Position numbers and translations under genes: made by a program. Below, in pieces: positions 1 through 64,000 of a stretch of DNA of 64,000 nucleotides. The notes under the pieces were generated by a model. That model ran no database searches. It worked only from the letters and a program-made list of their open reading frames with translations, and was not told the DNA's origin. Position 1 is the first letter of the stretch, and the number at the start of each line of letters is the position of its first letter. Source of the stretch: Arenicola marina (Eukaryota; Annelida; Polychaeta; Arenicolidae); contig OZ025263.1 of the NCBI GenBank assembly GCA_964019135.1, positions 35,194,133-35,258,132 on the forward strand, in the 5' to 3' direction.

Positions 1-990
1 CCATTTTGGGCTGATGTTTTTAATTCCTGGTACTGCTACCGGCAAGTGAGCAAGGATATTGAGATCACCCGTAATGTGTTGGAGTATCCTTTGTGGAATA
101 CTTATTTTATGACTAATGAAAATGTTACATGTAGAAAGACCGAATTTATCAAGAAAGGTATAGTTTTTGCTAATGATGTTATTAACGAACAAGGGGAGTT
201 CATGGGCTGGAATGATTTTTGCATAAAGTTTGATATCCGCATAAATTTTGCGGATTTCTACGGGCTGATCCATTCTATTCCCAGAGAATGGAAATATGAA
301 ATGTTAAGAGGAGGTATAAAGCTAAAATCAGTTGTTTGTAAATTTACGAATCATATAAAGCAGATGAAGCGTGTGTGCAACGAAACTTATAAAACATTAG
401 TTAAATCACTGACATACGGGCGGAATAATGAGCGTAAATGGTCAGATATTTTAGGTGTACAAATAGAAAGGAATACATGGAAAACATTATATAAATTACC
501 GGTGAACGCCACTACGGATGAGAGAACGAGAAGTTTTCAGTTTATGATTTTACACAGAACAACCGTAACGAATAAGTTCTTATACATGAGTAAAATAGTT
601 AACTCTGATATGTGTGGCTTTTGCGGTAACGAGTGTGAGACGATAGAACATCTATTTTATTATTGTCAACCAGTGAAGTCATTATGGTCAGAATTTATAG
701 CTTTGTTTAGAAATCTCACTGAAGAAGACATTGGCACATTCATTTCGGCTCAGACTGTGATGTTAGGAGTGACAACCGCGCCGTTTTCTCGCCTGCTTAA
801 CCATATAATTATCATTGGAAAAAAATATATCTATCAGTGTAAATGGGCTCAGGTTACCCCTGTTCTCTGTGGCTTGATAAATTGTATTAAATATTATTAC
901 GATATAGAAAAATTTGGAATAACAGAACAATACCGTAGCGAGACAATATTTCTAAGAAAATGGAAACCGGTCATCCCTCTTCTAGCATGA
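1..990 (+). CDS. LINE ORF2 C-terminal part (zinc-knuckle region), partial
   Basis: The frame is open from base 1 (PFWADVFNSWY...) to a TGA at 988-990, 329 codons, with no internal stop. The visible part lies downstream of the reverse transcriptase core. It includes a Cys/His knuckle of the form MCGFCGNECETIEHLFYYC, i.e. CxxC...ExxxHLFxxC, which is the zinc-binding region (zf-RVT type) found after the reverse transcriptase domain in L1/Tx1, CR1 and jockey-group LINEs. An upstream PFW..V...W segment is also usual in Tx1/L1 proteins. A GTG at 46 is not a real start, because the frame continues through the window edge. The product would take part in target-primed reverse transcription of the element. 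I am confident about the LINE and less so about the clade. Confidence 0.8.
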   Translation, partial: PFWADVFNSWYCYRQVSKDIEITRNVLEYPLWNTYFMTNENVTCRKTEFIKKGIVFANDVINEQGEFMGWNDFCIKFDIRINFADFYGLIHSIPREWKYEMLRGGIKLKSVVCKFTNHIKQMKRVCNETYKTLVKSLTYGRNNERKWSDILGVQIERNTWKTLYKLPVNATTDERTRSFQFMILHRTTVTNKFLYMSKIVNSDMCGFCGNECETIEHLFYYCQPVKSLWSEFIALFRNLTEEDIGTFISAQTVMLGVTTAPFSRLLNHIIIIGKKYIYQCKWAQVTPVLCGLINCIKYYYDIEKFGITEQYRSETIFLRKWKPVIPLLA

Positions 991-1104
991 TCCCTATCTT
1001 GCACAGTTGTATATTCTTAACAATATAACATATATTCTGTCTGTCTAATGTCACAACTTGCTGTACGATTATGGAAATAAAAAAAATATAAAAAAAAAAA
1101 AAGA
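1..1104 (+). mobile_element. 3' end of a Tx1/L1-like LINE retrotransposon
   Basis: The element is cut by the left edge of the window. It consists of the C-terminal part of an ORF2-type reading frame ending at 990, a short 3' UTR (991-1075), an AATAAA signal at 1076-1081 and an A-rich tail to about 1104. That order is the normal 3' end of a non-LTR retrotransposon that uses a poly(A) tail. A 27-bp minisatellite starts directly after the tail. The reading frame is open over everything visible, so this copy may be young. Clade assignment rests on general resemblance of the C-terminal region to Tx1/L1-group elements and has not been tested by alignment. Confidence 0.75.
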
Positions 1105-1111
1105 AGTCATA

Positions 1112-1301
1112 GTTGCTATACCAGTTATGCGTCACCATAGTTACGCTACTATCATGCGTGACCATGGGTACGCCACTCTCATGCGTCACCATCGGTACGC
1201 TAGGATTTTACGTCACCATGGGTACTCTACGATTTTACGTTACCGTGGGTACGCCACTATCATAGGTCACCATGGGTACGATATTATCATATATCATCAA
1301 T
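1112..1301. repeat. 27-bp minisatellite, about 7 units
   Basis: Tandem 27-bp units with a core like GCGTCACCATGGGTACGC lie directly after the LINE poly(A) tail. The units are diverged at several positions. 27 is a multiple of three, which explains short open frames on both strands here; they are not genes. Confidence 0.85.
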
Positions 1302-1309
1302 ACCTGGCA

Positions 1310-4300
1310 CTCTTCTCGCTATATAAATCTACTCTCGGTATATAGATCTACCTCTACTCTCGCTATATAGATCTACCTCTCCTCTCTGTATATAGATCTA
1401 CCTATCCTCTCTGTATATAGATCTACCTCTCCTCTCTGTATATAGATCTACCTCTCTTCTCTGTATATGGATCTACCTCTCCTCTCTGTACATAGATCTA
1501 CCTCTCCTCTCTGTATATAGATCTACCTCTCCTCTCTGTATATAGATCTACCTCTCCTCTCTGTATATAGATCTACCTCTCCTCTCTGTATATAGATCTA
1601 CCTCTCCTCTCGCTATATAGATCTACCTCTCCTCTCTGTATATAGATCTACCTCTCCTCTCGCTATATAGATCTACCTCTCCTCTCTGTATATATATCTA
1701 CCCCTCCTCTCTGTATATAGATCTACCTCTCCTCTCTGTATATAGATCTACCTCTCCTCCCTGTATATAGATCTACCTCTCCTCTCTGTATCTAGATCTA
1801 CCTCTCCTCTCTGTATATAGATCTACCTCTCCTCTCTGTATATAAATCTACGTCTCCTCTCTGTATATAGATCTACCTCTCCTCTCTGTATATAGATCTA
1901 CCTCTCCTCTCGCTATATAGATCTACCTCTCCTCTCGCTATATAGATCTACCTCTCCTCTCTGTATATAGATCTACCTCTCCTCTCTGTATATGGATCTA
2001 CCTCTCCTCTCTGTATATAGATCTACCTCTCCTCTCTGTATATAGATCTACCTCTCCTCTCTGTATATAGATCTACCTCTCCTCTCTGTATATAGATCTA
2101 CCTCTCCTCTCTGTATATAGATCTACCTCTCCTCTCTGTATATAGATCTACCGGTCTTCTCGCTATATAGATCTACCTCTCCTCTCTGTATATAGATCTA
2201 CCTCGCCTCTCTGTATATAGATCTACCTCTCCTTTCTGTATATAGATCTACCTCTCCTCTCTGTATATAGATCTACCTCTCCTCTCGCTATATAGAGCTA
2301 CCTCTCCTCTCGCTATATAGATCTACCTCTCCTCTCTGTATATAGATCTACCTCTCCTCTCTGTATATGGATCTACCTCTCCTCTCTGTATATAGATCTA
2401 CCTCTCCTCTCTGTATATAGATCTACCTCTCCTCTCTGTATATAGATCTACCTCTCCTCTCTGTATATAGATCTACCTCTCCTCTCTGTATATAGATCTA
2501 CCGGTCTTCTCGCTATATAGATCTACCTCTCCTCTCTGTATATAGATCTACCTCTCCTCTCTGTATATGGATCTACCTCTCCTCTCTGTATATAGATCTA
2601 CCTCTCCTCTCTGTATATAGATCTACCTCTCCTCTCTGTATATAGATCTACCTCTCCTCTCTGTATATAGATCTACCTCTCCTCTCTGTATATAAATCTA
2701 CGTCTCCTCTCTGTATATAGATCTACCTCTCCTCTCGCTATATAGATCTACCTCTCCTCTCGCTATATAGATCTACCTCTCCTCTCGCTATATAGATCTA
2801 CCTCTCCTCTCTGTATATAGATCTACCTCTCCTCTCTGTATATGGATCTACCTCTCCTCTCTGTACATAGATCTACCTCTCCTCTCTGTATATAGATCTA
2901 CCTCTCCTCTCTGTATATAGATCTACCTCTCCTCTCTGTATATAGATCTACCTCTCCTCTCTGTATATAGATCTACCTCTCCTCTCTGTATATAGATCTA
3001 CCGGTCTTCTCGCTATATAGATCTACCTCTCCTCTCTGTATATAGATCTACCTCGCCTCTCTGTATATGGATCTACCTCTCCTCTCTGTATATAGATCTA
3101 CCTCTCCTCTCTGTATATAGATCTACCTCTCCTCTCTGTATATAGATCTACCTCTCCTCTCGCTATATAGATCTACCTCTCCTCTCGCTATATAGATCTA
3201 CCTCTCCTCTCTGTATATAGATCTACCTCTCCTCTCTGTATATGGATCTACCTCTCCTCTCTGTATATAGATCTACCTCTCCTCCCTGTATATAGATCTA
3301 CCTCTCCTCTCTGTATATAGATCTACCTCTCCTCTCTGTATATAGATCTACCTCTCCTCTCTGTATATAGATCTACCTCTCCTCTCTGTATATAGATCTA
3401 CCGGTCTTCTCGCTATATAGATCTACCGCTCCTCTCTGTATATAGATCTATCTCTCCTCTCTGTATATGGATCTACCTCTCCTCTCTGTATATAGATCTA
3501 CCTCTCCTCTCTGTATATAGATCTACCTCTCCTCTCTGTATCTAGATCTACCTCTCCTCTCTGTATATAGATCTACCTCTCCTCTCTGTATATAAATCTA
3601 CGTCTCCTCTCTGTATATAGATCTACCTCTCCTCTCTGTATATAGATCTACCTCTCCTCTCTGTATATGGATCTACCTCTCCTCTCGCTATATAGATCTA
3701 CCTCTCCTCTCTGTATATAGATCTACCTCTCCTCTCTGTATATAGATCTACCTCTCCTCTCTGTATATAGATCTACCTCTCCTCTCTGTATATAGATCTA
3801 CCTCTCCTCTCTGTATATAGATCTACCGGTCTTCTCGCTATATAGATCTACCTCTCCTCTCTGTATATAGATCTACCTCTCCTCTCTGTATATGGATCTA
3901 CCTCTCCTCTCTGTATATAGATCTACCTCTCCTCTCTGTATATAGATCTACCTCTCCTCTCTGTATATAGATCTACCTCTCCTCTCGCTATATAGATCTA
4001 CCTCTCCTCTCGCTATATAGATCTACCTCTCCTCTTTGTATATAGATCTACCTCTCCTCTCTGTATATGGATCTACCTCTCCTCTCTGTATATAGATCTA
4101 CCTCTCCTCTCTGTATATAGATCTACCTCTCCTCTCTGTATATAGATCTACCTCTCCTCTCTGTATATAGATCTACCTCTCCTCTCTGTATATAGATCTA
4201 CCGGTCTTCTCGCTATATAGATCTACCTCTCCTCTCTGTATATAGATCTACCTCTCCTCTCTGTATATGGATCTACCTCTCCTCTCTGTATATAGATCTA

Positions 4301-6572
4301 CCTCTCCTCTCTGTATATAGATCTACCTCTCCTCTCTGTATATAGATCTACCTCTCCTCTCGCTATATAGATCTATCTGTCCTCTCGCTATATAGATCTA
4401 CCTCTCCTCTCTGTATATGGATCTACCTATCCTCTCTGTATATAGATCTACCTCTCCTCTCTGTATATAGATCTACCGCTCCTCTCGCTATATAGATCTA
4501 CCTCTCCTCTCTGTATATAGATCTACCTATCCTCTCTGTATATAGATCTACCTCTCCTCTCTGTATATAGATCTACCTCTCCTCTCGCTATATAGATCTA
4601 CCTCTCCTCTCTGTATGTAGATCTACCTCTCCTCTCGCTATATAGATCTACCTCTCCTCTCTGTATATAGATCTACCTCTCCTCTCTGTATATAGATCTA
4701 CCTCTCCTCTCTGTATATAGATCTACCTCTCCTCTCTGTATATAGATCTACCTCTCCTCTCGCTATATAGATCTACCTCTCCTCTCTGTATATAGATCTA
4801 CCTCTCCTCTCGCTATATAGATCTACCTCTCCTCTCTGTATATAGATCTACCTCTCCTCTCTGTATATAGATCTACCTCTCCTCTCTGTATATAGATCTA
4901 CCTCTCCTCTCGCTATATAGATCTACCTCTCCTCTCGGTACATAGATCTACCTCTCCTCTCTGTATATAGATCTACCTCTCTTCTCTGTATGTAGATCTA
5001 CCTCTACTCTTGCTATATAGATCTACCTCTCCTCTCTGTATATGGATCTACCTCTCCTCTCTGTATATGGATCTACCTCTCCTCTCTGTATATAGATCTA
5101 CCTATCCTCTCTGTATATGGATCTACCTCTCCTCTCTGTATATAGATCTACCTCTCCTCTCTGTATATGGATCTACCTCTCCTCTCTGTATATGGATCTA
5201 CCTCTCCTCTCTGTATATGGATCTACCTCTCCTCTCTGTATATGGATCTACCTCTCCTCTCTGTATATAGATCTACCTCTCCTCTCTGTATATAGATCTA
5301 CCTCTCCTCTCTGTATATGGATCTACCTCTCCTCTCGCTATATAGATCTACCTCTCCTCTCTGTATATAGATCTACCTATCCTCTCTGTATATGGATCTA
5401 CCTCTCCTCTCTGTATATAGATCTACCTCTCCTCTCTGTATATAGATCTACCTATCCTCTCTGTATATGGATCTACCTCTCCTCTCTGTATATAGATCTA
5501 CCTCTCCTCTCGCTATATAGATCTACCTCTCCTCTCTGTATATAGATCTACCTATCCTCTCTGTATATAGATCTACCTCTCCTCTCTGTATATAGATCTA
5601 CCTCTCCTCTCTGTATATAGATCTACCTCTCCTCTCTGTATATAGATCTACCTCTCCTCTCTGTATATAGATCTACCTCTCCTCTCTGTATATAGGTCTA
5701 CCTCTCCTCTCTGTATATAGATCTACCTATCCTCTCTGTATATAGATCTACCTCTCCTCTCTGTATATAGATCTACCTCTCCTCTCTGTATATAGATCTA
5801 TCTCTCCTCTCTGTATATAGATCTACCTCTCCTCTCTGTATATAGATCTACCTCTCCTCTCTGTATATGGATCTACCTCTCCTCTCTGTATATAGATCTA
5901 CCTCTCCTCTCTGTATATAGATCTACCTCTCCTCTCTGTATATAGATCTACCTCTCCTCTCTGTATATAGATCTACCTCTCCTCTCTGTATATAGATCTA
6001 CCTCTCCTCTCTGTATATAGATCTACCTCTCCTCTCTGTATATAGGTCTACCTCTCCTCTCTGTATATAGATCTACCTATCCTCTCTGTATATAGATCTA
6101 CCTCTCCTCTCTGTATATAGATCTACCTCTCCTCTCTGTATATAGATCTACCTCTCCTCTCTGTATATAGATCTACCTCTCCTCTCTGTATATAGATCTA
6201 CCTCTCCTCTCTGTATATAGGTCTACCTCTCCTCTCTGTATATAGATCTACCTCTCCTCTCTGTATATAGATCTACCTCTCCTCTCTGTATATAGATCTA
6301 CCTCTCCTCTCTGTATATAGATCTACCTCTCCTCTCTGTATATAGATCTACCTCTCCTCTCTGTATATAGATCTGCCTCTCCTCTCTGTATATGGATCTA
6401 CCTCTCCTCTCTGTATATAGATCTACCTCTCCTCTCTGTATATAGATCTACCTCTCCTCTCTGTATATAGATCTACCTCTCCTCTCTGTATATAGATCTA
6501 CCCTCCTCTCTGTATATAGATCTACCTCTCCTCTCTGTATATAGATCTACCCTCCTCTCGCTATATAGATGT
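1310..6572. repeat. 25-bp satellite, about 210 copies, with higher-order structure
   Basis: The unit is 25 bp and contains TATATAGATCTACC followed by a CT-rich half, so nearly every copy has a BglII site (AGATCT). The main variants are CTGTATATAG, CGCTATATAG and CTGTATATGG at one position, plus a rare CCGGTCTTCT variant at 2151, 2501, 3001, 3401, 3826 and 4201. The spacing of that marker is 14, 20, 16, 17 and 15 units, which indicates block duplication of unequal length. The array slips by one base near 6511 and ends near 6572. One strand is pyrimidine-rich. Open frames inside it (for example 5010-5545) come from the stop-free 75-bp triple unit. Confidence 0.97.
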
Positions 6573-6574
6573 AT

Positions 6575-6735
6575 AGCGGAACATCACCCTGGTGTGGAGG
6601 GGCAGAGGCTGGCTCCCCGTCATCCTGATGTGGAGAGGCCGAGGCCGGCTCCCCGTCATCCTGATGTGAAGTGGCCGAGGCTGGCTCCCAGTTACCTATG
6701 ATGTGGCGAGGCCGAGACTGGCTCCCCTGTCAACC
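6575..6735. repeat. Degenerate repeat of about 36-40 bp, 4 units
   Basis: Four imperfect units share TGATGTGG..AGGCCGAGGC..GGCTCCC. They directly follow the 25-bp satellite and are GC-rich, unlike it. Confidence 0.7.
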
Positions 6736-7488
6736 TCAGTCTATCACCTGACCCCGCCCGCCACGAGTGGAACTTTGCACCGTGATTGCGTAAAAACTGC
6801 TCCTCGCGATGTAAAACAGAAAGCCCTCTCAAGGGCGGCGCCAGGGACAAGGGGTTCACGGACCTATCATCGACGGTGCTTATCTCAGCTGGAGAGCCCT
6901 GTTGCTGGCAGCCACACCTCCGCTCAAGATGTCTTCATAGACCCCGCGCACCAATCGACGCCATGGCAGTGCTCACACTGAGCCAATGTCCTGGGCCCGT
7001 AAGTTCGAAGCCGCGGGGGCCAAATATTTCACCCGGCTTCATTAATGTCCTATTCTAGAACGAAATATTTTGCCCCTGGCGTTTTGAATCTACGGACCCG
7101 TTGCAGGGTGCTGACAGAGGACATCACTCCTCGCAACTGACCTCCCTGGTTACTTAGCTCCACGGGACCCCCTACCCGGACAGTTGGGACCCGCCTCCCG
7201 CAAGGTGTAGCCCTCCGACCCCCCCCCCCCCCCCGTCATACAGTAATCCGCTTTGTTTAAAGGTATGAACTTCTAATTGAAAGTATGCCGAGGTTACGTG
7301 TCGCGACGTGTGGGACACTCGACCGCTTGCTTTCTATATCAGGGTCTGCATGCGGCCACGTCGTCGCTCATGCCGTGCAAGGGGCTGCCCGGCAACCAGC
7401 GGCCCACTCTGGGACAGTGACTGCCGCACTGACGGGCCATGTGCCCACCGTGCAGGCCAAGCGTGGTCCGTCTGGCACCAGATACGCT
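6736..7488. other. Unique GC-rich stretch, no gene recognised
   Basis: About 750 bp of non-repetitive sequence with a C-run near 7219-7233. Short open frames (60-90 codons) overlap on both strands, without a splice context or a recognisable motif. I see no gene here. Confidence 0.5.
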
Positions 7489-8440
7489 ACCCCAGTATGA
7501 CGTCATATCAGTGATCCGCCACACCATTATGACGTGATATCAGTGATCCGCTACCCCAGTATGACGTGATATCAGTGATCCGCTACCCCAGTACGACGTA
7601 ATATCAGTGATCCGCTACCCCAGTACGACGTAATATCAGTGATCCGCTACCCCAGTACGACGTAATATCAGTGATCCGCTACCCCAGTATGACGTCATAT
7701 CAGTGATCCGCTACCCCATTATGACGTAGTATCAGTGATCCGCTACCCCATTATGGCGTAATATCAGTGATCCGCTACCCCAGTATGACGTCATATCAGT
7801 GATCCGCTACCCCAGTATGACGTGATATCAGTGATCCGCTACCCCAGTATGACGTGATATCAGTGATCCGCTACCCCAGTACGACGTAATATCAGTGATC
7901 CGCTACCCCAGTACGACGTAATATCAGTGATCCGCTACCCCAGTATGACGTCATATCAGTGATCCGCTACCCCATTATGACGTAGTATCAGTGATCCGCT
8001 ACCCCATTATGGCGTAATATCAGTGATCCGCTACCCCAGTATGACGTCATATCAGTGATCCGCTACCCCATTATGACGTAATATCAGTGATCCACTACCC
8101 CAGTTTGACGTCATGTCAATAATCCGCTAACCCAGTATGACGTGATATCAGTGATCCGCTATCCCAGTATGATGTCATATCAGTGATCCGCTACCCCAGT
8201 ATGACGTCATATCAGTGATCCGCTATCCCAGTATGACGTGATATCAGTGATCCGCTAACCCAGTATGATGTCATATCAGTGATCTGCTACCCCATTATGG
8301 CGTAATATCAGTGATCCGCTAACCCAGTATGATGTCATATCAGTGATCCGCTACCCCATTATGGCGTAATATCAGTGATCCGCTAACCCAGTATGAGGTG
8401 ATCTCAGTGATCCGCTACCCCAGTATGACGTGATCTCAGT
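7489..8440. repeat. 32-bp minisatellite carrying CRE-like TGACGTCA sites, about 30 copies
   Basis: The 32-bp unit reads GATCCGCTACCCCAGTATGA followed by CGTCATATCAGT. At least seven units contain the perfect palindrome TGACGTCA (the CREB/ATF site); others carry TGACGTGA, CGACGTAA, TGACGTAG or TGGCGTAA at the same place. A run of variants at 7687 recurs at 7943, exactly eight units away, so the array has an eight-unit higher-order repeat in part. Binding of CREB/ATF proteins is only an inference from the motif. Confidence 0.95.
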
Positions 8441-8517
8441 GTCAGTGTCACTGTCAGTGTCACTATCACTGTCAGTGTCAGTGTCACTATCAGTGTCACT
8501 GTCAGTGTCACTTTCAC
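8436..8517. repeat. Hexamer repeat (AGTGTC/ACTGTC)
   Basis: A short run of alternating CAGTGT and CACTGT/CACTAT hexamers directly follows the 32-bp array. Because CAGTG and CACTG are reverse complements, the run can fold back on itself. Confidence 0.8.
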
Positions 8518-8670
8518 CAAGAAGTATCATAATCATCGTTCCTTTGAAGTGACCGATGCACTTGACGGATAAATAGTCACTTGAAATGTATTGAAACCAA
8601 TCAAACGTGAGGAGTTGGTTTGAAGTGAAGTTTTTACGTCACAAACGTGCTCAGTAACTTATGTTTTATG

Positions 8671-9030
8671 TTAGATGAATTGACCCTGTGAGATTATCAC
8701 ATGGGGCTCCATTGGACGGCAGTCACTTTGCATTAACTGGGTACAAATTATGTACACCAGCATATCCAGCTCGGTCATGAATAACGGACGTTTTTTTCGG
8801 CTGAAAAGCGGCACCCGACCACGGTATCCCCTCGGCCCTTTGCTATATACAGTAACGGCGTAACGTTTCGCCCCGATCATCAGACAACAGCCAGTGGTTA
8901 CAGGTATTCCCCTCCCAGCCGTGAAGTCGCCCAGATCGAACAGTGCATACGACGCTTCACTGTTTACTTCGACCGTCATACACAGGTACACGAAGATGTT
9001 TCTGGGCCCAATGTTAAAGTTGCATATCAA
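8671..9030 (-). CDS. Unrecognised 119-codon open frame
   Basis: The open frame begins at an ATG (MICNFNIGPRNIFVYL...) and ends ...VIISQGQFI. It has mixed composition without repeats, contains hydrophobic strands (IFVYLCMTVEV, DMLVYIICTQL) and a basic patch (SRKKRPLF), and is longer than nearby chance frames. I recognise no domain, no splice sites and no polyadenylation signal close by. It could be a lone exon, a decayed mobile-element fragment or chance. Confidence 0.15.
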   Translation of the reverse strand: MICNFNIGPRNIFVYLCMTVEVNSEASYALFDLGDFTAGRGIPVTTGCCLMIGAKRYAVTVYSKGPRGYRGRVPLFSRKKRPLFMTELDMLVYIICTQLMQSDCRPMEPHVIISQGQFI

Positions 9031-9280
9031 GCTGACCGTTGCAACTGGGCCCCAAAAACTTGTTATACTTCAGTGTCTAAATGGCAAGTGAAAGGTTGCT
9101 CGATGTGTCACACTATCAAGAGATGCGGAGAAACGACCATTTCATCATGATCCCCCGCCCCCGCTTTTGAGCACCTGCTGACTTTAAGGTTCAAACATTC
9201 CGCACACAGTGTCAACGGCCGCCGGCAAGGGGAAGTGGCGCTCTAGACGCTTCCGTTGTCAGGTATAGTTTGGGGCTAAG

Positions 9281-9295
9281 GCGCCCCCTGTCGGT
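9281..9295 (-). promoter_or_regulatory. CTCF-like motif
   Basis: On the minus strand this reads ACCGACAGGGGGCGC, which fits the bilaterian CTCF core (CCASNAGGGGGCGC type) at about 12 of 14 positions. A single motif of this length can occur by chance, and function is not shown. Confidence 0.2.
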
Positions 9296-10539
9296 GGGAC
9301 CGGTACACAGCATGTGTACACACGTTTACGACGTTTCACAACAGGCACAAGTTTTCACTTTGGTGCAGGGAATATTCAAGAAGTTGGATTGTTTCGGTCA
9401 TTAGCAATGTAATTGGTGCTGGATAAGGAAGGTGTTTATAGTTTGTTATGAACTTTAAAGCCTTAGGTTTGGGTTTTTATACGCAAGATCGACATTCAAA
9501 AGTGGCAAAACAGCTCGATCTGCAAATTTAACACTGAACAAAACTGAGGAACTATGGGTGGGATCTCTAAGAGCGAAGGATGATTGCCCCCTGGATTTAA
9601 CATTTGGACGTCGGAAACCAACCACACAGCAGGAAATGTCATATTAGTGAATATTTGGATATTAGAACCACGAAAGATTTGGATCTCATTATATTTTTCT
9701 TGGTAATGCAATGCAGTTTCAGCAATATCTCATATAAAGTCGATTAAAGTCAATCATTCTCAACGTTCACTACTATAACTTCATGTTTTTTCTTTCAATT
9801 TACCTAGTATGAACCCCTATGGAATTGCACTGAGACAGGTAACTGGTTTTTGGTCGTATATTCAGCACGCTTTAACTACTTGGGGTCATATCGCATCAAT
9901 GGGAGAACGAAGGGACAGTGGAGCCATGGAAGGTATGGTATGCCAGTGGGTGAATCCCAGTGTCCCAGAGCTCCATACAATTATGAGATATCCCGACAAT
10001 GATGGGACATCAATTTAAATGAACTATTGCATAGTCTGCTCACTTTACAATGGGTCACCATGTCCCCTCACAGCTCAATGAAATGCGTCAATTGAAATTT
10101 GTGTGCGACAAATGACGCAGGACGCGTACGTATCAAAATCGCTGAAAAGTCAGTGAGCTATTGGGCCATAGTGTCGTTATTTGCTACTTCATACATGTAT
10201 ATTTTTGAGGCAAGGATGTTACAATATAACCTACACAGGGAGAAGATCTGAAACGTCCGCCCTTTAAGCGTGGCAGGATTTGGAAAATGAAAAGAATATG
10301 TCCACTTCAGCGTACCTTGACACTATCTGATTATAAGTCCACCCCTATTTTCTGTTACAGCAAATAATTAAAAGCCTGAGTTAAAACAGTATATCACCTA
10401 TTATGTGTTGGAGTCGGCCTCTTGGGGCCCCACGGGGTGGAGTCCATGCCTGGCTTAGAAGTGTCTAGGCGGGGCATGACGGTGTACCGAGGCGGGCCAT
10501 GACGGTGTACCGAGTGCTCCTGGACGCGATTCCACAAAA

Positions 10540-11534
10540 AAGGCGTTAAGACCGCCGATACCAAGGCCCACCCAACAGGTCGTCAGGCGTTAGACCGCCG
10601 ATACCAAGGCCCACCCAACAGGTCGTCAGGCGTTAGATCGCCGATACCAAAGCCCACCCAACAGGTCGTCAGGCGTTAGACCGCCGATACCAAGGCCCAC
10701 ACAACAGGTCGTCAGGCGTTAGATCGCCGATACCAAGGCCCACCCAACAGGTCGTCAGGCGTTAGATCGCCGATACCAAGGCCCACCCAACAGGTCGTCA
10801 GGCGTTAGATCGCCGATACCAAGGCCCACCCAACAGGTCGTCAGGCGTTAGACCGCCGATACCAAGGCCCACGCAACAGGTCGTCAGGCGTTAGACCGCC
10901 GATACCAAGGCCCACCCAACAGGTCGTCAGGCGTTAGATCGCCGATACCAAGGCCCACCCAACAGGTCGTCAGGCGTTAGATCGCCGATACCAAGGCCCA
11001 CCCAACAGGTCGTCAGGCGTTAGATCGCCGATACCAAGGCCCACGCAACAGGTCGTCAGGCGTTAGATCGCCGATACCAAGGCCCACCCAACAGGTCGTC
11101 AGGCGTTAGATCGCCGATACCAAGGCCCACGCAACAGGTCGTCAGGCGTTAGATCGCCGATACCAAGGCCCACCCGACAGGTCGTCAGGCGTTAGATCGC
11201 CGATACCAAGGCCCACGCAACAGGTCGTCAGGCGTTAGATCGCCGATACCAAGGCCCACCCAACAGGTCGTCAGGCGTTAGACCGCCGATACCAAGGCCC
11301 ACCCAACAGGTCGTCAGGCGTTAGATCGCCGATACCAAGGCCCACCCAACAGGTCGTCAGGCGTTAGATCGCCGATACCAAGGCCCACGCAACAGGTCGT
11401 CAGGCGTTAGACCGCCGATACCAAGGCCCACCCAACAGGTCGTCAGGCGTTAGACCGCCGATACCAAGGCCCACCCAACAGGTCGTCAGGCGTTAGACCG
11501 CCGATACCAAGGCCCACCCAACAGGTCGTCAGGC
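10540..11534. repeat. 43-bp minisatellite, about 23 copies
   Basis: The 43-bp unit starts GGCGTTAGATCGCCGATACC and continues AAGGCCCACCCAACAGGTCGTCA in short. The copies are very similar. Variation is limited mainly to GAT/GAC after GTTA and CACC/CACG before CAACAG, which points to recent expansion or homogenisation. Confidence 0.95.
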
Positions 11535-12203
11535 GGTTGCTTGGGGGAGGATGACCCCCTGGAAGATTACCGTTTTAGGTTTTAAGATGAGAAGGGTTTT
11601 CCATACTATTTTGGACCTTGAGCTTATGATCAATAACATTTATAAAAAAATATTTAGATCGCCGGCTATCGTATTTCCAATGGAAGCTCTGCCACCCAGC
11701 GCCAACCATAAACAAATATTTAATTGCAGAATCATTGTTTCACCAGACGCCAGCATTTTACTCAGACGACATTGTTCTTTAGAAAATTCTTTAATAAATT
11801 AATCCGGACCAGAAATGCCCTAATCTCACCGCTATGCTTCGGACTATCTTACACAGAACATGTGGCAGCCGCCCAAGATGTCATTACATACCTACATTGC
11901 ATTAAAATTTATAAAACACGGTTAAGTTTACACCGAAATTTCAAAATTATTAAACGTGCTTCAGTGACCGATGAAGTTCACATATTACCCCCCCCCCCCT
12001 CCCCTACATTCCAAACTCAAATAAGCAATATCTTCCAATCCCGCTCCACTAGTACACATGTATTCCTTAATAGGTTTATGTGTTAAATTACAGGTATACT
12101 CTGAACCAACTATATGTGTATTACCCCATGTAATGTACTAGATTGATTTCACTTTACACGTTTTAGATGATTGTGCATTTAAAAAAAACAGATCCGCCAT
12201 CTG
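11535..12203. other. AT-rich unique stretch between two minisatellites
   Basis: About 670 bp with a C-run near 11990. Two overlapping open frames (83 and 120 codons) lack any recognisable motif. No gene is supported. Confidence 0.4.
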
Positions 12204-13828
12204 TCCAGGGGAGTGTCCGGGCGTTCTGAGGGGGCTCTCAGAGGATGTCTAGGGGAGTGTCCGGGCGTTCTGAGGGGGCTCTCAGAGGATGTCTAGGGGA
12301 GTGTCCGGGCGTTCTGAGGGGGCTTTCAGAGGATGTCTAGGGGAGTGTCCGGGCGTTCTGAGGGGGCTCTCACAGGATGTCTAGGGGAGTGTCCGGGCGT
12401 TCTGAGGGGGCTCTCAGAGGATGTCTAGGGGAGTGTCCGGGCGTTCTGAGGGGGATGTCTAGGGGATGTCCAGGGGAGTGTCCGGGCGTTCTGAGGGGGC
12501 TCTCAGAGGATGTCTAGGGGATGTCTAGGGGAGTGTCCGGGCGTTCTCAGGGGGCTCTCAGAGGATGTCCAGGGGAGTGTCCGGGCGTTCTCAGGGGGCT
12601 CTCAGGGGGCTCTCAGAGGATGTCTAGGGGAGTGTCCGGGCGTTCTCAGGGGGCTCTCAGAGAATGTCTAGGGGATGTCTGGGGGAGTGTCCGGGCGTTC
12701 TGAGGGGGCTCTCAGAGGATGTCTAGGGGATGTCTAGGGGAGTGTCCGGGCGTTCTCATGGGGCTCTCAGAGGATGTCTAGGGGATGTCCAGGGGAGTGT
12801 CCGGGCGTTCTGAGGGGGCTCTCAGAGGATGTCTAGGGGATGTCCAGGGGAGTGTCCGGGCGTTCTGAGGGGGCTCTCAGAGGATGTCTAGGGGATATCC
12901 AGGGGAGTGTCCGGGCGTTCTCAGGGGGCTCTCAGAGGATGTCTAGGGGATGTCTAGGGGAGTGTCCGGGCGTTCTGAGGGGGCTCTCAGAGGATGTCTA
13001 GGGGATGTTCAGGGGAGTGTCCGGGCGTTCTGAGGGGGCTCTCAGAGGATGTCTAGGGGATATCCAGGGGAGTGTCCGGGCGTTCTCAGGGGGCTCTCAG
13101 AGGATGTCTAGGGGATGTCCAGGGGAGTGTCCGGGCGTTCTCAGGGGGCTCTCAGAGGATGTCTAGGGGAGTGTCCGGGCGTTCTCAGGGGGCTCTCAGA
13201 GGATGTCCAGGGGAGTGTCCGGGCGTTCTGAGGGGGCTCTCAGAGGATGTCTAGGGGATGTCCAGGGGAGTGTCCGGGCGTTCTGAGGGGGCTCTCAGAG
13301 GATGTCTAGGGGATGTCTAGGGGAGTGTCCGGGCGTTCTCAGGGGGCTCTCAGAGGATGTCCAGGGGAGTGTCCGGGCGTTCTGAGGGGGCTCTCAGAGG
13401 ATGTCTAGGGATGTCTAGGGGAGTGTCCGGGCGTTCTCAGGGGGCTCTCAGAGGATGTCTAGGGGATATCCTGGGGAGTGTCCGGGCGTACTCAAGGGGC
13501 TCTCAGAGGATGCCTAGGGGATATCCTGGGGAGTGTCCGGGCGTTCTCAGGGGGCTCTCAGAGGATGTCTAGGGGAGTGTCAGGGCGTTCTCAGGGGGCT
13601 CTCAGAGGATGTCCAGGGGAGTGTCCGGGCGTTCTGAGGGGACTCTCAGAGGATGTCTAGGGGATGTCCAGGGGAGTGTCCGGGCGTTCTCAGGGGGCTC
13701 TCAGAGGATGTCTAGGGGATATCCAGGGGAGTGTCCGGGCGTTCTCAGGGGGCTCTCAGAGGATGTCTAGGGGATGTCTAGGGGAGTGTCCGGGCGTTCT
13801 CAGGAAGCTCTCAGAGGATGTCTAGGGA
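12204..13828. repeat. 44/55-bp minisatellite
   Basis: The basic unit is 44 bp (GGATGTCTAGGGGAGTGTCC, then GGGCGTTCTSAGGGGGCTCTCAGA). Many units have an extra 11-bp ATGTCYAGGGG block, giving 55 bp. The switch between CTCAGG and CTGAGG is the other common variant. Two units of this same family also sit inside the Gypsy fossil at 14701-14808. Confidence 0.95.
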
Positions 13829-14319
13829 CATCAGGGGGCAATTCACTTTCAGTATGAGTAAAATTGCTTACATCTGTCGTTCTTAAAAACACCCGTTATA
13901 ATAATTGCCTTGGTATTGTCTGATTACGACATGCCAGTTGATCTCTAATACTAATTCTAATACACTAATACAGCTCTTACGACACCTCGCATTACACCCA
14001 ATAATGTGTAAATGGTTTCAATCGTAAGTTGTACAAAAGAAAGCTTGCCGCGAGCTGTGAGCGGTACAACATGCTCATATCCAGAATCGAGAAGCAGCTT
14101 AACACTTAATTTAAGAATTATTAAACAGCAAAAGACTTTTTATTTGCAAGGCGCAACAACTTGCCACACCATGAGAGCGTACTGAGGATCAAACATCGAA
14201 GCATCACCATTTCCAGAAATGGATTATTTGTGAGTTCCCTCGCGTATGTTAAACCATGCCAGAGACCAATCGCCGCTCTGTATTGTGACACGCTAATCAT
14301 AGCTGTCAAAAGTCAACTG
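13829..14319. other. Unique spacer, nothing recognised
   Basis: About 490 bp between the 44/55-bp array and the Gypsy fossil. It has ordinary composition; no gene, RNA or repeat was seen. Confidence 0.4.
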
Positions 14320-15900
14320 TGACAGGCCAGGGTTAATGGGGGAGGTACTTCGAGCTCTTGATGTGACAGGGAGACAAGGGGACAAGGCATGGTCACCGCC
14401 TTTACTAGATACGTCACCATTCTATTGGTTAGGCATGCGACGTGACGCAGAGGAGTGGTGCCGATGCTGCACTATCTGCTGCGCCAAGAAGGGACCACAA
14501 CGTCAAGGTAGGGCCCCAATGCAGTTGTACCAAGTTGGAGCACCAATGGAGAGAGTAGCCGTGGATATCGCTGGCCCGCTACCGCTTTCAACTTCCGGTA
14601 GTCGCTACATTTGCGTAGCTATGGACTATTACACCAAATGGCCAGAAGCGTACGCGATCCCCAATCAGGAAGCTACCACTGTGGGCAGTGCACTGCTGGG
14701 TTTCAGAGGATGTCTAGGGGAGTGTCCGGGCGTTCTCAGGGGGCTCTCAGAGGATGTCTAGGGGATGTCCAGGGGAGTGTCCGGGCGTTCTCAGGGGGCT
14801 CTCAGGTACAGGAAGCTACCACTGTGGGCAGTGCACTGCTGGGATTCTTCTGGCGCTTTGGAATGCCCGAGGAACTGCATTCCGATCAAGGAAGAACCTT
14901 TTTGAGTCTGCTGTCTGCAAGCAGTTTTGCCGTCTGTTAGGAATCCAGAAGACGAGAACAACTCCTCTACGGCCACAATCTGGCGGCGTGATTGAGAAGT
15001 TTAATGGGACCCTCGGACAAGAGCTAGCGAAATACTGTCAAACTGGACAGGCTGGCTGGGCAGAGATGCTGGCACCGCTGTTGATGGCGTACAGATCATG
15101 TGAGCATGGTTCTACGGCATATACACCGGCAAAGCTGATGCTTGGGCGGGAATGGCGCTTGCCTGTCGACTTACTGACCGGAAGACGACCAGATGAGGAG
15201 TTCCCGAGGGACATCTCGAGCTACGTCCGAGAACTACAGGAAGGGATGGGAGAGGCGCATCATCGAGAACGAGAAGGTCTCTGGAGAGACTATGAAAAGA
15301 AGACATGACTTGAAGGCCAGTGAAGTGACCTTCCAGAAAGACCATCATGTCTGGCTGTACAACCCTCGGCGGAAGAAGGGTCTATCTCCGAAGTTGAGGA
15401 GCCACTGGGAGGTGCCGTATGTCATTGTCGATCGTCTGTCCGACGTGACTTTCCGCACACGAGCCGGACGCAGTAAGGTGAAAATCGTCCACGCCAATCG
15501 GTTGTGGCGGTACCAGGGACCTGGGCGATATACCTGGGCGATACGGACGTTCCGGAACCCCTCTAGCCCTCTACCTTGTCTGTGGGAGCAGATCCCGTAC
15601 CAGTGAATGATGACAGATGAAGATGCTGATACTGCGAACTCCACAGAGCGTGTGGAACGCGGTGCAGTTGATCGGAGCGCACCCGAACTGAGGCGGTCCA
15701 CCAGGCAACGCAGGAAACCGACAAGATTTGAGGACTTTATTCGATATTGATGTTATTGTGATATTGTAATAATTTAGTTTGATTGTTCTTCGGCGGATGA
15801 TTTATATCTATTTCGCTTTGTTCGCTAATGTTGCTGTTCATGAAGATCTACCTTGTCGGGACGTCCAAAGCTAAGCAGGGGGCAGTGTTATACTGTGGCA
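14320..15900 (+). mobile_element. Ty3/Gypsy LTR retrotransposon fossil: integrase region and probable start of the 3' LTR
   Basis: Translated pieces show the integrase part of a Gypsy pol: the end of the zinc-binding domain (EEWCRCCTICC), the catalytic core with the first Asp in VDIAGPLP, YICVAMDYYTKWPEAYAI, the second Asp in ELHSDQGRTF and the Glu in PQSGGVIEKFNGTL, then the C-terminal domain with HANRLWRYQGPG. A purine tract (AGCAGGGGGCAG) followed by TGTTATAC near 15886 looks like the polypurine tract and the start of the 3' LTR; the far LTR end is not resolved. Gag, protease, reverse transcriptase and the 5' LTR are not seen. The copy is broken, with a few breaks, and contains a minisatellite insertion at 14701-14808. 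It is moderately old. Confidence 0.85.
14666..14843. repeat. Minisatellite insertion inside the Gypsy fossil, flanked by a 35-bp direct duplication
   Basis: Two units of the 44/55-bp minisatellite (insert 14701-14808, 108 bp) lie within the Gypsy fossil. The 35 bp before the insert (14666-14700) recur exactly after it (14809-14843). The parent array ends about 870 bp upstream at 13828. A duplication this long is unlike a transposase target-site duplication and suggests templated repair or local duplication. Confidence 0.9.
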
Positions 15901-18436
15901 TCCGATAGATTGGAGACAAACAAGGCCTCGGTGGGGGAGCAGGGGGGAAATCGGACGGGTGGGGCTTAATGGTAAACGAAACGGCAGTTGAGGAAAAGGA
16001 AAACGGGTGTTTGTAATGCGAGAGACTGACACGCTGTGTAAAAGTATTTGATGTATTAGGTGTAGTCGAATTCACTTTGGCTCCTAAAGTTTTACTGGGC
16101 TCAAAAACTGTGGGTACCACCACAACTGGGGGTGTGTCTCCAGTCCTCCCCTAACTTAGGGTGTCTCCCCTCTCCTAATTTCGGGTAACGCCCGAACTTG
16201 GCTTGTACACCACCCCTCCCGGCCTACGACCCCCTAAAAGATTTATTTAAAGTAGTAGGGGCGAATCTAGGAACATGGGAACGTTGAGGTGCGGGGGGGG
16301 GGGGGGGGGTATTTGGGGCACCGCCACCGCCAAGTCACTCTACAGTAGTAGGGGCAGATCTAGGAATTTGAAAAGGGGGGAGGTAATTGATCTTGCGTTT
16401 GGGGGGGGCGGGGGCGTGGGATGGGGGGTGAAAATGACCGGCAGTGTCCACCAATGTTGTTTTACTCCTCCCATCCCTCTTGGATCCTACATAAGTATTC
16501 GAATCCATTCATACGATATGGATAAAAGCCTCAACAATCGATTGCGTTGTGAATATCGGACCATGTATGGAAAAGTCCGTCAAACCTGAGACCCATCCGA
16601 CTCGCCATGCAACTACACTGTGTCAATCGACAGCCGGAAAACAGGAGAGGTTCCTAATTTAATATTTCGTAGAAACTTTAATATACAAAGTATTTTTTCT
16701 GTGTCTCTTGTTTTTTGTAGATAAATTAATAACCCTCTATCACGCACATAGGAAATATGAGCATGTGGGTCACAATTCGCAGTGCGGGTCTCAACTGCCT
16801 CGCCTCCCTGCCCTTTCGCTTAAAGCTTCAAGTAAAAATACGTTGCTTCACCATAAAAGTATGTTCCAATTAACAGATTTTGTTAGATTTTAGAAAGGTC
16901 ACTCCTAGATACCTGAAAAAACAAGTTTGACTAGGATTGCAGTTTGTTTTGAGTGTATCACTATGTTGCCCGGACTACTTCCAGTATCTCACGGTGTAAC
17001 AAAAATTAGGTTTCAACTAGAAGGTCAGCAAATTTAGTTGATTTTCATTGAATACAAATGGCGTCGGGAACGGGAAATAAACAGGGCTTACCGTGTTACG
17101 TAACAACAGCCATAGCTATTTCCGAAATATGTCCTTTCTGAGTGTGTCCTTTCCGCTGGTTTCAGCTAATTGGCCAGGCCTCTGTCAGCCCGACCCAACG
17201 AAATGTATCAATGAGGATAATGAGCCTGCTGAGGTGCGAAAGGTGTTTACTCTCTTCCCTATTCCGCCGCTTCACCTCAACTCATTCCACTCTCCAGTGC
17301 CCGAAAAGTCAATTTTGTCGTTTCCTGTTGATTTAGGCTTCGCTGTTCTCAGGGCGGATGGACGCTTCCTGGCGCACTACTACTACGGACCAGGGTTGCC
17401 TCGCGCTCCTCCAACAGGCAAAGAACGAGGAAAAACCTGTGTTGTGAAGAGTGGAGGGTTCACGCCGTGTATATATATGGGCCGAGGGGAGGCGGCGCAG
17501 ATAACACGCCGAGCACGTACAACGGTCGTCGTTGGATCAGGCATAAAGAAAAAACTGGTTGGTGTGGCGGTTTATATGTGACAATCCGCGTGAGGCACTT
17601 ACCTGCCTCTTGAAGGGCGTGTCTTCATTAAGCCTCGTCAAATCTAACTGTAACAAGATGTCAGATGTCAGCGTGATGTCAGGGCTAAGGCTAAATATTT
17701 AGTGGCCAATAGGGCCTTGCCAAAATCGTTAAGGAAAACCATTCAACATTGAACACATGAAGTTTTGTTTTAATAAAGGATTTTGCCGAGAGTATACAAC
17801 TATATGAAAGCTAGTTAAAGTTCGCTGCAAATAAAAGGGCCAGACCACGGTAAGATAATTGGGGTGTGAATTAAATTAGGTGATAATTTGGTAACCGCGC
17901 ATAATATATTAGTAATATAACGCCTATTGTATTGTAAAATTATACACACAGAGCTATGAACACATGATCGGGTAACCTCACAAAAGTTGCATTGCTTACG
18001 GTTACAATTTCTTTCAAGATATTGATTTTGGTCCGGGAGGGGCGGGGGGGGGGGCGTTGTGTGGGGTGGGGCAATACGTATTTTATATGACGGATATACG
18101 CGTACAGCATACAGTAATTTACGCATATATACCTTCAAAATTATTCGTACTGCACACATTGTCTGATATTGTAAGTACCAGCTGTTAAAGAAAATGTTTG
18201 CATTATTTTTTCTTCACGTTATAGGGCAACATTTCGTATTTTTGATGACTTAATAAACAAGAAAGTCATATTTTCTCGCGTCTTTCTGGCATAAAAGATC
18301 CCTTGCAATATTTATTGCACGTATTTGTACTTATGCAATTAGGACTAAAATATATCATTTCCAGATCCATTTCAGGTCTTTCAAAAAGCCAACTTGTTGT
18401 TCTGTATGAGTAACTAAGATAACAATGACCTAGTTT
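15901..18436. other. Unique region with G-runs, no gene recognised
   Basis: About 2.5 kb. A direct repeat of about 20 bp (AGTAGTAGGGGC.GATCTAGG) occurs at 16253 and 16346, each followed by a long G-run, which may mark the ends of a small mobile element. Another G-run is near 18040. The longest open frame (17093-17581, 162 codons) has no recognisable motif, and I do not call it a gene. Confidence 0.4.
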
Positions 18437-18553
18437 GTTGATAGTGGCACCGCGGGAGGTATTTACTGGGTGTATGTCGATAGTGGCACCGCGGGACGTA
18501 TTTACTGGGTGCATGTTGATAGTGGCACCGCGGGAGGTATTTACTGGGTGTAG
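18437..18553. repeat. 39-bp minisatellite, 3 units
   Basis: Three near-identical 39-bp units containing GATAGTGGCACCGCGGGA and GTATTTACTGGGTG. As 39 is a multiple of three, 13-residue repeats appear in several frames on both strands; no gene context supports translation. Confidence 0.9.
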
Positions 18554-19331
18554 GTGCCGCCCCTCTTGTCTTCTTGGCAAGGCACGTGGCGCCCATGTGT
18601 CTGTCTGCCCAGCATCGCAAGCATTGAATAATGACTAAAGACAATAGCAATGAAAAGTCATGTAAAGAGTAAATGTAAAGCTTCTAATACTTGGACCACT
18701 GAGACAACGTACATGAAGAGATCTCACCGGGTGGATAGCCCGCTACTCAGGTTAATTGTCACCAACACCGGGGATGGGAGTGAGTACTATAACAGCCAGT
18801 TCGTGGTGGTCTGATACCCTGTCATCATTACCCCGACAATATCCCCGTCTACCCCCCGACACGACCCAAAGTCAGCCCCGGATCGACGCTTCTCGAGCTA
18901 GCCCCCGCCTCCCACGCCCCCCCCCCCCACGACCCCCGGGTAGAGTGCGAGTGCTTACCTATCTGCTAGGTCGAATGAGAAAAACCCACGTGCTCAGGTC
19001 TTGGACTGTGGACGGCGTCATATCAATTATACTTCCTTGCACAAAAAACGTCACCGACGACCGTGTTGAGAAATCGGTAATGAAAGTAGTTAGCACGTCT
19101 GACCGTCAGCTAGGCAATTAGTTAAGGTGTGACCGGGTGGAGTGTAGAGGAGTGTGACATATTACTGATTTGAGCACGTTCACCATAGTCATCTGAGGCG
19201 TAATCGTAGCAAGCGATCTTAACGCTGATTGTAATGCCACTACATTCAGCTTGGTACTCGGCCTCAGACAAATATATCTGGACGTCGGGTATTACGTTTA
19301 TCTTACCAAATGTACCATGAATGTTGTATGG
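18554..19331. other. Unique spacer, nothing recognised
   Basis: About 780 bp with a C-run near 18915-18935 and a 121-codon frame without recognisable motifs. No gene is supported. Confidence 0.4.
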
Positions 19332-19594
19332 GCGCTGTAATGGCCACTTCATAAGGCGCTGTAATGGCCACTTCATAAGGCGCTGTAATGGCCGCTTCAT
19401 AAAGCGATATAATGACCACTTCATAAAGCGATGTAATAACAACTTCATAAAGCGATGTAATGATCACTTCATAAAGCGATGTAATGACCACTTCATAAAG
19501 CGATGTAATGACCACTCCATATAACGCTGTAATGACCACTCCATAAAGCGATGTAATGACAACTCCATAAAGCGATGTAATGGCCACTTCATAA
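19332..19594. repeat. 24-bp minisatellite, 11 units
   Basis: Eleven 24-bp units of the form GCGATGTAATGACCACTTCA plus TAAA. Units near the left end carry GCTGTAATGGCC instead of GATGTAATGACC. 24 is eight codons, so both strands show 8-residue repeats (VVITSLYE on the minus strand). Confidence 0.92.
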
Positions 19595-20214
19595 AGACTA
19601 TGTTAAAAGTAAACTCACTTTTTTTCTCTTTTGTAAAGTACGCTTTACTCTTTCACTCACTCGTTGCGCACTTTAAATCGTAAATGGTAAATTAGCTTCT
19701 GACTGCCTATAATGTGTCCCCAGGCCAGAGGACATTCCATAGCTGAATGATTACATATTGCCACCTGCTGTTAGCAAAAGGTTATATCATACATAATTTG
19801 GTAAGGTAAGCTGAACATTGTGGTTCTGTCTGCATATGAATCACGTCTCCACAATTCGCTTATGACCCCCATACATATAAGAGATTATATCACCGGACCT
19901 TGCGCGGATACTGCCGACAAGCACGCTCTTCGCTTCCACAAGTGGCCGCTCTTCCACATTTTACCAGGCAACTTTTTTAACTGAAGAATTTTTGTTACCT
20001 AGTATCCCTACTTAGATGATGAACCTGAATGGCTGGTCATACCGAGCGCCTTGCAGATAGACAGCTCTGACTTCACAATCACCTCTCCTTGTAAACTGTT
20101 CCGCAGCTTGCTAGATATCACTGAATGGTGAGTAGAATGGTGGGCCGAGCACCGAATGTCGGGGGTCGGCTTGTCATAAAAAAACGGATGACATATTTTT
20201 GGTATGCATGGAGC
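19595..20214. other. Unique spacer, nothing recognised
   Basis: About 620 bp of AT-rich to neutral sequence without a gene, RNA or tandem repeat that I can identify. Confidence 0.4.
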
Positions 20215-20645
20215 CAGATCAGTGGTTTTAGCGTCGGGGGCTGTGGCTCTCGGTGCCGGGCTATGACTCTGGGCGTCGGGCTGTGGCTCTCGGTGCCGGG
20301 CTATGGCTGGGCGTCGGGCTGTGGCTCTCGGTGCCGGGCTATGGCTGGGCGTCGGGCTGTGGCTCTCGGTGCCGGGCTATGAATCTGGGCGTCGGGCTGT
20401 GGCTCTCGGTGCCGGGCTATGGCTCTGGGCGTCGGGCTGTGGCTCTCGGTGCCGGGCTATGTCTCTGGGCGTCGGGCTGTGGCTCTCGGTGCCGGGCTAT
20501 GGCTGGGCGTTGGGCTGTGGCTCTCGGTGCCGGGCTATGGCTGGGCGTCGGGCTGTGGCTCTCGGTGCCGGGCTATGGCTCTGGGCGTCGGGCTGTGGCT
20601 CTCGGTGCCGGGCTATGTCTCTGGGCGTCGGGCTGTGGACTATGG
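20215..20645. repeat. 38/40-bp GC-rich minisatellite, about 11 units
   Basis: Units read GGCTCTGGGCGTCGGGCTGT followed by GGCTCTCGGTGCCGGGCTAT (40 bp), or lack two bases in the GGCTCTGGGCG part (38 bp). Diverged copies of the same unit occur in inverted orientation at about 21080-21175 and 21830-21915. Confidence 0.93.
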
Positions 20646-20689
20646 CTCCGTGCCCCGCGCTGAAATCGAGAAGGCGAGGCCGATAACGC

Positions 20690-21920
20690 TAGGGCCAGAA
20701 TGCGAGATCGCGAGGGCGAGATCGCGAGGGCAAGAGCGCGAGCCCTCGCATGCTAGTGATCTTGCGATATCGCCCTCACAATCTCGCGTTCTTGCCCTCG
20801 CCAACAGGATCTCGCCATCACGATTTCGCCCTCGCGTTCTCGCCCTCGCCCTCGCCATCGCGATCTCGCCATCACGATCTCGCCCTCGCGATCTCGCGAT
20901 CTCGCCCTCGCGATCTCGCCCTCACGATCTCGCCCTCGCGATTTTTCCCTCGCGATCTCGCCATCACGATCTCGCCCTCGCGTTCCTGCGATCTCGCCTT
21001 CGCGTTCTCGCGATCTTGCCCTCGCGTTCCCGCGATCTTGCCCTCGCGTTCCCGCGATCTCGCCCTCGCGTTCTCAGATCTACAGCCCTGAGCCATAGCC
21101 CAACGTCCGGAGCCATAGCCCAGTGCCAAGGGCCAGAGCCCAGCACCGAGAGCCACAGCCCGACGCCCGACGCCCTCGCCATCTCGCCATCGCGATCTCG
21201 CCATCGCAATCTCGCCATCACGATTTCGCCATCGCGATCTCGCCATCGCGATCTCGCCCTCGCGTTCTCGCCCTCGCCATCTCGCCATCGCGATCTTGCC
21301 ATCACGATCTCGCCCTCGCGTTCTCGCGATCTCGCCCCGGCGATCTCGCCCTCGCGTTCTCGCGATCTCGCCCCGGCGATCTCGCCCTCGCGTTCTCGCC
21401 CTCGCGTTCTCGCGATCTCGCCCTCGCGATCTCGCCCTCGCGTTCTCGCTATCTTGCCCTCGCGTTCTCGCGATCTCGCCCTCGCGTTTCTGCGATCTCG
21501 CCCTCGCGATCTCGCCCTCGCGTTCTCGCGATCTCGCCCTCGCGTTCTCGCCCTCGCGTTCTCGCGATCTCGCCCTCGCGATCTCGCCCTCGCGTTCTCG
21601 CTATCTTGCCCTCGCGTTCTCGCGATCTCGCCCTCGCGTTTCCGCGATCTCGCCCTCGCGATCTCGCCCTCGCGTTCTCGCGATCTCGCCCTCGCGTTCT
21701 CGCGATCTCGCCCTCGCGTTCTCGCAATCTTTCCCTCGCGATCTCGCCCTCGCGTTCTCGCGATCTTGCCCTCGCGTTCCCGCGATCTTTCCCTCGCGTT
21801 CCCGCGATCTCGCCCTCGCGTTCTTGTCACAGCCCTGAGCCATAGCCCAAGGCCCGGAGCCATAGTCCAATGCCAGGAGCCATATCCCGGAGCCTAATCC
21901 CGCAGCCAAGAGCCATAGAC
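20690..21920. repeat. CpG-rich 12-bp mosaic repeat with embedded inverted copies of the 38/40-bp unit
   Basis: The region is built of short blocks such as CGCGATCTCGCC and CTCGCGTTCTCG, rich in TCGCGA palindromes and CpG. It is interrupted at about 21080-21175 and closed at about 21830-21920 by inverted copies of the preceding 38/40-bp unit (CCGAGAGCCACAGCCCGACG). The segments ending near 21100 and near 21850 resemble each other, suggesting a block duplication of about 0.75 kb. Arg/Ser/Leu/Ala-rich frames up to 492 codons run through it on both strands and are by-products of a stop-free unit. Confidence 0.9.
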
Positions 21921-22239
21921 CGGAGCTCGAAACAGATTCGCTCGAGTGTTACTCATTTTCGCTTGAAGTTCGCGAAAAGGATAAAACGTTATCGTGCACG
22001 TTACCTATTTCCGTTTTGTACTTTACAAAAGGGTAAAAGGTATCGCGCTGGTGTTACCCACTTTCATGTTGCTCCTTTCAGAAAGAACAAACGGTTTCTG
22101 ATGACTTTTACCTTTTTGGCTTTTTCATGTTTCTAAACGGTAATGGGAAAAGGAATTGCCGAAACACTTTTCTGCTTACCTATTTGAAACAGAAAATTGA
22201 AAAAGGGAAAATTGAGCTTTCATGATGTTTAGAAGCAAA
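21921..22239. other. AT-rich stretch with a degenerate repeat of about 50 bp
   Basis: Three loosely similar units contain GTGTTAC(T/C)CA(T/C)TTTC or GTTACCTATTTC, followed by a purine-rich half such as ACAAAAGGGTAAAAGG. Each may form a weak hairpin. No gene was seen. Confidence 0.4.
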
Positions 22240-22585
22240 AGGAAGAATGAATCTTCAACAGTGCACCTCGGGGAGTGTGGAAGAGGAGATTCATTTCATT
22301 TTACATTGCGAAAAATTCTCTAGTCAGAGAAAAATGCTTAAAGCCGAATTTATGGGGTTGGGGTTATCTTATAGTGGGGAGGGACGAAAAGGCTCTAATG
22401 ACCTGCTGTCAAGCGATCACCCTGCGGCACTAGTCGGTAAATGTATCGACGTAGCCATGAAACTACGTGTGTGAATACGTTTTGCACAGTTTTCTCTTTC
22501 TATGTGTTTTTTGTTACATGGCAAGACGCGTGTACTTACATGACGTAGACCAATAAAGAATTGAAGTGAAATGAAGTGAATAAAC
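22240..22585 (+). mobile_element. Short 3' fragment of a CR1/L2-type LINE
   Basis: A frame at 22247-22474 encodes a zinc-knuckle tail, CTSGSVEEEIHFILHC, close to the C-x2-C..VEDEIHF...C pattern at the C-terminus of CR1/L2/jockey-type LINE proteins; the first cysteines of the pattern are missing or diverged. A stop is followed by about 75 bp of 3' UTR, an AATAAA near 22553 and a short TGAAGTGAAATGAAGTGAA tail. LINEs of the CR1/L2 group end in such microsatellite-like tails rather than in poly(A). The insert is strongly 5'-truncated and the exact left border is uncertain. Confidence 0.65.
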
Positions 22586-25061
22586 GGTATATCCTGGGAT
22601 TGAGACCCCAGCTAGCTCTCCGCTCCATATGTGTTCGCACGGTGCCATTATGATACAGGACATTGCGCACAATCCCGCAGGCACAGGATCTCGCCGCTCG
22701 TTGCTGTGATGACGTAATCTTATGACGTCATTCTGGGATGATAAGCAAATTATTATTACATTTATTACATTATTACATTTATAATCTTCGTTGGATACGC
22801 GTCATAAATAATGACGTCATTTTCTGACCGTAACGAGTGGCGATATCATGTGACCGGGAGCGAAGGGTGGAACGATGTGACCGAGCAGCCTTCGCCAGCT
22901 GTTTCATTTTAAATTGATTTTATGTACAAAAAAACAGCAGCAAACCTATATGGGGGGGGGGGGCACTACATATCGTTAGGTATATACATATGTGCCGCCC
23001 AAGTGACCCCTTTTTTCGCCTTTTTTCTCTCAGTCCTCGTAGCAGAAATTTAAAATTGTCTCGATGTGCCCATCTGAAAATCATGTCTCCCTGGTAGGAA
23101 GAGAAAAATACAGAATCCCCTCGCCTGCGTGGCGTCTATTCTAGTACATGTACAGGAAAACTAGGAAACGCGCATGTTCAGTTTAGTTTTAAAAATTGCT
23201 CAAGGAGCTAGACACAAATAGGGCCTACGCAAACATTGTCACTTCGATTCGGATAAAATTGCTCATATAGATCCATATAGTGGGGAGGTGGGGTGAGGGT
23301 CGTGCTCCCAGATCACGAAGAATATATTTTTTTATTCCCAGGTCATGACGAATTAAAAGGGGGACCTCTCACACATACAAAGGAAGGGCGGATGCATGAT
23401 ATCAATTGGCGATTTCCAGATTCACGGTTATTTAATATTCAAATTCAGTCCTCTCAAAATATAAGAAATATATCGACTGATTTATTAGTTGCCGCCGCGG
23501 AGGCTTACAATGAGGTAGGTATAGGCGTAAATACAAAAAACGGAAAAAAAAAAACAATGTATTGACGGCTCGTGCTGCAATACTATAACATTTAAAACGA
23601 GATTGTTCCTATACTTTAGATTCTCACCCTACCCACCCCAGCCCCCAAACCCCCACCCCACCCAACCCTGCTCGCCCACAGTTGACGATATCGTGGATCT
23701 GCGCATGTATTGCATGGAGGTAACAAAGGCCGGAGGCGGGGCGGTAAGGCCCTTTCTTTCACACTATTGTAAGGGGCATGCCCAGAACGGTTGCTGTCTG
23801 AACAAACCTAGCACTGGGCATGGGGTACGCAATTATCTCACTGGGGGGCCACCCTCTATATGTCCAATTGTATCATCGTTGTACATGACCTGCCCTAATC
23901 GATGGGTCTACCGCATGTAAAACATACCCAAACGTCTAAAACATGTCCTGGGCTACACCCCTACTCAGCCGATAATAGACAACAACATCAGCTTCCAGGC
24001 AATAGATATCTATCTTATGTTTCTTATCTGGCACAATGCCCGGCCACAGTGAACACAAAACACCTTTTGCGCCTTACCTTCCACTGGTTGACTTATGGGC
24101 ATACGCCCAGCCGTGAACACATACCCTGTCCCGCGTTTTGTCTGTACGATAATGATACCAATTTTACCCCTAGTGCCCCCCCCCCCTCCCCGCCTCCCAT
24201 CGAGGAATACATGGCCCACACACACCTTCTCTCATCCAAAGTGCGTCGCTACTGTAGTAAATATAGAAGATTAATTAAGGCAAAGAAAATCAAACAAACA
24301 GGGGACCAATTAACACTGCAGGGTGTCCAAGATAACGATTGTCGGGATAACAAAATGTCTAAACATCCATTGTAGAATACCTGTAGGGGTAAATATTTAG
24401 CATAAATACACACTAGGGGAGTACACAGATAATTATTCTGTAGCTTGTCTAGCGTACAGCATGATAGCATCGTTCTGACTCGCGAACAAGACTATTTCAA
24501 AAATCGCACCGTAAAATTATGTCCATGTACAATTTAACTGTTGAGAAAAGGGGCGACCTCTAGCGAAAGAGGGGAGTGGAGAGCTGCACGACAGCATACC
24601 GCATTTTGCATGTTTCCGTAACTTTGAGTGACTCTTGCAGGTCAATACACTGTTTTTAAGGTAGAGTCTAGGCCTATTCGTCTTTGTACAGAGTTGACAA
24701 TGCTTTTGGAGTTAATATTACTCAAATACTTTGTGATAAGAAGACATTCAAGCATAAACGTGCAAATTGAATGGTATCTTAGCCAAACGTGCCAACCATG
24801 ACCTTAGTTTAACTGGCAAACGTCTGAGCGATAAAAGGGTCACTTGAAATGTTGTCGTTGGCTTGGGAGCTGTCAGTTTATCGTCAACACTGGCACCATA
24901 AAGCGACGGAGGGGGGGGGGGGGGCATATACAGGCCCCTTACCCCCCCCCCCTTCCTCCGTCTCTATACAGTACCAGTGATTGTTCTTGCAGAGGCAACA
25001 ACTACACATACTTGTTAGTTGGCATTTTCATTTGATTAGCTTAATTTGTTTTCTTCAAAAC
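22586..25061. other. Unique region, no confirmed gene
   Basis: About 2.5 kb with several homopolymer runs (G-run near 22950, C-run near 24180, G- and C-runs near 24910-24955). Two TGACGTCA palindromes lie near 22726 and 22815, around an AT-rich stretch. Open frames of 90, 105 and 157 codons (23293-24375) show no domain that I recognise and overlap low-complexity proline codons. I would not call them genes. Confidence 0.4.
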
Positions 25062-26112
25062 TACTGTCATTTACGTATGTTTTGGAACACCTGAAAAATA
25101 ATTACAAGCCTGGGTGTTCCAAAACATACAGTCAAAAAAAAAGTGGGGTGGGGCGGGGGGTGGGTGGTAAAGGGTAGGGGGCTTGTACGGTCAGTCAGCT
25201 TAAGCTTCTGTAGCCGTAGCCACCACAGGATGCGTGTAAGGGGCAGGGTGGGGTAAGGTCAGCACACAGTATTTGGCTTCCTTGCTTCCTGTCAAACAAA
25301 GCCTAGCACGAGTGTAAAGGGATTGGTCGAGAAGGAGGGGGAGGGGGGAGGTGTCACGAACTAGCCTCTTTGTTACTGCAGGCACTTGGCGAGCTGAGAG
25401 GAATAGCCCTCCATTGACGACGGGGGTGGGGTGGGCAGTGGTTGGAATGGGGATTACTTTCAGTCAACCAGCTCTGATGGAGAGAAGAGAAGCGGAGAAA
25501 TGTGCGTTACATGGCTAGGTAGGAGTGGAGGGTGGTGCAAACAGAGCAGTCAGGCAGCGCAGAAATAAAACAATGTATGCAAGTCAGGGGGAGGGGGGTG
25601 GAAGGGGGTGCAGGGAGAGGCGGTCAGTCAGGCAGCGCAGACATATATACAATGAACGCGCAGGTACCACCGCGAGTTTTGACTGACATTTGATATGCCC
25701 CGAAACGTACACAACTCCTTTACAATATTACCCATTTGAGTAGCTTAAGTGATATTGGATGGGCGGTAAGTGTGGGAACTGATGCCTAAAAGTTAGGAGG
25801 GTGCTGGATCGGAGGTTGATACTCCCCTATTGCCCTATTGAGACCGATTTCAATGTTATAGGTCAGATATCTTCACAGCCGCGACCTAAGTAAATAGATC
25901 TATTTCCGGAAAATTAGGGTGTACTAAAACATTGATACAAAAAAATTACCCACCGTCTGTGGTGTACTAAAACATTGATACAAAAAAATTACCCACCGTC
26001 TGTGGTGTACTAAAACATACAGCCACAAAAAATAATTATTTTTTCCAAAATTGGGGGTGTTCCAAAACATAGGGACATTTTTGGTGTTCCAAAACATACG
26101 TAAATGACGGTA
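25062..26112. mobile_element. Non-autonomous DNA transposon with TA duplication and subterminal repeats
   Basis: The ends are inverted repeats: 25064-25091 (CTGTCATTTACGTATG, then TTTTGGAACACC) matches the reverse complement of 26083-26110 at all but one position. Both ends are flanked by TA (25062-25063 and 26111-26112), the target duplication of Tc1/mariner-like and some other superfamilies. Inside the ends, GGTGTTCCAAAACATA or the related GGTGTACTAAAACATT recurs, once on the left near 25112 and at least four times on the right (25960-26100). Such subterminal arrays are typical transposase-binding zones. No transposase frame is present. The right end stops only 54 bp before the start codon of the COX14-like gene. 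Confidence 0.75.
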
Positions 26113-26165
26113 AGTCTTATACTCCTTGTAAAAATATGGGTTTTATACCAAGGTTTACTTTTCAG

Positions 26166-26289
26166 ATGCTGCGTATAAGTAAAAACCGCTTATATGACAG
26201 TCTACACCGATCAGTGGTCTCAGTACTGATTGGCTTCACAGCTGTAGGTACTGCATGGCTGGGGTTCAAGGGATACATGTGGGTGACAT
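26166..26289 (+). CDS. COX14-like gene, first coding exon
   Basis: 124 nt encoding residues 1-41 plus one base of codon 42. It holds the conserved-looking DSLHR segment and the whole membrane span. The acceptor is TTTCAG directly before ATG; the donor GTAAGTAC at 26290 is near consensus. Confidence 0.7.
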
Positions 26290-29200
26290 GTAAGTACCCA
26301 GCTGACCGTATATTGGCAGATTACCCTTTTTGTTCTAGTCCAAATCAGTCTTCACATGTGTAAAAATCTAAATACACAATAGATGGAAAAATATGAGGAA
26401 TTGTTATCCTGAATAACAGAAGTTTAATACTGTTAATGTTGTACTTGTAGAGTACCTGGACTTTACATTGGATCTACCCTGACGCTAGGGAATGCCTTTG
26501 TACTGTAGTTTATAGACTACAGGTCGGCTGTACCCTGACACCAGGGAATGCCTTTATACTGTAGTTTATAGACTACAGGTCGGCTGTACCCTGACACTAG
26601 GGAATGCCTTTGTACTGTAGTTTATAGACCACAGGTCGGCTGTACCCAGACACCAGGGAGTGCTTTTGTACTGTAGTTTATAGACCACAGGTCGGCTGTA
26701 CCCAGACACCAGGGAGTGCCTTTGTACTGTAGTTTATAGACTACAGGTTGGCTGTACCCTGACACCAGGGAGTGCCTTTGTACTGTAGTTTATAGACTAC
26801 AGGTCGGCTGTACCCTGACACCAGGGAATGCCTTTGTACTGTAGTTTATAGACTACAGGTCGGCTGTACCCAGACACCAGGGAGTGCCTTTGTACTGTAG
26901 TTTATAGACTACAGGTCGGCTGTACCCTGACACCAGGGGGTGCCTTTGTACTGTAGTTTATAGACTACAGGTCGGCTGTACCCTGACACCAGGGAGTGCC
27001 TTTGTACTGTAGTTTATAGACTACAGGTCGGCTGTACCCAGACACCAGGGAGTGCCTTTGTACTGTAGTTTATAGACTACAGGTCGGCTGTACCCTGACA
27101 CCAGGGAGTGCCTTTGTACTGTAGTTTATAGACTACAGGTCGGCTGTACCCAGACACCAGGGAGTGCCTTTGTACTGTAGTTTATAGACTACAGGTCGGC
27201 TGTACCCTGACACCAGGGGGTGCCTTTGTACTGTAGTTTATAGACTACAGGTCGGCTGTACCCTGACACCAGGGAGTGCCTTTGTACTGTAGTTTATAGA
27301 CTACAGGTCGGCTGTACCCTGACACCAGGGAGTGCCTTTGTACTGTAGTTTATAGACTACAGGTCGGCTGTACCCTGACACCAGGGAGTGCCTTTGTACT
27401 GTAGTTTATAGACTACAGGTCGGCTGTACCCTGACACCAGGGAATGCTTTTGTACTGTAGTTTATAAACTACAGGTCGCCTGTACCCTGACACCAGGGAG
27501 TGCCTTCGTACTGTAGTTTATAGACTACAGGTCGGCTGTACCTTGACACCAGGGTGTGCCTTCGTACTGTAGTTTATAGACCACAGGTCGGTTGTACCCT
27601 GACACCAGGGAGTGCCTTTGTACTGTAGTTTATAAACTACAGGTCGGTTGTACCCTGACACCAGGGAGTGCCTTTGTACTGTAGTTTATAGACTACAGGT
27701 CGGCTGTACCCTGACACCAGGGAGTGCCTTTGTACTGTAGTTTACAGACCACAGGTCGGTTGTACCCTGACACCAGGGAGTGCCTTTGTACTGTAGTTTA
27801 TAGACCACAGGTCGGTTGTACCCTGACACCAGGGAATGCCTTTGTACTGTAGTTTATAGACCATAGGTCGGTTGTACCCTGACACCAGGGAATGCCTTTG
27901 TACTGTAGTTTATAGACCATAGGTCGGTTGTGCCCTGACACCAGGGAGTGCCTTTGTACTGTAGTTTATAGACCACAGGTCGGCTGTACCCTGACACCAT
28001 GGAGTGCCTTTGTACTGTAGTTTATAGACTACAGGTCGGCTGTACCCCGACACCAGGGAATACCTTTGTACTGTAGTTTATAGACTACAGGTCGGTTGTA
28101 CCCTGACACCAGGGAGTGCCTTTGTACTGTAGTTTATAGACTACAGGTCGGCTGTACCCCGACACCAGGGAATACCTTTATACTGTAGTTTATAGACCAC
28201 AGGTCGGCTGTACCCTGAAACCAGGGAGTGCCTTTGTACTGTAGTTTATAGACCACAGGTCGGCTGTACCCAGACACCAGGGAGTGCTTTTGTACTGTAG
28301 TTTATAGACCACAGGTCGGCTGTACCCAGACACCAGGGAGTGCCTTTGTACTGTAGTTTATAGACTACAGGTTGGCTGTACCCTGACACCAGGGAGTGCC
28401 TTTGTACTGTAGTTTATAGACTACAGGTTGGCTGTACCCTGACACCAGGGAGTGCCTTTGTACTGTAGTTTATAGACTACAGGTCGGCTGTACCCTGACA
28501 CCAGGGAGTGCCTTTGTACTGTAGTTTATAGACCACAGGTCGGCTGTACCCAGACACCAGGGAGTGCCTTTGTACTGTAGTTTATAGACTACAGGTTGGC
28601 TGTACCCTGACACCAGGGAGTGCCTTTGTACTGTAGTTTATAGACTACAGGTCGGCTGTACCCTGACACCAGGGAGTGCCTTTGTACTGTAGTTTATAGA
28701 CTACAGGTCGGCTGTACCCTGACACCAGGGAGTGCCTTTGTACTGTAGTTTATAGACTACAGGTCGGCTGTACCCTGACACCAGGGAGTGCCTTTGTACT
28801 GTAGTTTATAGACCATAGGTCGGTTGTGCCCTGACACCAGGGAGTGCCTTTGTACTGTAGTTTATAGACCACAGGTCGGCTGTACCCTGACACCATGGAG
28901 TGCCTTTGTACTGTAGTTTATAGACTACAGGTCGGCTGTACCCCGACACCAGGGAATACCTTTGTACTGTAGTTTATAGACTACAGGTCGGTTGTACCCT
29001 GACACCAGGGAGTGCCTTTGTACTGTAGTTTATAGACTACAGGTCGGCTGTACCCCGACACCAGGGAATACCTTTATACTGTAGTTTATAGACCACAGGT
29101 CGGCTGTACCCTGAAACCAGGGAGTGCCTTTGTACTGTAGTTTATAGACCACAGGTCGGCTGTACCCAGACACCAGGGAGTGCTTTTGTACTGTAGTTTA

Positions 29201-31707
29201 TAGACCACAGGTCGGCTGTACCCAGACACCAGGGAGTGCCTTTGTACTGTAGTTTATAGACTACAGGTTGGCTGTACCCTGACACCAGGGAGTGCCTTTG
29301 TACTGTAGTTTATAGACTACAGGTTGGCTGTACCCTGACACCAGGGAGTGCCTTTGTACTGTAGTTTATAGACTACAGGTCGGCTGTACCCTGACACCAG
29401 GGAGTGCCTTTGTACTGTAGTTTATAGACCACAGGTCGGCTGTACCCAGACACCAGGGAGTGCCTTTGTACTGTAGTTTATAGACTACAGGTTGGCTGTA
29501 CCCTGACACCAGGGAGTGCCTTTGTACTGTAGTTTATAGACTACAGGTCGGCTGTACCCTGACACCAGGGAGTGCCTTTGTACTGTAGTTTATAGACTAC
29601 AGGTCGGCTGTACCCTGACACCAGGGAGTGCCTTTGTACTGTAGTTTATAGACTACAGGTCGGCTGTACCCTGACACCAGGGAGTGCCTTTGTACTGTAG
29701 TTTATAGACTACAGGTCGGCTGTACCCTGACACCAGGGAGTGCCTTTGTACTGTAGTTTATAGACTACAGGTCGGCTGTACCCTGACACCAGGGAATGCC
29801 TTTGTACTGTAGTTTATAAACTACAGGTCGCCTGTACCCTGACACCAGGGAGTGCCTTCGTACTGTAGTTTATAGACTATAGGTCGGCTGTACCTTGACA
29901 CCAGGGTGTGCCTTCGTACTGTAGTTTATAGACCACAGGTCGGTTGTACCCTGACACCAGGGAGTGCCTTTGTACTGTAGTTTATAAACTACAGGTCGGT
30001 TGTACCCTGACACCAGGGAGTGCCTTTGTACTGTAGTTTATAGACTACAGGTCGGCTGTACCCTGACACCAGGGAGTGCCTTTGTACTGTAGTTTACAGA
30101 CCACAGGTCGGTTGTACCCTGACACCAGGGAGTGCCTTTGTACTGTAGTTTATAGACCACAGGTCGGCTGTACCCTGACACCAGGGAGTGCCTTTGTACT
30201 GTAGTTTATAGACCACAGGTCGGCTGTACCCTGACACCATGGAGTGCCTTTGTACTGTAGTTTATAGACTACAGGTCGGCTGTACCCCGACACCAGGGAA
30301 TACCTTTGTACTGTAGTTTATAGACTACAGGTCGGTTGTACCCTGACACCAGGGAGTGCCTTTATACTGTAGTTTATAGACCACAGGTCGGCTGTACCCT
30401 GACACTAGGGAATGCCTTTGTACTGTAGTTTATAGACTACAGGTCGGCTGTACCCTGACACCAGGGAGTGCCTTCGTACTGTAGTTTATAGACCACAGGT
30501 CGGCTGTACCCCGACACCAGGGAGTGCCTTTGTACTGTAGTTTATAGACTACAGGTCGGCTGTACCCTGACACCAGGGAATGCCTTTGTACTGTAGTTTA
30601 TAGACTACAGGTCGGCTGTACCCTGACACCAGGGAGTGCCTTTGTACTGTAGTTTATAGACTACAGGTCGGCTGTACCCTGACACCAGGGAGTGCCTTCG
30701 TACTGTAGTTTATAGACCACAGGTCGGCTGTACCCCGACACCAGGGAGTGCCTTTGTACTGTAGTTTATAGACTACAGGTCGGCTGTACCCTGACACCAG
30801 GGAGTGCCTTTATACTGTAGTTTATAGACTACAGGTCGGCTGTACCCTGACACCAGGGAATGCCTTTGTACTGTAGTTTATAGACTACAGGTCGGCTGTA
30901 CCCTGACACCAGGGAGTGCCTTTATACTGTAGTTTATAGACTACAGGTCGGCTGTACCCTGACACCAGGGAATGCCTTTGTACTGTAGTTTATAGACTAC
31001 AGGTCGGCTGTACCCTGACACCAGGGAGTGCCTTTATACTGTAGTTTATAGACTACAGGTCGGCTGTACCCTGACACCAGGGAATGCCTTTGTACTGTAG
31101 TTTATAGACCACAGGTCGGCTGTACCCCGACACCAGGGAGTGCCTTTGTACTGTAGTTTATAGACTACAGGTCGGCTGTACCCTGACACCAGGGAGTGCC
31201 TTTATACTGTAGTTTATAGACTACAGGTCGGATGTACCCTGACACCAGGGAATGCCTTTGTACTGTAGTTTATAGACCACAGGTCGGCTGTACCCCGACA
31301 CCAGGGAGTGCCTTTGTACTGTAGTTTATAGACTACAGGTCGGTTGTACCCTGACACCAGGGAGTGCCTTTGTACTGTAGTTTATAGACTACAGGTCGGC
31401 TGTACCCTGACACCAGGGAGTGCCTTTGTACTGTAGTTTATAGACTACAGGTCGGTTGTACCCTGACACCAGGGAGTGCCTTTGTACTGTAGTTTATAGA
31501 CTACAGGTCGGTTGTACCCTGACACCAGGGAGTGCCTTTTCAATGGGATTGAGACGTGATGGTGGCCGTGTTGTCGTTGCAGACTCTCGTCCCCAGAGGG
31601 CAGAAGAATACAGGAGACAGCTGGAAAGTAAAGTGTCTGAGGAACAACAAATTCGTGAATCAGAGTTACTACGGGAGCAGAGTGCGGCAGAGACACCAAA
31701 ATATTAA
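26166..31707 (+). CDS. COX14-like small mitochondrial membrane protein, two coding exons
   Basis: Two exons join in phase: 26166-26289 and 31583-31707, giving 82 residues. ATG at 26166 follows TTTACTTTTCAG, a good 3' splice site, so a 5' UTR intron probably lies upstream. The first exon ends ACAT/GTAAGTAC, and the second begins after TTGTCGTTGCAG; the split codon becomes Tyr42. The product has a short basic N-terminus, RLYDSLHR at 8-15, one membrane span at about 16-40 (VVSVLIGFTAVGTAWLGFKG) and a charged helical tail (RPQRAEEYRRQLESK). The D..HR..V..L.G.T..GT..L pattern followed by a charged tail resembles COX14, an inner-membrane factor that assists cytochrome c oxidase subunit 1 assembly. 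COX14 proteins are usually 55-75 residues, so this one is slightly long. An in-frame ATG at 26136 lies before the acceptor and is less likely. Gene structure is well supported; the family name is an inference. Confidence 0.65.
26470..31537. repeat. 56-bp satellite filling the COX14-like intron, about 90 copies
   Basis: The unit contains TACCCTGACACCAGGGAGTG, CCTTTGTACTGTAGTTTATA and GACTACAGGTCGGCTG. CTGTAGTTTATAGACTACAG within each unit is an almost perfect inverted repeat that can fold as a hairpin in RNA or DNA. A rare CACCATGGAG variant occurs at about 27997, 28893 and 30237, spaced 16 and 24 units, with matching neighbours, so long blocks were duplicated. Together with short flanks the array makes up nearly all of the 5293-bp intron (26290-31582). 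Confidence 0.97.
31583..31707 (+). CDS. COX14-like gene, last coding exon
   Basis: 125 nt encoding the end of codon 42 and residues 43-82, with TAA at 31705-31707. The product part is a Glu/Arg/Gln-rich amphipathic helix ending LREQSAAETPKY. The last 39 coding bases plus TAAGGG... form the first unit of the following 42-bp array. Confidence 0.7.
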
Positions 31708-31920
31708 GGGCTACGGGAGCAGAGTGCGGCAGAGACACCAACATATTAAGGGCGACGGGAGCAGAGTGCGGCAGAGACACCAACATATTAAGGGCGACGG
31801 GAGCAGAGTGCGGCAGAGACACCAACATATTAAAGGCGACGGGAGCAGAGTGCGGCAGAGACACCAACATATTAAGGGCGACGGGAGCAGAGTGCGGCAG
31901 AGACACCAACATATTAAGGG
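31669..31920 (+). repeat. 42-bp array made from the C-terminal codons and stop of the COX14-like gene, 6 units
   Basis: Six 42-bp units run from 31669 to 31920. The first is the real coding end (LREQSAAETPKY, stop, GGG); the other five repeat it in the 3' UTR with few changes (CTA to CGA, AAA to ACA). 42 is a multiple of three, so each unit repeats the same frame and its own TAA. Confidence 0.95.
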
Positions 31921-32155
31921 CTACTGTATAATAGACTCTTGTTTCGTCGTGGAAGAGTGATGTGGAATGAAAGGAAGTGATTGCGTACATGTTACAGTGT
32001 GTTTAGTACTGATGTAAGTCGTCCCCTCGATGGCGGCTGTGGGGCTACCACTCTCCTCTTCCGCTACCTTGCCGGTAGGGGGCCGTGAGCTGGTGAGGAT
32101 CCTCCCGATACCGGAGTGCAAATCTTGTCCCCCGAGAACAATGCAGTGAGAATTG

Positions 32156-32161
32156 AATAAA
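32156..32161 (+). other. Polyadenylation signal AATAAA
   Basis: AATAAA lies about 450 bp after the stop codon of the COX14-like gene and 236 bp after its 42-bp array. It is the first canonical signal downstream and is likely to end that mRNA. Confidence 0.5.
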
Positions 32162-34511
32162 CATGATAACATACGCTTTCTTGGATATTTATATGTTAAA
32201 TTAGTGAATTATCATTCTCTTATTAACTTCATCATCAGCTTCTTACACTACTACTATTATATAGAGGAGTCACAATGGCTGCTGCTTTACCACAAACCGT
32301 TGAAATTGGAAATTGTAAGCTGTTCAGTAAGCAATTTTTCACATATATTTTCGGAATATTTTTAAAAAGCGTTCTGGACACATAGCCTGACTGTGTAAAT
32401 GTTAACTCCATGAGAAATAGAGGTGTCATCACATGTCAAAAGATAAAATAAAAGCTGTAATATGCAAATGTTAATGACGTACTACACAAGAAGGCCACTT
32501 TCCCACCAGAACCACTACAAAGATTGTGCTGCCTTCTAGTGAGCCATTTCGTAGTTAACCAAGGACTTTTGCTGCCATATAGTTAGCCATTTGGTAACAA
32601 TATTGATACCGTGCGGGGCAGACAGACATGGCGCCCAGCAGGATGCTTCAGTTCACATGGGAAGAAGACAACCAAGTGTATCGCTCTCAAACAAAAACAT
32701 TTAATGATTTATTTCAACACTAGATACAGATTTCATCCATGGTACAAGAATCTTGACATGATACAAGGAAAAAGAGGCCATTTTACAACAAGTCTGCTGC
32801 CTGTGACGAAGGGAATATATTTAAATATACATTCACAAACAGTATTGTGTTAACTTAATGCTATAATACATACTCACATCTATAGGACCTTGCCATGCGC
32901 AAACGGAAAGACGTCCAGATAGCAAGTTACACACCTTCATGGTTGACTGTTTCTGAGGAAACCTGGGAAAGCCAATAAAAACTCAACTGTCGGATACATT
33001 CTGCGGCAGACTAAAATGTCTCCCACATAACTATACCCAGTTGCTAAACACCAAAGACACGGTTAAAATCTGTGAGCCAGCTATCCTAGCTATGCCACAG
33101 TTTATCATATATAGTAAAATAATTATGTTTTGTATCGTATATTGAAGAATTGCGACATCTAGGCTTCGACCGGCAGGCAGTGTAGTCAACATGTAGCGGT
33201 TTCCATAGACCATCCGTGTCATAACACCCAGCCAGGTTTCGTAAAATACTTTCCAATCTGTGTTGCGTATAATCACAATAACGAGTTTTTCGTTGAAGAA
33301 ATGCAGTACAGTTTGTAGCAGCCGACCCCGGTAACTTGGTTCCCTATCCCGCATGGCGAGCTCGCTGGGACCAACCCAAGGGAAACCCTCAAGGAGGTCC
33401 TCAACTCACATCAGGTGTGGTACCGATCGGCTCCTTGCTTAGGCCCGCGTGATCGGTGTTGAGGCGGAATCGCCGACTGCCAAAGTGCGAGAACAGCTGT
33501 ATGAAGCAGGAATGGGCTGGAGGCTGACCCGCGGGTCAAGGTGTCTGGCGGCACTGTGGGTACTGAGCTATCGACCAGCCACTGGCCGCCCTCTCCCAAA
33601 GTGTCCAGTCTTAATAATAAAAACGCTTCCTACGTTCTGGTCATTAACCGTAGAAGTCACTCACTCATAATCACACATAACAGTTAAAGCTACACAAAGT
33701 CACTTTCAAGTGATTAGTAAGAGGGTCCGAATGAACTTAAGCCTTTATCACGAACAGCAATTGCGTAAATTGTCTTTCCAATAAGAACCCAGTCGACATC
33801 CCTTAAACTCTTCACGTTCACAGACCAACAACACTGACTGAACCGAACCACAAGACATGAATAGATCAACATCGAATAACGAAACAAAAAATATGGTCCC
33901 TGATAGTTTACGTCGAAGTGTACTGAATATTACAAACTTATGCCTGACCCACAAACCCAAGTACAATAACTACATTGTTGAGCTTAGCTTTCGACCTCTC
34001 CAGCCAGCCCACCACCTCAAACTGTTCTTATTCAACCAGGAACCTCATCTAAATTAAATCCTCCAGTATCTCGTTAGCTGTACCAATGACGCAGTGACTC
34101 GACTGTGGGTCTCACGGCAGTGTTTCCAGGCGACAGGAGAGTGTTCCCGCGCAATACGTACACATAACCCGTTAAGCTCTCCTCATTGAGGCAACACATA
34201 CAAAACATAATCCACTATTCATCATTATAATGGTCACCAGTTATACATCGTGATAGCACCAACATTATAACCGCTAAAGACAGATCCATTGTAAAGTAAT
34301 CACCACTCCTCCGTTAAAACCACTAGGTAAGAGGACAGTCTAAATAAAGTACTATTAGAAAACAGATTATGTATCAGTCTAACCAGAAGGCATTCAAGAA
34401 GAGTTTTACGAGAGCAACTAATAGGAGGCAAATCTAAATATAGCTCAGACTGAAGTCCGTTTAGAGAACAGTCTTTGATAGCTCTAGCTGCGGATGACGT
34501 CACCACTCGAT
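32162..34511. other. Unique region, no gene recognised
   Basis: About 2.3 kb, AT-rich. Short open frames occur on both strands (62-107 codons). None has a recognisable domain, although 33031-33354 on the minus strand is a mixed-composition frame of 107 codons. No tRNA or rRNA was recognised. Confidence 0.4.
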
Positions 34512-35877
34512 ATCAGTGCCAGTTCTACACTTGGCGTTCCAGCCAGGACGGCCCATGGCACACTACCGCCCAGTGCCAGTCCTACACTTGGCGTACCAGC
34601 CAGGACGGCCCATGGCACACTACCGCCCAGTGCCAGTCCTACACTTGGCGTACCAGCCAGGACGGCCCATGGCACACTACCGCCCAGTGCCAGTCCTACA
34701 CTTGGCGTACCAGCCAGGACGGCCCATGGCACACTACCGCCCAGTGCCAGTCCTACACTTGGCGTACCAGCCAGGACGGCCCATGGCACACTACCGCCCA
34801 GTGTCAGTCCTACACTTGGCGTACCAGCCAGGACGGCCCATGGCACACTACCGCCCAGTGCCAGTCCTACACTTGGCGTACCAGCCAGGACGGCCCATGG
34901 CACACTACCGCCCAGTGCCAGTCCTACACTTGGCGTACCAGCCAGGACGGCCCATGGCACACTACCGCCCAGTGCCAGTCCTACACTTGGCGTACCAGCC
35001 AGGACGGCCCATGGCACACTACCGCCCAGTGCCAGTCCTACACTTGGCGTACCAGCCAGGACGGCTCATGGCACACTACCGCCCAGTGTCAGTCCTACAC
35101 TTGGCGTACCAGCCAGGACGGCCCATGGCACACTACCGCCAAGTGCCAGTCCTACACTTGGCGTACCAGCCAGGACGGCCCATGGCACACTACCGCCCAG
35201 TGCCAGTCCTACACTTGGCGTACCAGCCAGGACGGCCCATGGCACACTACCGCCCAGTGCCAGTCCTACACTTGGCGTACCAGCCAGGACGGCTCATGGC
35301 ACACTACCGCCCAGTGTCAGTCCTACACTTGGCGTACCAGCCAGGACGGCCCATGGCACACTACCGCCCAGTGCCAGTCCTACACTTGGCGTACCAGCCA
35401 GGACGGCCCATGGCACACTACCGCCCAGTGCCAGTCCTACACTTGGCGTACCAGCCAGGACGGCCCATGGCACACTACCGCCCAGTGTCAGTCCTACACT
35501 TGGCGTACCAGCCAGGACGGCCCATGGCACACTACCGCCCAGTGCCAGTCCTACACTTGGCGTACCAGCCAGGACGGCCCATGGCACACTACCGCCCAGT
35601 GCCAGTCCTACACTTGGCGTACCAGCCAGGACGGCTCATGGCACACTACCGCCCAGTGTCAGTCCTACACTTGGCGTACCAGCCAGGACGGCCCATGGCA
35701 CACTACCGCCCAGTGCCAGTCCTACACTTGGCGTACCAGCCAGGACGGCCCATGGCACACTACCGCCCAGTGCCAGTCCTACACTTGGCGTACCAGCCAG
35801 GACGGCCCATGGCACACTACCGCCCAGTGCCAGTCCTACACTTGGCGTACCAGCCAGGACGGCCCATGGCACACTAA
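34512..35877. repeat. 57-bp minisatellite, 24 copies
   Basis: The 57-bp unit reads CAGTGCCAGTCCTACACTTG, GCGTACCAGCCAGGACGGCC and CATGGCACACTACCGCC. Copies are nearly identical. Variants are GTGTCAG for GTGCCAG and GGCTCATGG for GGCCCATGG; the latter occur near 35063, 35291 and 35633 and are each followed by a GTGTCAG unit, at spacings of 4 and 6 units. Since 57 is 19 codons, open frames up to 516 codons run through in several frames on both strands. The changes are as often amino-acid-changing as silent, so there is no sign of protein-level selection. Confidence 0.97.
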
Positions 35878-37004
35878 CGCAATGCGTGTGACGTCAGTTA
35901 TCACCTGGCCTCAGACTATGACGCAAGCATCTCGCCTCGCTGCCGAGAACCCGGATGGTGTAAACATTTCAATATGCGTTAAGCAACTGCGAACCAATGC
36001 CACAGAAACTTGGAGCGCTGACTAGATTGAACATAAAAGCACACCACGTGACGTGAAATACTGCGAAGAAGAACCCGCCATTACCCTAACTCACAAGAAA
36101 ACACAATACAAAACGGGAAACTTTTCATGGACAGCGAGCTTTGGACTTGACTTGGTCTGCGGCCTACCAATGGCGTAGGCGTTATACCGCCGTTATACTG
36201 GGTGTCTCACGTTATACCGCCGTTACACTGGGTCGACGACGACATTCTAACCTATCCAAATGAACAGTTTAACAACTATGAAATGGAAAATGAAAGCCCA
36301 TCCGTCTGATCTGGTGTCTAGGTGGGTGGGGGAGGGGGGGGGGGCACTCTATAAGAGACTGGTTAGGGTTTATCAATCGGGGAGCGTGTGGGTCTCGGAA
36401 ATCATTTCAAAGAGACGGTACCGGTAGTGTAGGTCACTTCACAACGATACCTCGACTAGACATATTTAACATTTAGGTAGGGTCCTTTTCACATGGTTCA
36501 CAAGGAGATTTGATAACACTTTGACGCCGCCTCACTGTTACGTCTATGACAACATGGGAGAGCTGCCCTCTCACACGCCTGAATCTGTTCCGAAAGTGTA
36601 GCACAGAGCAAAGTCAGGCTGGTGAATCCTATAGGACAGCCCCGCGGACTGGAGAACTGGACAACCTGTGGGCCGGGCTTGCCACACGTGAGGCCAGGCG
36701 CCCTATGGCGTCACTGATGACGTCATATGGCGCCCACATGACCAGCATGGTGAGGGTGACCCACCCGTGCCGCGCCGCCCCACAGGACCAGACAGTAAAT
36801 AACATAATGATAGTGATGAGAGAATTACTGAGCCACGTACCAGAATAACAACGACCTAAAGGGTAACGACGAGATTCAACGTTTCCTTCTACACGTATCA
36901 AGTAACCATTAAACTTTTGCCCACATGTAACGTACACATATTCAATAAGCTGTTTGCCGAAGACCCGTTATATTAGTATAATAATTGACTTTTAAAAAGC
37001 CAGA
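35878..37004. other. Spacer and probable 3' UTR of the minus-strand gene
   Basis: About 1.1 kb. It holds a 29-bp direct repeat (GTTATACCGCCGTTA.ACTGG) near 36180-36235, a G-run near 36335 and a TGACGTCA palindrome near 36718. The right part should contain the 3' UTR of the gene ending at 37005; no clear AATAAA on the minus strand was found. Confidence 0.4.
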
Positions 37005-38944
37005 TCACGTGTTGGTTGGGGGCGCTTCAGCGGGGGCGGCGGCAGCCATGTTGGTCGTTATGGCAACCAGAGACTGCTGCAGCATCCCGGCCGGAGATCC
37101 CAGGAGCTGGTTTTGGGCCGGGCCGAGTCCCGTTGCTAGGAGACCGGGCGGTAGCAGCGTCTGGATGGGGCAGGTCAGCTTAAGTCCCATAGGGAGGGTG
37201 ATGGACTGGGGCGCGACGCCGGCGTGGGGCAGGCAGGACTGGGGCACTCCGTTGTGCTGCAGGGCAGTGACGGTGGCCCGGGGGGAGGACCTGGCGGGCG
37301 TCGACAGGAGGCCCATCTTCTCGTGGTGGGTGCCCCCCACCCCCAGCGTGGCCCAGGACACGTGCGTGGCGTTGGCGGCGTAGTGGGCGGCGGGCAGGGT
37401 GTGTCCGGGCCGACTGCCGGGGGCCGCCGCGCTGGCCACCGTATGGTTACCGTGGTTACTGTGCGGCGTACCCTGGTGGGCGGGGTGCGGTACAAGCAAG
37501 CCCCCGCCGCCCGCCATCAGGCCCGGCTGGTGTTGCACGGCGGTGGGGCCAGCGCCGGTATCCAGACCCGACATCTGCAGCAGGCTGTCCAGCGTGATGC
37601 TGGCCGAGGCACCCGTGGTGACCATGGCCTGCGAGTGGGGCGCACCCGCCCCCGCCCCCACCCCCACCGGCCCCGCCGCCCCCACGCCGGCCGGGAAGCC
37701 CGGGGGCAGCAGGCCGCCCGCCTGCAGGCCCAGCTTGGCCGCCAGCGTGTGGGGTGGTAGCGCCTTGGCCGCTGACAGCGAGGGGGCCTGGGTCATAACC
37801 AGGGGGGTTCCCGGTTGCAGGGGTCCCAGGGTCTGGCTGTACGTCACCCCGCGGTGGTGCACCAACGACAGCTGCGGCTGCTCCGGCGTCACGTTCAGCG
37901 CCACCTGTACGTGACCCGGCACGTGACCAGACACGTGACCCGACACGTGACCAGACACGTGACTCGGCACACTCCGGTGTACCACAGCGCCTAGGGTTGT
38001 AGTCTGACCATGAACGTGTCCCTGCGTCTGTCCTTGAACGTGACCTTGAGTGTGGTTGTGCATATGACCTTGGATGTTGTTGTGAGTGAGAGCGGCGAAG
38101 GAGACCTGGCCGGCCGAGGCCTGCGAGGCGGTTGGCACGTAGCCGACGACGGACGACGGATGACAATGCGAGAGGCCGATTAATCCTTGACTTTGAAACG
38201 ACATATGACCTTGACCCTGCGGATGAATGTTCACGAGGTTTGCAGTAGTTTGAGGCTGTTGCGGATGCTGCTGCTGCTGCGGCTGGCTGGTGCCCGACCC
38301 GAACACCGGGTTGAGCTCCGAGGTCATGCCGTGGTGGAGCAGCGACGAGTTGAGCACCTGAGAGAGGCTCTTCAAGTCGTTGGCCGACAGGCTGCTCGCC
38401 AGCGCGTTGATGTTGTCCTGGCCCAGGTCGTCGCTCACCGACCCCGTGGGGCTCAGGTTCTGGTTGAGGATCGAGTCTGCAATCTGCTTCGTCAGCTCGT
38501 CGTTCTCAGCGCCCAGAACCGGCAGCTGAGGGGGCTGCGACAGCTGCTGGGAGAGCTGCGAATGAGAAGGCAGCTGTTGTGACAGCTGTGACGAGAGTTG
38601 GTGGGATAGCTGTGAAGGCAGCTGTTGGGACAGCTGTGAAGAAAGTTGCTGGGAGAGCTGTGAAGGTAGCTGTTGGGACAGCTGTGAAGAGAGTTGGTGG
38701 GAGAGCTGTGAAGAGAGTTGCTGTGACAGCTGTGAAGAGAGATGCTGTGGCAGCTGTGAAGAGAGCTGTTGCGGCAGTTGAGAAGGCAGCTGTTGAGACA
38801 TTTGAGAAGACAGCTGTTGAGAGAGCTGTGAAGGCAGCTTGTCAGCAGTCTCCTTGGCGCTGGTCAACGCCTGCGAGACCTCGGCCAGCACGTCCTCGAA
38901 GGCCTCAGTCTCTTCTTTGGTCGGCACGAACTCGCCATTTTTAC
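37005..38944 (-). CDS. Minus-strand gene, last coding exon (645 codons)
   Basis: The acceptor is GTTCTGTCGTTTTGCCAG/GTAAAAATGG and the stop is TGA at 37005-37007. The order is KNGEFVPTKEETEAFEDVLA; about 95 residues of SQLSQQLS-type repeat; a conserved-looking stretch with ELTKQIADSILNQNLS, NINALASSLSANDLKSL and SQVLNSSLLHHG; a Gln/His/Gly-rich part with SGHV repeats; and a Pro/Ala/Gly-rich tail. No known domain was recognised. GC content is high, as in the other exons of this gene. No convincing donor precedes the stop, so this is probably the terminal exon. Confidence 0.8.
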
Positions 38945-41900
38945 CTGGCAAAACGACAGAACGAAGAACGTGTTAATTAATTGTTAAGTAATTGTCGTCG
39001 ACGTACCGACACACCACGTCATTTACGCGTGGTATCGTGAGCGATTTTCACACTGCAGGGGCTGCCATTGGCCAGTAATGTCTAGTAATGTAGATCTCTA
39101 CCTCAGGACGAGGAATCTGCTATAGACTGTCTGTTTTACAATAACGAAATAAAGATGTTTAAAACAAGTAATCCAAGGGGATACGGGGAAGGGTGGATGA
39201 CAACTGATAAGGGGAAGGGGAAGAGGGTGGATGACAACTGATAAGGAGAAGGGGAAGAGGGTGGATGACAACTGATAAGGAGAAGGGGAAGAGGGTGGAT
39301 GACAACTGATAAGGGGAAGGGGAAGAGGGTGGATGACACCTGATAAGGAGAAGGGGAAGAGGGTGGATGACAACTGATAAGGGAAAGGGGAAGAGGGTGG
39401 ATGACACCTGATAAGGGGAAGGGGGAGAGGGTGGATGATAACTGATAAGGGAAAGGGGAAGAGGGTGGATGACAACTGATAAGGGGAAGGGGAAGAGGGT
39501 GGATGACAACTGATAAGGGAAAGGGGAAGAGGGTGGATGACAACTGATAAGGGGAAGGGGGAGAGGGTGGATGACAACTGATAAGGGGAAGGGGAAGAGG
39601 GTGGATGACACCTGATAAGGGGAAGAGGAAGAGGGTGGATGACACCTGATAAGGGGAAGGGGAAGAGGGTGGATGACAACTGATAAGGGGAAGGGGAAGA
39701 GGGTGGATGACAACTGATAAGGGGAAGGGGAAGAGGGTGGATGACAACTGATAAGGGGAAGGGGAAGAGGGTGGATGACAACTGATAAGGGGAAGGGGGA
39801 GAGGGTGGATGACACCTGATAAGGGGAAGGGGGAGAGGGTGGATGACAACTGATAAGGGGAAGGGGAAGAGGGTGGATGACACCTGATAAGGAGAAGGGG
39901 AAGAGGGTGGATGACAACTGATAAGGGAAAGGGGAAGAGGGTGGATGACACCTGATAAGGGGAAGGGGGAGAGGGTGGATGACAACTGATAAGGGGAAGG
40001 GGAAGAGGGTGGATGACAACTGATAAGGGAAAGGGGAAGAGGGTGGATGACACCTGATAAGGGGAAGGGGGGGAGGGTGGATGACAACTGATAAGAGAAA
40101 AGAGGGTGGATGACAGCTGATAAGGGGAAGGGGAAGAGGGTGGATGACAACTGATAAGGAGGAGAGGGTGGAGGACAACTGATAAGGGGAAGGGGGAGAG
40201 GGTGGATGACAACTGATAAGGGGAAGGGGAAGAGGGTGGATGACACCTGATAAGGGGAAGGGGAAGAGGGTGGATGACAACTGATAAGGGAAAGAGGGAG
40301 GATGACAACTGATAAGGGGAAGGGGAAGAGGGTGGATGACACCTGATAAGGGGAAGGGGAAGAGGGTGGATGACACCTGATAAGAGGAAGGGGGAGAGGG
40401 TGGATGACAACTGATAAGGGGAAGGGGAAGAGAGTGGATGACAACTGATAAGGGGGAGAGGGTGGATGACAACTGGTAAGGGGAAGGGGAAGAGGGTGGA
40501 TGACAACTGATAAGGGGGAGGGGAAGAGGGTGGATGACAACTGATAAGGGGAAGGGGAAGAGGGTGGATGACAACTGATAAGGGGAAGGGGAAGAGGGTG
40601 GATGACAACTGATAAGGGGGAGGGGAAGAGGGTGGATGACAACTGATAAGGGGAAGGGGAAGAGGGTGGATGACAACTGATAAGGGGAAGGGGAAGAGGG
40701 TGGATGACAACTGATAAGGGGGAGGGGAAGAGGGTGGATGACAACTGATAAGGGGAAGGGGAAGAGGGTGGATGACAACTGATAAGGGGGAGGGGAAGAG
40801 GGTGGATGACAACTGATAAGGGGAAGGGGAAGAGGGTGGATGACAACTGATAAGGGGAAGGGGGAGAGGGTGGATGACACCTGATAAGGGGAAGGGGGAG
40901 AGGGTGGATGACAACTGATAAGGGGAAGGGGAAGAGGGTGGATGACACCTGATAAGGAGAAGGGGAAGAGGGTGGATGACAACTGATAAGGGAAAGGGGA
41001 AGAGGGTGGATGACACCTGATAAGGGGAAGGGGGAGAGGGTGGATGACAACTGATAAGGGGAAGGGGAAGAGGGTGGATGACAACTGATAAGGGAAAGGG
41101 GAAGAGGGTGGATGACACCTGATAAGGGGAAGGGGGAGAGGGTGGATGACAACTGATAAGAGAAAAGAGGGTGGATGACAGCTGATAAGGGGAAGGGGAA
41201 GAGGGTGGATGACAACTGATAAGGGGAAGGGGAAGAGGGTGGATGACAACTGATAAGGGGAAGGGGAAGAGGGTGGAGGACAACTGATAAGGGGAAGGGG
41301 AAGAGGGTGGATGACACCTGATAAGGGGAAGGGGAAGAGGGTGGATGACAACTGATAAGGGGAAGGGGAAGAGGGTGGAGGACAACTGATAAGGGGAAGG
41401 GGAAGAGGGTGGATGACAACTGATAAGGGGAAGGGGAAGAGGGTGGAGGACAACTGATAAGGGGAAGGGGAAGAGGGTGGATGACACCTGATAAGGGGAA
41501 GGGGAAGAGGGTGGATGACAACTGATAAGGGAAAGAGGGAGGATGACAACTGGTAAGGGAAAGGGGAAGAGGGTGGATGACACCTGATAAGGGGAAGGGG
41601 AAGAGGGTGGATGACACCTGATAAGGGGAAGGGGAAGAGGGTGGATGACAACTGATAAGGGGAAGGGGAAGAGGGTGGATGACACCTGATAAGGGGAAGG
41701 GGAAGAGGGTGGATGACAACTGATAAGGGAAAGAGGGAGGATGACAACTGGTAAGGGAAAGGGGAAGAGGGTGGATGACACCTGATAAGGGGAAGGGGAA
41801 GAGGGTGGATGACACCTGATAAGGGGAAGGGGGAGAGGGTGGATGACAACTGATAAGGGGAAGGGGAAGAGAGTGGATGACAACTGATAAGGGGAAGGGG

Positions 41901-44900
41901 AAGAGGGTGGATGACAACTGATAAGGGGGAGGGGAAGAGGGTGGATGACAACTGATAAGGGGAAGGGGAAGAGGGTGGATGACAACTGATAAGGGGGAGA
42001 GGGTGGATGACAACTGGTAAGGGGAAGGGGAAGAGGGTGGATGACAACTGATAAGGGGAAGGGGAAGAGGGTGGATGACAACTGATAAGGGGGAGGGGAA
42101 GAGGGTGGATGACAACTGATAAGGGGAAGGGGAAGAGGGTGGATGACAACTGATAAGGGGAAGGGGAAGAGGGTGGATGACAACTGATAAGGGGAAGGGA
42201 AACAGGGTGGATGACACCTGATAAGGGGAAGGGGAAGAGGGTGGATGACAACTGATAAGGGGAAGGGGAAGAGGGTGGATGACAACTGGTAAGGGGAAGG
42301 GGAAGAGGGTGGATGACAACTGATAAGGGGAAGGGGGAGAGGGTGGATGACACCTGATAAGGGGAAGGGGGAGAGGGTGGATGACAACTGATAAGAGAAA
42401 AGAGGGTGGATGACAACTGATAAGGGGAAGGGGGAGAGGGTGGATGACAACTGATAAGGGGAAGGGGAAGAGGGTGGATGACACCTGATAAGAGGAAGGG
42501 GAAGAGGGTGGATGACAACTGATAAGGGGAAGGGGAAGAGGGTGGATGACACCTGATAAGGGGAAGGGGAAGAGGGTGGATGACAACTGATAAGGGGGAG
42601 GGGAAGAGGGTGGATGACAACTGATAAGGGGGAGAGGGTGGATGACAACTGGTAAGGGGAAGGGGAAGAGGGTGGATGACAACTGATAAGGGGAAGGGGA
42701 AGAGAGTGGATGACAACTGATAAGGGGAAGGGGAAGAGGGTGGATGACAACTGATAAGGGGAAGGGGAAGAGGGTGGATGACAACTGATAAGGGGAAGGG
42801 AAAGAGGGTGGATGACACCTGATAAGGGGAAGGGGAAGAGGGTGGATGACAACTGATAAGGGGAAGGGGAAGAGGGTGGATGACAACTGGTAAGGGGAAG
42901 GGGAAGAGGGTGGATGACAACTGATAAGGGGAAGGGGGAGAGGGTGGATGACACCTGATAAGGGGAAGGGGGAGAGGGTGGATGACAACTGATAAGGGGG
43001 AAAGGGTGGATGACAACTGATAAGGGGAAGGGGAAGAGGGTGGATGACACCTGATAAGGGAAAGGGGAAGAGGGTGGATGACAACTGATAAGGGGAAGGG
43101 GGAGAGGGTGGATGACAACTGATAAGAGAAAAGAGGGTGGATGACAACTGATAAGGGGAAGGGGGAGAGGGTGGATGACAACTGATAAGGGGAAGGGGAA
43201 GAGGGTGGATGACACCTGATAAGAGGAAGGGGAAGAGGGTGGATGACAACTGATAAGGGGAAGGGGAAGAGGGTGGATGACAACTGATAAGGAGAAGGGG
43301 AAGAGGGTGGATGACAACTGATAAGGGGAAGGGGAAGAGGGTGGATGACACCTGATAAGAGGAAGGGGAAGAGGGTGGATGACAACTGATAAGGGGAAGG
43401 GGAAGAGGGTGGATGACAACTGATAAGGGGAAGGGGGAGAGGGTGGATGACAACTGATAAGGGGAAGGGGGAGAGGGTGGATGACAACTGATAAGGGGAA
43501 GGGGAAGAGGGTGGATGACACCTGATAAGAGGAAGGGGAAGAGGGTGGATGACAACTGATAAGGGGAAGGGGAAGAGGGTGGATGACACCTGATAAGGGG
43601 GAGAGGGTGGATGACAACTGATAAGGGGAAGGGGTAGAGGGTGGATGACAACTGATAAGAGGAAGGGGAAGAGGGTGGATGACAACTGATAAGGGGAAGG
43701 GGAAGAGGGTGGATGAAACTGATAAGAGAAAAGAGGGTGGATGACAACTGATAAGGGGAAGGGGGAGAGGGTGGATGACAACTGATAAGGGGAAGGGGGA
43801 GAGGGTGGATGACACCTGATAAGGGGAAGGGGAAGAGGGTGGATGACAACTGATAAGGGGAAGGGGGAGAGGGTGGATGACAACTGATAAGGGGAAGGGG
43901 GAGAGGGTGGATGACAACTGATAAGGGGAAGGGGAGAGGGTGGATGACAACTGATAAGGGGGAGAGGGTGGATGACAACTGATAAGGGGAAGGGGGAGAG
44001 GGTGGATGACAACTGATAAGGGGAAGGGCAAGAGGGTGGATGACAACTGATAAGGGGAAGGGGGAGAGGGTGGACGACAACTGATAAGGGGGAGAGGGTG
44101 GATGACAACTGATAAGGGGAGAGGGTGGATGACAACTGATAAGGGGAAGGGGAAGAGGGTGGATGACAAATGATAAGGGGAAGGGGAAGAGGGTGGATGA
44201 CAAATGATAAGGGGGAGAGGGTGGATGATAACTGATAAGGGGAAGGGGAAGAGGGTGGATGAAACTGATAAGAGAAAAGAGGGTGGATGACAACTGATAA
44301 GGGGAAGGGGGAGAGGGTGGATGACAACTGATAAGGGGAAGGGGGAGAGGGTGGATGACAACTGATAAGGGGAAGGGGAGAGGGCGGATGACAACTGATA
44401 AGGGGAAGGGGAAGAGGGTGGATGACAAATGATAAGGGGGAGAGGGTGGATGATAACTGATAAGGGGAAGGGGGAGAGGGTGAATGACAACTGATAAGGG
44501 GAAGGGGAAGAGGGTGGATGACAACTGATAAGGGGAAGGGGGAGAGGGTGGATGACAACTGATAAGGGGAAGGGGAAGAGGGTGGATGACAACTGATAAG
44601 GGGAAGGGGGAGAGGGTGGATGACAACTGATAAGGGGGAGAGGGTGGATGACAACTGATAAGGGGAGAGGGTGGATGACAACTGATAAGGGGAAGGGGAA
44701 GAGGGTGGATGACAAATGATAAGGGGGAGAGGGTGGATGATAACTGATAAGGGGAAGGGGGAGAGGGTGGATGACAACTGATAAGGGGAAGGGGAAGAGG
44801 GTGGATGACAACTGATAGGGGGAAGGGGAAGAGGGTGGATGACAACTGATAAGGGGGAGAGGGTGGATGACAACTGATAAGGGGAAGGGGAAGAGGGTGG

Positions 44901-47900
44901 ATGACAACTGATAAGGGGAAGGGGAAGAGGGTGGATGACAAATGATAAGGGGGAGAGGGTGGATGATAACTGATAAGGGGAAGGGGGAGAGGGTGGATGA
45001 CAACTGATAAGGGGAAGGGGAAGAGGGTGGATGACAACTGATAAGGGGAAGGGGGAGAGGGTGGATGACAACTGGTAAGGGGAAGGGGAAGGATGACAAC
45101 TGATAAGGTGAAGGGGGAGAGGGTGGATAACAACTGATAAGGGGAAGGGGAAGAGGGTGGATGACACCTGATAAGGGGAAGGGGAAGGGGAAGAGGGTGG
45201 ATAACAACTGATAAGGGGAAGGGGAAGAGGGTGGATGACACCTGATAAGGGGAAGGGGAAGAGGGTGGATGACAACTGATAAGGGGAAGGGGAAGAGGGT
45301 GGATGACAACTGATAAGGGGAAGGGGAAGAGGGTGGATGACAACTGATAAGGGGAAGGGGAAGAGGGGGGATGACAACTGATAAGAGGAAGGGGGAGAGG
45401 GTGGATGACAACTGATAAGGGGAAGGGGGAGAGGGTGGATGACAACTGATAAGTGGAAGGGGAAGAGGGTGGATGACAACTGATAAGTGGAAGGGGGAGA
45501 GGGTGGATGACAACTGATAAGGGGAAGGGGAAGAGGGTGGATGACACCTGATAAGGGGAAGGGGAAGAGGGGGGATGACAACTGATAAGAGGAAGGGGAA
45601 GAGGGTGGATGACAACTGATAAGGGGAAGGGGGAGAGGGTGGATGACAACTGATAAGTGGAAGGGGAAGAGGGTGGATGACAACTGATAAGGGGAAGGGG
45701 AAGAGGGTGGATGACAACTGATAAGGGGAAGGGGAAGAGGGTGGATGACACCTGATAAGGGGAAGGGGGAGAGGGTGGATGACAACTGATAAGTGGAAGG
45801 GGAAGAGGGTGGATGACAACTGATAAGGGGAAGGGGAAGAGGGTGGATGACAACTGATAAGGGGAAGGGGAAGAGGGTGGATGACAACTGATAAGGGGAA
45901 GGGGAAGAGGGTGGATGATAACTGGTAAGGGGAAGGGGAAGAGGGTGGATGACAACTGGTAAGGGGAAGGGGAAGAGGGTGGATGACAACTGATAAGTGG
46001 AAGGGGAAGAGGGTGGATGACAACTGGTAAGGGGAAGGGGAAGAGGGGGGATGACAACTGATAAGTGGAAGGGGAAGAGGGTGGATGACAACTGGTAAGG
46101 GGAAGGGGAAGAGGGGGGATGACAACTGATAAGAGGAAGGGGAAGAGGGTGGATGACAACTGATAAGGGGAAGGGGAAGAGGGTGGATGACAACTGATAA
46201 GGGCAAGGGGGAGAGGGTGGATGACAACTGATAAGTGGAAGGGGAAGAGGGTGGATGACAACTGATAAGGGGAAGGGGAAGAGGGTGGATGACAACTGAT
46301 AAGGGCAAGGGGGAGAGGGTGGATGACAACTGATAAGTGGAAGGGGAAGAGGGTGGATGACAACTGATAAGGGGAAGGGGAAGAGGGTGGATGACAACTG
46401 ATAAGGGCAAGGGGGAGAGGGTGGATGACAACTGATAAGGGGAAGGGGAAGAGGGTGGATGATAACTGATAAGGGGAAGGGGAAGAGGGTGGATGACAAC
46501 TGATAAGTGGAAGGGGAAGAGGGTGGATGACAACTGGTAAGGGGAAGGGGAAGAGGGTGGATGACACCTGATAAGGGGAAGGGGGAGAGGGTGGATGACA
46601 ACTGATAAGGGAAAGGGGAAGAGGGTGGATGACAACTGATAAGGGGAAGGGGAAGAGGGTGGATGACAACTGATAAGGGGAAGGGAAAAGAGGGTGGATG
46701 ACACCTGATAAGGGGGGGGGGGAAGAAGGCGGTGCACTGTTAGTACCAGTGCCGATGTCACCTCGCCCACTACATACCCGTAAACAGATCGAAGGCCTCA
46801 TCAGGCAGCTTGCTGAAGACGTCATTGAGGTCGTGCTCGGCCAGGAGCTGGTTGGCATGCTCCGTGTCTATCGGCAAGTCCAGGTTCTTCTCGATGGTGC
46901 CTGCAAGGACAAAGAAGGCGGCGTCACTCCACAGGCTGCAGGGGCTGCCATTGACCAGTACTTGGACTTAAGTCAGTAACTTAATCACGTCTTGCGGCTA
47001 ATATGGGCACAATGCGCCTTCATAAGTGTGGAGAAAAATATATATATACACCCGTAACTACAAAGCGTAGCCGTGATTTCTTTATAAATGTCATGTTATC
47101 ATAGATAATTGAGGATTCAAACACACACAACCCACATAACCACGTGGGGCTGGGGGGAGGGAGACTAAGACAAGGGACCCACATAACCACGTGGGGCTGG
47201 GGGGAGGGAGACTATGACAAGGGACCCACACAACCACGTGGGGCTGGGGGGAGGGAGACTAAGACGACTAGGGACCCACATAACCACGTGGGGCTGGAGG
47301 GAGGGAGACTAAGACAAGGGACCCACATAACCACGTGGGGCTGGGGGGAGGGAGACTATGACAAGGGACCCACACAACCACGTGGGGCTGGGGGGAGGGA
47401 GACTAAGACGACTAGGGACCCACATAACCACGTGGGGCTGGAGGGAGGGAGACTAAGACAAGGGACCCACACAACCACGTGGGGCTGGGGGGAGGGAGAC
47501 TAAGACGAGGGACCCACATAACCACGTGGGGCTGGGGGGAGGGAGACTAAGACAAGGGACCCACATAACCACGTGGGGCTGGGGGGAGGGAGACTAAGAC
47601 AAGGGACCCACATAACCACGTGGGGCTGGGGGGAGGGAGACTCAAGACAAGGGACCCACATAACCACGTGGGGCTGGGGGGAGGGAGACTAAGACAAGGG
47701 ACCCACATAACCACGTGGGGCTGGGGGGAGGGAGACTAAGACAAGGGACCCACACAACCACGTGGGGCTGGGGGGAAGGAGACTAAGACAAGGGACCCAC
47801 ATAACCACGTGGGGCTGGGGGGAGGGAGACTAAGACAAGGGACCCACACAACCACGTGGGGCTGGGGAGAGGGAGACTAAGACAAGGGACCCACACAACC

Positions 47901-50900
47901 ACGTGGGGCTGGAGGGAGGGAGAATAAGACAAGGGACCCACATAACCACGTGGGGCTGGGGGGAGGGAGACTAAGACAAGGGACCCACATAACCACGTGG
48001 GGCTGGGGGGAGGGAGACTCAAGACAAGGGACCCACATAACCACGTGGGGCTGGGGGGAAGGAGACTAAGACAAGGGACCCACATAACCACGTGGGGCTG
48101 GAGGGAGGGAGACTAAGACAAGGGACCCACATAACCACGTGGGGCTGGGGGGGGGGGAGACTAAGACAAGGGACCCACATAACCACGTGGGGCTGGGGGG
48201 AGGAAGACTAAGGCAAGGGACCCACATAACCACGTGGGGCTGGGGGGAGGGAGACTAAGACAAGGGACCCACATAACCACGTGGGGCTGGGGGGAGGGAG
48301 ACTAAGACAAGGGACCCACACAACCACGTGGGGCTGGGGGGAGGGAGACTAAGACGAGGGACCCACATAACCACGTGGGGCTGGGGGGAGGGAGACTAAG
48401 ACAAGGGACCCACACAACCACGTGGGGCTGGGGGGAGGGAGACTAAGACGAGGGACCCACATAACCACGTGGGGCTGGGGGGAGGGAGACTAAGACAAGG
48501 GACCCACACAACCACGTGGGGCTGGAGGGAGGGAGAATAAGACAAGGGACCCACATAACCACGTGGGGCTGGGGGGAGGGAGACTAAGACAAGGGACCCA
48601 CATAACCACGTGGGGCTGGGGGGAGGGCGACTAAGACAAGGGACCCACATAACCACGTGGGGCTGGGGGGAGGGAGACTAAGACGAGGGACCCACATAAC
48701 CACGTGGGGCTGGGGGGAGGGACACTAAGACAAGGGACCCACATAACCACGTGGGGCTGGGGGGAGGGAGACTAAGACAAGGGACCCACACAACCACGTG
48801 GGGCTGGAGGGAGGGAGAATAAGACAAGGGACCCACATAACCACGTGGGGCTGGGGGGAGGGAGACTAAGACAAGGGACCCACATAACCACGTGGGGCTG
48901 GGGGGAGGGAGACTCAAGACAAGGGACCCACATAACCACGTGGGGCTGGGGGGAGGGAGACTAAGACAAGGGACCCACATAACCACGTGAGGCTGGAGGG
49001 AGGGAGACTAAGACAAGGGACCCACACAACCACGTGGGGCTGGGGGGAGGGAGACTAAGACAAGGAACCCACACAACCACGTGGGGCTGGAGGGAGGGAG
49101 ACTAAGACAATGGACCCACACAACCACGTGGGGCTGGGGGGAGGGAGACTAAGACAAGGGACCCACACAACCACGTGGGGCTGGGGGGAGGGAGACTAAG
49201 ACAAGGGACCCACACAACCACGTGGGGCTGGGGGGAAGGAGACTAAGACAAGGGACCCACAAAACCACGTTGGGCTGGGGGGAGGGAGACTAAGACAAGG
49301 GACCCACACAACCACGTGGGGCTGGGGAGAGGGAGACTAAGACAAGGGACCCACACAACCACGTGGGGCTGGGGAGAGGGAGACTAAGACAAGGGACCCA
49401 CACAACCACGTGGGGCTGGGGGGAGAGAGAATAAGACAAGGGACCCACACAACCACGTGCGGAGGGAGACTTACCGGGGGAGAAGGATTCCTCGAACTCG
49501 GCGCTCAGCTCGTCGGTTGGCAGCTGGTGCCTCTGCTCTGGCTGGTTCCTGTGCTCCAGCGGCCGCCTGTGTGAGGACACGCCGGGCTGCGGCTCCGACG
49601 TGCAGACAGCGCGCCTCGAGGACGACACCCGGGTCAGCGGCTCCACCGGGCAGGCGGTTCTCCCAGTAGAGGGCGCCCCGGCTGGCAGCTCGGCCGGGCC
49701 CACTGTGGGGGCAGGGTGAGCGCGGGGCAGCAGGGCGGCCTCATCTCCAGAGTCCGTCATCATGTCGCCAGCCGACCCCTCCAGACCTGGAAACACGTAC
49801 ACACCATGTAAGACGGCTGTGCCATGCTTCACAACAGCACACCATGTAAGACCGCTGTGCCATGCTTCACAACAGCACACCATGTAAGACGGCTGTGCCA
49901 TGCTTCACAACAGCACACCATGTAAGACGGCTGTGCCATGCTTCACAACAGCACACCATGTAAGACGGCTGTGCCATGCTTCACAACAGCACACCATGTA
50001 AGACGGCTGTGCCATGCTTCACAACAGCACACCATGTAAGACGGCTGTGCCATGCTTCACAACAGCACACCATGTAAGACGGCTGTGCCATGCTTCACAA
50101 CAGCACACCATGTAAGACGGCTGTGCCATGCTTCACAACAGCACACCATGTAAGACGGCTGTGCCATGCTTCACAACAGCACACCATGTAAGACGGCTGT
50201 GCCATGTTTCACAACAGCACACCATGTAAGACGGCTGTGCCATGCTTCACAACAGCACACCATGTAAGACGGCTGTGCCATGCTTCACAACAGCACACCA
50301 TGTAAGACGGCTGTGCCATGCTTCACAACAGCACACCATGTAAGACGGCTGTGCCATGCTTCACAACAGCACACCATGTAAGACGGCTGTGCCATGCTTC
50401 ACAACAGCACACCATGTAAGACGGCTGTGCCATGCTTCACAACAGCACACCATGTAAGACGGCTGTGCCATGCTTCACAACAGCACACCATGTAAGACGG
50501 CTGTGCCATGCTTCACAACAGCACACCATGTAAGACGGCTGTGCCATGCTTCACAACAGCTTCACTCATTACCACATTACATGGAAGATGGACACCAGAC
50601 TTAACAAACCAACTTGGCTTCCCTTCCCCTTATATATATATGCCTTCACCCTATATATATATGGCTTCACCCTATATATATATGCCCCACCCTATATATA
50701 TATGCACCACCCTATATATATATATACACCACCCTATATATATATATGCACCACCCTATATATATATGCTCCACCCTATATATATATGCACCACCCTATA
50801 TATATATGCACCACCCTATATATATATGCCTTCGCAGCTGTCTCACACTACCCCCCCCCCCACCCCCACCAGTTAGCCCCACATCCCCCCATTATAACAC

Positions 50901-51739
50901 ACTCGGGAACCTCAAAGTGCAATACCATTCGTTCCCTCTAGTGCAATAGAGTAAGGAACGTGATCTCACTTTAATAAGTCTTCCATTAAAAGATAGATAT
51001 TTGTTTATTTACTTATTATTAGTTACTTGCAAGATCAATAATACAACATACACGCATCACAAATAACACAAGTATACAACTCACCCAACCATCATGGCTT
51101 ATAACACAAGTATACAACTCCCCCAGCCATCATGGCTTATAACACAAGTATACAACTCCCCCAGCCATCATGGCTTATAACACAAGTATACAACTCACCC
51201 AGCCATCATGGCTTATAACACAAGTATACAACTCCCCCAGCCATCATGGCTTATAACACAAGTATACAACTCACCCAGCCATCATGGCTTATAACACAAG
51301 TATACAACTCCCCCAGCCATCATGGCTTATAAGCGCTTCAAATTGATTACATAATATTTATCATTTCTAATCTTACTCCGTCTATTATTACTATTGATTA
51401 ATAGACCTTGACTACGGAACTGAGTCGTTATTCAGACACAGTTCTAAGTAGTCCGTATGTGTTGCCCTAGTAACGGGCCTCTCCGGCAGTGTACTCACCC
51501 TGAGAGTCCGGCTCCCCGGGGCCGTTCTCCTGGGCGGACTGGGGGTCCTCTGGGTCCGCCTCGGCCGCGGACTCCCCGGCGGACAGCGCGTGGGGCCGAC
51601 AGGGGGAGGGGGCTCGCGCCTTCTTCCTCTGGTTCTTCTTCTTCTTGCCCTTCTTGGGCGGCCGCGTCAGCGCCGAGGGCTTCGTCTTCTTGCGCGGCTT
51701 CTTTGGCTTGCTGGCCTCCAGGTTCCTCTGGTAGTTCTC
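37005..51739 (-). CDS. Large probable nuclear regulatory protein, 3' part of the gene (four exons, 5' end outside the window)
   Basis: Four exons on the minus strand, 51739-51499, 49786-49475, 46900-46778 and 38944-37005, each have GT..AG borders, and their phases agree (each junction rebuilds a Gly codon). Together they encode at least 871 residues: a Lys-rich basic segment, a Pro/Ser/Glu linker, an acidic-hydrophobic segment (LNDVFSKLPDEAFDLF), an amphipathic helix (EAFEDVLAEVSQALTSAKE), a Ser/Gln/Leu repeat and a long His/Gly/Gln/Pro/Ala-rich tail ending at TGA 37005-37007. The composition suggests a nuclear transcription or chromatin protein with activation-type segments. I do not recognise the family; comparison from memory with KMT2C and KMT2A gave no match. 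Upstream exons lie beyond 64000. Confidence 0.8.
37905..37975 (-). repeat. In-frame 12-bp repeat encoding SGHV, with CACGTG sites
   Basis: About five 12-bp units (CACGTGACCAGA type) encode Gly-His-Val-Ser/Pro repeats. Each contains the palindrome CACGTG. Confidence 0.75.
38527..38838 (-). repeat. In-frame coding repeat of about 24 bp (Ser/Gln/Leu)
   Basis: Inside the last exon, 12- and 24-bp units on the plus strand such as AGCTGTGAAGAGAG encode QLSSQLSQ-type octads, with Ser/Pro and Gln/His exchanges. The reading frame is kept throughout and units differ mostly in one or two bases, as for a translated repeat that expands by slippage. Confidence 0.85.
39053..39077. repeat. 25-bp motif shared between two introns (copy 1)
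   Basis: CTGCAGGGGCTGCCATTG followed by GCCAGTA matches 46936-46960 at 24 of 25 positions. This copy lies 109 bp upstream of the acceptor of the last exon in the gene's sense. Confidence 0.7.
39177..46712 (-). repeat. 34-bp intronic satellite, about 222 copies; each unit is a pyrimidine tract plus CAG
   Basis: In the gene's sense the 34-bp unit reads TTGTCATCCACCCTCT, TCCCCTTCCCCTTATCAG. Units with G instead of T after CAG (CAG/GTGTCATC) are frequent. Shorter units of about 22-28 bp are scattered between 40080 and 45120. The plus strand is almost pure purine (GGGGAAGGGGAAGAGGG), so the array is prone to triplex, R-loop or G-quadruplex structures. It occupies nearly all of the 7833-bp intron between the last two exons. 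No unit contains a minus-strand stop, so all three frames stay open for about 2500 codons; these are not genes. Confidence 0.97.
46778..46900 (-). CDS. Minus-strand gene, short acidic-hydrophobic exon
   Basis: 123 nt. The acceptor is CTTTGTCCTTGCAG/GCACC and the donor ACGG/GTATGTAG. It encodes TIEKNLDLPIDTEHANQLL and AEHDLNDVFSKLPDEAFDLF. Alternating acidic and bulky hydrophobic residues are typical of short activation or protein-binding motifs. Of the four exons this is the best probe for finding the family. Confidence 0.82.
46936..46960. repeat. 25-bp motif shared between two introns (copy 2)
   Basis: Same motif and same orientation as 39053-39077, here 36 bp upstream of the acceptor of the 123-nt exon. 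Confidence 0.7.
46961..47127. other. Short unique intron segment
   Basis: About 170 bp between the shared 25-bp motif and the 47-bp satellite, AT-rich, with TATATATA near 47040. Nothing else was seen. Confidence 0.4.
47128..49458. repeat. 47-bp intronic satellite with one CACGTG per unit, about 50 copies
   Basis: The unit reads ACCCACATAACCACGTGGGG, CTGGGGGGAGGGAGACTAAG, ACAAGGG. Each has a central CCACGTGG palindrome (E-box core CACGTG). ATAACC and ACAACC are the main alternatives. The GGAGGGAGACT part is also present next to the real donor at 49461-49474 (GGAGGGAGACTTACC), so the array may have grown from intron sequence at the donor; in the satellite the donor GT is changed. Confidence 0.96.
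49475..49786 (-). CDS. Minus-strand gene, Pro/Ser/Arg-rich exon
   Basis: 312 nt. The acceptor is GTACGTGTTTCCAG/GTCTGG and the donor CCCCCG/GTAAGTCT. It encodes LEGSAGDMMTDSGDEAALL, a Pro/Ser/Arg-rich linker, and ends LSAEFEESFSPG. The 38-bp satellite begins about 10 bp upstream of the acceptor, so the branch point must lie in or very near repeat DNA. The 47-bp satellite starts about 15 bp after the donor. Confidence 0.8.
49796..50556. repeat. 38-bp intronic satellite, 20 copies
   Basis: The unit reads GTAAGACGGCTGTGCCATGC, TTCACAACAGCACACCAT. Copies are almost identical (one GCTTCAC to GTTTCAC change near 50205). The array abuts the acceptor of the 312-nt exon. Confidence 0.96.
50628..50831. 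repeat. 20-bp AT-rich repeat (CACCCTATATATATATGC), about 10 copies
   Basis: Units of 19-24 bp with a variable TATATA core and a CACC or TTCACC spacer. The tyrosine/isoleucine-rich open frames here are by-products. Confidence 0.92.
50832..51063. other. Unique intron segment
   Basis: About 230 bp with a C-run near 50852. No feature was recognised. Confidence 0.4.
51064..51332. repeat. 38-bp intronic minisatellite, 7 copies
   Basis: The unit reads AACACAAGTATACAACTCCC, CCAGCCATCATGGCTTAT, with CTCACCCAGCC or CTCCCCCAGCC alternatives. It has the same length as, but unrelated sequence to, the 38-bp array at 49796-50556. Confidence 0.93.
51499..51739 (-). CDS. Minus-strand gene, lysine-rich exon
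   Basis: 241 nt (80 codons plus one base). The acceptor is TTACCGTGTGACAG/GAGAAC and the donor CTCAGG/GTGAGTAC. The product begins ENYQRNLEASKPKKPRKK, continues KKGKKKKNQRKKARAPSP (a likely nuclear localisation signal and nucleic-acid-binding patch) and turns acidic near the end (AEADPEDPQSAQENG). The exon body is rich in AAGAAG runs, which resemble purine-rich splicing enhancers. Its first 35 nt and acceptor are the source of, or share origin with, the neighbouring 109/111-bp satellite. Confidence 0.82.
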
Positions 51740-54700
51740 CTGTCACACGGTAACACAACGCTCACGTCCGGGTTTATAAACATTAAGGCAATCTACCCAG
51801 TGACAATAGCTTCGGCTTGATGGCCTCCAGGTTCCTCTGGTAGTTCTCCTGTCACACGGTAACACAACGCTCACGTCCGGGTTTATAAACATTACGGCAA
51901 TCTACCCAGTGACAATAGCTTCGGCTTGCTGGCCTCCAGGTTCCTCTGGTAGTTCTCCTGTCACACGGTAACACAACGCTCACGTCCGGGTTTATAAACA
52001 TTAAGGCAATCTACCCAGTGACAATAGCTTCGGCTTGCTGGCCTCCAGGTTCCTCTGGTAGTTCTCCTGTCACACGGTAACACAACGCTCACGTCCGGGT
52101 TTATAAACATTAAGGCAATCTACCCAGTGACAATAGCTTCGGCTTGCTGGCCTCCAGGTTCCTCTGGTAGTTCTCCTGTCACACGGTAACACAACGCTCA
52201 CGTCCGGGTTTATAAACATTAAGGCAATCTACCCAGTGACAATAGCTTCGGCTTGCTGGCCTCCAGGTTCCTCTGGTAGTTCTCCTGTCACACGGTAACA
52301 CAACGCTCACGTCCGGGTTTATAAACATTAAGGCAATCTACCCCCAGTGACAATAGCTTCGGCTTGCTGGCCTCCAGGTTCCTCTGGTAGTTCTCCTGTC
52401 ACACGGTAACACAACGCTCACGTCCGGGTTTATAAACATTAAGGCAATCTACCCAGTGACAATAGCTTCGGCTTGCTGGCCTCCAGGTTCCTCTGGTAGT
52501 TCTCCTGTCACACGGTAACACAACGCTCACGTCCGGGTTTATAAACATTAAGGCAATCTACCCAGTGACAATAGCTTCGGCTTGCTGGCCTCCAGGTTCC
52601 TCTGGTAGTTCTCCTGTCACACGGTAACACAACGCTCACGTCCGGGTTTATAAACATTAAGGCAATCTACCCCCAGTGACAATAGCTTCGGCTTGCTGGC
52701 CTCCAGGTTCCTCTGGTAGTTCTCCTGTCACACGGTAACACAACGCTCACGTCCGGGTTTATAAACATTAAGGCCATCTACCCAGTGACAATAGCTTCGG
52801 CTTGCTGGCCTCCAGGTTCCTCTGGTAGTTCTCCTGTCACACGGTAACACAACGCTCACGTCCGGGTTTATAAACATTAAGGCAATCTACCCCCAGTGAC
52901 AATAGCTTCGGCTTGCTGGCCTCCAGGTTCCTCTGGTAGTTCTCCTGTCACACGGTAACACAACGCTCACGTCCGGGTTTATAAACATTAAGGCCATCTA
53001 CCCAGTGACAATAGCTTCGGCTTGCTGGCCTCCAGGTTCCTCTGGTAGTTCTCCTGTCACACGGTAACACAACGCTCACGTCCGGGTTTATAAACATTAA
53101 GGCAATCTACCCCCAGTGACAATAGCTTCGGCTTGCTGGCCTCCAGGTTCCTCTGGTAGTTCTCCTGTCACACGGTAACACAACGCTCACGTCCGGGTTT
53201 ATAAACATTAAGGCAATCTACCCCCAGTGACAATAGCTTCGGCTTGCTGGCCTCCAGGTTCCTCTGGTAGTTTTCCTGTCACACGGTAACACAACGCTCA
53301 CGTCCGGGTTTATAAACATTAAGGCAATCTACCCAGTGACAATAGCTTCGGCTTGCTCGCCTCCAGGTTCCTCTGGTAGTTCTCCTGTCACACGGTAACA
53401 CAACGCTCACGTCCGGGTTTATAAACATTAAGGCAATCTACCCAGTGACAATAGCTTCGGCTTGCTGGCCTCCAGGTTCCTCTGGTAGTTCTCCTGTCAC
53501 ACGGTAACACAACGCTCACGTCCGGGTTTATAAACATTAAGGCAATCTACCCCCAGTGACAATAGCTTCGGCTTGCTGGCCTCCAGGTTCCTCTGGTAGT
53601 TCTCCTGTCACACGGTAACACAACGCTCACGTCCGGGTTTATAAACATTAAGGCAATCTACCCAGTGACAATAGCTTCGGCTTGCTGGCCTCCAGGTTCC
53701 TCTGGTAGTTCTCCTGTCACACGGTAACACAACGCTCACGTCCGGGTTTATAAACATTAAGGCAATCTACCCAGTGACAATAGCTTCGGCTTGCTGGCCT
53801 CCAGGTTCCTCTGGTAGTTATCCTGTCACACGGTAACACAACGCTCACGTCCGGGTTTATAAACATTAAGGCAATCTACCCCCAGTGACAATAGCTTCGG
53901 CTTGCTGGCCTCCAGGTTCCTCTGGTAGTTCTCCTGTCACACGGTAACACAACGCTCACGTCCGGGTTTATAAACATTAAGGCAATCTACCCAGTGACAA
54001 TAGCTTCGGCTTGCTGGCCTCCAGGTTCCTCTGGTAGTTCTCCTGTCACACGGTAACACAACGCTCACGTCCGGGTTTATAAACATAAAGGCAATCTACC
54101 CAGTGACAATAGCTTCGGCTTGCTGGCCTCCAGGTTCCTCTGGTAGTTCTCCTGTCACACGGTAACACAACGCTCACGTCCGGGTTTATAAACATTAAGG
54201 CAATCTACCCAGTGACAATAGCTTCGGCTTGCTGGCCTCCAGGTTCCTCTGGTAGTTCTCCTGTCACACGGTAACACAACGCTCACGTCCAGGTTTATAA
54301 ACATTAAGGCAATATACCCAGTGACAATAGCTTCGGCTTGCTGGCCTCCAGGTTCCTCTGGTAGTTCTCCTGTCACACGGTAACACAACGCTCACGTCCA
54401 GGTTTATAAACATTAAGGCAATCTACCCAGTGACAATAGCTTCGGCTTGCTGGCCTCTAGGTTCCTCTGGTAGTTCTCCTGTCACACGGTAACACAACGC
54501 TCACGTCCGGGTTTATAAACATTAAGGCAATCTACCCAGTGACAATAGCTTCGGCTTGCTGGCCTCCAGGTTCCTCTGGTAGTTCTCCTGTCACACGGTA
54601 ACACAACGCTCACGTCCGGGTTTATAAACAGTAAGGCAATCTACCCAGTGACAATAGCTTCGGCTTGCTGGCCTCCAGGTTCCTCTGGTAGTTCTCCTGT

Positions 54701-57700
54701 CACACGGTAACACAACGCTCACGTCCGGGTTTATAAACATTAAGGCAATCTACCCAGTGACAATAGCTTCGGCTTGCTGACCTCCAGGTTCCTCTGGTAG
54801 TTCTCCTGTCACACGGTAACACAACGCTCACGTCCGGGTTTATACACATTAAGGCAATCTACCCAGTGACAATAGCTTCGGCTTGATGGCCTCCAGGTTC
54901 CTCTGGTAGTTCTCCTGTCACACGGTAACACAACGCTCACGTCCGGGTTTATAAACATTACGGCAATCTACCCAGTGACAATAGCTTCGGCTTGCTGGCC
55001 TCCAGGTTCCTCTGGTAGTTCTCCTGTCACACGGTAACACAACGCTCACGTCCGGGTTTATAAACATTAAGGCAATCTACCCAGTGACAATAGCTTCGGC
55101 TTGCTGACCTCCAGGTTCCTCTGGTAGTTCTCCTGTCACACGGTAACACAACGCTCACGTCCGGGTTTATAAACATTAAGGCAATCTACCCAGTGACAAT
55201 AGCTTCGGCTTGCTGGCCTCCAGGTTCCTCTGGCAGTTCTCCTGTCACACGGTAACACAACGCTCACGTCCGGGTTTATAAACATTGAGGCAATCTACCC
55301 AGTGACAATAGCTTCGGCTTGCTGGCCTCCAGGTTCCTCTGGTAGTTCTCCTGTCACACGGTAACACAACGCTCACGTCCGGGTTTATAAACATTAAGGC
55401 AATCTACCCAGTGACAATAGCTTCGGCTTGCTGGCCTCCAGGTTCCTCTGGTAGTTCTCCTGTCACACGGTAACACAACGCTCACGTCCGGGTTTATAAA
55501 CAGTAAGGCAATCTACCCAGTGACAATAGCTTCGGCTTGCTGGCCTCCAGGTTCCTCTGGTAGTTCTCCTGTCACACGGTAACACAACGCTCACGTCCGG
55601 GTTTATAAACATTAAGGCAATCTACCCCCAGTGACAATAGCTTCGGCTTGCTGACCTCCAGGTTCCTCTGGTAGTTCTCCTGTCACACGGTAACACAACG
55701 CTCACGTCCGGGTTTATAAACATTAAGGCAATCTACCCAGTGACAATAGCTTCGGCTTGATGGCCTCCAGGTTCCTCTGGTAGTTCTCCTGTCACACGGT
55801 AACACAACGCTCACGTCCGGGTCTATAAACATTACGGCAATCTACCCAGTGACAATAGCTTCGGCTTGCTGGCCTCCAGGTTCCTCTGGTAGTTCTCCTG
55901 TCACACGGTAACACAACGCTCACGTCCGGGTTTATAAACATTAAGGCAATCTACCCAGTGACAATAGCTTCGGCTTGCTGACCTCCAGGTTCCTCTGGTA
56001 GTTCTCCTGTCACACGGTAACACAACGCTCACGTCCGGGTTTATAAACATTAAGGCAATCTACCCAGTGACAATAGCTTCGGCTTGCTGGCCTCCAGGTT
56101 CCTCTGGCAGTTCTCCTGTCACACGGTAACACAACGCTCACGTCCGGGTTTATAAACATTGAGGCAATCTACCCAGTGACAATAGCTTCGGCTTGCTGGC
56201 CTCCAGGTTCCTCTGGTAGTTCTCCTGTCACACGGTAACACAACGCTCACGTCCGGGTTTATAAACATTAAGGCAATCTACCCAGTGACAATAGCTTCGG
56301 CTTGCTGGCATCCAGGTTCCTCTGGTAGTTCTCCGGTCACACGGTAACACAACGCTCACGTCCGGGTTTATAAACATTAAGGCAATCTACCCCCAGTGAC
56401 AATAGCTTCGGCTTGCTGACCTCCAGCTTCCTCTGGTAGTTCTCCTGTCACACGGTAACACAACGCTCACGTCCGGGTTTATAAACATTAAGGCAATCTA
56501 CCCCCAGTGACAATAGCTTCGGCTTGCTGGCCTCCAGGTTCCTCTGGTAGTTCTCCTGTCACACGGTAACACAACGCTCACGTCCGGGTTTATAAACATT
56601 GAGGCAATCTACCCAGTGACAATAGCTTCGGCTTGCTGGCCTCCAGGTTCCTCTGGTAGTTCTCCTGTCACACGGTAACACAACGCTCACGTCCGGGTTC
56701 ATAAACATTAAGGCAATCTACCCAGTGACAATAGCTTCGGCTTGCTGGCCTCCAGGTTCCTCTGGTAGTTCTCCTGTCACACGGTAACACAACGCTCACG
56801 TCCGGGTTTATAAACATTAAGGCAATCTACCCAGTGACAATAGCTTCGGCTTGCTGGCCTCTAGGTTCCTCTGGTAGTTCTCCTGTCACACGGTAACACA
56901 ACGCTCACGTCCGGGTTTATAAACATTAAGGCAATCTACCCAGTGACAATAGCTTCGGCTTGCTGGCCTCCAGGTTCCTCTGGTAGTTCTCCTGTCACAC
57001 GGTAACACAACGCTCATGTCCGGGTTTATAAACATTAAGGCAATCTACCCAGTGACAATAGCTTCGGCTTGCTGGCCTCCAGGTTCCTCTGGTAGTTCTC
57101 CTGTCACACGGTAACACAACGCTCACGTCCAGGTTTATAAACATTAAGGCAATCTACCCAGTGACAATAGCTTCGGCTTGCTGGCCTCCAGGTTCCTCTG
57201 GTAGTTCTCCTGTCACACGGTAACACAACGCTCACGTCCGGGTTTATAAACATTAAGGCAATCTACCCAGTGACAATAGCTTCGGCTTGCTGGCCTCCAG
57301 GTTCCTCTGGTAGTTCTCCTGTCACACGGTAAAACAACGCTCACGTCCGGGTTTATAAACATTAAGGCCATCTACCCAGTGACAATAGCTTCGGCTTGCT
57401 GGCCTCCAGGTTCCTCTGGTAGTTCTCCTGTCACACGGTAACACAACGCTCACGTCCGGGTTTATAAACAATAAGGCAATCTACCCAGTGACAATAGCTT
57501 CGGCTTGCTGGCCTCCAGGTTCCTCTGGTAGTTCTCCTGTCACACGGTAACACAACGCTCACGTCCGGGTTTATAAACATTAAGGCAATCTACCCAGTGA
57601 CAATAGCTTCGGCTTGCTGACCTGTAGGTTCCTCTGGTAGTTCTCCTGTCACACGGTAACACAACGCTCACGTCCGGGTTTATAAACATTAAGGCAATCT

Positions 57701-60700
57701 ACCCAGTGACAATAGCTTCGGCTTGATGGCCTCCAGGTTCCTCTGGTAGTTCTCCTGTCACACGGTAACACAACGCTCACGTCCGGGTTTATAAACATTA
57801 CGGCAATCTACCCAGTGACAATAGCTTCGGCTTGCTGGCCTCCAGGTTCCTCTGGTAGTTCTCCTGTCACACGGTAACACAACGCTCACGTCCGGGTTTA
57901 TAAACATTAAGGCAATCTACCCAGTGACAATAGCTTCGGCTTGCTGACCTCCAGGTTCCTCTGGTAGTTCTCCTGTCACACGGTAACACAACGCTCACGT
58001 CCGGGTTTATAAACATTAAGGCAATCTACCCAGTGACAATAGCTTCGGCTTGCTGGCCTCCAGGTTCCTCTGGCAGTTCTCCTGTCACACGGTAACACAA
58101 CGCTCATGTCCGGGTTTATAAACATTAAGGCAATCTACCCAGTGACAATAGCTTCGGCTTGCTGGCCTCCAGGTTCCTCTGGTAGTTCTCCGGTCACACG
58201 GTAACACAACGCTCACGTCCAGGTTTATAAACATTAAGGCAATCTACCAAGTGACAATAGCTTCGGCTTGCTGGCCTCCAGGTTCCTCTCGTAGTTCTCC
58301 TGTCACACGGTAACACAACGCTCACGTCCGGGTTTATAAACATTAAGGCAATCTACCCAGTGACAATAGCTTCGGCTTGCTGGCCTCCAGGTTCCTCTGG
58401 TAGTTCTCCTGTCACACGGTAACACAACGCTCACGTCCGGGTTCATAAACATTAAGGCAATCTACCCAGTGACAATAGCTTCGGCTTGCTGGCCTTCAGG
58501 TTCCTCTGGTAGTTCTCCTGTCACACGGTAACACAACGCTCACGTCCGGGTTTATAAACATTAAGGCAATCTACCCAGTGACAATAGCTTCGGCTTGCTG
58601 GCCTCCAGGTTCCTCTGGCAGTTCTCCTGTCACACGGTAACACAACGCTCACGTCCGGGTTTATAAACATCAAGGCAATCTACCCAGTGACAATAGCTTC
58701 GGCTTGCTGGCCTCCAGGTTCCTCTGGTAGTTCTCCTGTCACACGGTAACACAACGCTCACGTCCGGGTTTATAAACATCAAGGCAATCTACCCAGTGAC
58801 AATAGCTTCGGCTTGCTGGCCTCCAGGTTCCTCTGGCAGTTCTCCTGTCACACGGTAACACAACGCTCACGTCCGGGTTTATAAACATTAAGGCAATCTA
58901 CCCAGTGACAATAGCTTCGGCTTGCTGGCCTCCAGGTTCCTCTCGTAGTTCTCCTGTCACACGGTAACACAACGCTCACGTCCGGGTTTATAAACATTAC
59001 GGCAATCTACCCCCAGTGACAATAGCTTCGGCTTGCTGGCCTCCAGGTTCCTCTGGTAGTTCTCCTGTCACACGGTAACACAACGCTCACGTCCGGGTTT
59101 ATAAACATTACGGCAATCTACCCAGTGACAATAGCTTCGGCTTGCTGGCCTCCAGGTTCCTCTGGTAGTTCTCCTGTCACACGGTAACACAACGCTCATG
59201 TCCGGGTTTATAAACATTAAGGCAATCTACCCAGTGACAATAGCTTCGGCTTGCTGGCCTCCAGGTTCCTCTGGTAGTTCTCCTGTCACACGGTAACACA
59301 ACGCTCACGTCCAGGTTTATAAACATTAAGGCAATCTACCCAGTGACAATAGCTTCGGCTTGCTGGCCTCCAGGTTCCTCTGGTAGTTCTCCTGTCACAC
59401 GGTAACACAACGCTCACGTCCGGGTTTATAAACATTAAGGCAATCTACCCAGTGACAATAGCTTCGGCTTGCTGGCCTCCAGGTTCCTCTGGTAGTTCTC
59501 CTGTCACACGGTAAAACAACGCTCACGTCCGGGTTTATAAACATTAAGGCCATCTACCCAGTGACAATAGCTTCGGCTTGCTGGCCTCCAGGTTCCTCTG
59601 GTAGTTCTCCTGTCACACGGTAACACAACGCTCACGTCCGGGTTTATAAACATTAAGGCAATCTACCCAGTGACAATAGCTTCGGCTTGCTGGCATCCAG
59701 GTTCCTCTGGTAGTTCTCCGGTCACACGGTAACACAACGCTCACGTCCGGGTTTATAAACATTAAGGCAATCTACCCCCAGTGACAATAGCTTCGGCTTG
59801 CTGACCTCCAGCTTCCTCTGGTAGTTCTCCTGTCACACGGTAACACAACGCTCACGTCCGGGTTTATAAACATTAAGGCAATCTACCCCCAGTGACCATA
59901 GCTTCGGCTTGCTGGCCTCCAGGTTCCTCTGGTAGTTCTCCGGTCACACGGTAACACAACGCTCACGTCCGGGTTGATAAACATTAGGGCAATATACCCC
60001 CAGTGACAATAGCTTCGGCTTGCTGGCCTCCAGGTTCCTCTGGTAGTTCTCCTGTCACACGGTAACACAACGCTCACGTCCGGGTTTATAAACATTAAGG
60101 CAATCTACCCAGTGACAATAGCTTCGGCTTGCTGGCCTCCAGGTTCCTCTCGTAGTTCTCCTGTCACACGGTAACACAACGCTCACGTCCGGGTTTATAA
60201 ACATTAAGGCAATCTACCCAGTGACAATAGCTTCGGCTTGCTGGCCTCCAGGTTCCTCTGGCAGTTCTCCTGTCACACGGTAACACAACGCTCACGTCCG
60301 GGTTTATAAACATTAAGGCAATCTACCCAGTGACAATAGCTTCGGCTTGCTGGCCTCCAGGTTCCTCTGGTAGTTCTCCGGTCACACGGTAACACAACGC
60401 TCACGTCCGGGTTTATAAACATTAAGGCAATCTACCCAGTGACAATAGCTTCGGCTTGCTGGCCTCCAGGTTCCTCTGGTAGTTCTCCTGTCACACGGTA
60501 ACACAACGCTCACGTCCGGGTTTATAAACATTGAGGCAATCTACCCAGTGACAATAGCTTCGGCTTGATGGCCTCCAGGTTCCTCTGGTAGTTCTCCTGT
60601 CACACGGTAACACAACGCTCACGTCCGGGTTCATAAACATTAAGGCAATCTACCCAGTGACAATAGCTTCGGCTTGCTGGCCTCCAGGTTCCTCTGGTAG

Positions 60701-63700
60701 TTCTCCTGTCACACGGTAACACAACGCTCACGTCCGGGTTTATAAACATTAAGGCAATCTACCCAGTGACCATAGCTTCGGCTTGCTGGCCTCCAGGTTC
60801 CTCTGGTAGTTCTCCTGTCACACGGTAACACAACGCTCACGTCCGGGTTTATAAACATTACGGCAATCTACCCAGTGACAATAGCTTCGGCTTGCTGGCC
60901 TCCAGGTTCCTCTGGTAGTTCTCCTGTCACACGGTAACACAACGCTCACGTCCGGGTTTATAAACATTAAGGCAATCTACCCAGTGACAATAGCTTCGGC
61001 TTGCTGGCCTCCAGGTTCCTCTGGTAGTTCTCCTGTCACACGGTAACACAACGCTCACGTCCGGGTTTATAAACATTAAGGCAATCTACCCAGTGACAAT
61101 AGCTTCGGCTTGCTGGCCTCCAGGTTCCTCTGGTAGTTCTCCTGTCACACGGTAACACAACGCTCACGTCCGGGTTTATAAACATTGAGGCAATCTACCC
61201 AGTGACAATAGCTTCGGCTTGCTGGCCTCCAGGTTCCTCTGGTAGTTCTCCTGTCACACGGTAACACAACGCTCACGTCCGGGTTCATAAACATTAAGGC
61301 AATCTACCCAGTGACAATAGCTTCGGCTTGCTGGCCTCCAGGTTCCTCTGGTAGTTCTCCTGTCACACGGTAACACAACGCTCACGTCCGGGTTTATAAA
61401 CATTAAGGCAATCTACCCAGTGACAATAGCTTCGGCTTGCTGGCCTCCAGGTTCCTCTGGTAGTTCTCCTGTCACACGGTAACACAACGCTCACGTCCGG
61501 GTTTATAAACATTACGGCAATCTACCCAGTGACAATAGCTTCGGCTTGCTGGCCTCCAGGTTCCTCTGGTAGTTCTCCTGTCACACGGTAACACAACGCT
61601 CACGTCCGGGTTTATAAACATTAAGGCAATCTACCCAGTGACAATAGCTTCGGCTTGCTGGCCTCCAGGTTCCTCTAGTAGTTCTCCTGTCACACGGTAA
61701 CACAACGCTCACGTCCAGGTTTATAAACATTAAGGCAATCTACCCAGTGACAATAGCTTCGGCTTGCTGGCCTCCAGGTTCCTCTGGTAGTTCTCCTGTC
61801 ACACGGTAACACAACGCTCACGTCCGGGTTTATAAACATTAAGGCAATCTACCCAGTGACAATAGCTTCGGCTTGCTGGCCTCCAGGTTCCTCTGGTAGT
61901 TCTCCTGTCACACGGTAACACAACGCTCACGTCCAGGTTTATAAACATTAAGGCAATATACCCAGTGACAATAGCTTCGGCTTGCTGGCCTCCAGGTTCC
62001 TCTGGTAGTTCTCCTGTCACACGGTAACACAACGCTCACGTCCGGGTTTATAAACATTAAAGGCAATCTACCCAGTGACAATAGCTTCGGCTTGCTGGCC
62101 TCCAGGTTCCTCTGGTAGTTCTCCTGTCACACGGTAAAACAACGCTCACGTCCGGGTTTATAAACATTAAGGCCATCTACCCAGTGACAATAGCTTCGGC
62201 TTGCTGGCCTCCAGGTTCCTCTGGTAGTTCTCCTGTCACACGGTAACACAACGCTCACGTCCGGGTTTATAAACATTAAGGCAATCTACCCAGTGACAAT
62301 AGCTTCGGCTTGCTGGCATCCAGGTTCCTCTGGTAGTTCTCCGGTCACACGGTAACACAACGCTCACGTCCGGGTTTATAAACATTAAGGCAATCTACCC
62401 CCAGTGACAATAGCTTCGGCTTGCTGACCTCCAGCTTCCTCTGGTAGTTCTCCTGTCACACGGTAACACAACGCTCACGTCCGGGTTTATAAACATTAAG
62501 GCAATCTACCCCCAGTGACAATAGCTTCGGCTTGCTGGCCTCCAGGTTCCTCTGGTAGTTCTCCGGTCACACGGTAACACAACGCTCACGTCCGGGTTTA
62601 TAAACATTAGGGCAATATACCCCCAGTGACAATAGCTTCGGCTTGCTGGCCTCCAGGTTCCTCTGGTAGTTCTCCTGTCACACGGTAACACAACGCTCAC
62701 GTCCGGGTTTATAAACATTAAGGCAATCTACCCAGTGGCAATAGCTTCGGCTTGCTGGCCTCCAGGTTCCTCTGGTAGTTCTCCTGTCACACGGTAACAC
62801 AACGCTCACGTCCGGGTTTATAAACATTAAGGCAATCTACCCAGTGACAATAGCTTCGGCTTGCTGGCCTCCAGGTTCCTCTGGCAGTTTTCCTGTCACA
62901 CGGTAACACAACGCTCACGTCCGGGTTTATAAACATTAAGGCAATCTACCCAGTGACAATAGCTTCGGCTTGCTGGCCTCCAGGTTCCTCTGGTAGTTCT
63001 CCGGTCACACGGTAACACAACGCTCACGTCCGGGTTTATAAACATTAAGGCAATCTACCCAGTGACAATAGCTTCGGCTTGCTGGCCTCCAGGTTCCTCT
63101 GGTAGTTCTCCTGTCACACGGTAACACAACGCTCACGTCCGGGTTTATAAACATTGAGGCAATCTACCCAGTGACAATAGCTTCGGCTTGCTGGCCTCCA
63201 GGTTCCTCTGGTAGTTCTCCTGTCACACGGTAACACAACGCTCACGTCCGGGTTTATAAACATTAAGGCAATCTACCCAGTGACCATAGCTTCGGCTTGC
63301 TGGCCTCCAGGTTCCTCTGGAAGTTCTCCTGTCACACGGTAACACAACGCTCACGTCCGGGTTTATAAACATTAAGGCAATCTACCCAGTGACAATAGCT
63401 TCGGCTTGCTGGCCTCCAGGTTCCTCTGGTAGTTCTCCTGTCACACGGTAACACAACGCTCACGTCCGGGTTTATAAACATTAAGGCAATCTACCCAGTG
63501 ACAATAGCTTCGGCTTGCTGGCCTCCAGGTTCCTCTGGTAGTTCTCCTGTCACACGGTAACACAACGCTCACGTCCGGGTTTATAAACATTGAGGCAATC
63601 TACCCAGTGACAATAGCTTTGGCTTGCTGGCCTCCAGGTTCCTCTGGTAGTTCTCCTGTCACACGGTAACACAACGCTCACGTCCGGGTTTATAAACATT

Positions 63701-64000
63701 AAGGCAATCTACCCAGTGACCATAGCTTCGGCTTGCTGGCCTCCAGGTTCCTCTGGTAGTTCTCCTGTCACACGGTAACACAACGCTCACGTCCGGGTTT
63801 ATAAACATTACGGCAATCTACCCAGTGACAATAGCTTCGGCTTGCTGGCCTCCAGGTTCCTCTGGTAGTTCTCCTGTCACACGGTAACACAACGCTCATG
63901 TCCGGGTTTATAAACATTAAGGCAATCTACCCAGTGACAATAGCTTCGGCTTGCTGGCCTCCAGGTTCCTCTGGTAGTTCTCCGGTCACACGGTAACACA
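51705..64000 (-). repeat. 109/111-bp satellite built from a 3' splice site and the start of an exon, about 112 copies, open at the right edge
   Basis: In the gene's sense each unit contains GCGTTGTGTTACCGTGTGACAG (split here as GCGTTGTGTTACC, GTGTGACAG), then GAGAACTACCAGAGGAACCT and GGAGGCCAGCAAGCC, then CGAAGCTATTGTCACTGG and an intron-derived filler with TTTATAAACCCGGACGTGAG. The acceptor AG and the next 35 nt match the real exon border at 51739-51705 exactly in most copies. Units are 109 bp (CCCAGTG) or 111 bp (CCCCCAGTG). The rest of the exon, including its AAG-rich body and donor, is not repeated. At least nine units have CCGGTCAC for CCTGTCAC, which removes the acceptor AG. Identical variant blocks recur 2623 bp apart (59511 and 62134), about 24 units. 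Confidence 0.97.

Follow-up and report, generated by a model that had tools for sequence, protein, structure and literature searches.

An array of at least a hundred tandem copies of its own 3′ splice site lies in the intron preceding exon A, a lysine-rich exon of a predicted minus-strand gene. The 109- or 111-bp unit contains the intron end, the AG, and the first ~39 nt of exon A. The array (minus strand, 51701–64000) runs past the end of the 64,000-nt stretch of DNA analyzed here (hereafter, the window), in which 112 copies stand upstream of the presumed real site. Set against the published repeats that cross exon–intron boundaries, it is a very long case of a kind already described, and its size is what stands out. 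In our favored reading, which we hold to be quite probable, it is a minisatellite of the type named mirage in amphioxus: a segment of the boundary was duplicated, the downstream-most site is used through exon definition, and the array is tolerated without a dedicated function.

The Minus-Strand Gene

As a prediction, the gene is well supported. Four exons were predicted on the minus strand: A (51499–51739, 241 nt), B (49475–49786, 312 nt), C (46778–46900, 123 nt), and D (37005–38944, 1940 nt, stop codon included). Together they form a single frame of 871 codons plus a stop, with no internal stop, the frame of exon B agreeing with those of A and C. The three introns between them are all phase-1 introns with GT–AG ends. 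Exon A contains seven AAGAAG motifs and is followed by a G|GTGAGT donor. It must start downstream of a TGA (51745–51743) because this triplet is in its frame. The presumed real acceptor AG is located at 51740–51741, so that 51740 is the last intron base and 51739 the first of the exon, as originally predicted. Since the exon preceding A is beyond the window, phase 0 at the 51739 junction was deduced from the frame of exon A.

The predicted protein has a lysine-rich beginning, after which Q, S, L, and H abound. Searches with protein pieces of the gene returned weak matches in Pfam, all below cut-off, and in the PDB sequences, one of them at E 0.41; NCBIfam, queried with exon D only, likewise gave weak matches below cut-off. 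Exon D carries in-frame tandem repeats at 38566–38839 and 37909–37970, QLSSQLSQ-like and GHVSGHVS-like, with units of 24/48 and 12/24 bp.

Structure of the Array

TRF describes the array (51701–64000) by a period of 109, 112.5 copies, and 97% matches. By unit search we identified 112 acceptor-bearing units, the real one counted, spaced by 109 bp (93 times), 111 bp (17 times), or 110 bp (once). The AG is found in 104 of these 112 units and the remaining eight read CG; a truncated copy at the end of the window, outside this count, also reads CG. Among the 112 upstream copies, with the truncated one counted and the real one not, 103 therefore keep the AG. The claim of about a hundred tandem copies preceding the real exon is thus confirmed. 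Forty-seven distinct units are present among 111, and the mean difference between a unit and the consensus is 1.3 alignment columns (98.8% identity).

The consensus unit is identical to the real junction up to +35; a G/A mismatch at +36 is followed by three further matching bases. In local alignment, unit and junction reach a score of 153, while none of 500 shuffles exceeded 22, and the boundary unit at exon A shows a single difference over 79 aligned bases. The original prediction had given the unit as the intron end, the AG, and the first 35 nt of the exon. This is exact for the consensus but not for every copy: substitutions are scattered over individual copies, with 15 different ones within the exon-like part, and nine of the 112 upstream copies have CG. 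The GC content is 0.59 in the exon-like part versus 0.457 in the rest of the unit. This step inside the unit is a modest argument that the repeat was derived from the exon, rather than the exon from a captured satellite.

An exact 29-base pattern of the unit had no match in the viral_contigs or the genome_contigs collection, which is expected with a eukaryote and uninformative there. No match reached the gathering score in Rfam.

Variation among Copies and History of the Array

Units 39–42 recur as a block at a lag of 20 units, with a score of 21.3, whereas the best of 300 shuffles reached 15.1. This recurrence points to an exchange of blocks of several units. A global lag test of the order of variants gave a best value of 0.10, within the range of 200 shuffles (mean 0.079, maximum 0.124). 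Substitutions are fewer in the 27 units closest to exon A (0.48 per unit) than in the other quarters of the array (1.0, 1.3, and 1.1). By region, we counted two distinct substitutions in the 22 bases preceding the exon, 15 for 38 exon-like positions, and 18 for 49 other positions, which are too few independent events for an argument.

The distinct substitutions within the initial 36 nt of the exon-like part comprise 4 synonymous, 10 nonsynonymous, and 1 stop. This mix is as at random (p = 0.50), with no coding-like constraint on the exon-like part, and the substitution pattern is without any sign of translation of the copies. The change from AG to CG is one of the 35 distinct substitutions and occurs in 8 of 111 units, other single changes reaching nine. 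Because its frequency resembles that of the other changes, no selection for or against decoy acceptors is seen.

Most likely, the array originated by tandem duplication of a segment that covered the 3′ splice site of exon A from approximately −70 to +39. Unequal exchange, partly of multi-unit blocks, would then have extended it to more than 12 kb within the intron.

Splice Signals within the Copies

Splice sites were scored roughly, with position frequencies of human sites. Exon A has a weak acceptor, with a score of 5.29 and a poor pyrimidine tract. Upstream of it, the window contains 1102 other AGs, of which 3 score higher and 100 score the same. The proposal that the copies are potential decoy acceptors is upheld, and a weak acceptor facing 100 equal-scoring AGs implies that mis-splicing may not be rare. 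The consensus matches the end of the intron and the exon through +35. Whatever favors the real site would have to be found deeper in the exon, at the donor, or in where the site stands along the transcript. The first two are features that the copies had rightly been said to lack: exon A has seven AAGAAG motifs against none in a dimer of the consensus unit, and its GTGAGT donor scores 10.13 against at most 7.49 anywhere in the 109/111-bp array.

The copies do contain donor-like sites. The best one in the consensus unit is GAC|GTGAGC at +83 (5.56), with 108 sites in the array. The original prediction missed it and proposed instead a weak CTGG/GTAGAT site 52 nt after the AG, which is indeed present and weak (TGG|GTAGAT, 2.58) and shifts to +54 in the 111-bp consensus. 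A GGG|GTAGAT variant (15 sites) scores 3.39. In nine copies, a substitution has produced a better donor-like site, GAG|GTCAGC in eight and CAG|GTCAGC in one (7.49). Together with the AG, the GAC|GTGAGC at +83 could define 83-nt pseudo-exons. In the 109-bp unit, the end of the next AG follows this donor-like site after 26 nt, less than an intron requires. From the +52 or +54 site, the same distance is 57 nt in both unit types, near the minimum intron size.

Translating onward from the AG in phase 0 leads to a stop in each of the 111 full copies, in 81 of them after 21 codons. A copy used without further splicing would thus lead to a premature stop, for which NMD would be the expected outcome.

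A recursive (ratchet) splice site is a 3′ splice site that immediately adjoins a good 5′ splice site downstream, as in AG|GTAAGT. We rejected this candidate for the 109-bp unit, which reads AG|GAG.

Known Repeats across Exon–Intron Boundaries

The idea that no such satellite had been described, tentatively raised in the original prediction, is not supported: amphioxus genes contain repeats with this anatomy (PMC3087553, PMC3902484). Tandem repeats spanning an exon–intron boundary were named mirages in amphioxus Adh3 and also occur in the globin genes BflGb6 and BflGb9 (PMC3087553). According to the available text of this article, BflGb6 has a minisatellite-like tandem duplication of an intron end and exon start, BflGb9 has a duplicate of a 3′ exon boundary, and many mirage units carry AG/GT signals. 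Its authors take the data on Adh3 and their RT-PCR of the globins to suggest that regular splicing is undisturbed (PMC3087553). The BflGb6 repeat is made of six and three units in two haplotypes, of 150–160 bp and 81–100% identical, with the boundary units excluded from homogenization (PMC3087553).

The array described here shares this anatomy. Its unit spans the exon–intron boundary, as the alignment with the junction shows (153 versus a maximum of 22 in 500 shuffles), and most units carry the splice signal (AG in 104 of 112 with the real unit counted, 103 of 112 upstream). It differs by its 112 upstream copies in the window, units of 109/111 bp, and 98.8% identity to the consensus. A block duplication is present in it, but its boundary unit is nearly consensus (1 of 79 aligned bases differs) and so not clearly exempt from homogenization, whereas the boundary units of BflGb6 are reported to be (PMC3087553).

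Other examples compared are similar in part. Tandem repeats in lancelet PGBD5 were likened to mirages by their authors, with mention of Adh and TnC; depending on the assembly, they consist of two or seven imperfect copies of 60 bp and three or six of 108 bp (PMC3902484). In the minisatellite of IFI6 (6-16), the repeats supply several splice donors (Turri 1995, cited in PMC4526556). There the donor is copied, and two downstream units reportedly serve as donors (PMC4526556), whereas the array described here copies a candidate acceptor. Human internal tandem repeats at exon–intron boundaries may create novel introns or alternative splicing; they are variable between primate-specific paralogs, and the available sections of that article describe no array of this size (PMC2812944). 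The present array thus takes a boundary-spanning repeat far past the two to seven units of the published examples compared (PMC3087553, PMC3902484).

Choice of the Real Splice Site

If the gene is expressed, it provides a natural test of how one 3′ splice site is chosen among approximately 100 equal-scoring copies. Only the real exon combines an AAGAAG-rich body with a strong GTGAGT donor, which makes exon definition a sensible explanation: the downstream-most acceptor would be the one used. Occasional use of a copy would mostly yield a premature stop and a degraded message. With such an outcome for most uses of a copy, the array could well be tolerated with no dedicated function. This reading starts from features observed directly, namely the existence of the copies, a consensus matching the real site, the block duplication, and variation that lacks a coding-like pattern.

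That the array is functional appears unlikely to us. Satellite length would then set isoforms or output, either through in-frame mini-exons (54 nt, or 52 nt in triples) or through a sink of acceptors that depends on copy number. The sink, considered separately, is more doubtful still. It supposes that the copies are poison acceptors, and that the output of the gene is lowered or regulated by their number. The 100 equal-scoring AGs are transcribed ahead of the real one, and 111 of 111 full copies reach a stop if read on in phase 0, which is in line with this proposal; however, 103 of 112 upstream copies retain the AG, and no selection on decoys is seen.

We give very little credence to the use of copies as exons, in which mini-exons of 52 or 54 nt, from the AG to G|GTAGAT, would encode a variable repeat peptide. 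The cascade through the copies raised in the original prediction gained no support from the analysis. The frame would be conserved by 54-nt mini-exons taken singly from 111-bp units or by 52-nt ones taken in threes. The original statement that one mini-exon shifts the frame accordingly applies to the 109-bp consensus (52 nt) but not to the 111-bp consensus (54 nt, in frame). All three frames are open in both consensus mini-exons, and the 57-nt distance between their donor and the end of the following AG, in both unit types, suits this proposal. However, the donor is weak (2.58, or 3.39 at the 15 GGG|GTAGAT sites), the exon-like part varies without coding constraint, and published mirages are said not to disturb regular splicing (PMC3087553).

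Long arrays of 98.8% identical units assemble poorly, and one mirage in a genome draft seemed aberrantly assembled (PMC3087553), but an assembly artefact in the copy number or in the placement beside exon A is highly improbable given 47 distinct units among 111, the block structure, and a junction copy continuing into a long open exon, and a wrong copy number would leave the kind of repeat unchanged.

Other Arrays in the Gene and in the Window

Approximately 65% of the 64,000-nt window consists of tandem arrays, with many different units (21 intervals merged by hand from 56 TRF rows, a few short rows being omitted). Four of these arrays, all given on the minus strand, lie in the introns between exons A and D. 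Past the donor of exon A, a 38-bp array (51063–51332) contains three TGG|GTGAGT sites scoring 8.62 versus 10.13 for the real donor. A second 38-bp array (49800–50560) ends at −14 of the exon B acceptor. The 47-bp array (47130–49459) shows unit homology from +4 of the exon B donor and contains 49 acceptor-like sites scoring above 8. A 34-bp array (39175–46715) contains 221 acceptor-like sites above 5, of which 208 are above 8. Forty of these 221 AGs read CAG|GTGTCA; as recursive splice sites they were also rejected, their donor score being weak (3.92).

In the A–B intron, no AG or GT outscores the real sites, and in the B–C intron, which holds the 47-bp array, no AG scores above the exon C acceptor (12.27). 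In the C–D intron, 46 of 235 AGs, the real one included in the total, outscore the exon D acceptor (9.77). A high decoy load is therefore seen in two of four introns, before exon A and between C and D.

Of seven junctions, one is inside an array, two are at 13 and 15 bp from one, and four are at 62–186 bp. There is no excess suggesting that arrays are drawn to junctions, as two of the six junctions outside arrays lie within 16 bp (p = 0.23, background 0.153). Homology between the neighboring unit and the junction exceeds 500 shuffles in three of eight pairs (the exon A acceptor, the exon B acceptor to −14, and the exon B donor from +4) and stays within them in the other five.

Elsewhere in the window, at 14666–14843, an integrase-like frame, presumably Gypsy-like and with weak Pfam matches below cut-off, contains ~100 bp closely similar to a 55-bp minisatellite located at 12202–13827. 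The segment has a 35-bp direct repeat of the host-frame sequence on either side and looks like a satellite fragment inserted with target duplication.
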